Notes under the pieces: model-generated | Told to the model about the DNA's origin: nothing | Databases searched by the model: none | Seen by the model: only the letters and a program-made list of their open reading frames with translations | Shown here: positions 1 to 64,000 of the stretch, piece after piece | Layout of the letters: each line of letters opens with the position of its first letter | Position numbering within the stretch: the stretch's first letter is position 1 | DNA from: Petrosia ficiformis | Lineage: Eukaryota; Porifera; Demospongiae; Haplosclerida; Petrosiidae | DNA length: 64,000 bases | Direction: 5' to 3' | NCBI GenBank assembly: GCA_947044365.1 | Contig: OX345636.1 | Coordinates: 41,940,537 to 42,004,536, forward strand | Translations under genes and position numbers: made by a program

Positions 1-1340
1 TATTTGTGAAAATATTTACAAACACAAATAAACCTGCCTATGTGACAGTACTGAAGGTTGTCCCACAGCCCCTAAAGCTGTTGGAAAAAAGCCTTAAACT
101 TAAGAAGCCCAATACTCATGCTAGCCTCGGGAGAGAAATATACTTCTCTGTGGGGAAAAGTCAGCTTCCGTGTTGTGAGCAATAGACAGCACTCTTTGTT
201 TTTGGTTGGTATCAACCCAAGTGTACTAAGCCACCTCTGGTGCATCCAACCACACATTGATCTTATATCAAACACACACACACAACAGCATCTGTAATAG
301 TAATAGCCTTGCTTAATTATTAATTAAAAACGCCCACCTAAGATTAATTAGGAGAGCACATGTGTCTAAGCACATGGTAGGTAAAGTTTTCAAGGGAGTA
401 GGATCTTTTGTAATCCAGTAGGAATGGGCCATTGTTTGACTTCAGGGTTTTGTAAGTAAGTTATTATTACATGTATTTACTGGTGCATTGGTGAGCGGGA
501 CTCTATAAGCCCAAGGCCAGACTATCCCTGTCAAGAGTCTAGTAACGCCAAAGCATCAAAGCATATGTGAATATGTTAAAAGTTAAGATTGTTAAATATC
601 TATGTTAAGTAGCTAATTGCTAATCTATACCACACTTTACTATAATCAACAAAGCATATAGACTCTGTAAACCTGCATGCTAAAATAATAACAACAGACC
701 ATCAAGATGAGTTGAATAAAACATGAAAATAGAAAACAAAAGCACAAGAGCTGAAGAGAGACCTACTATGCCTGTCTAGTTTTTTAAGCTTAGTATTTTA
801 GCTTTATAGGATATCAATGAAATGAAGTAATTGTCAGATACTCGTACCACTGAAGCTTCAGAGGAGAAGTTGCCTCCTGACAGAGAGAGGTCTGTCATTC
901 AGTTGGGAGTCAGTCCTTGAGGGCGGCCTGTTCGTTCAGTTGAAGGCCTGAGGATCTGACAAACACTGTCTCTTTTTTCTAAACACACACACACTCACAC
1001 ACACACACACACAACATGCATAGCACACAGCACACATACTAGGCCTTAAAAAAGCAGTGAAAAGAGCCTGGATTCAATTGTTTACACATGTGCAAATTAA
1101 TGATTAAACACTTTATTGACCACAGTTATTTTGTGTGTTAATTTAAACATGTTTAAATTATATATACAGTATATGTATATATAATATATACAATGCTAAT
1201 ACCATAAAACATAAAACAAACCCTGACATGTTTATGTAATTTGTAAAATATAACCACTAGGATATCCTACCTCTAATAATAATGTGTAGTAATTAAGGAA
1301 AAATATTACAATAATATACAAACTGATGCTTTTACAGATA
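1..1340. other. Gene-free AT-rich stretch
   Basis: No coding region is supported here. The stretch is AT-rich, with a CA microsatellite at about 984-1013 and a somewhat GC-richer patch at about 840-960 that I could not assign. It lies upstream of the LACTB terminal exon on the same strand, so it could be LACTB intron, but I found no convincing upstream LACTB exon in it. Confidence 0.5.
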
Positions 1341-1470
1341 GGATTTAAATACACAATGTACATGTAAAGAATTGGGATCCCACCAAAGATATCTTTAACC
1401 CTCATTTCTGGTTTAGACTATCTGTATTGACTAGCTTAATCCCATAAATATATATTAGCAGTTAACTAAA

Positions 1471-1730
1471 GGTCATTCACATTCACCTTCTCCTCAGAAA
1501 AGTGTTCATAACTTTAGTTTGGAATGACCAACAATCTTTTTACCTGTACCATTTTCATATAATTATCCTTCTCATTCTTTTTTGTGTATGTCAAATTTCA
1601 ATCCATTGCTTCATTATTGAGTTACAGTATAATAATCATATATTAACCTTACGACATTAAACTATACACTATATTATATATAAAGTCATCACATCCTAAT
1701 TTTGAAGACATCATGAATGTGAACAGACTT
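1471..1730. mobile_element. MITE-like element, ~260 bp, with an empty site elsewhere in the window
   Basis: This segment is absent from the otherwise collinear inverted copy at about 60896, which joins directly across the site. A reverse-complement copy lies at about 63620-63860 and a partial one at about 56700-56775. The ends are imperfect inverted repeats around a TTCACATTCA core. No transposase is encoded, so it would be a non-autonomous element. Confidence 0.65.
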
Positions 1731-1972
1731 TAAATTACCTGTAAATCCCATTCATTGCATTGGTCAGTTTAATAGGAAAATAATAGTACACTTGGTTTAA
1801 GGAAATGCATGTAAGATGAAATATGTTGGAGAATGCAGAGACCTTGCCACCCCATTGGTTAGTCTTATGACTACCAATACCACCTTCAAACATGCACACA
1901 CACACACATGCTCACAAAACACAAACATTTTATGTAGATGTATGTACACACATATGTATCCACACCTTAGTG

Positions 1973-2271
1973 ATGTACCAATAAGAGATTTTACCGATAT
2001 TCTGATAAACTGATAATTACTTTAGATATGTACCGATAACTGATACCAATTCGATATTATATCTACCGTCTGGTTTCTGATTCTTTCAATGAAATTGTGC
2101 ATTTTCTCAATAATTATGAGTATCATAAAAGCAATCAATGATGCTATAATCACAAGAAATGACATTATTAGTACACTTATTGCAACATCGGTTACATCTT
2201 TTAGAAATAACCGATACCAATAATGAGCTGATAATGACTGATATTGATTACTGAACCGATTATTGGTACAT
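1973..2271. mobile_element. MITE, family with ATGTACCGATAA-type terminal inverted repeats (copy 1)
   Basis: The ends are ATGTACCAATAA and TTATTGGTACAT, a 12-bp perfect inverted repeat. Related copies occupy 7482-7751 and 59475-59785 in the opposite orientation. The interior contains further degenerate CCGATA/TATCGG motifs and no ORF. Confidence 0.75.
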
Positions 2272-2276
2272 TACTA

Positions 2277-2277
<1 letters not shown>

Positions 2278-2315
<38 letters not shown>
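2278..2315. repeat. (CA)n microsatellite just before the LACTB acceptor
   Basis: A near-perfect CA run lies about 20 nt upstream of the LACTB exon 3' splice site. Related CA/GT tracts are at the matching position of the duplicated copies near 7455 and 59440. Confidence 0.95.
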
Positions 2316-2319
<4 letters not shown>

Positions 2320-2335
2320 CATACATTAAACTCAG

Positions 2336-3224
2336 GTTCTACAAGAGAGATGGAAAAGGATGTCTGTATAATGCACCTTACATTGATAATTCATATAAAT
2401 GGGCAGGAGGTGGTTTTCTGTCAACAACAAAAGACCTCATAAAATTTGGAAACGCTTTGTTGTTATCTTTTAACCAACACCAGAAAAGAGAACAGAAAGA
2501 ACAAGCAATTTGTCACAGGAGAAGACAGTTAGGAGAAACAGAGAGAATAGACCAAAATTGTAGTGAAAGCAGAAAAGAAAGAGAAACTCAAAGAGAAGTC
2601 GATGGATTTGAAATTGGTGTAAATAGTTGCACTGATCAGTTCAAGAATGACAGGAAAAGTATTGATGAGTTGGAACATACTTCAAGCAATGTTTCATCTG
2701 GGAGCACACAACTACAAACCATCAAAAAGGATTCATCTTCTATGAATTATATTTTAAATCCTTCCACTGTTGAAATGATGTGGAGACCAGTTATAAAAAC
2801 TAAGAAAAAATTGGATATTTGCTATGGAATGGGGTGGGGTATTATACCAAAGGAAGAAGAAATTGCAGGTGGTAGAAAAACTCCGTTTGTTGCTTTTCAT
2901 GGTGGTAGTGCAGTAGGAGCTTCCAGCAGTTTGATTATTATCCCTGGTCCTAATCCATCCAACTCAGAAAGGTTTGGCAGTGGAGAGACTTTTAAAATGG
3001 GTAATTTTAAAGGAAGATACTCACATGGGAAATGTCATCTTGGAGATAATAAAATGGAAAATGTTCAAATGGATCCGAATAGGTGTACTAAATGTACTCA
3101 TCAGCCTAGAGGAATAGTAGTAGCTGCTTTAGCCAATTTACAAGGAGTATCGATGGTTATATCTGAACTGGGAGTGAGGATTGCAATGCAAATCTATGAA
3201 ACTGTTTATGACAATGAGGATTGA
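2336..3224 (+). CDS. LACTB: LACTB-like serine beta-lactamase family protein, terminal exon
   Basis: This is the 3' exon of a mitochondrial LACTB homologue, a metazoan protein of the class C beta-lactamase/penicillin-binding fold; human LACTB is a mitochondrial protease-like filament protein. The exon opens after an acceptor (ctcag) at 2335 and ends at TGA 3222-3224. Conserved pieces are NSYKWAGGGFLSTTKDL near the start, a GMGWG segment, HGGSAVGASS (position of the third active-site motif of the fold) and PRGIVVAALANLQ near the end. Between them sits a charged, Lys/Glu/Arg/Gln-rich insert of roughly 100 residues that looks much longer than in vertebrates. The catalytic SxxK exon is outside the window. 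The ATG at 2244 is not a credible start because it would translate the CA repeat. Confidence 0.85.
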
Positions 3225-3860
3225 ATAGTTCACATTAATAATTTAGTTTGTATTAATTTTAATATTATTTAATTTAGCAAATTTGAACTTACTGATTGCA
3301 AATATGTCCATGCATTAGTGTCATTGTGGATTCTTCACCACTTCAAGTATTCATACATCTCCGTTTATTGAGCAATTGACATCACTCTATTAGTGTGGAG
3401 ATACAGTTTGAAAAATAAGTATACCAGTATACAATAAAAAATTATCAATAATAGTGCATTAACAAAGTGAGTCCTGAGAATCCACTAAAATTACGGTTGT
3501 ACCTGTACTACTAAAATGTAGACAGTATCAGTATAGGCAACTGCATTGCCTATACATTACCTATACAGTTTATACAATATTTTCAGGCTCTGCAGATTGC
3601 ATTATTGTCAAACTGTGCAAGTACAATCTGAAGATATGTGCAACAAAGGCTGAATATGCCTGTAACTAGATGTACATTGGACTGAATGTATAGCACACAA
3701 ACAATAATTAACACTGTAGCAGTTAAGGATATGATACATTCATCTTGTGGATATCGAAAACAGTAGGTTTGTATTGAAATATGGCTGAGGAAAAGCTTGG
3801 GCAAGGATTCACCATTGATAGTAGACAATGAACATAATAGGCTGTTGTGTTTCAGGCATA
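3225..3860. other. LACTB 3' flank
   Basis: AT-rich sequence after the LACTB stop. It presumably contains the 3' UTR and intergenic DNA. I see no gene and no clear repeat. Confidence 0.5.
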
Positions 3861-3989
3861 ATAAAGTCAGCCATGATTACTGAATGCTGGACACCTCAAA
3901 GCAGTCATAGGGATACTTTTTTCTATATATATCTTGTTTCGAATTTGACTTTGATTTGGAGTTTCCATTTTGTTTATTAGAGAGTGTGA

Positions 3990-6440
3990 TTGTCTAGATT
4001 GTGTTTGAGTCTCAATCAGGTAGCTTGGGTATAACTTCACGGGTAAACTCAAGGAAAAACCACACTCTAAATAGACGAATTTGAGAAATGTTGGTGCTCT
4101 TGCCCAAGAATCCCAGTCATCTACATTTATATGGTATGAGCTTGCCCAAGCACAGCTCGATGTTGAACTCAAGGCTGGCTGGGGATATGGCCATCATATG
4201 GGCATGGGCAAGTCTCGTACCATGTAAAAATGGGTGACTGGGATGTGCTTGGGCAAGTTCGTTGACAGTTGATGACCTAAATTTCTCAACTTGGCTTCCT
4301 ATTTTGTCTATTAGAGTGTGGTTGTCAAGATTGTGTTTGGATCTATCAGCTTCATTCTGGTAGCTTGGACAATTAGGTATAGCTAGATATAGCTCTACGG
4401 ATGAACTCAAGAATGGCTAAGGATAGGCTTAGGGAAGCTGAAATTAGCTCGTACCGTTTAAAAACAGATGTCTGGGATTATTCTTGGGGAAGAGTGTTCA
4501 GCGTTAATGACCAAAATTCCTCAACTCTTAGTTCGAGTTCAAAAGTGGTTCATTAGAGAGTATATGTTTGTTCAGATTGTGCTTGAACATATCAGCTTCA
4601 ATTGGTACATGTAGCTTGGGAAAGCTAGGTATAGTTATAGCTCTGAACTCAGGAGATGGGCTTGGGCAAGCTGGAAATAGCTCGTACCGTGTGAAAATGA
4701 ATGACTGGGATGTGCTTGGGCAAGAGCGTTGAGCATTGATGACCAATATTTCTCAACATTGAGATGGAGTTTCTATTTTGTCTGTTAGATATTGTAATTG
4801 TGTAGATTGGGTTAGAATCTATCAGCTTCTCTCTGCTAGCTTGGGTTAGCTCAACGGGTGAACAACCACATTCTCTAGTTGAGAAAAGTTTAGTCGTTAA
4901 CGGTCAACCAGTCAGCTTCCCCAAGCCCATCCTCAGCCATCCTTGAGTTCAACCGCAGAGCTATACATACTAGCTTTCCCAAACTATCAGATAGACAATC
5001 ACACTAATAGACAAAATAGTATACGGTATGACGTAGCTCGACGGGTGAACTCAAGGATGGCTGGGGTGGCTTGGGCAAGCTAGAAATTATGGTGGCCCAG
5101 AAGGTCGATCCGTTGATGGGCACGACATCAGATCCCGGTCGGGATCCGCCCGGATCCCGGGCTCCGCCAGACCCCCCCCCCCAGTTTGCCAGGATCCGGG
5201 CGAGTACGTCCGGTCTGGGATTCCGGCCGGGATCCGGGCGAGTACGTTAACGCTGTCGTGCCCGTCAACGGATTGACCTTCTGGGCCCGTGTAAAATGGG
5301 TGACTGGGATGTGCTTGGGCAAGAGCATTGAGCGTTGGTGACCAACATTTCTCAACTGAGTTTGTATTTTATTTATTAGAGAGTGTGGTTGTCTATATTG
5401 AGTTTGGATCTATCAGTGCAATCCGGTAGCTTGGGAAAGTTAGGTAAAGTTGGACAGGTGAACTCAAGTATGGCTGGGGATGGACTTAATTTCGTAGCGT
5501 GTAAAAATGGGTGCCTGGGATGTTCCTGGGCAAGAGCATTGAGCGTTGATGACCAATATTTCTTTCAGATGGAGTTTGTATTTTGTATATATATCAACCT
5601 ATATGCTTCAGTCTAGCAGCTTGGTAAAGCTAGGTATAGCTAGGTATAGCTATACAGTCAAACTCAAAGATTGCTGGAGATGTGCTTGAGCAAGCCGTAC
5701 TGTGTAAATATGAATGCCAGTATTGCTCTTGCACAAGAGCGTTGAGGGTTGATGACCAACATTTCTCAACTCTTAGTTTTTCTAAATTGGTTCGTTAGCA
5801 AGGCTATTTGTCTAGATCGTGTTTGAACAAATCTGCAAGCTTCAATCTGGTAGCTTGGGAAAGCTAGGTATACATCAACAGATGAACTTGACGACGGCTG
5901 GGGATGGGCTTGGGCAAGTTTTAAATTTGTCATAGGCTTGATGAAGCTGGATAAGCCGCACCGTGTAAAAATAGGTGACTGGGATGTGCTTGGGCAAGAG
6001 CGTTGAGCGTCAATGATCAATTTTAATTTGGAATTTCAATTTTGTCTAATAGTAAATAGAGAGTGTAGTTGTCTAGATTGGGTTTGAACCTATTAGTTTC
6101 AATCTTGTAGCTTGGAAAAGCTAGGTATAGCTCGACGGGTCAACTCAAGGAACAACCACACTCTCTAATAGACGAAGTTGAGAAATGTTAGTCGTCAACG
6201 CTCAACCAGTCAGCTTCTCCAAGCCCATCCAAAGCCATTCTTGAGTTCACCCGTTGACCTATACCTAGCTAGCTAGCTTTTCCAAGTTACCAGACTGCAA
6301 TTGATTGGTTCAAACCCAATCTGGACATGTCAACTACACTCTCTAACAAACAAATAGAAACTCCATCTCAATGTTGAGAAGTATTGGTCATCAACGCTCA
6401 TGCAATCCTCTTGCCCAAGCTTCGATCTTTCTCAGAGACC
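3990..6440. repeat. Degenerate ~245-bp satellite, array 1, with inverted segments
   Basis: A long unit recurs about every 240-260 bp. Landmarks in order are AGCTTGGGAAAGCTAGGTAT, GACGGGTGAACTCAAG, GGGCTTGGGCAAGCTGGAAA, CTCGTACCGTGTAAAAATGG, GATGTGCTTGGGCAAG, GCGTTGA, a tract like TTCTCAAC, GAGAGTGTGGTTGTCTAGAT and a CTATCAGCTTCAATCTGGTAG stretch (positions 4300-4620 show one full unit). Units near 4860-4990 and 6150-6440 are in reverse orientation. A GC-rich element interrupts it at about 5094-5286. A second array of the same unit is at 57780-59035. All ORFs within are by-products of the repeat. Confidence 0.85.
5094..5286. mobile_element. GC-rich inverted-repeat element inserted in the satellite
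   Basis: The ends form an inverted repeat of about 33 bp: the left begins GGCCCAGAAGGTCGATCCGT and the right is its near-perfect reverse complement ending at about 5286. The interior carries repeated GGGATCCGGGCGAGTACGT-type motifs and a run of C at 5168-5182. Its composition is far more GC-rich than anything else in the window. It has no coding capacity and looks like a recent, non-autonomous insertion. Confidence 0.75.
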
Positions 6441-6596
6441 AACTACAGTTACCCCGCCATTGTTTCCCACCCACCACCGCCTCCACCACCTATCAGTGAA
6501 AACATTTAGGCCCAATAATTATACCCCCGGGTGAGTGTGGCTCCCAAAAAACACAGATTGGAACCAGATTGTATGCAGCAAGAAGCTTGCAAGACT

Positions 6597-6735
6597 GGAA
6601 ACTGATTGGAGTTTCATCTACCCCTCCCCCTAGTACAGCCTTGATATATGTTAACTTTCTTAATGAAACTGCTAAGTTTAACTGTTAAGGTGGTACTAGG
6701 GAGTAGGCGGATGCGACTCCAATCAGTTTCAAAAT
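6597..6735. mobile_element. Foldback element with ~40-bp arms
   Basis: Arms at about 6597-6636 and 6694-6734 are reverse complements with a few mismatches (core AACTGATTGGAGT against ACTCCAATCAGTT, then CTAGTAC against GTACTAG). The loop is about 57 bp. There is no ORF. Confidence 0.6.
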
Positions 6736-7330
6736 AGAATATTATATAATATGACTCTAACCTGGTGTAATAGCAACCTTCATATCTTCTGATCATCTTT
6801 ATATTTGTCTGCAAGTGAGAGAGTGTTGGAAAAATCTCCATTTTTGCAATCGCAATAAGTACAAAACCAAGAAAGCCACGCCCACCAATCATGGCGTGCA
6901 CCAAGTACAATGCATTTTGAGAAAACAAATAGAGCTGAATTCTGTAGCTTTTCAGTGAAACCATAAAATTTACCTTTCTAGACACTATCAAACTCCGATT
7001 TTTCTAAGAGATCAACTACAGTTACTGCCCAACACAAGCTGGAAGCTAAAGTACTTGATCACATTTTAATAGATACTAACAGATGATCTCCACATAATGT
7101 ACTGGGTTCTTTCATCAGTAATGAAAATCTACGACAAATCATGATTTAGTGTAATGACATATTTGCTTGACAATCACTAAGGGTTGCCGTTAAAATGTGA
7201 TGAATTTTTTTTTGCTTTGCTTTACTCAACAATAAAATTCAAACTAAAACAAGATATATAGAGAAACACGATATATAGAGAAAAAACTGCTAGTTCTTTT
7301 TGTTCTCATTTCTGGTGTTCATTGAAAAAC

Positions 7331-7450
7331 ATAAATGGGCAGGATCAACAACAAAAGACCTCATAAAATTTGGAAAAGCTATCAATGTAAGATGTAATAT
7401 ATCAACGTCCTTTTCCATCTCTCTTGTAGAACCTGAGTGTAATTACATGT
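7331..7450. pseudogene. LACTB exon fragment with an internal inversion
   Basis: Positions 7331-7380 match the LACTB exon at about 2395-2455 on the + strand, with a 13-bp deletion. Positions about 7409-7450 match the exon start and its upstream intron (about 2310-2360) on the - strand. The equivalent copy at 59300-59430 is entirely on the - strand, so this copy has undergone a micro-inversion. It is non-coding. Confidence 0.7.
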
Positions 7451-7481
7451 ATGTACATGTGTGTGTGTGTGTTTGGTAGTA

Positions 7482-7751
7482 ATATACCAATAATCAGATC
7501 ATTATCTGTCATTATTTTCATTATTGGTATAGGTTATTTCTGAAAGATGTAACCAATATTGTAATAAGTGTACTAATAATGTCATATAGCATCATTAGTT
7601 CCTTTTATGATACTCATAATTATTGAGAAAATGCTCATTTTCATTGAAAGAATCAGAAACCACAAGGTAGATATAATAGCGGATTGGTATCAGTTATCAG
7701 TACATAATTATCAGTTTATCAGAATATCGGTAAAACCTCTTATCAGTACAT
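7482..7751. mobile_element. MITE, ATGTACCGATAA family (copy 2, diverged)
   Basis: Diverged terminal repeats (ATATACCAATAA and TTATCAGTACAT) flank a ~270-bp interior that aligns with 59475-59785 and, in reverse, with 1973-2271. Confidence 0.65.
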
Positions 7752-7880
7752 CACTAAGGTGTGGATACATATGTGTGTGCATACGTCTACACAAAATGTT
7801 TGTGTTTTGTGAGCATGTGTGCGTGTGTGTGTGTTTGAGGGTGGTATTTAGCATCAGTTTGTATATTATTATTATTATTA

Positions 7881-8619
7881 ATTTAATATTCATTACTTAC
7901 TACACATACTTCTTTAGTTATAGTATATGTCGGTGTTTGTTATGTTTTATGATTTTAGTATTGTATATATATATATAATTATATATATAATTTAAACATT
8001 ATAGCATGTGTGTGTGTGTGTGTTAGCCTCTTACCCAGGCTCTTAAGATGTTAAAGAAAAATAGCCTGGATTCAACTGTTTGCACATGCACTAATTATTG
8101 TGCAAAATATCAGATGAGTTAACCACCACTCAGATAATACATAAAATTATATAGGCTATTGAGATAGCATTTAGTATATTATTATTATTATATGTACTGG
8201 GTAAACAGTAATAAATGCAAGTTACAATCCAACCACCACTCTAAATATCAAGCGCAGAACACTGATATAGTATATACATATATTCACAATATACTCACTA
8301 CTGCCTCAATGTAAGAAGAATTTGGACTGTTCTAAAAAGCAGTGACATACTGCATCCCCAATTCAGCTTGCAAATATGAATCTTCTCCATATCCTTCCTG
8401 ACAACGACCCCAACGAGCTATAAGAGAATGATAATAATTATTACATATAACATCATTAGTGGAAATTACAATTCATCTTTGTGATATTAAAAGTTGCTAT
8501 TTCAATTGTTATATTAGGCCAGCAGGGTTTCATTTAAGGACGGCGAGGCATTACCCAAACCCCACAACCCCACCCCCCTCCCTTGGCATTTCTATCTCAA
8601 TGATGGCTATTCCACTCAC
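7881..8619. other. No gene recognised
   Basis: AT-rich sequence with short TA and GT tracts near 7964-8022. No supported coding exon or clear element. Confidence 0.4.
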
Positions 8620-8895
8620 TGTTCCCAGTGGTGGATTTAGGCGGAGCTGGCACACAATCCCCCTAAATTGCACACACCCACATGGTAATGACTATTAATG
8701 ATGGCTAAAGAACAAGAACCCGACAATTACTTCCAGCTCTAGCAAGAAAGGTATCAAGTAGTATTTTGAATACACTGTATATGTAATATATATACATAGT
8801 TATGGAACTGGTATAACAATAATTGTAGCTACCATATTGCCATTTTTAAGGTAATTTTCCTGGGGAATGCCCCTAGACCCCCCCTACATGAACCA
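8620..8895. repeat. Interspersed repeat, copy also at 55.9-56.2 kb
   Basis: Begins TTCCCAGTGGTGGATTTAGG and continues to a C-rich CCCTAGACCCCCC end. The direct-orientation copy at about 55905-56185 begins CCAGTGGCGGATCTAGG, the wording often found at ends of DNA transposons. No coding potential; likely a non-autonomous transposon relic. Confidence 0.6.
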
Positions 8896-9088
8896 TTGAC
8901 CTAAATAATGACTACGGGGGAATTTTAAAGAGGTGTCCCCCCGTTAATGGGGGTTGGAAGGGGGCACAGCCCCCTCAAAGCCCACGCAAATTGTGGTTTC
9001 AGTGACGTTGCCCATGTGCTCTGGTGGGTACCTGAGGCATTTAAATTGCTGAAATCATGGGTGTAGCTGGTGCCAACATGCAGAGAGG

Positions 9089-9368
9089 TCAGCCCCAGTT
9101 CCAGTCAAAAGAAGGAGAGCACTGCATTTGATTTAATCCTACGAAGTGCTTGGGGACTTTCGAGTCCCGGAAAGCAAGTTGGTAGAAGTAGTACTCCATG
9201 TCGGAAAAGGAGCCAAGTTTGGGGTAGAGAAAGGGAACGGTGGCCAAAATATATGCAATAGAGTCGCCAGTGTTGGAAATGGGAAGAATTTTGAAAAACA
9301 AGTTCAGTCTTCTCTGAGTTAATAATCTTGAATGTCATAGACAGTCCAGTGAACATGATAATGATCAC
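9089..9368 (-). pseudogene. Unidentified minus-strand coding remnant
   Basis: Two overlapping minus-strand frames (9105-9368 and 9089-9301) together give protein-like sequence: MFTGLSMTFKIINSEKTELV in one frame, then a ISNTGDSIAYILATVP stretch in another. This suggests one frameshifted coding segment. It lies directly downstream (on the minus strand) of the broken Kelch gene and could be its 3' end. I do not recognise the family. Confidence 0.3.
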
Positions 9369-9411
9369 TAATAATAATATATCACATGATATGTATATTA
9401 ATTATCATACC

Positions 9412-11533
9412 TAATTCAATGATCACTAATATATCAGATCCAGTGATTGGTTGAGCTGTCTTCTTAGATCGACTATAATCACTGTAACCTCCAGTCACTA
9501 TAATCCAAAATCTTTCTTTTGATATATAGTATGTTGACATGGAGTGGGCAAATCTTTTAGTGACTGATCAGGAAGATTTACCTGAAGAGATGAATAAATT
9601 AATATATAAACTATATGTTATAAATGAGGAACACATCATCATAATATTATTAGTACAAGAAAGAGTATATTTCAGTTAATAAAATATAATTATTAGAAAT
9701 GTAATGCTAACACTTTTAACTCATATACCGGTATGTGATATACCAGTATTTTCAATATTAGTATTAATTTTGAGGATGACAAATCTGATACCAATATAAA
9801 TTGATATATAGACAACATTGTATTACATGTGTCATGTGATGTAAATTATGTACCTGATACCAGATAAAACTAGAGAGATTCATTATCCAGCAATCGTTTA
9901 GTGTTTAAAGATCTTTATCCAATCCTCCCGACACAATCAAATGAGATATCGTGTGTTGATTTGATGTTATAGTATTGATGATAGTACTAGCATGACTGCT
10001 CCTCGCCTTAGGCCATTTCAATGTAGTAATGGATGATTTGACTACTTTCTTAAAATCCTATAGTATTAGTAATACAACATGGGTTTACTATTAATATCAA
10101 TATAATTTTATAAAGATGAGAATAAAACAGTCACTAATTATGATAATTAATAAGGCGTGAGGTTTACAAGTGGATTATTATGAGTGATTATTATTATAAA
10201 AGAACATGTACTCTTTAGTGTAATAACATGATTAACAATCATGTGATTACATCACACAATTAAAATATTTGTGGTTGTTTATCAAATCACAAATATTGAA
10301 GAAATGTATAATTCTATATGATAGACATGATAATAATTACAACTTAGGAATATGTAACTACAGGTATATAAAATTAATGATAGTGTGTTCATTGTAATGA
10401 ACAAAAATGAATGAAGATTCAAGTGTCTTATTATGATAATAAAATGAAACCAGAGGATTAGAGCTGTAGACAATACAACTGAAAATAATACAAGAGATCA
10501 AGAGTGATAAAAATAATAGACTAGACAAGAAAAGATAACAAATACAACTATGTAGAAATGTGGAATCTGTTATTGTATTCTGAAAGAATGATAACAGAAA
10601 TAACGGTATCGAGTATCATCAATAGTACGCCCTCCAAACATTACACTTCTATTACCAGGAAGTGTATGAATACTGAAGTCAGCACATGGTGATGGACGAT
10701 TTCCTTTTATGATAGGTACTTTCCATTGACCTGAAGAAAATATATGATATCATTATGATGCAATACATAATGTGAGTCATGTAATACCTGGTGATGAATT
10801 GACACACATAGTGTGTATTTCATTTGTGAAGCAATGATTTGGGATGCTAGGGTGTGAAATATATTGGAACCAGTGTGAGTAGTGATTGGTGTAGGTCCAA
10901 CCCCTCCAATAACTAGCAAATTATCTTCTCCATTCATGTTGAATGATATCATTCCACAGTCACGTTTTCTTATCAGGAGACCTGTTAATAATTTCTCTCC
11001 ATTCATTAGTAAGAGTGTTGAGTTCAAATAAATCATTATGAAAACAGTCATTAGGTATACAGCTTCCACCAAAATACAATAAAGAGTCTCTTATGTTAGT
11101 ACAAGCATAGTTAATCACTCCTGCAGGTGGAGTAGCTGTAGTAGATCTCCTCTCTCACTTCAATGTAGGTAAATGAAATATATCAACAGATGATGTGAAC
11201 TTTCTTTTCTCGTCATTATAATGTACCATAGGAAGGCCATTCTGATGTCCTCCCCAGCAATAAAATCTTTCACTATTGACTGCAGTGGAGTGTCCAGTTC
11301 TCCATTTCATCTCATATTGACCTGATAATAAACAATGAATGCATTATTATATTAACTTGACAAGTAATATATAAATATAGTACTATTGCAATATTATTAG
11401 TACACAAACCAGTACTTGTAATTGTATTTCAAGTTTAAGAGATTATGAGTAACTTATTTATCTGATGTGTCAAGTTGTTTCCATGTAACAAGAAATATAA
11501 TGATATTATAATAATTCACTCACCAGTAGCCAT
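9412..11533 (-). pseudogene. Kelch-repeat protein gene, disrupted
   Basis: On the minus strand a short first exon (MAT, 11533-11524) with a GTGAGT donor leads to an exon starting at 11321. Its translation has Kelch-type features: EMKWRTGHSTAV, FYCWGGHQNG, SLLYFGGSC and NDLFELNTLTNEWRE, followed by LLVIGGVGP (10920s), SVMFGGRTIDD (10630s) and WIIVTGGYSDY (9500s). Kelch motifs form beta-propeller blades with GG doublets and spaced Tyr/Trp, as seen here. The frame is broken by a TGA at 11155-11157, a frameshift near 10970 and another near 10880, so it is most likely a pseudogene or an unexpressed copy. The exons are ordered 11533, 11321-10985, about 10985-10785, 10736-10600 and about 9590-9412. 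Confidence 0.7.
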
Positions 11534-11559
11534 TATCAAATAGAGAGAGGATTAAAGAA

Positions 11560-12190
11560 GAACTAATGAACAGATTCAACACTACTTTGCTGTTTTAAGA
11601 TATCACCTGATGTTGTGTGATTATGTTATAAACAATGAAATAATTATACTATACTAAGTATCTATAAATTATAGTAAAATTATAATACATATATATATAT
11701 GATTTTACATAATTATATAAATAGAATATATACAGATATAGATAAATAGATCAGTCTGGATCATAAAAAAGGTCATTAACCGAAATGTTGTGTTTTATAA
11801 TACATTTTGGCTGCTAAACATTTTAGTAAATTATTGTCCATTAACTGTCGTTGTTTGGACTGTCACCAATTGCAAAACACTTTAATGTTTTGTGTTCTGA
11901 GTAACTCTTTAAAAATATTGTATCTATATTGCTGTGTGAAACATTTGATTAGCTGTGTCATTTTGCTTATCATTAATTATTGATTCGTATTATTGAAGAA
12001 ATGAGTATGCATGTAGCTAATATAGTGATGATTAACTTGTGATTTATATCTTTGCTCACATGATGTTGTAATATTTAATTATAAATCAGTTACTTAAATT
12101 AACAATATCATATAATATGTATCTCTTTTTTGTAGTGTTCGAAACTAACTTTCAACACTCTATTTACATGATGTTATTGGAGATGTAGAA
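11560..12190. repeat. Direct-repeat segment, partner at 12.95-13.15 kb
   Basis: About 11890-12075 (AGTAACTCTTTAAAAATATTG through TTTGCTCACATGATG) is repeated in the same orientation at about 12955-13145 with small indels. The remaining sequence is AT-rich with no gene. Confidence 0.65.
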
Positions 12191-12330
12191 CGAAAGAATA
12201 AGAAAGAAAGAAAGAAAGAAAGACACCTGAGGCAATGGAAAAATGAAACTGAGAGTTGCCTCAGGTGGGATTCGAACCCACGACACTCTGTATTCCAGAC
12301 AGATGCTCTACCAAACAGAAGCCAACTAAT
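12190..12330 (-). mobile_element. tRNA-derived SINE with (TTTC)n tail
   Basis: On the minus strand a tRNA-like head starts near 12325: a TTGGTAGAGCA A-box region, an anticodon-like stem TCTGT/ACAGA with loop CTGGAAT, and a B box GGGTTCGAATCCC. The acceptor halves pair imperfectly. It is followed by a short unrelated body and a (TTTC)n tail (12195-12222 on + as GAAA repeats). Head, body and simple tail identify a Pol III SINE rather than a functional tRNA gene. Confidence 0.75.
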
Positions 12331-13145
12331 TGATTAGTGAGGTTATCATCACTAAATCAATGTGGATTGGTTTTCAAACCAGGCAAAATAGTATTTTTTG
12401 ATCTTGTACTAATAAAGCATGGTAATAGTATATGAAAATTATCTCACTGTTAGTCTGTTAGAGGGCTTATACTGTCCATGAATGATTTCATCAAGGGCAC
12501 CACTCAAAAACAATTTCCCATTGGCAGTATATATACGTTCATAAGTCTACCTGTAGCTAGGAGATATCTGATTTAACATGCCAAACTGTTTATAATAGTT
12601 AGTTAACTAAAACTAAAAATCCTTTTATATAGTAAGCCTAACAGTATTACTCTCACCACAAAGCGTAGGCAGAAAGTATATATGTGTCTGTCTGTCTGAC
12701 ATAACTGTATTCTGTGGCTTGTGTATGTATTATACCGGGTAATATAGCTACAATACTATATCCTTATATGGAGAAACAGCCCATATATCTGTGGATACAA
12801 CAGATGTTACTACTGAGTAATTAGTATGTACATGAATTTGTACTTATACTATACATGTTATTGAATATTACATATTATAAGACATACACATAACACTGTT
12901 TTATATAAATAGAAAATATTCAGATATACATAGATCTTTCTTCAATGTTTAGGTGTCTGAGCAACTCTTTAGAAATGTTGTAATATGTTGTGTGAAATTT
13001 TTGCTGTAATTTTGCTTACTAGCTATGATCATTTTCATGTTGTGATTCGTATTATTGAACTATTGGGGAAATAACTATGTATGTAGCTAATATAGTGATG
13101 ATTAGCATGTGATTTATATTATGATTAATCTTTGCTCACATAGCA

Positions 13146-13934
13146 GGGAGAGTGCAGGATTACTGTAATCATATTGTCTGTCATTCCAAATTTCCTTCCA
13201 ATCTATGAATATTGGTATTTTGAATGGGCTACCAGATAATCATTTAAGGATTAACAGAAAATAAAGACTTACAGTTCTTTCCTTTAAACAGTCAGATAAT
13301 ACACTTAACTAGTCATAACCTACTTCTTACACGATATGACGATAATTATAAATAATTATAACAATATTTCATGACTCCTTATATGAAGTATCCTCATTAT
13401 ACACTTAAATTATTGCTCTTAATCATAAGTTGGTAAATTACAAATCTTTGTGAATTCATAACTCAGTGCAACACTCCTATTGGTACTATTGTAAAACAGA
13501 TTGATTCTTTAACCATTTACTAAAAGGAATTTAAGTGCATGTATATTACATAATACATCATATCTCATTAACTGCTGATGTGAAGTGCTACATATACACA
13601 TATTCTATAGCTGTTATCAGTTCTTATGTAAATGTATAGCGGGAGAAGTATACTGACGTGTAAACTGTGATTACATTTGAATCCTCTTTTCAAAGCTGTC
13701 AGACATCATATCAGTTATCCTCTACTATATATTTACATAGTCATTGTGAATAACATTCCAACAACAAATGTTAATACTTAATTATACTATTCAACACCTC
13801 AGCTAAGCAGTAATGGTACATAATTGTTATACTATGCATATTATATTAAACTGACATGCAACTAAAGTAATTAGTTGAAATAAGTTATATCAGTGAAGAT
13901 TATTAAAATTAATTATAAGAAATATCTTGTGTTC
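13146..13934. other. No gene recognised
   Basis: AT-rich intergenic DNA. About 13600-13675 resembles sequence near 31760-31820 and, inverted, near 14655-14725, so it includes an old dispersed repeat. Confidence 0.4.
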
Positions 13935-13937
13935 AAA

Positions 13938-14195
13938 TGGGGTGTACTAGTGGCCTATTGGTTAAAGTGCTGGCCGCAATCAAAAGGCTGCAGGTTTGAG
14001 CCCCACTAGGTGCAGACCTTTTTCGCTCGCATGAGTATACTCAGCTCTACCCTCCAATTTCATCACAACATCCTTCAGAGGAGATGTAAAGCCATTAGTC
14101 CCAGGGAGTTAGTAATTATTACCAACTTGTGCTATTCCAGCTTCCTTGTTAGTCACATTTGGTGAAAACACTTGCAGAAAAAAAAGATCATCATT
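13938..14195 (+). mobile_element. tRNA-derived SINE
   Basis: A Pol III-type head begins near 13945: A box TGGCCTATTGGTTAAAGTG, B box GGTTTGAGCCCC, spaced as in a tRNA gene (CACTAGG then closes against the 5' CTAGTGG). A body of about 180 bp follows (CTCGCATGAGTATACTCAGC and CAGGGAGTTAG landmarks) and ends in an A-rich tract (GCAGAAAAAAAAGATCATC, about 14173-14190). Confidence 0.75.
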
Positions 14196-14199
14196 GATG

Positions 14200-16850
14200 A
14201 TAAATTAAGTGAATTCAATTTTAATAGTGTTGTGTAACTGGACAAATTACCATTCTTTCTGATTGTAATATTTTATTCATTTCCTTTATCAGCTGTGATG
14301 AGTGAGTTATAGACAATGGGAAATTGATTACATTAGACCTTTTCATATAATATGCAACTGTAAATCAGATTTGTATTACATGTACCTGTTTATCATTATA
14401 TCTTTATCCTTTAATAAGTAGTATTAGTCTGTCTAGTATGCATTCAGTACAGAACAGTTCGGTTATTTCAACCAGTTAGTTAGCTATCTCAATTGCATGT
14501 CAATGTATATATGCACAATATACCATTCACGTCATTACTGCTAAATTGAGGTTTTGAAGAGTAAGTTTGCATATATTCAAGTTTTGATGATGGAATATTG
14601 TTGTTCACGATGACCAAGTATGTCAATTGTGACAGATGACACAACAGCATAACAGGATTTCAAAGATATCACAGTTTACATATCAACACATCTCCCACTA
14701 TAAATGTACATAAGAACTGATAAGAGCACATGCACAATTCCTTAACTGATACACACAAGTGAATATGATAATAGTTAGTAAACTAGTTTATTATACCACT
14801 CTTACAGGTTTACTAACATAGATTTCTCTACAGTCATTCTTACACAATAGTTTAAACCAGTGTTGCACCTATACTTAGGTTTGCATTATACTTCAGATAT
14901 CAAATATTATAGGCAAATAAAACTGTCTATACTGTAGCTATGCCTATACCTCAGTATTCACTCATTTCTAGTATTTATTGATGCACTTCACTGCTTTTTA
15001 GCACTGCTCTATACATTTCTGTTGGAAAATGAAACACACAAACATGGAAGTAGCTGATTGTGAGTGTTATATTAATTTTTTCCTACTGTATTATTACTTA
15101 TTTTAGAGCCTATATAAGATCAACAAAACTGTCAGAACGCTTAATGAAAGGTTCGACTGTATGAGGTAATCCAGTGTCCTGAGATAGAATGGAATCATAG
15201 TGTTTGGTTGTGTTATTGTAAAGTAACTCCAAATGACTTATACTGCATGGTAGACAGGAACATTGTCATCCTCAATAATAGATGGCCTCAGATTTTCTGT
15301 TTTTGTAACTGGCTGAAATAGAATCTACTTCCCACTGGATTTGTCATGAGGAATTCATCAATATATACACAGGTTTTCCTGTTAAAGTCGCAGTTGCAAT
15401 GGGATGGTATGCTGTACTCATTCACTGATGGTATCAAGTACGTTTCAAAAGGAAGCTTTCGTATCAGAAAAGTGTTGTTCGGAGAAACAGATGGTGTTCA
15501 TCAGTAACATACAGTTGGTGTGACAAAGCCCTGAATAAATAGTTTTCATCACCAAGAATACTATGAATATTTCGACCATTTTGAATTCATCCAGGTGCTG
15601 TAGATGTAAGTAAGTTAAATGAATGTTTTATAGTGATTTCCAATTACGATGAGCTTTGCAACACTAGGAAGTTATAGTGAAGTGTTAATGTAGTATGCAT
15701 TTATTACACGAGTCTACATTTCTTTTTCACAACCTCTCATTATGCATTTCTTCCTTCCTGGTCCACTAGTTTTAGGTACATATGATCGTTCTCCAATAGC
15801 ATAACTTGCAGATGTTATCTCTTCTCTTTATTTTTAAATTCTAGATACTGGGTTCCTATTATTAAAGTAGTGCATAAGTTAATGGTAAATCGTTTCTTCT
15901 ATTATACCTAGATTGTCGTCATGACTCATGTCACAATGCTGCAAGAGATCACCCAATGTTCTAAATGGACCACTGTCACATTTGAAGGGACAAAAGAATG
16001 TTTTAGTCAATACTATATGCCAAAGCAATATTATGTTTCTTTTTTCGTACATGTTATTTTCTTTTTAGTGTATTTTCTCTCACAGAATGAGCACTGGTCG
16101 TACAAATTCTGCAGTACATTATACTTTTTTTGTTGTATATATATTACTATTGCCTCACTTCATTGTTTGATGCTGTACCTCCAGCTTCTAAGTGTTCTAG
16201 GCAGAGTTGCGATATTCATAATTTCCCGCGACTACTGTTATCGGCGGAATTGCGATTTCATAATTTTGTGGTTGATTTGGAATGTGGGTTATCGGTACAT
16301 AGCGTGATTCTTTTTTTTTTTTTTGGGCACGGAAAGGCAATTTATTTTCAGCCCTCTTTTTAAATCTGTTGGAGAAGTGATTTGAACGGTGAGAGATTTA
16401 GATATAAAACTTATATAATAAAGAATTATAATGTTGCAGTTTCCATTATGATTTCAAATGCTTTTTATGTTATCTGTAATACCACAGAGCATACTGGAAC
16501 TTGCCATTTTACAGCATACTTGGAGTTACCTGATTTACTGAAGATCCTCACTTTAAAAGCACTTCTTGTAAGTTCATGTGTGTATTTTAAGTATATATAG
16601 TTCTGTTGGAGAACAAGGCCAAAATTGTGTATCTCATGATCAAGTCATGAGAGTTGAGAGGTCTGTATTTGCAAACAACTAAACCATGGTTCACTCCGCT
16701 GTGTGATTTCTCATTGAGTTTGCTGATGTTTGAAGTCTTTAGTCTGATGCCATTATTGTAATAGCCAGGGGAGCAGTAGGAACAGAAGGGAGGGGTGGAC
16801 AATTTTGGGCTGGTCCTCTCCAAATTTTTCAATTTTGGGGTTGTGTGAAG
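14200..16850. other. Gene-poor interval
   Basis: About 2.6 kb of AT-rich sequence with no supported exon, RNA gene or clear mobile element. The longest open frame (15921-16307) is composed of hydrophobic residues typical of translated T-rich DNA. Confidence 0.4.
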
Positions 16851-16854
16851 AGTG

Positions 16855-17020
16855 CAGTGTAAAAATGAACCGGTTATTTTAACCCTTATTTGGTTACAAG
16901 TGCTGTACTTTAAATTCTCATTCAATTATCTGTGGAAAACAAATTTATTTGTTGACAAATTCCACAACTTTGTACTTATAATAACAAATAATAAATAGGA
17001 AATGCATTTTTTTAAACATT

Positions 17021-17108
<88 letters not shown>

Positions 17109-17333
17109 CACATAATTTTCTATATACACAAACGTTTTTTAAAACTTTATTTGTTATTTGTTATTATAAGTACGAAGTCGTGGAATTTGTCAACAAATAA
17201 CTTTATTCTCCACAGATAATTAATTGAACGAGAATTTACAAAAATTTATACCTCAAAAGCTTAATATTTATTATCAATACAGAAACTCCTGTAACCAACT
17301 AAGGGTTAAAATAACCAGTTCATTTTTACAGTG
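16855..17333. mobile_element. Foldback MITE with long arms and a (TA)n centre
   Basis: Two arms of roughly 170-230 bp are inverted copies. The terminal repeat begins CACTGTAAAAATGAACTGG and continues TTATTTTAACCCTTA. The inner arm holds ATTATCTGTGG and TTATTTGTTGACAAATTCCA. Between the arms is a ~65-bp TA run (17030-17094). Another copy is at 32063-32325 and a terminal fragment at about 49430. Confidence 0.8.
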
Positions 17334-17432
17334 TGGGTTACCCCCAACTTTTATTTCTTTTTTACCCCTGTATACACATAGCATCAAAAAGTGGGTGTAT
17401 CTAATTATCAGTTTATTTTGCTGCAATAAATA

Positions 17433-17478
17433 GATTACCCATTTTCAGCTCACGATCATGAGCTGAAAATGGGTAATC
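17433..17478. repeat. Perfect 20-bp palindrome (hairpin)
   Basis: GATTACCCATTTTCAGCTCA at 17433-17452 is repeated as its exact reverse complement at 17459-17478, with the 6-nt spacer CGATCA. No flanking gene explains it. Confidence 0.9.
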
Positions 17479-17844
17479 ATAGCTATAATGAGGGGCGTAA
17501 CTAGACTTTGATTGATGGTATAACATACTTGGCGCACAAAGCGTGTAACAAAAAAGTTGCGGCTAATTAAATAATCATGAGGGGCATGGTCAATTAATTA
17601 TCATTAGTACGCGCACTAAAATGGGACACACCTTCATTATAATTGATCGAGCTTAGGTTGACTGCGGGCAACTTCACATCGACAATAATATTGACAATTC
17701 CTCATGAGGCTGATCATGGTGGTTTCGAACACACATTCTATTATCACTGTCATCAGTAGCAACTGTATCAGTACATTCAGTAGTACTGTTTGACCAAAAT
17801 TGTGGCAATCTTCTCGGCATTTTGGTTTTTCCAGTTAATTAAGC

Positions 17845-18227
17845 CACACAGCAAAAAAAAATTGTTAAAATAACTAATTCATTTGTTAGTACAGTTGCAA
17901 GGAATAATGGAAATTGTAATTCAATTAGTCGTGTAGGTTCTTATGACTGCATGATGACATACAATGTATATGTACTTATTAAACTACCAATTACAATCCA
18001 ATAATTGCAGTTTCAATTTCCTTATATGGTCTAATTGATTTACAAAGAAGCAAAATAAATATTAGGTTTCCAAACCTTCTTTGTGCAGATATTAGACGTG
18101 ATATTTGATTATAATTGGTTATCATGCACTCATAACATCCTGTATGACTAACTAAATTATAATTTGCATACTTGCAGCTATACTAACAAATAAATTTGTT
18201 ATTTTAACAATTCTATTTTGCAGTGTG
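17845..18227. mobile_element. MITE with ~45-bp terminal inverted repeats
   Basis: The left end (CACACAGCAAAAAAAAATTG, then TTAAAATAACTAATTCATTTG, TTAGTA) is matched in reverse by the right end (TACTAACAAATAAATTTG, TTATTTTAACAATTC, TTTTGCAGTGTG). The interior has no ORF. A solo right end is at 18753-18810. The TTATTTTAAC core resembles that of the 16.9-kb family, so the two may be related. Confidence 0.75.
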
Positions 18228-18752
18228 CACACATAGTCTATCACAAAAATGATTGGTGTGGCAATTGCCACAGCTCGTCACACCGTAGCTACACCACTGG
18301 CTATAATACTATTGAGGAGGCAAATAGACTATACCTTTATTCACTATTCAAGTAACAATTTGTGATATCTAACTAGTACTCATAATGTAACCCTACATTC
18401 ATTGAATGATATGATTTATTGATCATTTTTTCATAAGAAGTGCAAGCTAAGGTAGTGTTGTTTTAATATGACAATAGTGACCACATACTCACAAACTACT
18501 AGAAAATATGGAAATAGCTCAATAAATAGGATTCTGAGTGTTGTATCAGTCTTTTCCTACAGTAAAATATTACTGCAAAGTTTTAAACACTTGGTCTGTA
18601 AAGTCATCTGTATCTGCCCTATACTACTTGCCTATACCTATATTTACCTATACCTTCAGTATATGCAGTATGCACCTACATATTTACCTATACCAGCATA
18701 GTACACTGCCACAACAACCTGTATCATAAACTATATTGACATTTATGCTATT

Positions 18753-18810
18753 CCTTGCAGCTGTACTAACCAATAAATTGGTTATTTTAACAATTTAATT
18801 TTTGCAGTGT
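18753..18810. mobile_element. Solo terminal repeat of the 17.8-kb MITE family
   Basis: CTTGCAGCTGTACTAACCAA through TTTTTGCAGTGTAC matches the right end of the element at 17845-18227. I saw no matching left end nearby. Confidence 0.65.
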
Positions 18811-18839
18811 ACAACACTAACATAATTATATTATATAAT

Positions 18840-19440
18840 TCAAAATGATATACAAGATTGTCTATCTATACTTCATAGTGATCAGTGTGCAGATCTGCAT
18901 TGGTGTTTTCAAAAAGTGACAAAGTGTACTCCAAGTAACTTAAAGTAAGATCAAAATTTAGTATGACATTGAATGTAACTGTACTTATGTATGGTTGTTA
19001 TGTGGAAGTGGTTAGTTTAATTTTGTTGCTAAGGTACCATCCCACTCTTGTTTCTGTGCTTTATCAGTCTGATATTCTTACATGCACTTTCATATTTTTA
19101 TGTGTGTGCATGAATAATTATTGTTATGAGTTGTTTCTGAAACCATATTATACAAATTATGGTTCATATGTAAGATAGTATTTAATTTTCAGTACAACTA
19201 AAAGTACTATTGAATGATTACTAGATAGAAATATTGTAATGCATTGCATTGCACAAATCAATTAATAACACTTCTAGGAGGGATGACAGTAACTTTGCGA
19301 TTGCCAGTCCTTGGGTTTGGATGCTGTAAATGAGATACCGCCATCCTAGAGATGTTATAACATACATATACTCAGTTGTGTTTGCAATTAGTTTTTTTTT
19401 AATATCATTTAATTTCCCTTCCTTCATAAACTATGTACTA
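18840..19440 (+). repeat. 5' flanking block shared by the three ROCO genes (copy 1)
   Basis: TTCATAGTGATCAGTGTGCAG, a TTTTCAAAAAGTGACAAAGT stretch, GGTACCATCCCACTCTTG and GAAACCATATTATACAAATTATGG recur at about 44050-44400, and in part at 31370-31560, each time upstream of a ROCO gene. The tandem duplication unit therefore includes upstream DNA, possibly with the promoter or an untranslated exon. TCCAAGTAAG at about 18933 (TCCAAGTAAGATC in the other two copies) could be a first-exon donor. Confidence 0.7.
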
Positions 19441-19753
19441 CTTAATCACTGATGCAAGAAAAAGCATGGAAAATGTAATTTAATTTTTGGGGCTGATGTC
19501 GGCAAGTAAAGTGGTATGGATGGTCTTTACGGCTTTGCTTGCTACAGGAAGCACCTTAATTATTATTGACATTTTCTTAATTTTCAGATGAACGTACAGT
19601 TGTCATTTGACGCATGTCATCATTGTTTCCTGTACTAATGTATTCAAAATCTAAATAAATTTATTTATGTATGAGATAGTATTTATGTATTATATAATTA
19701 TGCTATGGCTATACACACTATTTTTGATAGCTTTTTACTATCAAACGTACAAG

Positions 19754-22700
19754 GATCTAAGGGCTCAAGTAACAAGAATTGCACCTCAAACAACATGGCT
19801 GTGAGTACATATGTACATGTACATGTATGTTTATTTAATATTAGCTAGATTTAATATATATATTTATTTATTTATTTATGTTTAATGAAAGAGTATGTAG
19901 CTAGCTACAGATATCAAGACTGCATGAGCATAGGAGCACGATTGAGATTGTACCTTAACAACAACATTAAACTAGACACTTCCACATAACAACCTACATA
20001 AATATAGCTAGCTAGAGTAAAAGCTAAACTATACTTATCTTTTTTCTGGGCCGTCTCTACTTGGAGAGTACTACATACTCTTGGATATTATGAATACTTA
20101 ATATCATTTATAGAAAACTATCCAAGTCTCACTAGCCACTACCTATATAAACACCCTAAATAGTTCTGTATATTTCGTGTTGCTTGAAATTAATAGAATG
20201 ATGTGTGAGTCATGTAGCTATTTTATGACATCATTCTATTTTTCAGTTACTAGAGCTGTGTAATCAGGTGATTTCATTGGCTAATTTCTCACATGATTCC
20301 TTTGCAGTTTGCATAAGAGTTTCAAGCAACATGAAATGGATAGTAAATATTTACTTGTATATTGACCACACCTCTTATGTGGTTTCACCCTTTTGATGCC
20401 CCAATAATTCTGGCTGCTGAGGCACAATACTGAATAACTAATATATTTATCTAAATTACTTACTTATTCAATTATTGTATCCCTCCTTTCTGTGCTACAA
20501 TACAAATAGTTAAGTTAAATAGAAATGCTGTGGCTAGCCTAGCTACTAGGGCTGGTAGTATTGAATCATCACCTGGATTGTTGACTGTGGCTCACGTTCA
20601 TTCAGTTCAGTTATATAAAAATCCACCCATCCTCACCATCAATCCAGCCCCATGTTTATACTTCCCTTATAATTCAAACAGTGTGTGATTGTCATTGTGG
20701 GTTTCTTTTGTGAACAATGCATTAACTTATTCCGGTAGATAATTATATTTATTTTTAACTGGCAATTTACAATTCAATGCTAGCTACTGGTCCCAGCTGG
20801 TTAGCCAATGGCTTAATTGTCAATACCATTATTACTTGCAAGTATTATTTTATTTCATTCTTCCTCTATATGTCATATTTACTCACTATTTTATTCCACT
20901 CCATTCTATTTGCAAACTGGATCAATACAGCAAGTAAGTTAATATTCACTATAATTATACTATTATTAAATTTCAAGTATTATTTTATTCCATTCCTTCT
21001 TTTCATGCTTGAATATATCAAACTGGATTGATAATATAGCCTGTAAGTTATTATTCATTATAATATACAAAAGTATTATTCCCTTCCATCAAACTGGATT
21101 ATTACTTAATACTACACTTATTAATTTATTTGACTCCTTCGAACACTGGATTAATAATATAGAATGTAAGTTATTACCAAACACAATATTTGCAAGCATT
21201 AATTTATTCCACTCCTTTCCTACTAAAAATATCAAATGGGATTAATATTATAGCGCGTAAGTTATTACTCTATTCCTCATAACTACATAAATCTATTCCT
21301 CTTCATGCTGCTGATTGAAAATAATAAATAAAGGAAGTAAGTTATGGTGTTTAGGGTTTACTTACAAATATTGTCATACTTTATTCCATATTTTTGTACA
21401 TGGATATTATGCTAAAACACTATAGTCTGTAAGTTATTATCACTCAATACTTACAATTATTATTATTTATTTTATTTCTTATCTGCATACAAACAGAAGA
21501 GCAGTGTAAGTTATTACTCAATATCATATTTACTTACAAGCATTCTTTTCTTCCACTCTTCTTCAATTCTTCATGTCAAACTGGATTAATAATATAGCAG
21601 CTTGTAAGTGACCACTTATATTCACTTACCAAATATTCTTTTACTCCACTCTTTCTCTCCATGCTTGTATATATAAAAATGGATTACTAAAACAGTCTGT
21701 AAGTTGTTACTGAAGACAATATTTACTTGCAAATATTATTTTATTCCACTCTTCTCCATGCTTGAATATCAAACTGGATTAATAATATTAGCAAGTAAGT
21801 TATCACTGATAATCACTTACTAGTATTGTTTGATTCCACTCTGGTCCTATTCTCCATGCTTCAATATATCAAACTGGATTGATGTTATAGTCTGTAAGTT
21901 ATTACTCAATACAATATTTACTTACAAGTATTATTAATTTTGTTCCACTTCTTTACATGCTTGAATATGAAACTACATATAGCTTGTAAGTTATTGCTCA
22001 TAATCACCTACGAGTATTATTTATTTCATTCCTTTTTTCATTGTCTGAATAATATATCAAACTGGCTTATAATAGTCTGTAAGTTAATATTCAATACATT
22101 ATTTACTCAAGTATTATTTTATTCCATGCATTCCTCCTCTCCATGTTTTGAACATGTCAAACCTGATCATTGTTGTAGGAAGTAAGTTGCAACATTTATT
22201 TACTTACGTTTTATTCCGCTCTTCTCCATGCTTGAATATGTCAATAATCTAGATAGTAAGTTATCATTCAATACAATGTAAATTTACTTACTATTCCTCG
22301 CCACCACTGAATATGTCAAACTGGATTAATAATGTAGTCTGTAAGTTATGACTCATTTTTTTAACTTACAAGACTTGTGTTATTTATTCCATTCCTCCCC
22401 TCCATGGTTGAATATGAAACTGGAATAATATAGCTTGTAAGTTATTGCTCATAATCACTTACAAGCATTATTTATTCCATTCCTTTTCTCCATGCTTGAA
22501 TATATAAAACTGGCTAATAATAGTCTGTAAGTAATATTCAATACAATATTTACTCATGAGTATTATTTTATTTCATTCCTTCCATCCATGTTTTGAATGT
22601 GGGTTAATATTTTAGAACGTAAGTTACTATATACTTAATACAACACTTACTATTATTGTTTTATTCCACTCCTCTCTATACTTGAATATGTCAATAATCT

Positions 22701-25700
22701 ACTAACCTAAATTTACTTACTATTCCTCTCCATCATTGAATATGAACTGAATAGTTTGTAAGTTGTCATTCATAATCACTTACAAGTATTATTTTAATTC
22801 ACTCTCCTCTCCATACTTGAATATATCAAACTGGATTATTTAGATGGTAAGTTATTAGTTGTATTTGCTTACCAGTATCATTCCTTTTGTTTCCTTTCAT
22901 GCATATACTTGATTAATTATAGCCTGTAAGTTATGACTCATTTTGCTTACAAGTACTAGTATTCTTTATCCCACTCTTCCTTTCTATGTTTGTATATTTC
23001 AAACTGGATTAATAATAATAGCCTGTAAGTTATTATATTTATTTACATCTGCAAATATTATTTTATTCCACTCTCCTCTCCATACTTGAATATATCAAAC
23101 TGAGTTATTTAGAATGTAAGTTATTAGTCGTATTTGCTTACCAGTATCATTTCTTTTTTTCCTTTCATGCATATACTTGATTAATAATTATAGTCTGTAA
23201 GTTATGACTCATTTTGCTTACAAGTACTAGTATTGTTTATCCCACTCTTCCTTTCTATGTTTGTATATTTCAAACTGGATTAATAATAATAGCCTGTGAG
23301 TTATTATATTTATTTACATCTGCAAATATTATTTTGATTCCATTCCTCTCCTAACTTGAAAATATGTGCAACTGGATTAATTAGCGTGTAAGTTAATTAT
23401 TACTAAGAACAATATTTACTCATAAGTATATATTATATATTACTCCTCTCCGTGCTTGAACTGAATTAATATAGCGTGTAAGTTATTGCTCACTACAATA
23501 TTTACTTATTACTGTATTTATTTCACTCTTTTCCATCCTGGAATATAAAACGGAATTAATATAGCCTGTAAGTTATTACTTAACACTTTATTAATTACAA
23601 GTATTAATTAATTCTTCTCTCTATGCTTGAATGTGTCAAACTGGATAAATAAAATAGTCTGTAAGTTATCACTTGATACAATATTACAAGTATTAATTCA
23701 ATTATTCCTCCTCCTTTTTCTGCTTGAATATATCAAACTGACGGTTAATAAAATAGTCTGTAAGTTATTACTCAATGTAATATTTACTGAAAACTATTAT
23801 TTTTATTCTATGCACTCCTCTTCATGCTTGAATATGTCAAACTGGTATAATTATAGGATGTAAGTTATTACTCAATATGATGTTTATTCACAAGTATTAT
23901 TTTATTCCATTCATCCTCTTCTGCTTGAATATGTCAAACTGGACTATAGCCCGTAAGTTGCAGTATACAATACTTACTTACATGCATGTAATAAATTGTT
24001 TTACTCTGACCTCCTTTGTGCTTGATTATATCTAAATTCACAATATAGGTAGTAAATCACTACTCAAAGCATACATGTTTTATTTTATTCCCTCGATAGA
24101 TAATGTGCAAAAACACAGTCTATAAAACTATTATTTTATTCAACTCCCTATCTCCATGCTTGAATATATTATTTACAAGCATTATTCTTTCTTCTTGATA
24201 ATAACAGCATGTGTAAATTATTGCTATTACAACAAATATTATTTTATTCCACTCTCCATGTTTGTATGTGTCAAACTGGAATAATAATAGTAGAAGAAAG
24301 TGCTATGTTTTATTACTTCTCTCGATTCTCAACTAGACACACCATATCTTATTATAGTTGGTAGTTAACTAGTTGGCTGTCTCAATTCCTAAGTTTATAG
24401 AAATCAATAAATAAAATGTTAACAGTCATCTTTCATATTAATTATTCAGTTCTTTTCCAACAGGTGCAAGACAAATTCTCTTATGATGGTGGGATCTTAA
24501 AAGTGTGCATTTTATAATAAACATTTTTCTTATATTTCCTATAATCAGATGTAGAAAAAGCAATTGCTGCAGAAGTAGATGTTGCTTATGCTCGAATCAT
24601 GTTGCTGGGTGCAGCTGGAGTTGGGAAATCCAGTTTTGTTCGTGGACTGAAAAATCAACCGTTTATTCAAGAGGGTAACAGTACACTGGTTGCTGATGTA
24701 AGACCAGTCAGTTATAGTTGGGCAACAGGATGCTGGGAAGACATTGGTGAACAAGATGAACTCGATGAAATTGCCAAGCTTCTTGCCTTAGTGCATCATG
24801 ATGTACAGAGCACTCAACAACTAGTTAGCAGTGTCCAGTCGGTTAGAACATTATACAGAGAAACTACTTCATCACAGCTTTCAGTATTTACAGAGCAAGG
24901 GAAAGAAGAAAACACGACAAAAATCAATTCTTACCTTCAAAAAGCCATCACACGTGCAAAGCTGTTTACACCAAATGATATTCGGAAGTTAAAACCCAGT
25001 CCCTTTTTACATGTTTGGGATTGTGGAGGTCAGCCAATATTCCTAGAAGTACTGCCTGCATTTCTCACTCCACGCACTGAGTTCCTTCTCCTCTTTGATG
25101 CTTCTAAAGATTTTAAGGAGAGGTGGAAGTCCGTTCAATTTCAAAATGGTGAAAAGATTCCAGGAGAAGAAGTCAATATGACCATCTCTGAGCTCCTGGA
25201 TAAATGGATGGCCACAATTCATTCTCATCTTTCAAGTAAAACAGAGAAAGGTGATCTCCTAGATTACCCTCGTATTTTGGGCATTGGTACTCATGGTGAT
25301 GGTCTAAATAAGAGGGAAAAGCAGAGTGTTATTGGCCAGTTTAATACACTCTGCAAGGGAAAAGCATTTTCAGAGCTTATCGATAATATCCTCATCATTG
25401 ACAATACTACTGCTGGTAGAGGAAAGGAAGGTGAAGATCCTGGTTTTGAAAGAATACGTGAAAGTATTTTTCAATTTGCAGAAAAGCTGGTTGTGAAGAC
25501 CCCAGTTAGTTGGGTTCTCTTTCGCAAAATAATACAAATGTTTACGAAGGAATCCAAGAATGTTATCACTTTCAGTGAAGCAAAAGTCATTGGGGTTGCA
25601 TGTAAGATCAAAGCAGAAGATGTACACAAAGTTCTTATGTTCTATCATGATCTGGGAGTGATCTTATACTACAGTCACATCAGAAATCTCAAGAATAAGG

Positions 25701-28484
25701 TCATTCTAAGTCCCAGGTGGTTTGTTGAATCTCTTGGGAAAGTGTTAACACTCCAAGGAAGAGAGACATACCAAACCCGAGAGATGTGGCGTATACTACG
25801 TGAGAATGGCATCCTGATACAACCACTCTATGTTGCTGTATGGAAGGAGTGTGAAGATATAGATCCCGAAGGCATGATGGAACTACTCGTTTCTTTTCAC
25901 CTGGCTGCTCTGGTTAAGACTGAAATGTACTATGATCTAAATGCTCCACAGTATTTTGTTCCCTCTGTATTGCCATTATTCACAGGAGATCAAGCTTCTC
26001 CTATTAATGCTATCCTGAGAGCAACACCTTTACACATCACATTTAGCACAAGGTTTGTTCCACCAGGATACTTCACACGATTTGTTACTACCATGGCTAG
26101 CTTCAAGGCTTGTCAGCTACATTTCGAAAATGGTATATATCGTAATCTCGTTGCATTTAAATTTGGAGATGGTAAAAAATATGATGATATCACCTTCACA
26201 GAGCTACCTGGTGCTGTTCAAGTTGACATTATTCGTAATTTCCCTGATAGCCCAGAGTATACATCCTTTAACAAAACATGCCAAGATCTTTTCATTCTGT
26301 TAGAGGAAAGTTGCAAGGAAGTAGACGAATGCTTCCACCAAAGCTCAACCTCCAATAGTATATACAGAAAATTCCAGTTTCTGTGTAAATTAGTTGAATG
26401 CAGTTCTACTGCTAATATTCACTACCTGAAAGACACTGATGAAATTCAGACTCAAAGTGATCCTTGTAGCTGTGAAGGAAAGAAAAAACAAGGCATGTTT
26501 CGTAAACTTACAGAAGAGGAAGCCTATTGGTTCCCAGCAGTACCACGACAAAATGTCAAGGTAGTGAAATACACAATATGTGTTGGAGTTTTTCCTACTC
26601 TTTCATTCGTTATTATACAGGTTTTCTTTTTTACAGCCAAAACGTATCTCAGAACAAGAAATGTTGCAGATATCACGAGAAATTGGTGGAAGTGGTGAGG
26701 ATTTAGCAGCTCAAATGGGAAGACTAACAAAATGGCATGAGATAAAGCTAGATTCCACAGCTGCTAACAAAATCCTTAACCTTCTGTTTGACTGGGACAA
26801 AGGAGGGGGTGAACGTGAAGAACTTGTTCAACATCTTAAAAAACTCCAGTTTATCCAATTAGCTGAAAAGTGAGTATTTGATTATATGCTAACAAATGAT
26901 ACCATCAATCCAGCATTTCATTCAATCCACAATACCATCAATGACTATAACTTATTGTCTAGAAATTCAATACTAAATAATAAATTCAATGACAAGACTA
27001 CATTTTATAACATTTAGGCTGGCTGGTAATGAAATAGACAGTTCTAATACCGAGAGACGTTCTAATGATAAAATAAAGAGTGTAAGTCATGAGGATTGTT
27101 ATCTTTAAACAGTATACTATATTTTAAATATGCTTTGTTACTCAATAGCTTCTGAGGAAAATGCATGTATCTTCAGATCCTGTAAGTTATCAATCTCATA
27201 TTATAATACCTATCTCCATGGTAATCAGCCACATACTTCTCTTATCCTTGGTCAGAGTAATCTAGAATCCTCTCCTTTGGCAGTTGATCTTCCTCCTCAG
27301 TCACCTGTTTTGAAATCTTCCAATCCTGTAAGTTTATTTTCATACTTTGTATTATGTATATCAGTTATTAATCCTCCATCCCATTGGTAAATAGCCACAT
27401 ACCTCTCTTGGTCAGACTAATGTAGAATCATCTCCTTTGGCAGTTGATCTTCCTCTTCAGTCACCTGTTTCAAAATCTTCCAATCTTGTAAGTTCATTTT
27501 CATTCTTGATTCAATTTAAATCTCTTATTGGAACTCCTGTCTCCATTGGTAATCAGCCACTTATTCATATTGGTCAGTTGAATCTAGAATCCTATCCTTT
27601 GGCAGTTGATCTTCCACCTAAACCACCAATGTCGAGATCTTCCAATTTTGTATGTTCATTTTCATACTTTGTATTATGTATATCAGTTATTAATCCCCTG
27701 TTCCATTGGTAAACGGCCATATATCTCTCTTGGTCAGACTAATCTAGAATCCTCTCCTTTGGCAGTTGATCTTCCTCTTCAGTCACCTGTTTCAAAATCT
27801 TCCAATCTTGTAAGTTCGTTTTCATACTTTGTATGTAGATTCAATTTCAATCTCTTATTGGAACTCCCGTCTCCATTGGTAATCAGCCACATACTCCTCT
27901 TGGTCAGTATAATCTAGAATCCTCTCCTTTGGCAGTTGATCCTCAACTCCAATCACCTGTTTCGAGATCTTCCAATTCTGTATGTTCATTTTCATATTTT
28001 GTATAATGTACATTCAATTTCATATTATAACCTTGTCTTTATTTGCAATCAGCCACATTCCTTGCCTAGTCAGTCTACTCATCCTTTGCAAGCTCAGCCA
28101 CAAATTTCACAATCTTCACTTCGTAAGACAGATATAAGACGATGTTGTCGTTTTGTTACTGACGACATGACATTATTAGCTGGTCTAATTGGTGTTACAG
28201 ATTTGGAACTTGCTAACCTACAACAAAGTTATAGTAGAAAGGATGTTTGTGCCCTCCGTTTAATTGAGAAATGGATGCAAAACAATCCAGAGACAAATAA
28301 AGATGACCTGTATCAGCTTCTAGTAGATGCTGATCAATGTGATGCAGCAAGAAGCTTGGTTAGTAGTTCCTATATAGACTGTCATAATTGTTACTGGGTA
28401 TGGAAAAACCAGGCTTGTGGCTCACACCAAATGTTTAGATATAAATGCTCTTTATTTTGTAATTCTGTACATAAAGCAAACTAA
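19754..28484 (+). CDS. ROCO (Roc-COR GTPase) protein with two Death-like domains, copy 1 (whole gene)
   Basis: Proposed exons are: 19754-19800 (ATG 19795, Met-Ala), a microexon array at 20931-24060, 24464-24488, 24549-26560, 26637-26869, 27018-27081, 27149-27181, 27229-27327, 27395-27487, 27557-27649, 27717-27809 (acceptor mutated), 27887-27979 and 28053-28484. All junctions follow GT-AG and keep frame. The 25-nt exon ends in phase 1 and completes GAT with the next exon; 26637-26869 ends in phase 2; other junctions are phase 0. The Roc-COR exon has an in-frame stop (24542-24544) directly upstream and no ATG before the P-loop, so upstream coding exons are required. ROCO proteins are dimeric G proteins. 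The double Death-like tail suggests apoptosis or innate-immune signalling by analogy with DAPK-type ROCO proteins. Expected length is about 1,100 residues, depending on cassette use. Confidence 0.75.
19801..20930 (+). other. First intron of ROCO copy 1, with foldback
   Basis: It starts with a GTGAGT donor after ATG GCT. Copies 2 and 3 begin the same intron with GTAAGTACATATG, but here it is ~1 kb longer before the array starts. An inverted-repeat insertion at about 20167-20345 (TTGCTTGAAA against TTTCAAGCAA, ATAGAATGATGT against ACATCATTCTAT) explains part of the extra length. Confidence 0.6.
20931..24300 (+). repeat. Intron-shaped tandem array with single-codon islands, copy 1
   Basis: Units of about 80-115 bp each run donor GTAAGT, a T/C-rich stretch ending near CTTGAATATGTCAAACTGG, ATTAATAATATAG acceptor, three nucleotides, then the next GTAAGT. 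I count 32 three-nucleotide islands with a strong GTRAGT donor. The first are CAA 20931-20933, CCT 21040-21042, AAT 21163-21165, CGC 21254-21256, GAA 21334-21336 and TCT 21426-21428. By codon: TCT 9, CCT 5, CTT 3, CAA, GAA, AAT and CGT 2 each, and CGC, ATA, AAC, TTT, ATG, GAT and CCC once. One island near 21497 is 9 nt (AAG AGC AGT) if the AACAG acceptor is used. The island ending 21603 can be CTT or CAGCTT. Every length is a multiple of three with no stop codon. From about 24055 the donors decay (GTAAAT, ATAAAA, GTGTAA). Whether the islands are spliced in is unproven. Confidence 0.8.
24464..24488 (+). CDS. ROCO copy 1, conserved 25-nt exon before the GTPase exon
   Basis: Encodes VQDKFSYD plus one base. 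Matching exons are 37487-37511 and 46971-46995. It begins in phase 0 after CCAACAG and ends before a GTGGGA donor, which is weak; the other copies have GTGAGA and GTTAGC. It is the landing site of the microexon array and fixes the frame of the Roc domain. Confidence 0.75.
24549..26560 (+). CDS. ROCO copy 1, Roc-COR exon
   Basis: One 2,012-nt exon encodes the GTPase core. The P-loop is GAAGVGKSS (about 17 residues into the exon), the G3 region is HVWDCGGQP (DxxGQ-like) and the G4-like motif is GIGTHGDG in place of the usual NKxD, as in ROCO proteins that use THxD. The COR part follows from about residue 290 of the exon, with FRKIIQMF, KIKAEDVHKVLMFYHDLGVI, VILSPRWFVESLGKV and QYFVPSVLP. It ends at NVK before a GTAGTG donor. 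Frame read-through into the intron gives a false C-terminus. The sequence is closely similar to copies 2 and 3. The P-loop second residue is Ala here but Pro in the other two. Confidence 0.9.
26637..26869 (+). CDS. ROCO copy 1, first Death-like domain exon
   Basis: After acceptor TTTTTACAG the exon reads PKRISEQEMLQISREIGGSG, LAAQMGRLTKWHEI, then ILNLLFDWDKGGGEREELVQ and LKKLQFIQLAEK. The pattern (short helix, xIGxxWxxLAxxLG-like start, LLxxW then G and a final Leu-rich helix) is that of the Death-domain fold. It ends in phase 2 at a GTGAGT donor. Called by pattern only; a profile search would confirm. Confidence 0.7.
27018..27081 (+). CDS. ROCO copy 1, linker exon
   Basis: A 64-nt exon reading KLAGNEIDSSNTERRSNDKI then KS, closing the phase-2 junction and ending in phase 0 before GTAAGTC. 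It is near-identical in copy 2 (40036-40099) and diverged in copy 3 (50119-50182). Polar, probably disordered. Confidence 0.75.
27149..27979 (+). CDS. ROCO copy 1, tandem Pro/Ser-rich cassette exons
   Basis: A 33-nt exon (27149-27181) is followed by five related phase-0 exons: 27229-27327 (99 nt), 27395-27487, 27557-27649, 27717-27809 and 27887-27979 (93 nt each). Each encodes a variant of a PHTxLGQxNLESSPLAVD motif followed by LPPQSPVSRSSN. The introns between them are ~65-80 bp and also near-copies, so exon plus intron was duplicated as a unit. The fourth cassette has AG changed to GG at its acceptor, but an internal in-frame CAG (GGTCAG) could replace it. Any cassette can be skipped without a frameshift. 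Confidence 0.7.
28053..28484 (+). CDS. ROCO copy 1, terminal exon with second Death-like domain
   Basis: Starts after TTGCAATCAG with a cassette-like PHSLPSQSTHP, then DIRRCCRFVTDD, LLAGLIGVTDLELANLQQSY, ALRLIEKWMQNNP and DDLYQLLVDADQCDAARSLV. This matches a Death-fold pattern (LIEKW, then a Leu-rich last helix). Read straight through, the frame runs to TAA at 28482-28484 with a 30-residue unconserved tail. A GTTAGT at about 28359, homologous to a likely donor in copy 3, might instead splice to a later exon. Confidence 0.65.
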   Translation, partial: PHSLPSQSTHPLQAQPQISQSSLRKTDIRRCCRFVTDDMTLLAGLIGVTDLELANLQQSYSRKDVCALRLIEKWMQNNPETNKDDLYQLLVDADQCDAARSLVSSSYIDCHNCYWVWKNQACGSHQMFRYKCSLFCNSVHKAN

Positions 28485-29335
28485 ATTTGGTATCTAAAAA
28501 CAATAGTTGCCCTTCCTGGATACCAAAACTATGATCTAGTTGTCTTCCTGTGCTTAATAGCCAAATGGCAAGCATTATATTTAACATTTGTTCAAAATTA
28601 TCATGAACCATAAGCCTAGCTTTCCTATAGCTTGCCACATAGATATTTCAGAAAAGTATGCATACAATCTACAATCTGTGTATCAAATAAACCAATCAAA
28701 ACAGTTTCGAATTTATAAAATTATTAATGTGATGTTCACAACTGACTCTACATGTGATTTATATGTATTTGAACATCATTCTTGTTTTTCCATAGCTACA
28801 TTAACTGAAATTACGATAAATCTTGCCGTCTTCATTAAAGACGTCAGACTACAGTTGGTTTACTATATTCCTCCTATACACACACTAATTCTTAATAGTT
28901 ATAATTATCCATGTATGCAAGTTACTGATTTTTATAATTACAACATTGTTTTAATTAATATTAATAACTATTTTCCTCCAAATAGCATGAATGTTATTAT
29001 TATTGATCACATTGATCTTGTTCTAATTAATTTTCCAATATTTTATTATTTTTGATAACACAATATTAATTATTATTACATGCTATATGATTTTGTAATT
29101 ATTATTTTTCCCGAATAGTCTTTTTGTGATAATGCATGCATTACCAATCAGGAACTGAATTAATTTACTGTCTTGAGGGGTACTGGTATCAACAAGTTGT
29201 TTAAATTAGTGCAGTGGTGCATTTTTATATAGAAAAATCAAGAGTGCTGTAAGTTGGGAGCAATCTATGATTATGCTAGTTACATTCAAAACAAACATTA
29301 GCTGCTATATTATGAACTGGAAAAGGAGTGGTAAT
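28485..29335. other. 3' flank of ROCO copy 1
   Basis: No independent gene. About 28735-28900 is conserved in copy 2 (40990-41150), including a frame with LTEIT and VFIKDVR, so it may be an alternative 3' exon or UTR kept by recent duplication. Confidence 0.45.
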
Positions 29336-29671
29336 ACTGGTAATACTAACATGTATTCCATTATCTGATATAATAATACACTGGTAATACTAACATGTAT
29401 TCCATTATCTGATATAATAATACACTGGTAATACTAACATGTATTCCATTATCTGATATAATAATACACTGGTAATACTAACATGTATTCCATTATCTGA
29501 TATAATAATACACTGGTAATACTAACATGTATTCCATTATCTGATATAATAATACACTGGTAATACTAACATGTATTCCATTATCTGATATAATAATACA
29601 CTGGTAATACTAACATGTATTCCATTATCTGATATAATAATACACTGGTAATACTAACATGTATTCCATTA
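29336..29671. repeat. 44-bp minisatellite, ~7.6 units
   Basis: The unit is ACTGGTAATACTAACATGTA followed by TTCCATTATCTGATATAATA and ATAC. Units are virtually identical, which implies recent expansion or homogenisation. The same satellite lies at the same relative place downstream of copy 2 (41529-41993, ~10.5 units) but was not seen after copy 3. Confidence 0.95.
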
Positions 29672-30850
29672 TACAGAGATAGTACTACAGTAGTGGACAA
29701 TATAAAATCACTATACACATACAGTACTACTATGTTAGTGTAGTTGTGTATTATAATATAAATACACCACAGCAGCAATACTACTTAGTAACATACTTCA
29801 CACAATATACTGTTGAACTACTGTTGAACTACTGTTGAACTACTTGTTAACTACTGTAATAAAGGTGTAGTTACTTTTGGTAATTTATAATTGTGTACTA
29901 CTTTTACATTATCAGCTAATGATAAAAGCTTTAATCTTTAAGAATAGTTAATTGTAAATTATCGATCATGATCACAAATTGGGTTAAGTGTTTTGCTTCT
30001 GAAATTTCAGTCTATTGGATAGTGTGGAGTGATATTTACACTTCAATCGCTTCAATTACTGTTACAATTCAATGAATGAACTCTTGTGTCTCAAATTCTT
30101 TTATAAATTTCCGATTCTTATAGTTAATTTGATGGGACATAAGTTAAGTAACTTTGCATCATGTATGAATGTTACCATTACATATAGCAGCTATATAGTT
30201 TTGATTCTTGATTTTTCAGTTCAGTGTTCTGTCACTTCAATTAATACATATATAATTATATATATAGTCTATGCATGTAGCACTGTTTGATAACGGCACC
30301 TGAAATGTTTTAATTTTTCATCATTGTCGTAAAACCGTTTGGTTCTTCAGTTGGTTACCTCAATTTTATATCAACCCATAGCAGCATCCATTCACACATT
30401 GTTGAATTCAAGTTATAAAGAGCAGCAACCTTTAGTGTTAGAATTATGTTTATTCAAACTTAACAATGACTAAAAATAAATTGACAGACTGTTGGGGCAT
30501 TAAATTCTGAATTGATATAATAACAGTTTATACTAGTCATTATACTCTCCCACTATTAATTTGCACAAAATTCAATGATAACATTCCATTAGGACTCCTG
30601 ACTTACAAAACATCGAAAGATATGATAACATGTAATATTATATAAAATTTATATGATTATTATGAATTTCATACCCATCATATCTAAAGGTAAATTTTGG
30701 AAATTTGGAAATTATAAATTAAATTTCAACTTTGCTTTTTGCAAATTTGGCACTGTATGTACATATGTGTATTATATAATAATTATTATATTTTACTTAT
30801 ATATATATATATTATATTATATGTATAGGTTATATCCTGGTACGAGTTCT

Positions 30851-30917
30851 ATATCAGATATATAATCACCGAGCCCGAGGGCGTAGCCCGAGGGCAATGT
30901 GATTATATATCTGATAT
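30851..30917. repeat. Perfect 19-bp inverted repeat with GC-rich symmetric loop
   Basis: ATATCAGATATATAATCAC at 30851-30869 pairs exactly with 30899-30917. The 29-nt loop holds GCCCGAGGGC twice, itself able to form small hairpins. The layout (AT-rich arms around a ...GAGGGCGTAGCCCGAG... core) is shared with the 62.5-kb inverted repeat and suggests a foldback family. Confidence 0.85.
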
Positions 30918-32062
30918 TGCACGAGTAGCGGAATATAACCAATATATGTCACGAAAGACAAAACCTTTGTTGATGTCTGATGCTTCTCCTACCTTTTTGT
31001 CGGCACTTTGGAGAAGGTAAGCGTTGTTTTCTTGTAGTCTGTTTCGATGGCAGGTGCTATATCTGACCGCAGTGCTATATATCCCTGTGGTTTACTTTGA
31101 TGTTTCGCCGTATCGGGACATATATATATATATATATATATATAGCATGTTACCATAGTTACTAGCTATAGATAGAATACTGGTGAATCACCACAAGAGT
31201 AGTTGTACACTTGACTTCAGGCATATTCTATTGTTAGAGTACAGCCAACACTGTAAACTAACTGGCTCTGGTTTCAGTTACGGTACAGTTGGGTGTAATC
31301 TTACATAGTTATTTATATATACATAATTATAATAATTATTACATGTATATTATGTAATTTATATTTATACTTCATAGTGATCAGTGTGCAGATTTACATT
31401 TTACATTGGTGTTTTCAACTGACAAAGTATACTCCAAGTAAGATCAAAATTTAGCATGAAGTATAATTAGATAATACATGCATGAATAACCAATTTTTTA
31501 TCAGTTGTTTGTGCAATATACAAATTATAGTTCTTATGTAGTCAATGTCTCAATATAAAGTACTATTGAATCCCTCCCTACTACGTAGGCCAAAATATTT
31601 TGTATTAAAGAAACTTTACCTATATATACAAAGTGAAATTGTCGATTATACTGTAAATATTTACTTGGTTACACAAATTACAACATATCTCCTTGTAATT
31701 GTTGATATGAAGTGCTGTAGTATAAGTCTTGCTTCTTTGTGTTATTTTTAATGGAATGTTATCAGTTCATAGTCTTATGTAAATTAATAATGGGAGAACT
31801 ACTACATGTGCAAACTGTGACTACAGCAGTCCAGACATCATGCACTTATATAGTCATTGAATTACAATGTTCTGATGCTAGCTCAACTTACTCTTTGAGA
31901 CTTCAATTCAGCAATACAGTCCAATCTATTAATCTACTACGCCCGAAGTGCCCATTTAACCTTGACTTAAAATTTTGTTTATACTGCGTCGGTTTTGCCA
32001 AATAACATTCTTTCATCTGATAATTCAGTGCCTAAAATAATAGGGGTATTACTGCCCATTTG

Positions 32063-32325
32063 CACTGTAAAAATTAATGGGTTATTTTAATCCTCATTTG
32101 ATTACATGAGTTTCAATGTAATATCCTTTTGAGGTATGTTATTGTATTCAATTATCTGTGGAGAACAAAGTTATTTGTTGATAAATTTTATGAATTTGCA
32201 TTTAATAACAAATAACAAATAACAAAATTGATAAAATTCATGTATATATACTCAACATTTAATCTCAAGAGGATATTATTGAAAATTTGGTAACCAAATG
32301 AGGGTAAAATAGCCAATTCCAGTGT
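32063..32325. mobile_element. MITE, family of the 16.9-kb foldback (short form)
   Basis: Ends CACTGTAAAAATTAATGGG and, inverted, ACACTGGAATTGGCTATTTT match those at 16855-17333. It also shares the ATTATCTGTGGAGAACAAAG stretch. It has lost the long TA centre and much of one arm. Confidence 0.75.
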
Positions 32326-32858
32326 AACTGCTGTATCGAAATCTTTAATAGACATTCACACTACCTGTTGGTTTACACCAGTTAACATAACTAATAGGAA
32401 TCTATATTAACTAAAAGGGTCAGTCATTGTCAACATAATTATATCTTACTAATTGAGTTAACTTGATTTGTGAAACACTATTATAATTCCTCTATAATTA
32501 AATGTACAGCGCCACTCTAGCAATAAATAAAATTGCTTATTCCTGTTGCTAGTGTAGTGGTAATTAATTGTGGTTAGTGTTTTTATGGAACCGAATCAAA
32601 TTCATTGCTGCACTTTATTATGTGATGAATGTATCACAATTTATTAAGTATAGTGAAACACTCTATATATATAGTGATTTTCATCAGTGGCTTATTGAAG
32701 GCCTAGCAAACTGAAATATTTTGCAACTAAACCATTATATAAACTTTGCCTGCAAAATGGTCATAAGAACAGTTCTATAAAAGAAATACTCACTTGACGT
32801 TGCTTTTTGTAAAATAACCCAATGATATTATTCATTTACTAGTCACATATGTGTCATT

Positions 32859-33205
32859 GGGGTGAGCCTGAGCGAGCTCCACACTTATGATGTTGGTGAA
32901 AACTTCGCATTGTATATGTGCTTGCACGTATTTCATAAATGTCTTTTTATACGAATTCATGAATTTCGAAAGCCACATGCTAAATGTACTGTGGAAGCTG
33001 ATAGAGCTCATAATAGAGGAAGACAGATGACAAAAGTGATGTAAGATTTGAGAGACAGAGGCCAATAAGAGCTGTGGAGACTGCTGAGCAAAGAGAAGAG
33101 ACATCGCAAAAATTATGAGAGTTAGCTACAGAAACTAATGACCAAAGAAAAGAGAGATTGTAGAGTTTGTGAGAGGTTTCTAACCACGTCTTCTCAGGCT
33201 CACCC
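32859..33205. mobile_element. MITE-like element with GGGTGAGCCTGAG terminal inverted repeats
   Basis: GGGTGAGCCTGAG at the left end is exactly inverted as CTCAGGCTCACCC at the right end, ~347 bp apart. The interior minus-strand frame (32980-33210) is open for 76 codons but unrecognised; it could be residual coding sequence of a parent element. Confidence 0.65.
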
Positions 33206-33619
33206 AACAATATTTAGCATACATGCTAACATTCTCTAGTATAGTTAATTAACTATAACTGCAACTAGGAAATTGTATGGTCAGTATCTGCACACTTGTC
33301 AAAACTGTCATCTCCATGTTAAAAAAGCTTGCTACTATTCTTTTCCAGGTCTATTGGTGTTTTCTTCCCTGTTTGATCTAAAATCTTAATGATTTCACAG
33401 ACCTGCGTGTGTGTTTGGCCATATCTAATCTCAGACATCTCAATTACCCACCTACTTGACCAATTCAGCCTTGAGAGCTTTTCCATTAACAGGATCTGAG
33501 GTTTATCCTAGTTTATTTAACTACTATATATATATATATAGTGTGTAGTAGCACTTTGTGGTGTACTAATCATATAGTGTGTTATAAGACTCTCTATATA
33601 CAAGTTGACAGTGTTTATG

Positions 33620-33705
33620 ATAAGCTTATATGGCGCACCATTGGCCCAAAGAGCTTCTTATTTGGCACTGCATGGTTATCTCTTTCGGCCAGAGGGCACA
33701 GTTAA
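33620..33705. repeat. Short foldback repeat, second copy at 54.29 kb
   Basis: TATGGCGCACCATTGGCCCAAAG and, ~50 bp later, an inverted TTTCGGCCAGAGGGCAC. The copy at about 54285-54370 has better-preserved symmetry (ACCATTGGCCCAAAG against TTTGGGCCAAATGGT). Confidence 0.6.
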
Positions 33706-33990
33706 TTATGATTATAATATCATTATTGTTAGTTAATTTACTCAAGATGTATTCCCAATTGTGCACACACTAACTATTGTTGGCCCATGCTTCAAAATGT
33801 ATCAAAACCTCTGCAAATGGGTATGGAATCTAATATGTTGCTATATAGGACAGTGAAAATGGATCCAAAACTTAAATATAAGCATTTTGATAGATTCTCC
33901 ATTCTTACACTTCCCAAACTGAAATTAGTGTCGCAAGCGAATACTAATTTTTTGTAGTTCTTTTATTGTATATTTTCCGCTACATTACAG

Positions 33991-36900
33991 GATCGTACTG
34001 TTACTATCATAACAACATGGATGTTGTAAGTACATATGTGCACATAAAACGTTTACTCACAAGTATCATTTTATTCCACTCCTTTTCAAATTGGATTAAT
34101 AATATAGCATGTAAGTTATTAATCATTACAATATTCACTCACAAGTGTTATTTTATTCCACTTTTTCTCTTCATGCTTGAATATCTGGATTAATAATATA
34201 GTCTGTAAGTTAGTACTCATTACAATATTTACTCACAAGTATTGTTTTATTCCACTCTTTCTCTTCATGCGTGAATATGTCAAACTGGATTAATAATATA
34301 GCGTGTAAGTTATTACTCATTACTCACAACTGTTATCTTATTCCACTCTTTCTCTTCATGCTTGAATTTGTCAAACTGGATTAATAATATAGTCTGTAAG
34401 TTATTACTCATTACAATATTTACTCACAAATTCCACTCTTTCTCCTCATGCTTGAATATGTCAAACTGGATTAATAATATAGTCTGTAAGTTATTACTCA
34501 TTAAATATTTACTCAAAAGTGTTATTTTATTCCACACTTTCTCTCCATGCTTGAATATATCAAACTGGAATAATAATATAGCTTGTAAGTTATTACTCAT
34601 TACAATATTTACTCACAAGTGTTATTTTATTCCACTCTTTCTCTTCATGCTTGAATATGTCAAACTGAATTAATACTATAGTCTGTAAGTTATTACTCAT
34701 TACAATATTTACTCACAAGTATTATTTTATTCCACACTTTCTCTCCATGCTTGAATATTGAATTGATATTGTAGGAAGTAAGTTATTACCTATTACGGTA
34801 TTTACTCACAAGTGTTATTTTATTCTACTGTTTCTCTTCATGCTTGAATATGTCAAACTGGATTAATAATATAAATAGCTTGTAAGTTATTACTCATTAC
34901 AACATTTACTCACAAATTCCATTCTTTCTCTTCATGCTTGAATATATCAAAATGGATTAACAATATAGTGTGTAAGTTATGCTCACTACAATATTTACTC
35001 ACAAGTATTATTTTATTCCACTTTTTTTCTCCATGCTTGAACAATATAGCCTGTAAGTTATCACTCATTGCAATATTTACTCACAAATTCCACTCTTTCT
35101 TTTCATGCTTGAATATGTCAAAATGGATAACAATATAATAGCCTGTAAGTTATTACTCATTTCAATATTTACTCACAAATTACACTCTTTCACTATGCTT
35201 GAATATGTCAAAATGGATAACAATATAGCCTGTAAGTTATTACTCAACACAATATTACTCACAAATTCTACTCTTTCTCTTTATGCTTGTATATGTCAAA
35301 ATGGATTAATAATATAGTCTGTAAGTTATTACTCACTGCAAACTCGCTAGTATTATTTTATTCCACTCTTTCTCTCCATGCTCAAATATGTCAAAATGGA
35401 TTAACAATATAGCCTGTAAGTTATTACTCATTACAATATTTACTCACAAGTATTATTTTATTCCACTCCACCTCTTCATTCTTGAATATGTCAAACTGGA
35501 TTGATAATATAGCCTGTAAGTTATACTCACTACAATTATTTTATACTCACAAGCACTATTTTATTCCACTCCTCCTCTTCATGTTTGAATATGTCAAACT
35601 GGATTGATAATATAGCCTGTAAGTTATACTCACTACAATATTTTATACTCACAAGTACTATTTTATTCCACTCCTCCTCTTCATGCTTGAATATGTCAAA
35701 CTGGATTGATAATATAGCGTGTAAGTTATTACTCACTACAATATTTTATACTCACAAGTACTATTTTATTGCATTCCTCCTCTTCATGCTTGAATATGTC
35801 AAAACTGGATTGATAATATAGCCTGTAAGTTATACTCACTAAAATATTTTATACTCACAAGTACTATTTTATTGCACTCCTCCTCTTCATGCTTGAATAT
35901 GTCAAACTGGATTGATAATATAGCCTGTAAGTTATACTCACTAAAATATTTTATACTCACAAGTACTATTTTATTGCACTCCTCCTCTTCATGCTTGAAT
36001 ATGTCAAACTGGACTGATAATATAGCGTGTAAGTTATTACTCTATAAAATACTTACTCACAAGTACTATTTCATTCCACTCCTTTTTGAAACTGGATTAA
36101 TAATATAGCGTGTAAGTTATTACTCAATACAGTATTTACTCAAGTATTATTTTGTTCCACTCCTCCTCTCCATGCTGTAATATGTCAAACTGGATTGATA
36201 ATATAGTCTGTAAGTATTACAATATTAATTTTACTCACAAGTATTATTTTATTCCACACTCTCTTCTTGTTTAAATATGTCAAACTGGATTAATGTAGTC
36301 TGTAAGTTATTCAATACAATATTTACATGCAAGTATTATTTTAATCCACTCCTTTTCTGGTTGAATACGAAAAACTGGATTAATGATATAGTCTGTAAGT
36401 TATTACTCAGTAATTTGTTTACAAGTATTATTATTATATTCCACTCCATCTCTCTATGCCTGAATATGTCAAACTGTTAGTTTGTAAGTTTTGAATACAA
36501 TTTTGATATACAAATATTATTTTATTCCACTTCACTTCTTTATGTTTAAATACATCAAATATGTCAAATATAGTCTGTAAGTTAATTGAATACAAGTTTG
36601 ATATACAAGTATTATTTTATTCCACTTGTTCTCTTCATGTTTTAATATGTCAAACTGAATTAATAATATAGGATGTAAGTTATTGCTCATTACAATATCT
36701 ATTGATAAATATTATTTTATTTCACTTTCTGTTCACACTTGAATATGTCAAACTGGATTGATAATATAGCTTGTAAGTTATTACTCAGTACAATATTTAC
36801 TCAAGTGTTATTTTATTCCACTTATTCTTTTCTTGTTCGAATGTGTCAAACTGGATTAATAATATAGGTCGTAAGTTATTACTCAATACAATATTTACTT

Positions 36901-39900
36901 ACAAGTATTCTTTCATTCCACTTTTTCTCTTCATGTTTGAATATGTCAAACTGGATTAATAATATAGGACGTAAGTTATTCCTATATTTCACTCACAAAT
37001 ATTATTTTATTCCACTCTTTCTCCTCATGCTTTAATATGTCAAACTGGATTAATAATACAGCTTGTAAGTTATTACTCATTACAATATTTACTCACAAGT
37101 GTTATTCTATTATATTTTTCTGTTCATGTTTGAATATGCAAACTGGATTAATATTTGATGTAGTATGTAAGTTATTGCTCAAACCAATATTTCCAAGTAA
37201 TATTTAATTCCACTTTTTTTGAATAATATTATGTCAAATTGGATTAATAATATAGCCTGTAAGTTACTACTAAATACAATATGAAGTTACAAGTATTATT
37301 TTATTCCTCTCTTTCTCTTTGTGCTTGAATATGTCAAACTGGATTAATAATATAGCTTGTAAGTTATTACTCAATAATAAGATTACTCTTCCATATGTTG
37401 TATATGTCAAAGTAATTTATAGCCCATAGTTCATTCTTGGCTTTCTCTATTTTTGAATTTGTAACTGACATTTGTTTTTCAATTAGGTACAAGATAAACT
37501 TTCTTATGATGGTGAGATCTTTTCAATTATAAAAGTCAGTTGTGAGGTTTTCATATGACACAGATGTAAAGGAAGCGATAGCAAAAGAAGTTGATGTTAC
37601 TTATGCTCGAATTATGTTGCTGGGCCCAGCTGGAGTTGGGAAATCAAGTCTTGTTCGTGGTCTGAAAAAGCAACCGTTTATTCACGAGGGTAACAGTACG
37701 CAGGTTGCTGATGTAAGACCAATCAGTTATAATTGGGCAACAGGAGATTGGAAAGATGTTTGTGAACAAGATGAACTTGATGAAGTTGCAAAACTTCTTG
37801 CTACAGTGTATCACGACAGACATGATGTACAGAGTACTCATCAATTAGTTAGCAGTGTCAAGTCCATTACAACATTATATGAAGGAACTACTTCATCGCA
37901 GTTTCCAGTATCTACAGAGCAAGTAAATGAAGTAAAGACCTCGAAAGTCGATTCTTACCTCGAAAATGCCATCACACGAGCAAACCAGCTTACACCAGAT
38001 GATATTCGAAAGTTAAAACCCAATCCCTTTTTACATGTTTGGGATTGTGGAGGTCAGCCAATATTCCTAGAAGTACTGCCAGCATTTCTCACTCCTCGCA
38101 CTGAGTTCCTTCTCCTCTATGATGCCTCCATAGATTTCAAAGAGAGGTGGAAATCAGTCCAGTTTCAACAAGGAAGGGAGATTCCAGGAGAAGAAGCTAA
38201 CATGACTATCTCTGAGCTTCTGGATAAATGGATGGCCACAATTCATTCTCATCTTTCAAGTAAAACAGAAAAAGGAGATCTCCTAGATTACCCTCGTATT
38301 TTGGGCATTGGTACTCACGGTGATGGTCTAAATGAGGGGGAAAAGCAGAGTGTTATTGACCAGTTTGATGCACTCAGTTCAGAGAAAGCTTATTTAGAGC
38401 TGTTGGATGATATCATCATCATCGACAATACTACTGCTGGTAGGGGCAACAATGGTGAAGATCCTGGTTTCGGAAGAGTACGTGAAAGTATTCTTCAGTT
38501 TGCAAAAAAGCTGGTTGTTAAGACCCCAGTTAGTTGGGTTCTGTTCCGCAAAATAATACACATGTTTGCAAAGGAATCCAAGAATGTTATCACTTTCAGT
38601 GAGGCAAAAGCCATTGGGGTCGCTTGTAAGATCAAAGCAGAAGATATACACAAAGTTCTCATGTTCTACCATGATCTGGGAGTGATCTTATACTACAGTC
38701 ACATCAGAAATCTCCAGGATAAGGTTATTCTAAGTCCCAGGTGGTTTGTTGAATCTCTTGGGAAAGTGTTAACACTCCAGGGAAGAGAGACATACCAAAC
38801 TAAAGAGATGTGGCGTATACTACGCGAGAAAGGCATCCTCATACAACCACTCTATGTTGCTGTATGGAGAGAATGTGAAGATATAGATCCGGAAGGCATG
38901 ATGGAATTACTGGTTTGTTTTCATCTAGCTGCCCTGGTTAAGACTGAAGTATATTATGATCTAAATGCTCCACAGTATTTTGTTCCCTCCGTATTGCCAT
39001 TATTCACAGGAGATCAAGTTTCTCCTATCAATGCTATCCTGAGAGCAACACCTTTACACATCACATTCAGCACAAAGTTTGTTCCACCAGGATACTTCAC
39101 ACGATTTGTTACTACCATGGCTAGCTTCAAGGCTTGTCAGCTACACTTCAAAAATGGTATATATCGTAATCTTGTCTCATTTAAATTTGGAGATGGTAAA
39201 AAATATGATGATATCACCTTCACAGAGCTACCTGGTGCTATTCAAGTTGACATTATTCGTAATTTCCCTGATAGCCCAGAGTATACATCATTTAACACAA
39301 TGTGTGAAGATCTTTTCATTCTGTTAGAGGAAAGTTGCAAGGAAGTAGACGAATGCTTCCACCAAAGCTCACCTTTCAGTAATATACACAGAAAATTCCG
39401 GTTTCTGTGCAAATCAGTTGAATGCAGTTCAGCTGCCGATGTCCACTACCTGAAAGACACTGATGAACATCAGACTCAGAGTGATCCTTGTAGCTGTGAA
39501 AAAAATGATGCATTTCGTAGGCTTACAGAAGAGGAAGCCTATTGGTTCCCAGCAGTACCACAACAAAATATCAAGGTAGTGAAGTACACAACTATGTGTA
39601 TTTCAGTTTTCCTACTCTTTCATTTATTGTTTTATATGTTTGCTATTCTTACAGGCGAAACGTATCTCACAAAAAGAAATGTTGCAGATATCACAAGAAA
39701 TTGGTGGAAATGGTCAACGTTTAGCGGCCCAATTGGAGAGATTAACATCATGGCAACAGATATTGCATGATCCTACAGCTGTTGACAAAGTTGTTAGCCT
39801 TCTGTTTGAGTGGGACAAAGGAGGGGGTGAACGTGATGATCTTGTTCAACATCTTAAAAATCTTCATTTTACACAATTGGCTGAAAAGTGAGTATTTGAT

Positions 39901-41006
39901 TATTTGCCAACAAATGATACCATCAATTCAGCATTTCATTCAATCCACTACACCATCAATGACTATAACTTATTGTTTAGAAATTCAATACTAAATTATA
40001 AATTTAATGACAAGACTACATTTTATAACATTTAGGCTGGCTGGTAATGAAATAGACAGTTCTAATACCGAGATACGTTCTAATAATAAAATAAAGAGTG
40101 TAAGTCATGAGGATTGTTGTCCTTAAGTAGTATTATATTTTACATATGCTTTGTTACTCAATAGCTTCTGAGGAAAAGGCATGTATCTTCCAATCCTGTA
40201 AGTTCATTTTAATACTTTGTATAATGTATATCAGTCATCAATCCCATCTTCATTGGTAATCAGCCACACACCCCTCCTCTTGGTTATAATCTAGAATCCT
40301 CTCCTTTGGCAGTTAATCTTCCACCTCAATCACCTGTTTCGATATCTTCAAATCCTGTAAGTTCATTTTCATACTTTATATCTTTCATCAATCCCATCTC
40401 CATTGGTAATCAGCCACATACTCCTCTTGGTCAGTATAATCTAGAATCCTCTCCTTTGGCAGTTGATCTTCCCCCTCAATCACCTGTTTCGAGATCTTCC
40501 AATTCTGTAAGTTCATTTTCATGTTTTGTATTATGTATTATGTTAATCAATTTCAATCTCCTGTCTTTATTGGCAATCAGCCACATCACTCTCCCAGTCA
40601 GTCTACTCATCCTTTAAAAGCTCGGCCACTGATTTCACAATCTCCACCTAGTGAAGCAGATATAAGACGATGCTGTCGTTTTGTTACTGACGACATCAAA
40701 TTATTAGCTGGTCTTATTGGTGTGACAGACCCTGAACTTGCCGACCTACAACAAAGTTATAGTATAAAGAACATATGTGCCCTTCGTTTAATTGAGAAAT
40801 GGATGCAAAAAAATCCAAAGAATAGTAAAGATGACCTGTATCAGCTTCTAGTAGATGCTGATCAATGTGATGCAGCAAGAAGTTTGGTTAGTAGTTCCTA
40901 TATAGACTATCATAATATGTATTTCAGCATAATGTACAATTTGTGTATCCAATATGCAATATCAAATTGGTTTCGATTTCATGAAATTATTAATTGTCAC
41001 AACTGA
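33991..41006 (+). CDS. ROCO (Roc-COR GTPase) protein with two Death-like domains, copy 2 (whole gene)
   Basis: Proposed exons are: 33991-34025 (ATG 34017, then GAT GTT), 35 three-nt islands between 34108 and about 37360, 37487-37511, 37564-39575, 39655-39887, 40036-40099, 40165-40197, 40264-40356, 40414-40506 and 40581-41006. Junction phases equal those of copy 1. An upstream acceptor (ACATTACAG) before GATCGTACTG implies at least one 5' untranslated exon. If all islands were used the product would be about 1,030 residues. The order is a short Ser/Pro/Leu/Arg-rich N-terminus, Roc, COR, Death-like, Pro/Ser linker, Death-like. No LRRs, ankyrins or kinase domain are visible, unlike LRRK- or DAPK-type ROCOs. 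Confidence 0.78.
34026..37390 (+). repeat. Intron-shaped tandem array with 35 single-codon islands, copy 2
   Basis: This is the cleanest array. Units of 90-100 bp each present GTAAGTTATTACTCATTAC, a spacer TTTACTCACAAG, a T/C stretch TTTTATTCCACTCTTTCTC, CTTGAATATGTCAAACTGG and ATTAATAATATAG, then 3 nt, then GTAAGT. Early islands are CAT 34108-34110 and TCT 34202-34204. By codon: TCT 9, CCT 9, CTT 5, CGT 4, and CAT, GAA, TGT, TTT, GAT, GTC, GAC and TAT once each. All 35 have an AG directly before and GTAAGT directly after, and none is a stop. The last repeat (near 37420) has lost its donor (CCC followed by ATAGTT). The islands vary while both splice-site words stay fixed. Confidence 0.88.
37487..37511 (+). 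CDS. ROCO copy 2, conserved 25-nt exon
   Basis: Encodes VQDKLSYD plus one base, between acceptor TTTTTCAATTAG and a GTGAGA donor. Its joint with 37564 restores GAT. Confidence 0.75.
37564..39575 (+). CDS. ROCO copy 2, Roc-COR exon
   Basis: 2,012 nt, the same length as in copy 1. P-loop GPAGVGKSS, G3 HVWDCGGQP, G4-like GIGTHGDG, COR landmarks FRKIIHMFAKES, KIKAEDIHKVLMFYHDLG and VILSPRWFVESLGKV. A small insertion relative to the other copies follows ATVYHDR, and a compensating deletion is near the CSCEKNDAF segment. It ends at QNIK before a GTAGTG donor. Reading through the intron would add a false tail ending near 39770. No start codon precedes the P-loop in this exon; the GTG at 37542 lies in the upstream intron. 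Confidence 0.9.
39655..39887 (+). CDS. ROCO copy 2, first Death-like domain exon
   Basis: 233 nt after ATTCTTACAG: AKRISQKEMLQISQEIGGNG, LAAQLERLTSWQQIL, LLFEWDKGGGERDDLVQHL and FTQLAEK. Same fold pattern and same phase-2 end as copies 1 and 3. Confidence 0.7.
40036..40099 (+). CDS. ROCO copy 2, linker exon
   Basis: 64-nt exon nearly identical to 27018-27081 of copy 1. Ends in phase 0 at GTAAGTC. Confidence 0.75.
40165..40506 (+). CDS. ROCO copy 2, Pro/Ser-rich cassette exons (three)
   Basis: 40165-40197 (33 nt), 40264-40356 and 40414-40506 (93 nt each), all phase 0 with GTAAGT donors. The two 93-nt cassettes encode variants of NLESSPLAV and LPPQSPVS. Copy 2 has two long cassettes against five in copy 1, so cassette number changes quickly. 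Confidence 0.75.
40581..41006 (+). CDS. ROCO copy 2, terminal exon with second Death-like domain
   Basis: After TTGGCAATCAG: PHHSPSQSTHP, then DIRRCCRFVTDDIKLLAGLI, PELADLQQSY, ALRLIEKWMQKNP and DDLYQLLVDADQCDAARSLV. The frame stops at TGA 41004-41006 after a tail that differs from copy 1. As in copy 1, a GTTAGT after AAGTTTG may be a donor. Confidence 0.65.
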   Translation, partial: PHHSPSQSTHPLKARPLISQSPPSEADIRRCCRFVTDDIKLLAGLIGVTDPELADLQQSYSIKNICALRLIEKWMQKNPKNSKDDLYQLLVDADQCDAARSLVSSSYIDYHNMYFSIMYNLCIQYAISNWFRFHEIINCHN

Positions 41007-41528
41007 CTCATCATGTGATTTATACGTATTTGAACATCATTCTTGTTTTTCCGCAGCAAAATTAACTGAAATTACGACAAATTTTGTCGTCTTCATTAAA
41101 GACGTCAGACCACAGTTCATTTACTATATTATTCATTCCTATACACACACTAATTCTTGCTAGTTATAATTGTCCATATATGCAAGTTACTGACTTTTAT
41201 AATTAATTTAATAACTATTTTTCTTCTAAATAACATGTTATTATTACTGATCACATTGTTCTAATTAATTTTCCAATATTTTATTATTATTGATAACACA
41301 ATATTAATTATTATTACATGCTATATGATTTTATAATGCATTACCAATCTGGAACTGAATTAACTTACTGTCTTGAGGGGTGCTGGTATCGACAAGTTGT
41401 TTAAATTAGTGCAGTGGTGTTTTTTTATATAGAAAAATCAATGTAAATTGGGAGCAATCTATGATTATGCTAGTTACATTCAAAACAAACATTAGCTGCT
41501 ATTTCATGAACTGGAAAAGGAGTGGTAA
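41007..41528. other. 3' flank of ROCO copy 2
   Basis: Homologous to the flank of copy 1, including the LTEIT/VFIKDVRP frame after a TTTTTCCGCAG acceptor-like site near 41056, a possible alternative last exon. No other gene. Confidence 0.45.
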
Positions 41529-41993
41529 CACTGATAATACTAACATGTATTCCGATATAATAATACACTAGTAATACTAACATGTATTCCATTATCTGAT
41601 ATAATAATACACTGGTAATACTAACATGTATTCTATTATCTGATATAATAATACACTGGTAATACTAACATGTATTCCATTATCTGATATAATAATACAC
41701 TGGTAATACTAACATGTATTCCATTATCTGATATAATAATACACTGGTAATACTAACATGTATTCCATTATCTGATATAATAATACACTGGTAATACTAA
41801 CATGTATTCCATTATCTGATATAATAATACACTGGTAATACTAACATGTATTCCATTATCTGATATAATAATACACTGGTAATACTAACATGTATTCCAT
41901 TATCTGATATAATAATACACTGGTAATACTAACATGTATTCCATTATCTGATATAATAATACACTGGTAATACTAACATGTATTCTATTATCT
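41529..41993. repeat. 44-bp minisatellite, ~10.5 units
   Basis: Same unit as 29336-29671, at the same place relative to the gene, but with about three more units and a shortened first unit lacking the middle part of the motif. Confidence 0.95.
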
Positions 41994-44754
41994 AACACAG
42001 TGATAGTACTACAGTAGTGGACAATATAAAATCACTATACATGTACAGTACTACTATATTAGTGTAGTTGTGTATTATACTATCAGTTACACTACAGCAG
42101 CATTATCAGCAATACTACTTAGTACAACTTTACACAATAAAGGTGTAGTTACTTTTAATAATTTAAAATTGTCTACTACTTCTACATGTACTCCATTATC
42201 AGCTAATGTATTATTTTGATAAAAAGTTTTAATCTAGTTAATTGTAAATTGCAATAAGCGTTTTGTTTCTGACTAGGATAGTATGGAGTGATATTTAGAT
42301 TAATTAAAACAAAGTTGATGGTACGTACACATCATACATAATGCAGAGTAATGACAATATGTTTCAAATTTACCTTTACTGACCGAACACTCTCATTCAA
42401 AATTTTGACTATAAGAATCAGAAATTTATAAAAGGATTGGGGTAACAAGAGTTCATTCAGCTAGTTTTGATTCTTAATTTTTCAATCCAGTGTTCTGTAA
42501 CTTCAATTAATGAAATTAATACAGATATGTAGTCTATGTATGTAGTATTGTTTGATGACCCCACCTGAAATGGTATAATTTTTTACCATTGTCGTAAAAC
42601 AGAGAGCTTCAGTTGGTTGCCTCAATTTCATATCAACACATAGCAACATTGGGATATTCACATATTGTTGAATTCAAGTTATAAAGGGCAGCAACCTTTA
42701 GTGTTAGAATTTTGTGTATTCATGTGTAAATAAATTAACAGACATAATAATTAATGTTTATTTGGAAATTATTATTTAAAATCTGAATTGATACAGTAAC
42801 AGTTTACACTAGTCAATTATACTCTCCCACTATTAATTTACACAATTAAGATTGACTGATAAAATTCCATTAGGACACCTGACTTACAACACATCGGAAG
42901 ATATGTATATGATTAATGAATTTAATACCCATCATGTGAATTGCATGTTACATCATATCTAAGCGTAAATTTGCAAATTATAAATTTAAATTTATAATTT
43001 GCAACTTTGCTTTTTGCAAATTTAGCACAGTACATATGTAGTTCTTCAAATGGCATGCACTTCCATAAAAGGACAAGAATATTTCAACTAAAAGTTCTGC
43101 CATTCAATAAAAGTGGAAAAATCAAATTGCGGTACTGACATAAGTAATTTTAGGGTGATGACTACTGGCAATTAAAAATTGGGTCATTGGCCTTCATTTG
43201 CAAGAGATGGAAACCAAAAAATTGTATGTCAGTATATATGAATAAAATTATGCATATAACTTCATGCAATAAATATGTATGTACTGATAATGATTTCATG
43301 ACATGACTCAGTTTAATTGTTTAGCTATTATTATACTGTCAACAGATTACTTCTTTCAATCAATCAGTGGATTACCTCTCAATTGCATGTCAACATAACA
43401 GCAATGCTGAAATTAAGTGTTCAAGAACAGTATTAACTAGCTGGTGTTGGAATTTTGCTGTTTGTACAGTAAATTAAAGTTGTAAGATAATTACACCATT
43501 GTGATAACAATTATTACATTTGTCATTACTTTCCCAGTAATAATTAAATAATGTTGACTGTGAAATTTCCCAAGAACTCCAGACTTGTGGTCCCCATTTA
43601 GAGAAAGGAAGTGGGTGTACACTACATTATATTATTTTATGCACATACAATATATTTCATAGCTCATTTGGTCACTAGACTGCAATACTGGTCCCTGACA
43701 GTTGAAAGACGAAAGAAACTGTATGTACATATGTGTATTATATAAAATTTTACCTATTATATAATAATACATAATAATATATAATTATATTTATAATTAT
43801 ATAGAGTATGTTACCATAGTTACTAGCTATGCTGTATTTTCAATAAGATACTGGTGAATTATCACAAGAATAGTTTCTTATATTTAACAGATGCAGTACA
43901 GTACACTTGACTTCAGACATACTCTATTGTTAGAGTACAGCCAACTCTGTAAACTAACTGGCTCCGATTTCAGTTAGGGTACAGTTGGGTGTAATCTTAC
44001 ATCATACATATAATTACCTATTATGTAATTTATATAATATACCATTTCTACTTCATAGTGATCAGGGTACAGATTTACATTGGTGTTTTCAAAAAGTGAC
44101 AAAGTATACTCCAAGTAAGATCAAAATTTAGCATGACATTGAATGTAACTATACTTATGTATGGTTGTTATGTTGAATTGGTTTAATTATGTTGCTAAGG
44201 TACCATCCCACTCTTGTTTCTGTGCTTTATCAGTTTGATATTCTTACATGCACTTTCATTTTTTTATGTGTGTGTGTGCATGAATAATTATTGTTATGAG
44301 TTGTTTCTGAAACCATATACGAATTATGGTTCATATTTAAGAATTTATTTAATTTTCAGTACAACTAAAAGTACTATTGAATGCTTACTTGGAAATATTA
44401 ATAATTATAACTTACTAAAAGGGTGCAATCAAATTATTGTTGCACTTTATTATTTGATGAATATATTGCAATTCAATAAACTCTCTCTCTCTATATATAT
44501 AGTGATGCTTATCAGTGGCTCTTTGCATAGTAATAAAAATGCATTCAAAACTTTACAAAATATAAGTAGATTCTTCATTCTAGTCACTCACTTTCCAAAC
44601 AGGAAATTGTGTTTATTAATGTTGTATTAATTTAATTTCACCAGGGAATACTATACTACATTATCATAACTGTATTGTAGATACATTCATACACCATTTT
44701 GTAAAAGTGTGTTTTAAAGTGAATAATTTATATCTATATTCTTATACAATACAG
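41994..44754. other. Intergenic DNA between ROCO copies 2 and 3
   Basis: No gene. The first ~2 kb parallels 29680-31480. About 44050-44400 is the shared 5' flank block also found upstream of copies 1 and 2. A CT tract with TA repeat lies at 44481-44502. Confidence 0.55.
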
Positions 44755-47700
44755 GATCTTAGCTTGCTAATATCATTACAACATGGCTGTAAGTACATAT
44801 GTACACATCAAATGCACAATATTTACTCATCTGTATTCTTTCTATCCATGCTCGAATACATTAAAATTTTAATTAAAAATATAGTCTGTAAGTTATTAAT
44901 CATTACAATATTTACTCTTTATTTCACTCCTCCTGTCCATGCATGAATATATCAAACTGGATTATAATAATATAGCGAGTAAGTAATTATTCATTACAAT
45001 GTCTACTCACATGTATTTTTCTATTCAATTTTTTCCCTTCATCCTTGAATATCTATCTAACATTGGATAAATAATACAGATTGTAAGTTACTACTCATTA
45101 CAATATTTACTCACAAGTATTATTTCATTCCACTCTTTCTCTTCATGCTTGAATACGCAAAATTTAATAGTTTGTAAGTTATCACTCATTATAAACAAAT
45201 ATTATTCTATTCAATTTTTTCTCTTCATGCTTGAATATATCAAACTGGATTAATAATATAGCGTGTAAGTTATTACTCATTACAATATTCACTTACAAGT
45301 ATTATTTCATTCCACTCTTTCTCTTCATGCTTGAATATGTCAAACTGGATTAATAATATAGCATGTAAGTTATTACTCATTGCAATATTCACTTACAAGT
45401 ATTATTTCATTCCACTCTTTCTCTTCATGCTTGAATATATCAAACTGGATTAACAATATAGCATGTAAGTTATTACTCATTACAATATTTACTCACAAGT
45501 ATTATTTTATTGTATTCTTTCTCTCCATACTTGAATACATCAAAACATAATTAAAAATATAGTCTGTAAGTTATTACTAATTACAATATTTACTCAAAAG
45601 TATTATTTCATTCTATTCTTTCTTTTTATGCTTGAATATATCAAATTGGATTAATACAGGATGTAAGTTATTACTAATTACAACATTTACTCACAAGTAT
45701 TATTTTATTCTACTCTTTCTCTCCATGCTTGAATATGTCAAAATTTAATTAATAATAATTATAGTCTGTAAGTTACTACTCATTACAAGTATTTACTCAC
45801 AAGTATTATTTCATTCCACTCTTTCTCTTCATGCTAAAATTGGATGAATAATACAGATTGTAAGTTACTACTCATTACAACATTTACTCACAAGTATTAT
45901 TTTATTCTACTCTTTCTCTCCATGCTTGAATACGACAAAATTTAATTAATAATATAGCATGTAAGTTATTGCTAATTGCAATATTTTACTCACAAGTATT
46001 ATCTTTCTCTTTGTTCTTGAATGTGTCAAACTGGCTTAATAATATAGACTGTAAGTTATTACTCATTACAGTATTTACTCACAAGTATTATTTTAATTTA
46101 CTCTTTCTCTATGCTTGAATATGTGAAAATAATATAGCGTGTAAGTTATTTACTCATTACAATATTTACTCACAAGTATTATTTCATTCCACTTTTTCTC
46201 TTCATTGAATACACCAAATTTAATTAATAATAGCCTGTAAGTTATTACTAATAACAATATTTACTCACAAGTATTATTTTATTCTACACTTTCTCTTTAT
46301 GCTCGAATATATCAAACTGGATTAATAATACAGATTGTAAGTTATTACTTATTACAACATTTACCCATAAGTATTATTTTATTCTATCCACCATGTTCGA
46401 ATACGTCAACCTTTAACTAAAAATATAGTCTGTAAGTTATTAATTATTACAGTATTTACCCTTTTATTTCCCTTCTCCTGTCCATGCTTGAATATATCAA
46501 ATTGGATTATATAATATAGCGTGTAAGTAATTATATCACAATGTCTGCTCACAAGTACTATTTCATTCCACTCTTTCTCTTCATGCTTGATATATCAAAC
46601 TGGCTTATTAATATAGCGTGTAAGTTATTACTCATTACAATATTCACTCACAAGTATTATTTCATTCTACTCTTTCTCTTCATGCTTGAATATATCAAAC
46701 TGGATTAACAATATAGCATGTAAGTTATTACTCATTACAATATCTATTTTACTCACAAGTATTACTTTATTGTACTCTTTTTCTCCATGCTTGAATATAT
46801 CAAACTGGATTAGAATGTAAGTTATTACTAGTTATTATTTAACCTCATTGTTTTACAAGTGTATTATTATATTACTTTTTCCATTGGATTTGTCCAAATC
46901 TAGCCTGTGAGTAATTATTGTGTAGTGACTTATTAATTACAATAAAAATATGTTTTCTACTTTCAAATAGTTACAAAAGAGACTTTCTCATGATGGTTAG
47001 CACTCATGTGCTTGGTATTATAAAAGTCGGTTTCATTATGTTTCATACAATCAGATGCAAAGAAAGCAATTGCTGAAGAAGTTGATGTTGCTTATTCTCG
47101 AATCATGTTGCTTGGCCCAGCTGGAGTTGGGAAATCAAGTCTTGTTCGTGGACTGAAGAAGCAACCGTTTATTCAAGAGGGTAATAGTACTCAGGTCGCT
47201 GATGTAAAACCAGTCAGTTATAGTTGGGCAACAGGAGACTGGAAAGATGTCGGTGAAGAAGATGAACTTGATGAAGTTGCAAAGCTTCTTGCCTCAGTGC
47301 ATCATGATGTAGAGAGTACTCAACAACTAGTTAGCAGTGTCCAGTCGGTTAGAACATTATACGGAGAAACTACTTCATCGCGGTTTCCAGTATCTACAGA
47401 GCAAGTGAATAAAGTAAAGACCTCAAAAGTCGATTCTTACCTCGAAAATGCCATCACACGAGCAAACCAGCTTACACCAGATGATATTCGAAAGTTAAAA
47501 CCCAATCCCTTTTTACATGTTTGGGATTGTGGAGGTCAGCCAATATTCCTAGAAGTACTGCCAGCATTTCTCACTCCCCGCACTGAGTTTCTTCTCCTCT
47601 TTGATGCTTCGAAAGATTTTAAGGAGAGGTGGAAGTCCATCCAGTTTCAAAATGGCGAAGAGATTCCTGGAGAAGAAGTTAATATGACTATCTCCGAGCT

Positions 47701-50700
47701 CCTGGATAAATGGATGGCCACAATTCATTCTCATCTTTCAAGTAAAACGGAGGAAGGTGATCTCCTAGATTACCCTCGTATTTTGGGTATTGGTACTCAT
47801 GGTGATGGTCTAAATAAGAGGGAGAAGCAGAGTGTCATTGGCCAGTTTGATGCACTCTGCAGAGGAAAAGCTTTTTCAGAGCTTTTGGATGATATCTTCA
47901 TCATAGATAATACTACTGCTGGTAGAGGAAGGGATGGTGAAGATCCTGGGTTTGAAAAAGTACGTGAAAGTATTCTTCGGTTTGCAAAAAAGCTGGTGGT
48001 AAGAACCCCAGTTAGTTGGGTTCTATTTCGCAAAATAATACACATGTTTACAAAGGAATCCAAGAATGTTATCACGTACAGTGAGGCAAAAGCCATTGGG
48101 GTTGCTTGTAAGATCAAAGCAGAAGATGTACACAAAGTTCTCATGTTCTACCATGATCTGGGAGTGATCTTATACTACAGTTGCATTAGAGATCTCCAGG
48201 ATAAGGTTATTCTAAGTCCCAGGTGGTTTGTTGAATCTCTTGGGAAAGTGTTATCACTCCAAGGAAGAGAGACATACCAAACCAGAGAGATGTGGCGTAT
48301 ACTACGTGAGAAAGGCATTCTCATACAACCACTCTATGTTGCTGTATGGAGAGAATGTGAAGATATAGATCCAGAAGGCATGATGGAACTGCTCGTTTGT
48401 TTTCATCTCGCTGCCCTGGTTAAGACTGAAGTATACCATGATCTAAATGCTCCACAGTATTTTGTTCCTTCTGTATTGCCATTATTCACAGGAGATCGAG
48501 CTTCTCCTGTCAATGCTATTGTGAGAGCAACACCTTTACACATCACATTCAGCACAAAGTTTGTCCCACCAGGATACTTCACACGATTTGTTACTACTAT
48601 GGCTAGCTTCATGGCTTGTCAGCTAAATTTCGATAATGGTATATATCGCAATCTTGTCTCGTTTAAATTTGGAGATGGTAGAAAGTATGATGATATCATC
48701 TTCATCGAGTTACCACATGCTATTCAAGTTGATATCAGTCGTAATGTTCCTGATAGCCACGAGTATACATCCTTTAACAAAACATGCCAAGATCTTCTCG
48801 TTGTATTAGATGAAAGTTGCAAAGAAGTAGATGGATGTTTCCACCAAAGCTCATCCTCCAATAGTATACACAGAAAATTCCAGTTTCTATGTAAATCAGA
48901 TGAATGTGGTCCAGCTGCCAATGTCCACTACCTGAAAGACACTGATGAAATTCAGACTCAAAGTGTTCCTTGTAGCTGTGAAGGAAAGAAAAAACAAGGC
49001 ATGTTTCGTAAACTTACAGAAGAGGAAGCCTATTGGTTTCCAGCAGTACCACAGGGTGCCAAGGTAATGGAATACACACTATGTGTTTCATATTCTCCTA
49101 CTCTTTCATTCATTCATTATTCTATGTAACATGTTTTCATCCTTACAGACAAAACGCATCTCACAACAAGAAATGTTGCAGATATCACGAGAAATTGGTG
49201 GAAGTGGTGAACATTTAGCAACTCAATTGGGGAGATTAACAAAATGGCAACAGATATTGCACGATCCTACAGCTGTTAACAAAGTTGTTCACCTTCTGTA
49301 TGAATGGGACAAAGGAGGTGGTGAACGTGAAGAACTTGTTCATCATCTTAAAGAGCTTCAGTTTAGCCAATTAGCTGAAAAGTGAGTATTTGCAAACAAA
49401 TGATACTATCAATTTAATGTGCATTGTTAAACTGTAAAAAGTAATGGTTGTTTTAACCTTCAGTTGGTTGCAATAGTATTTTCCCTGATTTATTTTACTG
49501 TAAGGTAATATTTACAAGTTCATTTGATCTTGATCTATATAAAGTACATGTCATAATAAGGCATATAATAACAAACATATTAATACAATGTAGCTGTATA
49601 CATAGCATAGATTTGTAGGTACAACCTGTGATGTATTATATATTAGTGTTCCAATTGTAATATCTGCGAAAACAATAGATGTTGCTAGCTCATTCCAGAG
49701 TAATTAATACATGAATCTGTACTTATAATAGCATGATGTACTCCACAGATATTTGAAAAGTCAGCACATGTTGTAATTATTATGTTTATAAGTACATGTA
49801 CATTGTATTGTTTTTGTTACCATTCTTAATTATGGCATGTGCTTTATATACTAGTCAATATAGATCAATATCAAATTACAACTTGTAAAAATTAGACAAG
49901 AAAGAAGCATTGACTTCTCAGGATGAATTGAACTCAAATAAACAGGGGAGTGTTTTACCTATTCATGAGTGACCTGCCTGTTGGTATAGCACTACCAATG
50001 TAAAATTCCTTATATGAATAACATTAGACATTCTCAGGGTTGGACACTCCTTTGTGGCTTCGCTGCTTCTGCTATATATGACTAATACACATAATTTATC
50101 AATTGTATTTCAATTCAGGCTGGCTGGTGATGACACAAACAGTTCCAATATTAGAAGTCATTCTGACGATAAATTAAAAAGTGTAAGAATGTTGCATTTA
50201 AACTGTATTACTTTATTTATACATTGTTACTCAAATAGCTTTTGAGGAGAAGGCATATAACATCCAAACCTGTAAGTTGACTTTATTATTTTGTATAATG
50301 TAGTTTATCAATGTAGATTAAGACTCTAGACAATCAGTCTAATTTAGATTCTTCTGAGCCTCCAGTAGATCTTCCACCTGACCCACCTGACCCACCTGTC
50401 TCAACACCTTCAGCTCCCAATCCTGTATGTTCGTTTTCTTACTGTACATAATCATAAATGTCAAATTAAAAATTTGAAATCAACTGCATTTCTCTCTCAC
50501 TCAGTCTAATCTAGATTCTTCTGACCCTCCAGTAGATCTTGCACTTGTGCCACCTGTCTCAATACCTTCAGTTTCCAATCCTGTATGTTTATTTTCAGAA
50601 TTATAAATCTCAGATTGAAACTTTGAAACTTGTTTGTATGACAATTCCTCTCCCACTCAGTCTAATCTTATTTATCTTCCTTTGCAGGTTGAGCCTCCTA

Positions 50701-51360
50701 TTTCACAATCTTCACTTTGTGAGACAGATATGATACGATGTTGTCGTTTCATTGATGACATTGAATTATTAGCTGGTATAATTGGAATAACAGATGATGA
50801 ACTTGCTAAGATTCAACAAAATTATAGAAGAAAGGAGATCTGTGCTCTTCGTTTAATTGAGAAATGGATGCAAAAGAATCCACAGAAAAATAAAGATGAC
50901 CTGTATGAGCTACTATTAGCAGCTAACCAGCGTCGTGCAGCAAGGAGGTTAGTAGTTTAGTATATAGTGTGATATTATCTCTAATTCGAGAAGCCTGTAT
51001 TCAACACAAAAAGTTATTATCTAGAATTGTGCTAGATTTCTATAACTGCTCGTCAATATAATAATTATTACGTAATGCATAGTGAGCTAATTCAAGTAGA
51101 GTGATAAAGCTGAATTTGCATGACATATAAGTAGTACAGAATTCTCTTCCTCAGCCTGGCTCCTTGCAGTAGCTCAGATAATAGAGCAATCAGAAGGTCC
51201 CGGGTTCAAATCCATAGATTTTTTGTCTCAGTCTTTATTCATAAACATATAATTATTATTACAACATAGTTGTTCAGAATATTTTAATACATAATGAATG
51301 TTTTGTATTGTCTTTTTATTCCACAGCTTAAATGACTCCAAATCTTGCATTCTTCTGTAA
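44755..51360 (+). CDS. ROCO (Roc-COR GTPase) protein with two Death-like domains, copy 3 (whole gene)
   Basis: Proposed exons are: 44755-44788 (ATG 44783, GCT; an in-frame TAA lies 12 nt upstream of the ATG), 22 three-nt islands between 44885 and about 46913, 46971-46995, 47055-49063, 49149-49381, 50119-50182, 50239-50271, 50338-50424, 50505-50582, 50661-50947 and 51327-51360. Phases match copies 1 and 2. It is the most diverged copy downstream of the Roc-COR exon: a ~740-bp intron carries a MITE end, and the cassettes differ. The predicted product is about 970 residues with all islands used. Confidence 0.77.
44789..46930 (+). repeat. Intron-shaped tandem array with 22 single-codon islands, copy 3
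   Basis: Same architecture as copy 2, units ~80-110 bp. The first island is TCT 44885-44887. By codon: TCT 4, CGT 4, CAT 4, ATT 3, CCT 2, and CGA, TTT, GAT, ACT and AAT once each. Acceptors are TATAG, TACAG or TTAG; donors are GTAAGT, or GTGAGT in the last. No island is a stop and all are 3 nt. Codon choice differs from copies 1 and 2 (His and Ile are common here, Pro in copy 2), so the arrays have diverged in the islands while keeping the splice words. Confidence 0.86.
46971..46995 (+). CDS. ROCO copy 3, conserved 25-nt exon
   Basis: Encodes LQKRLSHD plus one base after CTTTCAAATAG. The donor is GTTAGC, weaker than in copy 2. Confidence 0.72.
47055..49063 (+). CDS. ROCO copy 3, Roc-COR exon
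   Basis: 2,009 nt, one codon shorter than in copies 1 and 2. P-loop GPAGVGKSS, G3 HVWDCGGQP, G4-like GIGTHGDG, COR landmarks FRKIIHMFTKES, KIKAEDVHKVLMFYHDLG and RWFVESLGKVLSLQG. Ends QGAK before GTAATG. Intact throughout, with no stop or frameshift, which argues that all three paralogues are under selection. Confidence 0.9.
49149..49381 (+). CDS. ROCO copy 3, first Death-like domain exon
   Basis: 233 nt after CATCCTTACAG: TKRISQQEMLQISREIGGSG, LATQLGRLTKWQQIL, LLYEWDKGGGEREELVHHL and FSQLAEK. Same length and phase as the other copies. Confidence 0.7.
49382..50118 (+). other. Long intron of ROCO copy 3
   Basis: The matching introns in copies 1 and 2 are ~150 bp. The extra ~590 bp here begins near 49425 with ACTGTAAAAAGTAATGGTTG and TTTTAACCTTCAGTTGGTTGC, the terminal repeat of the 16.9-kb MITE family, so a mobile element probably enlarged the intron. 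Confidence 0.6.
50119..50582 (+). CDS. ROCO copy 3, linker and cassette exons
   Basis: 50119-50182 (64 nt, KLAGDDTNSSN...), 50239-50271 (33 nt), 50338-50424 (87 nt) and 50505-50582 (78 nt). The last two encode SNLDSS, PPVDL and PPVS-type Pro-rich segments, with a short internal DPP repeat in the first. They are phase 0 like the 93-nt cassettes but lack the PHT leader, starting at the SNL position. That start equals the internal GGTCAG acceptor option in copies 1 and 2. Confidence 0.7.
50661..51360 (+). CDS. ROCO copy 3, last two exons with second Death-like domain
   Basis: 50661-50947 encodes SNLIYLPLQVEPPISQSS, then DMIRCCRFIDDIELLAGIIG, DELAKIQQNY, ALRLIEKWMQKNP and DDLYELLLAANQ. A GTTAGT donor at 50948 and acceptor TTATTCCACAG at 51326 add SLNDSKSCILL and TAA (51358-51360), restoring the AARSL end seen in copies 1 and 2. 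Without splicing the frame stops at 50958-50960 after AARRLVV. The spliced form fits the family better. Confidence 0.65.
51158..51232 (+). mobile_element. tRNA-like sequence, SINE head or decayed tRNA
   Basis: GCAGTAGCTCAGATAATAGAGC resembles an A-box/D-arm and CCCGGGTTCAAATCC a B-box/T-arm, ~20 nt apart. Acceptor and anticodon stems do not pair well and a T run follows. It lies inside the last intron of ROCO copy 3. Confidence 0.5.
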
Positions 51361-51720
51361 TGAATTGTTAGGAGCTTCTATTCTCTTTTTCTTTTATACA
51401 TACTCTATAAGGTTACTTCACACAGTTAATAATTACTTATAGTTGCTGATTTTTAGCCGTATGATATTACATAATTTTTAAAAATAAATCATTATTATTT
51501 TTGTTATTTTTATGAAATATTACTAAGCTATTATGTTCTCGTACATAATTACATTTATGTCTTTGTAACTAGATTACTATTTTTACCAAATTATTATGTT
51601 TGTCTTGCATTTCAACATGTGAATATAATTATACTTCAACTGTTGGGTGATAATGTAAATCGTACATTCGCTTGCCATTCTGGATCATGTGTAAACTGAT
51701 TACACACCCTTACATTGTGG
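51361..51720. other. 3' flank of ROCO copy 3
   Basis: AT-rich. AAAATAAATCATT near 51481 might serve in polyadenylation. No gene. Confidence 0.35.
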
Positions 51721-51724
51721 AGTC

Positions 51725-51776
51725 GACCCCGTGGCCCAACCCTCTTCTGCGCAGCAGAGGGTTGGGCCATGGGGTC
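51725..51776. repeat. GC-rich hairpin
   Basis: GACCCCGTGGCCCAACCCTC at 51725-51744 pairs with GAGGGTTGGGCCATGGGGTC at 51757-51776 with a single mismatch position. It is a strong isolated hairpin in AT-rich DNA, followed by CATA and TA microsatellites (51801-51841). Confidence 0.85.
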
Positions 51777-51803
51777 TGGCTAGTGCTATTGCTAGCTAGC
51801 TAC

Positions 51804-51842
<39 letters not shown>

Positions 51843-51966
51843 CGGTTATACACTACGTTTGTGGTTTAATTAAATTTTGGTCGCGATCGATATTCGCGTA
51901 AATCAATTAGATTTACGTAATTAATTAGATAATAATTAGAGGATACCCCGAGCAGAAGGATGAGCA

Positions 51967-53821
51967 ATGCCATCATCACTGTTGCTCTTCATTTTATTAC
52001 TAACCAGTTATATTGATGGAATAAGACTGAACAAATTCAATGGATACCAGGCACACCACAAACCATTGCAGAGTCGACCTCATCATTCAGTTGATGATAG
52101 AATACTAGGCAGTACATTTACTTGTAGATCTATTCAAATGATTTAAGAAAGAAGACTGACTTAATTAAATTAATATCACAACGTATGAATAAGTCATCAT
52201 TGCTGGTGTCAAGACGCAGAAAGAGGAAGAGCCGCTGTTAATAAATAAAGAATCGGAGCTCAAACTTCACAACAAGAATTGAATGCAAGTGAGAACGCTC
52301 TCTTAACAGTAATTACTGGTTTTGACAGAACTCTTTCCAGCGATTATCATTCTCTTGATAAAATTGAATCTAGCTGTGATGCTAGGATGAATGAGATACG
52401 GAAAGTTGCCATCAGAGTGGATGATAATCATAATGGCTTATTAAAATTAATGAAGAGAAGCACTTGTCTACTTCCAATTCATCACATACAACATTTGAAA
52501 CTTCTTAACTTCAGGCAGCCAATAAATTACAAATAAATTTTAAAAAAGATCTATTTAACGATATCATTGATGGGAAGGTTCCTGGTGCAGCAGAAATAGA
52601 AACAGTTGTCAAAATAGGAGGCGGGACAGGTGTACGAGATTATAAAATCAGGTAATATTAGTCGATTCTTTCAGTAACCAGTGCACCCTCTCTCGTCCAA
52701 ATGATATCACTGTATCAGTGAGTGATCCATTTCTGGTCAAAGATTTCGTATCTTTGCTAGCGTTGTGTAGTTTACTTGGCGCATTCTGTTCTCTGATTGG
52801 TATTCCACCATTGTTTGGGTATGGAGTCGCTGGAATGCTTCTCGGACCATCTGGTTCTAACATCATTAAGGTAAATCTCACATTACATTAATGATTACTT
52901 TTTGTAATGTATGAAACTATGAATGTATTCAGTTAACAGCTACCGGGTATCAAATCTTATACAATGGAGCCTAATGACACATTAGGACAAGTGCATACAA
53001 ATGCATTGACAATACATTTGCATTTAAATGACCTCTAAATAAAGGATACCCCTATTTACAGGACAATTGTATTGGGACAAAGACAATTGTCCTTAGTATG
53101 GAAGTGTCTTTAATTAAGAGTGACCTTTATCAAAGGTTCTGCAAGTGGCATAGTCACAGGCCTGGTAGTAGTCTAGGAAATTATGATTCACGTTTAATAT
53201 AACAGTAACTTCCTATCAGTTTGTGTTACCAAAGTGGAGAAAATATAGAATTTTCATATTGATTTTAAAGTTCAGAACCACTTTAGTTGTCAATTAACAA
53301 TAGTATTTCTTTTATATAGTCAGTAGTACAAGTTGAAAATATTAGAGAATACAAAAAATCAGTCAAGCAACTTTAAGAGACGAGATTTGGTTTATGACTA
53401 GAGTAGATGTTGTTGCAGCTTATGGTACAGTAACCATTTATTTCCAGCAGTTCTAAAAGACGTATGGATAGCTGTCCGTCAATATATTAATTTTTCCGAT
53501 CATAGGTGAGTCCGAATTTCATTTTTGCAAGCTTATACCTCTAAGACCAAGCAAGCGATCGTCATGAAACATGGTATGCAGAGATATTACTTAGTATACT
53601 TTCTTACTATGGTGTAGTAATTCCAGTTGCAGTGGTAGAGAGAGTGCTATAGCGTCCGAGTATGGGTGGTGTCCGATAATTGACACTTTACTCTACTTAT
53701 ATTTTTGATTAATTATGTTTTTATTTAGCATAATTACTTTTAAGTCTTGGTATCGTCATTTATATGCAACTGTTATTTGTCTATTTTGTCATGACAATCG
53801 TTTATACTTATGGTATGTATG

Positions 53822-53852
<31 letters not shown>

Positions 53853-54129
53853 TATGTATGTATGTGCATGTATATGTATGTGAGTGTACTGTATAATTAT
53901 ATGTATAATTATGTGTATAATTGTGTCTATATATCTCTACGTACAGCATTATCATTCTTCATTACAAGGTTCAGTAATCCTATTAATATCATGTATAGTT
54001 ATGACATGTATTATTGGAGCTCCACTTAGTATGACAATAAAACATTGTTTCTTTGTGGTTGCTACTCTCTCTCTAGCAAGTGCTTCTCTAATGCAGCAAT
54101 TTATAGAACGTAACAATCTAAAAAAATGA
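51967..54129 (+). pseudogene. TMCO3-like cation/proton antiporter, partial and decayed
   Basis: Pieces of a TMCO3-type protein (signal peptide, coiled coil, then CPA2-type Na+/H+ exchanger) occur in order. 51967 opens with MPSSLLLFILLLTSYIDG, a signal-peptide-like start. 52263-52500 has ENALLTVITGFDRTL, a helical segment. 52515-52651 has VPGAAEIETVV. 52675-52870 has LIGIPPLFGYGVAGMLLGPSG, the most diagnostic motif, before a GTAAAT donor. 53320 continues SVVQVENIREY but then meets TAA. LFPAVLKDVWIAV (about 53440) and a membrane segment ending in a LASASLMQQF stretch (to 54129) follow in other frames. Frame breaks, a 23-nt gap where an intron would be needed (52652-52674) and lack of the remaining transmembrane helices point to a pseudogene or a truncated duplicate. 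Confidence 0.6.
53813..53870. repeat. (GTAT)n microsatellite
   Basis: A GTAT run with one slip, inside the TMCO3-like remnant. Confidence 0.95.
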
Positions 54130-55900
54130 GTTGAGTAACATCTGCATCAGATATCTTTTGTAGAAAATCACTACTGAGTTACTGGATTGTAGAAATGGTC
54201 TTGTATAGTGTTTACAGAATATATTATTATAAATCAAGCATTTCCTAAAATGAAGTAATGTTACTAGAAATTAATCATCAGTGATTTTGATAAGCTCATA
54301 TGGCACACCATTGGCCCAAAGACCTTTTTACTTGGCACTGCACAGTTCTCACTTTGGGCCAAATGGTACAGTTGAAGGCAGTTTATTGCAATAACAATTA
54401 TAACAAGTAGTAATCTATTGATAGTACTCAACTTTGTTAAAGAGTCGTGACCTAAATTTTGGGAAGGGACACTTCATGCAAAATCATTTTGATCAAATGC
54501 TACATTTAATTGCTTGTCATTCCGCCATTTTGTACAGGAAGTTAATGAGCTTTGAGATTAATATTGCTCATCCTGGATATCAAATTTCATTGACTTAGGA
54601 ATGCACAACTTTATCAATCACTGGCGATATCTAAGTGAACAGATTTTGTTTTAAGCATTCTCCTCGGATAAATTCTGCCCTGTCTAGATGTGGCACTGAG
54701 ACACATGATCAAGTACATGATTCACATAATCAAAGATCTGTGTACTTAGACTGCAATCAGGCTTACACTTACTTCTTCAGGCCCCAGCTTTTGAGTACAC
54801 AGAAAGGTAGAGACATCAGCAATGCTTAATACATAGTCATCACAAAGCAAATATAGGGATGTTTTTTCTTTCTCTATATACACTTGTTAGTTAACTAAAA
54901 CTAAAACATTTGATAAACTACAACTACAACTAAATGTTAGTTAACTATCACATAAAATTATATATGTTATCGAGATAGTATTTAGTATATATGTAAATAC
55001 TGGGTAAACAGTACAAAACTTTAGTATGTTGGTTATTATAGTATAATTATAGTTAGGACTCCTTCAATGTATAAAGTGCTTAATTGTATTCTACAGAGTA
55101 AATGCAGTGTGACAATTTTCCAATAATAATAAGAACATGATGATGAGTATATCACTTAATTAACTTAATTTTATAACTTGTAACAGTGTACTCCCTATAA
55201 TAGTCTGGTCCATTCTTTATTGATCCACCAAATTTAGCAGGTGTGGTCATACTCTTATCAACATATTCTACCCTCCTTTTACTCCTTTCCTAGGGAGAGC
55301 CCTGTCTTATAATTATATAATTATACTTAAAATCTCTGCAAACATTTACAACTGGTGCCCAACATATGATTCCAAAATGATAGTCCTATAGCATTGGCAG
55401 CGTTGTGTTTAGCTCATCAGATATTGCTCTAGCTATTTTATAAACTAAATTCCTATTGAAACTGTGTATACAAAAAAACAACAATAAGAGCAGGGTCTCA
55501 TACAGAAGGGAGGGAGGGAGGGAGGGGGCATCCCCCTCCACAGAGAGTGGTGGTTGGATTCCAGCTCATGGCTTATCCAGTAAATGTTTAATTCTGTCTC
55601 ATTAGCTTAGAATTATATGTATTATCAGAGAGGTGGTTAATTCATCTGAGTGGTTTCATTTAGGGGGAGGGGGGCATTCACCTCCCCTTGCTAAAGACTT
55701 GCTGCCCCTTGGAATTTGTTTGCCAAATATGCACACCATGAAAACCCTGTATTTTGCCCCTAAAGTCATTTACATTCAAGTTTTGGCTCCCTTGACAAAT
55801 GTGGCGATGAAAAAAATGAAGTGATAAAGTGATTTTTAGGGCATTATTATTACTGCAACCCTAAAAGACCCCATGAGTTCATATATCAAAAATTACTCGT
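54130..55900. other. Repeat-rich interval without genes
   Basis: Contains the foldback copy at 54285-54370 and a segment at about 54655-54740 (CTGTCTAGATGTGGCACTGAG) repeated at 63365-63425. A GGGA run lies at 55506-55530. No supported exon. Confidence 0.5.
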
Positions 55901-55904
55901 TGTT

Positions 55905-56185
55905 CCCAGTGGCGGATCTAGGTGGAGCTGGCACACGCTCCTCCTAAATTGCACACACCCACATGGTAATGACTGTTTGATGGCTAAAAAACAAGCATCA
56001 ACCCTACAATTACTTCCAGCTCTAGCAAGAATAGTATTCATTTACACTTAGTATCAAGTAGTATTTTGAATACATAGTATATGTAATTTATATATATAGT
56101 TATGGAGCTGGTATAACAAATAATAACTCTCTATATTGCCATTTTTAAGGGTATTTTCCAGACCCCTAGACCCCCCTACATAAAC
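55905..56185. repeat. Interspersed repeat, copy of 8620-8895
   Basis: CCAGTGGCGGATCTAGGTGG through CAGACCCCTAGACCCCCC, aligned along its length with the 8.6-kb copy in direct orientation. Confidence 0.65.
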
Positions 56186-56404
56186 CATGGAAATCCTACC
56201 TCCCGGTTCCTTCTTTGGATACGTCATTAGTGTCGAGTATTTTGGGGTGTGGTTTCACATGCTGTGTGAACATGTTTAATTAAAATTCTGGTGACCCATT
56301 GCTAGCATGAGGTACCATAGATTGCCAAATTTTCACAGTCTTACTTAATAGTTCACTAATTTTAATTCAAAGTTCACAAACATTTAACTTCTCAATCTAT
56401 AGAA

Positions 56405-56600
56405 TTAAATTGTATGTTTGTTTAGTAAATCTTTAGTTTTTGTTTCAATATCTAGAGTATGGTCACAATATGGGTATGTATTCCATGGTGGCTGGGTACA
56501 TGTTGCTGTAGAGCCAACATCTATACACAGGTCCTGATATTCCGTCCTGTTCATATATCCAAATCTGTGATCATCATCATTACTAGTACCTATCTGTATA
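56405..56600 (-). pseudogene. GH3 beta-xylosidase-like N-terminal exon fragment
   Basis: On the minus strand the frame gives DHRFGYMNRTEYQDL, then TCTQPPWNTYPYCDHTLDI and ETKTKDLLNK. The YCDHTLDIETKTKDLLNK piece resembles the (F/Y)C(D/N)xSLxxxxRVxDLxxRLT segment near the N-terminus of family 3 beta-D-xylosidases, enzymes that remove xylose from xylan ends. After NK the frame goes HTI-stop with no GT donor, so the exon appears truncated. I found no catalytic exons nearby. Probably a gene relic. Confidence 0.45.
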
Positions 56601-56699
56601 ATAGCACTAACATCTGTAGCTATATAAAAATGAACATCTAATAACTGATAAACCATGAAGACAGTTCTATATTTACAACATTGACAGTTGTTAAAGGTT

Positions 56700-57770
56700 A
56701 TTCATGTTCACATTGACCTCAGAAAAATGTTCATACCATTAGTTTGAAAGGACCAACATTCACACAAGTCGGACTTCATAAATTATAATAATAATAATTT
56801 CACCTTCTTAACTCATTATTTTTGATGGGGAGTTTATGAATACTTTAGCTTTAGAATATGTAATCTTGTTTCAGAAGCTTGTTTAACAAAATATATGAAG
56901 AAATAATTATCGGCAAACTGAAATTACTAGCTGTTGTAAACTAAACTACATTGCAAGAACTAAGAAGAATAGAAAAACAAGTAACTGTATTGTGTTGTTT
57001 AGTTTCGAACAAGAAAAAGTCATCAGGAATGATTATTGGTGATTACAAACCACGCATTTGTTTACATGCCACACCCAATAATTGACCGAGCCTGATGCTA
57101 ACTACATATACAATGCATATGTGACATAAAAATATACATTAAATCCTGTAGAAAGCAAACACAGAGATGGCCCTGCAGACCATCAAAATAGATCAGTACA
57201 TTTACGTAAAATCCATCACTCTCCATTAAGACAATTCATTACTTGTAGATGCTTCAAGATATTTTCTGGACATAGCACTTACTAAAGTACCATTACTCTT
57301 CATTGTCCATTCCTAATTTTGATGGTAGGATCTTTGTCATCGGTATGACAATCCCATAACCTATATATGTGGAAATATTGACAGTGTATTGGCAGTATAT
57401 TTAAATACTTGTTACACACAGACTGGGAACAACATGGGTTATAATTTATAAATTTATTACCATATGTTAGTTCCATCATCAGTTCCATAGTTTGATATAT
57501 ATAAACATTTCAATTTATTACTGGAAAATCTGATAGACTTTTGATATACCCTTTTTGAAACAGTAAAAGAAAACACAGTAAGAATACAATGATAATCAAG
57601 CTCACTCCTTATGTCCAGTAGAGTTGTTGCAACTCCAAAATTGTATATTAGCCAAGTTATCATAAACTTGAACAGGTTCTGTCTGTTGCTTCCACGAACA
57701 AGAATAAAACATTAAAAGCAAGAGAAAGTAATGGCTGAAAGGGAGTGTCCTCAAATGCGTAGGTGGGGTG
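56700..57770. other. Unassigned interval
   Basis: Begins with a partial copy of the 1471-1730 element (56700-56775). Minus-strand frames near 57600-57690 (PVQVYDNLANIQFWSCNN) and 57300-57370 (LWDCHTDDKDPTIKI) look protein-like and could be exons of an unidentified gene, but I cannot link them. No clear splice structure. Confidence 0.35.
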
Positions 57771-57779
57771 CTCTCAACA

Positions 57780-59035
57780 ACTTCAATCTGGCAGCTTTGC
57801 AAAGCTAGGTATAGCTAGGTACAGCTCGACGGGTGAACTCAATGATGGCTGGGGATGTGCTTGGGCAAGTTGGAAATACATCGTGCCGTGTAAATATGGA
57901 GACCCAGGGCCGGGAAAAGTCCTGGGGAAGCTGGAAATAAGTCGTACCCTGTAAAAACGGATGCTTGGTATGTGCTTGGGCAAAGAGCGCTGAGCGTTGA
58001 GCGTTTATGACCAAAATTTCTCAATTCTTAGTTGGAGTTTTAAAGTGGTTCATTAGCGGGTTTGTTTGTCTATATTGTGTGTGAACCTATCAATTACAAC
58101 CTGGTAGCTTGGGAAAGCAAGGTATATCTAGGTATATCTCAATTGGTGAACTCAAGAATGGCTGGAGATGGGCTTGGGCAAGATCGTTGAGAGTCAATGA
58201 CCAACATTTCTCAACTTAGTTTCAACTTTGTTTATTAGAGACTGTGGTTGTCTAGATTGTGTTTGAATCTATCAGCTTCAATCTGGTAGCTTTGGAAAGC
58301 TAGGTAGAGCTAGTTATATCTCTACGGTAGAACTCAAGGATGGCTAGGGATGGGCTTTGCAAGCTGGAAATATCTCGTACCGTGTATATAAAAATGGGTG
58401 CCTGGGGGGCAAGAGTGTTCAGCGGTATTGACCAAAATTTCTCAACTCAGTTTCTATATTGTTTATTGGAGAGTGTAGTTGTCTAATTGTGTTTGTATCA
58501 ATCTGGCAGCTTGGCAAAGCTAGGTATAGCTAGGTATAGCTCGACGGGTGAACTCAAGGAACAACCACACTCTCTAATGGACGAAGTTGAGAATTGTTAG
58601 TCGTCAACTCAGCTTCCTCAAGCCCATCCACATCTTGAGTTCATGCACCCAGCTAGATTTCCCAAATTACCAGACTGAAGCTGATAGGTTGAGAAATATT
58701 GGTCATCAACGCAACGCTCTTGCCCAAGAATATCCCAGTCATTTATTTTTACACCGTACGAGAGCTTGCCCAAGCCATCCCCAGCCATCCTTGTGTTCAC
58801 CCGTCGAGCTATACTTAGCTTTCCCAAGCTACCAGACTGAAGCTGATAGACTCAATCTAGACAAACACACTCTCTAATGAACAACTTTGGAACTTCATCT
58901 CAATGTTGAGAAATATTGGTCATCAACGCAACGACCTTGCCCAAGTACATCCCAGTAATCCATTTTTACACGGTACGAGAGCTTGCCCAAGCCATTCCCA
59001 GCCATCAATGTGTACGTTTAGGTGTTCACCCGTCG
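57780..59035. repeat. Degenerate ~245-bp satellite, array 2, with inverted segment
   Basis: Same unit as 3990-6440. From about 58555 the units are inverted (AGAACTGAG-type landmarks appear as reverse complements; GCTTGCCCAAGCCATCCCCAG at 58765). Array 2 is followed by the same right-hand block as array 1's region (59037 against 7029), so satellite and flank were duplicated together. Confidence 0.85.
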
Positions 59036-59289
59036 ACCCCAACACAAGCTGGAAGTTAAAGTACTTGATCACAATCTTGAGACATTTTAATCTCCACATA
59101 ATCCTTTCTTCAGTCATGAAAATTTGGACAAATCATTTCAAGAGATTTAGTGTAATGACATATTTGCTTGACAATCACTAAGGTTTGTTTTGCTTTACTC
59201 AACAATAAAATTAAAATTAATATAAACTAATTATATAGAGAAAAAAACTGCTCGTTCTTTCTGTTCTCTTTTCTGGTGTTGATTGAAAG

Positions 59290-59430
59290 ACAATAACAAC
59301 AAAGCATTTCCAAATTTTATGAGGTCTTTTGTTTTTGACACCTCCTGCCTATTTATATGAATTATCAATGTAAGGTGTATTATACTGACGTACTTTTCCA
59401 TCTCTCTTGTAGAACCTGAGTGTAATTACA
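59290..59430 (-). pseudogene. LACTB exon fragment, inverted duplicate
   Basis: The reverse complement matches LACTB from its acceptor region (about 2310) to about 2450: GTTCTACAAGAGAGATGG, ATTGATAATTCATATAAAT and GACCTCATAAAATTTGG. It contains small indels and no open frame of useful length. Confidence 0.75.
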
Positions 59431-59474
59431 TGTATGTACATGTGTGTGTGTGTGTAGTAGTAGTAGTAGTAGTA

Positions 59475-59785
59475 ATGTACCGATAATCGGTTTGGTAATC
59501 AATAACGATCATTATCGGCCATTATTTTCATTATTGGTATAAGTTATTTCTAAAAGATTTAACCGATATTGTAATAAGTGTACTAATAATGTCATTTCTT
59601 GTGATTATAGCATCATTAATTGCTTTTATGATACTCATAATTATTGAGAAAATGCTATTTTTCATTGAAAGAATCAGAAACCACAAGGTAGATATAATAT
59701 TGAATTGGTATCGGTTATCGGTACATATCTAAAGTAATTAATTATCAGTTTATCAGAATATCGATAACATCTCTTATCGGTACAT
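59475..59785. mobile_element. MITE, ATGTACCGATAA family (copy 3, best preserved)
   Basis: Terminal inverted repeats ATGTACCGATAA and TTATCGGTACAT are exact. A TAG trinucleotide run precedes it (59456-59474). Internal CCGATA/TATCGG motifs add further symmetry. Confidence 0.8.
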
Positions 59786-59799
59786 CACTAAGGTGTGGA

Positions 59800-60721
59800 T
59801 ACATATGTGTGCGCATACATCTACATAACCTGTTTATGTTTTGTGAGCATGTATGTGTGTGTTTTGTGGGTGTGCTCATTGTTAGTGGAGAAAGTGGTTA
59901 CAGAGGTAGCCTTAGTGTACTTGTCCACTCTCCAACCAACCAACAAACACTGTAGACAGACCTGTCTCTGTCTACTGGACGATGGATCTGCTCTAAGAGT
60001 ATCAAACCACCGGTTCTCACTTCCAACACCCCATCATTGGTTGAACTTTATTAAACCAAAATACTACATTAATATGCTCTTCAGTTGGTAAACGTTAGCT
60101 TAGCGGCTGAATTGGGATTCTGGTAACCTGATTGACTATCGTGGGTCAGTACCATAGCTATATTCCTTCCCTCGTTATATATATGTTTACTTTATCTATA
60201 CAATTTGAAAGTGCGTGTATATATACACATATTATATATACATATATATGTATATATATATATTCAAATGTTTTGATGTTTTGGTAACACTGGACTAGTT
60301 ATTGTGGATAGTCTGGTCTTGGGAACCAGAAATGGGGGTTAAAGACATCTTTGTTGGATCCCAACCCTCCCCACTCTATCCATTTTTTATTGTACATATA
60401 TATACATATGTGTACATTTTATTTTACTTCTTGTTGTTCTGGCTTTGGCTTTTTTATTTTATTTTATTTTTAAATTTTATTTGTTATCCTGTGTACCAAG
60501 TCATCACATTGTACCATTATCAATGAAATAGTGATTTGAGGTAGAGGGGGTGTACTATAAGGTATCAATCTATTCTCTACATTATGGGATTATATTGGAT
60601 TTGAAACTCACCTTTCCATTTTTTGTGTAGCTGCACATGTGTCCTTGTGTGAACTTGTGGTTAAGTATTCAGACTTAGGGGTGGGTATTTATTATTTAAA
60701 GGGATTTTATATATACAATTG

Positions 60722-60755
<34 letters not shown>

Positions 60756-61960
60756 GTGGTATTGGTAGTCATAAGACTAACCAATGGGGTGGCAAGGTCT
60801 CTGCATTCTCCAACATATTTCACCTTATTCCCTTAAACCAAGTGTACTATTATTTTCCTATTGAACTGACCAAAGTTATCAATGGGATTTACAGGTAATA
60901 TAGTTAACTGCTAACATATGTCTATAATTATGCCTTAGTGGGATTAAGCTAAATGAGGGTTAAAGATAACTTTAGTGGGATCCCAATTCTGTACATGTAC
61001 ATTGTGTATTTAAATCCTATCCATCAAAACATCAGTTTATATATTATTATTATTATTAATTCATTATTCATTATGCAGTTATAACTGTATCAAAATGGCT
61101 GTATAGTAAGCATAAAGGTAAGCATTTGATTATTTCCCAAGTGAGTGACTTTCTAATCCACTGTCAAATAATAACTAGAGAAGGTACATGTTACTATTGC
61201 TACACAATTTGTAATTTTTAATAAAGATATGCAATGTAGTTATATATAATATTGTAGATTAACAATGTTGGATTGAAAATATGTGACTAGTTAATTATTA
61301 TTAATACTGACAGGAGTTTATATAAATATCAAAGCTGTGCATGGAAGCTTCTATTTCATATTGTATCACTGGTACATGTATGTACACACATACATGTCAC
61401 TACATATATGGAATTATGAATGGTTTTTAAAACCACACATGTAAGGTGTGATGAATGTCTAAATGAATAACTTCCTTCTCAATTATATGCATGTGTGTTT
61501 GGGAAACGAAACATTGTATCCATTTTTTTAATCTAACAACTCGGTCGAAACAGAGGACAGAACATAGTACAGTACTTGCAACAGTCAGTAAATAGTGCTC
61601 ATTAGAAAGCACTAAGTAAGTTTTGAAGTTAAAAATTCAAGCAATTCAACACCCACAAATTATTGTTCTTATTTGAATATTCATAACTTTGAAATCTACA
61701 TTCATTATTACATACAAATTAGTCTTACTTCCAGATGTTGTTAGAATTCATTCTCCCCTATGGAATGTGTTTGATAAACATAGACATGATTGACTCCGTT
61801 ATCTATCGTAGGTGGAGAAGGAGAAATGGTACCACTAAATGGACTAAATAAACTACTCACTGAGGTTGAGGTCAGTAGATGATTGTGATATAATTCTATC
61901 ACTCCTTGACCAACTTTGAGAAACGCTTCCTTAACTTCTACAGAGAGAGGGAGTGAGGCA
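59800..61960. other. Inverted repeat block and flank, no gene
   Basis: About 60750-61040 is the reverse complement of 1340-1890, lacking the 1471-1730 element at about 60896. A GT tract is at 60722-60752 and TA tracts at 60180-60260. No exon is supported. Confidence 0.55.
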
Positions 61961-61961
61961 C

Positions 61962-61967
<6 letters not shown>

Positions 61968-62014
<47 letters not shown>
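61968..62014. repeat. (GA)n microsatellite
   Basis: A near-pure GA run of about 47 bp. Confidence 0.97.
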
Positions 62015-62017
<3 letters not shown>

Positions 62018-62490
62018 ATTTACACACCACAACCATTAATTTACTAAGCACCCAGAATGAGATACAACTTTTTTTAACTACAGACATACTGTATAATAAT
62101 TATTATAATATTATATAGATTCACTCTCTACAATCATTTAATAAAGGCAAACAATTAATAATTTCTGTCTCTGTCTCTCTCCCACACACACCATTAGGAA
62201 GAAAGCTTGCAGAAGCTACCGTATGTACTTATATACAAAAGAAACTGTGAAAATAAGATATCAAGAGAAAAAAGCTTTGTAGCACATAGTTAATTATATA
62301 ATTTCGATTAAGCACTTTTTTTTTTCATAAAAGCATGTGCTTGTGCTTTAGCCCTTTTACAAGTGCTTAAAATTTTTGGTTTTGGAGGGCCTGGTCTGGT
62401 TGCTATTATGGTTGAGGTAATTTTGAGTATTATATCAGTCTATTATTTTCTAGTTTCATGAACTGTTGTATTCATATACATGTAGGTTAT

Positions 62491-62620
62491 ATACCGTTTT
62501 TGCGGTTCATACACGTGTTTATAATCCCGAGGAAGCCCTATAGCAACTGAGCACGTAGCGCAAGTTTGCTATGGGCTTTCGAGGGATTATTAATACTCGT
62601 ATGAACTGCGAAAATGGTAT
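62491..62620. repeat. Long imperfect inverted repeat (foldback element)
   Basis: Arms of about 55 bp: ATACCGTTTTTGCGGTTCAT on the left against ATGAACTGCGAAAATGGTAT on the right, then ATAATCCC against GGGATTAT and AAGCCC against GGGCTT. The centre reads ACTGAGCACGTAGCGCAAG, similar in layout to the loop of the 30.85-kb repeat. Confidence 0.8.
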
Positions 62621-62666
62621 CTAAGGTATTTATTATATAAAATGCAACTACCAGACTGGTTGAGGC

Positions 62667-63182
62667 TTGCCCGTGTTTGCTTACCTCATCTCTTGCCAAC
62701 CAAAAATTACGCTACAGACGAATCATATTATTCGAGTAAATCAAATTGCCAGTAAAACAGCACCCAGCAATGTCGCGTCGAAATATAAAAGAACTAAAAA
62801 CTCGCCTCAATTCACTCAACTGCAACTCCAAATTTCTGAAGTCCAAGTGACCGTCGTCAACATGGATGAAAAATGCACCTACATTGAGGAAATTGGAGTC
62901 CAGACGCCTCATGATTCTGTTTTGGAATTCATAGAAAGGGCACGTCAAGCTGTGGGCGAGGAGGACACACCCAATAATGACGCTTTTGAGCCATCCACGT
63001 TGCAGCTAACTACAAGATACGCCTCACCTAAGACAGACAAAGAAACGGCAAAAGCAAGAAAAAACGCTGTTCCTCTCTCGACTCGTAGAGACACGGTATT
63101 TTCCATCTCATTCAGCTCTACCAAATATAAATATCAAAGACTGTACTCAGATCACCTTCAATTTTCATTATTAAACAGTTAG
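62667..63182 (+). CDS. Unidentified open frame, possible exon or element remnant
   Basis: A 171-codon frame whose middle (NMDEKCTYIEEIGVQTPHDS, then VLEFIERARQAVGEED) has balanced, protein-like composition and more GC than its surroundings, unlike most open frames here. The frame is also open in part on the opposite strand. It follows immediately after the 62.5-kb foldback. I do not recognise a family; it may be a host exon or transposon-derived. Confidence 0.3.
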   Translation: MPVFAYLISCQPKITLQTNHIIRVNQIASKTAPSNVASKYKRTKNSPQFTQLQLQISEVQVTVVNMDEKCTYIEEIGVQTPHDSVLEFIERARQAVGEEDTPNNDAFEPSTLQLTTRYASPKTDKETAKARKNAVPLSTRRDTVFSISFSSTKYKYQRLYSDHLQFSLLNS

Positions 63183-63619
63183 ACTATTCATCCTTCATGC
63201 TATATTCATTGTTTATTCTTAATAAATCGGGTTAACAAGTGAACCAGGGGGGTTAGTAAATATTTAGCAACCTGTAATCATGCAATCTGATTGGTAAATT
63301 CGAATAGTGTATATAATAATTTCTGTTTCAATATGGCTATAGCTCTGATCTCCTAAGGTGATTCTGTCCTGTCTAGATGTGGCACTGAGACACATGATCA
63401 AGTACATGATTCAAATGATCAAGTACATAATTATTGCCAATGGTAATCAAGGTTCTTCTTCATGCATTTAATATATAGACTAGTAACATACCACAGTTTC
63501 CCTCACATCCAGCTTTTACACTAAACACAGCTGCTCCTCAACATCAGATCTACCAAAGTGATGCTGACTATACATATTACCCACAGCACCTATATGTTAT
63601 ATATGACAATAATATTTAT

Positions 63620-63860
63620 AGTCTGTTCACATTCACAATGACCTCAAAATTAAGATGTGATGACTTTATAGTGTATAGTTTAATGTTAATATATGATTAT
63701 ACAGTAACTCAATAATGAAGCAATGGATTGAAATTTTACATACACAAATAAGAACGGGAAGGTTAATTATAATTATGAAAATGGTGTAATTAAAAACATT
63801 GTTAATCATTCCAAACTAAAGTTATGAACATTTTTCTGAGATCAAGGTGAATGTGAATCA
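63620..63860. mobile_element. MITE-like element, inverted copy of 1471-1730
   Basis: The reverse complement matches 1471-1730 along most of its length (GTTATGAACATTTTTCTGAG, CAATGGATTGAAATTT and AGTAACTCAATAATGAAGC landmarks). Confidence 0.7.
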
Positions 63861-64000
63861 GCTTTACTAAGACAAATGTCTCATATCTTATTTACAGACA
63901 GACCAAACTGTACTGCAAAATATATAATTAACAATCTTTGACTTTATACCTCCTCCTATATGGACTCTTTATAATTTATAATAATCTCTAACTTTATATT

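Follow-up and report, generated by a model that had tools for sequence, protein, structure and literature searches.

In the sponge Petrosia ficiformis, 35 trinucleotide islands that lie upstream of a Roc-COR coding exon, each enclosed by a splice acceptor and a splice donor, are probably translated as one-codon exons (we put the probability at about 80%), which would place a variable N-terminal tail of 35 residues on the Roc-COR protein. The array belongs to copy 2 of the three copies found in the window, the 64,000-nt stretch of DNA that was analysed here (C1 41,940,537-42,004,536). Read to base level, its islands occupy 34108-37358, from a first CAT (34108-34110) to a last CTT (37356-37358), and all have the form AG|NNN|GTAAGT; translated in order, they give HSRSSLSELCPPPSPPPRPPRRSSSFSDLVDLYPL. 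An initial sequence-only reading of this DNA had reported 35 islands, each with an acceptor and a donor, and this count is exact, with AG before and GTAAGT after the island in 35/35 cases. A recount also returned the 12 different codons that had been reported. The same reading had extended the array over 34026..37390, which gives its location correctly but not its end, since the last island stops at 37358 and position 37390 falls inside the terminal intron. The constant unit length that had been claimed, about 95 bp, was wrong: donor spacing in copy 2 ranges from 81 to 104 nt, and the constant part is the 3-nt island.

Copy 2 opens with a predicted start exon (33991..34025, forward strand), which has an ACAG acceptor before 33991 and GTAAGT at 34026. 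It comprises a predicted 5'UTR (33991-34016) and the ATG exon ATG GAT GTT, ATGGATGTT (34017-34025). Support for the start exon comes from other loci, where ATG GCT or ATG ACT stands in an equal donor context. Downstream of the array, no Met precedes the one in the Roc P-loop strand, and an intact domain therefore requires an ATG further upstream. The 35 intron-like units of the array fill 34026..37358 and are followed by an array-terminal intron (37359..37486; donor GTAAGT, acceptor AATTAG) that is unit-like at its start only. A 25-nt exon, VQDKLSYD+1, follows an AG at 37487..37511 and passes from phase 0 to phase 1; at the predicted junction, the islands would be joined to GTACAAGATAAAC of this next exon. 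As had been proposed, the array is bounded by phase-0 exons, with the ATG exon ending in phase 0 and the 25-nt exon starting in it. A 52-nt intron (37512-37563) leads on to the Roc-COR exon at 37564..39590, the 3' end of which is approximate. The open reading frame at 37533-39770 matched Roc (PF08477, 33.8 bits) and COR-A (PF16095, 54 bits), both above cut-off, and the same order of a Roc GTPase followed by COR, with both families above their cut-offs, was found on copies 1 and 2, which places them among the ROCO proteins.

The other two arrays in the window are also on the forward strand. The array of copy 1 (20931..24051, 32 islands) is more degraded, with an island of 6 or 9 nt near 21506 and, near 22681, a join that lacks splice words. 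One further join of copy 1, in a window at about 24156-24241, is irregular when units are anchored on their bodies. An intact or clear ATG exon was looked for in copy 1 and was not found. Its homologous 25-nt exon lies at 24464..24488, and its Roc-COR exon begins at 24549. Copy 3 starts with ATG GCT (44783..44788), followed by GTAAGT at 44789, and continues into an array of 22 islands (44789..46906), 20 of which are in the body-anchored set. Its 25-nt exon is at 46971..46995, and its Roc-COR exon begins at 47055.

Arrays of this kind recur in the genome. The exact pattern, searched over 191,215,263 bases, matched 64 times on the forward and 16 times on the reverse strand, in clusters, and a 100-base unit gave 310 matches, of which those listed lie within the array clusters. 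The 11 arrays studied, three in the window and eight at further loci, each hold 15 to 50 islands of 3 nt, for a total of 353 after removal of one overlap artefact in W3. Downstream of each array is a Roc-COR exon, open over the 610 codons examined at 11/11 loci, and amino-acid identity of the Roc-COR region is 71-91% over the 55 pairs of loci. A homologous 25-nt exon follows the array in phase 0 at 10/11 loci; at L016, the last acceptor runs directly into the Roc exon, likewise in phase 0, and entry into the next exon is in phase 0 at 11/11 loci. L016 is a diverged array, with 28 islands of 3 nt (29 before removal of an overlap artefact), all of them sense, a spacing of 71-97, and donors that include GTACGT, GTGAGT, GTAGGT, GTAATT and GTAAGA. 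Among the observations that count against single-codon exons are the lack of a clear ATG exon in copy 1 and the acceptor preceding the Roc exon of L015, which reads AA and not AG.

The length of the islands was examined by a search that was anchored on the units and not on the splice words, although the seed units had been picked by GTAAGT. A profile was built from 305 unit bodies with the first and last 9 bases trimmed, the 11 loci were searched with it, and joins were counted between adjacent matches that scored 10 bits or more, after four match pairs that were too far apart had been excluded. The arrangement AG|3 nt|GT, with a donor matching GTAAGT at 5/6 positions or more, was found in 324/329 joins. 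The other five were a 9-nt island (TGT GCA ATT, at L015), three joins without splice words, and the irregular join of copy 1. The profile caught L016 only in part (13 of 28 islands). Islands are symmetrical, whether of 3 nt or longer (9 nt at L015, 6 or 9 nt in copy 1), and their 3-nt length is owed partly to the common descent of the units. Introns are 70-110 nt long over the arrays, and in 163 of the 302 measured the length is not divisible by 3, which rules out unit length as the carrier of the frame. In an alignment of the 324 join windows, which were themselves selected for 3-nt islands, entropy is greatest, out of 96 positions, at the first two of the island (1.85 and 1.89 bits). No indels occur from -6 to +4, and intron positions -10 to -7 carry 25 to 106 gaps.

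These features bear on the proposal that the sites are decoys or recursive splice sites, acting as stepping stones or U1 decoys that help to remove a long intron or slow its splicing, with no codon kept. A long series of near-perfect donors would suit such a role, and the fixed spacing from each acceptor to the next donor could matter for it. Recursive sites, however, typically have the form AG|GT, with zero nucleotides between acceptor and donor, whereas 3 nt separate the two in 324/329 joins, and the whole array of copy 2 spans just 3.4 kb. The proposal also leaves unexplained the absence of stops and the third bases bound by synonymy that are described below, and we consider it highly improbable.

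The sequence-only reading had cautioned that sense codons prove little in one array whose islands mostly end in T. This was right, and other arrays with many A-ending islands were required. Stop codons are absent from the body-anchored islands (0/324). When third letters were shuffled within arrays, a mean of 5.95 stops arose and zero was never reached in 20,000 trials; with a global shuffle of third letters, the probability of zero stops was 0.00085. A wider word search counted 354 islands, of which 353, after removal of one artefact, contain no stop. A lone TAA in W3, at about 44980, was rejected as a stop island, as it lies partly within the donor of a CGA island and forms no separate junction. 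Purine third bases are found in 0/18 islands of the TA box, as against 28/66 in the AA, CA and GA boxes (p=0.0004). The introns fall into two subfamilies, a main one (258 islands, mostly T-ending) and an 81-bp one (66 islands, mostly A-ending, at L013 and L014). With the third base scored as pyrimidine or purine, departures from the subfamily default occur in 12/207 islands for which T and A give the same amino acid and, at a rate about fivefold higher, in 32/117 for which they do not (p=1.3e-7). Islands are not independent, and under the most cautious count, in which each codon is taken once per array, the departures number 11/66 synonymous and 20/61 non-synonymous (p=0.040), and the TA-box purine test gives p=0.047; counted in this way, the third-base tests are supportive of translation but not overwhelming.

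The departures themselves follow the genetic code. Among A-ending islands of the main subfamily, 20/29 are GAA, AAA or CAA, codons of amino acids that have no T-ending codon, and among T-ending islands of the A-ending subfamily, 9/11 are CAT, TTT, TAT or GAT. The residues encoded by the 324 islands are dominated by Ser (66), Pro (63) and Arg (46), with Ala (3), Val (3) and Thr (2) rare and Gly absent; one GGC island occurs at L016, outside the 324-island set. If translated, such a composition would be as expected of a disordered linker. Taken at the level of sequence, the coding signatures (no stops, a structured third base, and variable islands free of indels) support the earlier proposal of 35 consecutive single-codon microexons, while the constant unit length that had been offered as part of its basis does not stand.

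The main alternative for copy 2 is a minisatellite that mimics splice sites, lying in one large first intron (34026-37486), such that the mRNA joins 34025 to 37487 and the islands are never translated. Units do amplify as blocks, and in the closest unit pairs of L012 and L013 the codon is shared in 21/21 cases. Moreover, the frame stays intact even when the whole array of copy 2 is skipped, and the genome does contain two real minisatellites with splice words. These came from a genome-wide search for the triple pattern AG|NNN|GTAAGT, the count of which was rejected as evidence on its own, as 183+48 matches compare with 704+1123 in a reversed control; the high control count presumably results from satellites, which repeat any word. 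Among the matches listed, which extend as far as C3:734 kb, three clusters lie outside the family: L047, L048 and one at C1:53.686 Mb, and islands were read in the first two. The cluster at C1:53.686 Mb is a short GTAAG-rich repeat. L047 is an unrelated 91/97-bp repeat with splice words in which the island is TGT in 10/10 units, and L048 is another unrelated repeat with splice words in which the island is ACT in 3/3. Constant islands are the look of a chance mimic. In the Roc-COR arrays, by contrast, the islands vary more than any aligned intron position and are still indel-free. In a neutral minisatellite, the islands would be expected to change as the other positions of the unit do and to acquire indels and stops; what was found instead was 1.85 and 1.89 bits, zero indels and 0/324 stops, with a third base structured by the code. 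Because of the lack of stops, the code-bound third base, the variable indel-free islands and the constant islands of both mimics, translation is favoured over the minisatellite, which we regard as quite unlikely. The pattern of sequence change suggests that the island codons are likely to be included in the mRNA.

Comparison of the units within arrays indicates how the arrays change. Codons are copied along with their introns in block duplications, as seen from a repeated run of eight codons in L012 and of five in L013, and it is in the closest unit pairs of these arrays (8 and 13 pairs, respectively) that the codon is always the same. At L014, introns are nearly identical (divergence of 1% or less), yet the codons differ in 152/186 pairs. 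Over all close pairs, 66% of first and second codon positions differ at 0.4% intron divergence, and fourfold-degenerate third positions differ in 0/31 cases; this decoupling rests almost wholly on L014, which supplies 186 of the 207 close pairs. General positive selection on the codons is not claimed, as the decoupling is absent from the close pairs of L012 and L013, and L014 could equally be explained by gene conversion of the introns while selection kept the codons in place.

Tail sequences show little sign of conservation between paralogues. The tails aligned consisted of body-anchored islands and were incomplete for some loci, above all L016 (13 of 28 islands). Most of the 55 pairs did not score above shuffles, and a conserved tail sequence was rejected. 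Alignments beat all 200 shuffles in 2/55 pairs, L013-W1 and L015-L016, and L012-W2 beat 196/200, but these three are not convincing, the sequences being short and biased. L011 and W2 share 91% amino-acid identity in Roc-COR, and their tails have no alignment above shuffles. In a search of a protein database with a 160-residue N-terminal query, no match was found among 133 candidates, and the open reading frame of the array itself retrieved one protein, from a 1560-base contig. The tail was not seen in the 16 relatives examined (of 120 listed and 721 found), which start within or just before the Roc segment. Both the missing match and the missing tail count against the reading as single-codon exons. 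The Amphimedon model P0120 (MKPKKDYSYDKEVAEKEV) and the relative P0118 (MAVVYDQDIAKKEV) both begin a few residues before the corresponding Roc segment, which suggests that the array arose within the first, phase-0 intron, just past the start codon.

These comparisons also bear on a different origin, in which copies of one intron inserted themselves, in the manner of introners, between all codons of an older tail exon, with the codons still translated. This model agrees with ours on translated single-codon exons and differs on their origin only. The L014 data, with codons that differ in 152/186 unit pairs at 1% intron divergence or less, look as if an intron had been dropped among old codons. 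Invasion would, however, demand a targeting rule that gives an exact 3-nt spacing at more than 300 sites, the Amphimedon relatives examined have no tail to invade, and in L012 and L013 the most similar unit pairs had their codons copied along with the introns. We consider this origin unlikely.

If the islands are translated as single-codon exons, splicing would probably proceed by intron definition, in which every intron, of about 90 nt, would use the acceptor nearest to it. Exon signals do not fit into 3 nt, so that the recognition load would fall on the intron, which would explain the near-perfect GTAAGT; recognition would depend on this donor and on the intron's own 3' part, and these short introns would be removed stepwise. 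Two spliceosomes hardly fit at once on introns that are 3 nt apart, so stepwise splicing is expected, a demanding task for 35 introns in succession. Since a unit consists of one intron and 3 nt, its gain, loss or skipping leaves the frame intact. Arrays would therefore be free to grow and shrink, and the repeated blocks in L012 and L013 may be a trace of growth. The resulting tail would be a disordered linker, rich in Pro, Ser and Arg or acidic, with a sequence that changes much more rapidly than that of the Roc-COR body. Heterogeneity of transcripts is expected, since the units share one phase and skips are frame-neutral. A bolder possibility, which we put forward tentatively and think rather doubtful, is that equal-strength splice sites make each codon an optional exon, such that each mRNA carries its own ordered subset of about 35 codons, always in frame, and 11 genes of one genome could yield a practically unlimited range of tails. 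Were this so, the array would be a splice-level generator of diversity on a Roc-COR, death-domain-like signalling protein.

The closest kin of the single-codon arrays are the schistosome micro-exon genes (MEGs) and isolated 3-nt microexons. MEG exons are 6-36 nt long. According to one report, the coding region of MEGs consists mostly of very small symmetrical exons, alternative splicing of which yields an in-frame pool of proteins, and MEGs evolve at an accelerated rate (PMC4350168). The likeness would lie in the very small symmetrical exons, the sponge islands being multiples of 3 nt in a common phase. Unlike MEGs, the sponge arrays would have one codon per putative exon, introns that form one repeat family, and a structure confined to the tail of an unrelated Roc-COR protein. 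As to consecutive small putative exons, copy 2 has 35 islands flanked by splice words, and over the 11 arrays 324/329 joins have this form. With a host gene that is Roc-COR by Pfam, the sponge gene at most works like a MEG. Spliceosomes are able to include exons of 3 nt, as is indicated by micro-Ex8 of Drosophila homothorax and by the 3-nt exons of Ncam and TnT (PMC7392893, PMC8042270), and RPS24 likewise has a 3-nt microexon. As far as these sources describe them, each is one 3-nt exon per gene, as compared with 35 in sequence here. The 1-nt microexons of plant APC11 and VPS55 are accompanied by a strong conserved GTRAGT donor (PMC8831610). A strong donor beside a tiny exon is common to these and to the sponge arrays, but the plant microexons are, as described, isolated and conserved, whereas the sponge islands are repeated. 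In a potato gene, new introns are described as taking over the splice signals of an intron-exon boundary that had been duplicated (PMC4974935); this is a single event in one gene, whereas each of the 11 sponge genes has dozens of units. A run of consecutive 3-nt exons was not found in the literature available as open PMC text.

If the single-codon reading is true, it has several implications. To our knowledge, an intron for each codon, repeated for dozens of codons in 11 genes or more, would be the densest intron-exon arrangement yet described. Such tails may also be absent from gene models, because short reads are difficult to map across 3-nt exons. The arrays would test the minimum size and closeness of exons in stepwise animal splicing, and they would also test whether frame-neutral modules of an intron plus a codon allow new disordered protein sequence to arise quickly.

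As a control for the single-codon arrays, we used L047, a 91/97-bp minisatellite unrelated to the ROCO arrays (contig C1 of genome G000, positions 47502400-47504400), in which AG|TGT|GTAAGT was found in 10/10 copies.

The single-codon arrays of the ROCO genes are not all equally intact. The array of ROCO copy 1 (window positions 20800-24460) shows signs of decay. It lacks a clear ATG exon; one ATGGCT is present, with a TAA in the expected donor position. One join in the same array is without splice words, and the last units are odd.

ROCO genes with single-codon arrays carry a further exon-intron array 3' of COR, coarser than the first, with predicted exons at window positions 27213-28010 and 40227-40522 and at positions 8152-9812 of L015, one of the array-bearing loci elsewhere in the genome. 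These predicted exons are Pro/Ser-rich, recur at intervals of 93 bp and of roughly 150-176 bp, and in many cases are followed immediately by GTAAGT. A Death-like domain comes after the coarser array (Pfam PF00531, 19.5 bits, below the cut-off of 22.6). A nearly perfect 44-bp tandem repeat also lies 3' of ROCO copies 1 and 2 (window positions 29336-29672, 100% matches, and 41554-41993, 98% matches); one unit is common to both, in a different register.

In L015, one array intron is interrupted by a mobile-element-like insert (positions 3941-4817), several hundred bases long and containing inverted repeats. The islands flanking it are still multiples of 3 on both sides. At the acceptor position before the Roc exon, L015 has AA where other copies have AG; the gene may be impaired, or another site may be used. 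At a further such locus, L014, the start exon reads ATG GCT followed by GTAAGA, with a GTATGT 12 nt further on. If used, this second donor would add four codons and keep the frame.
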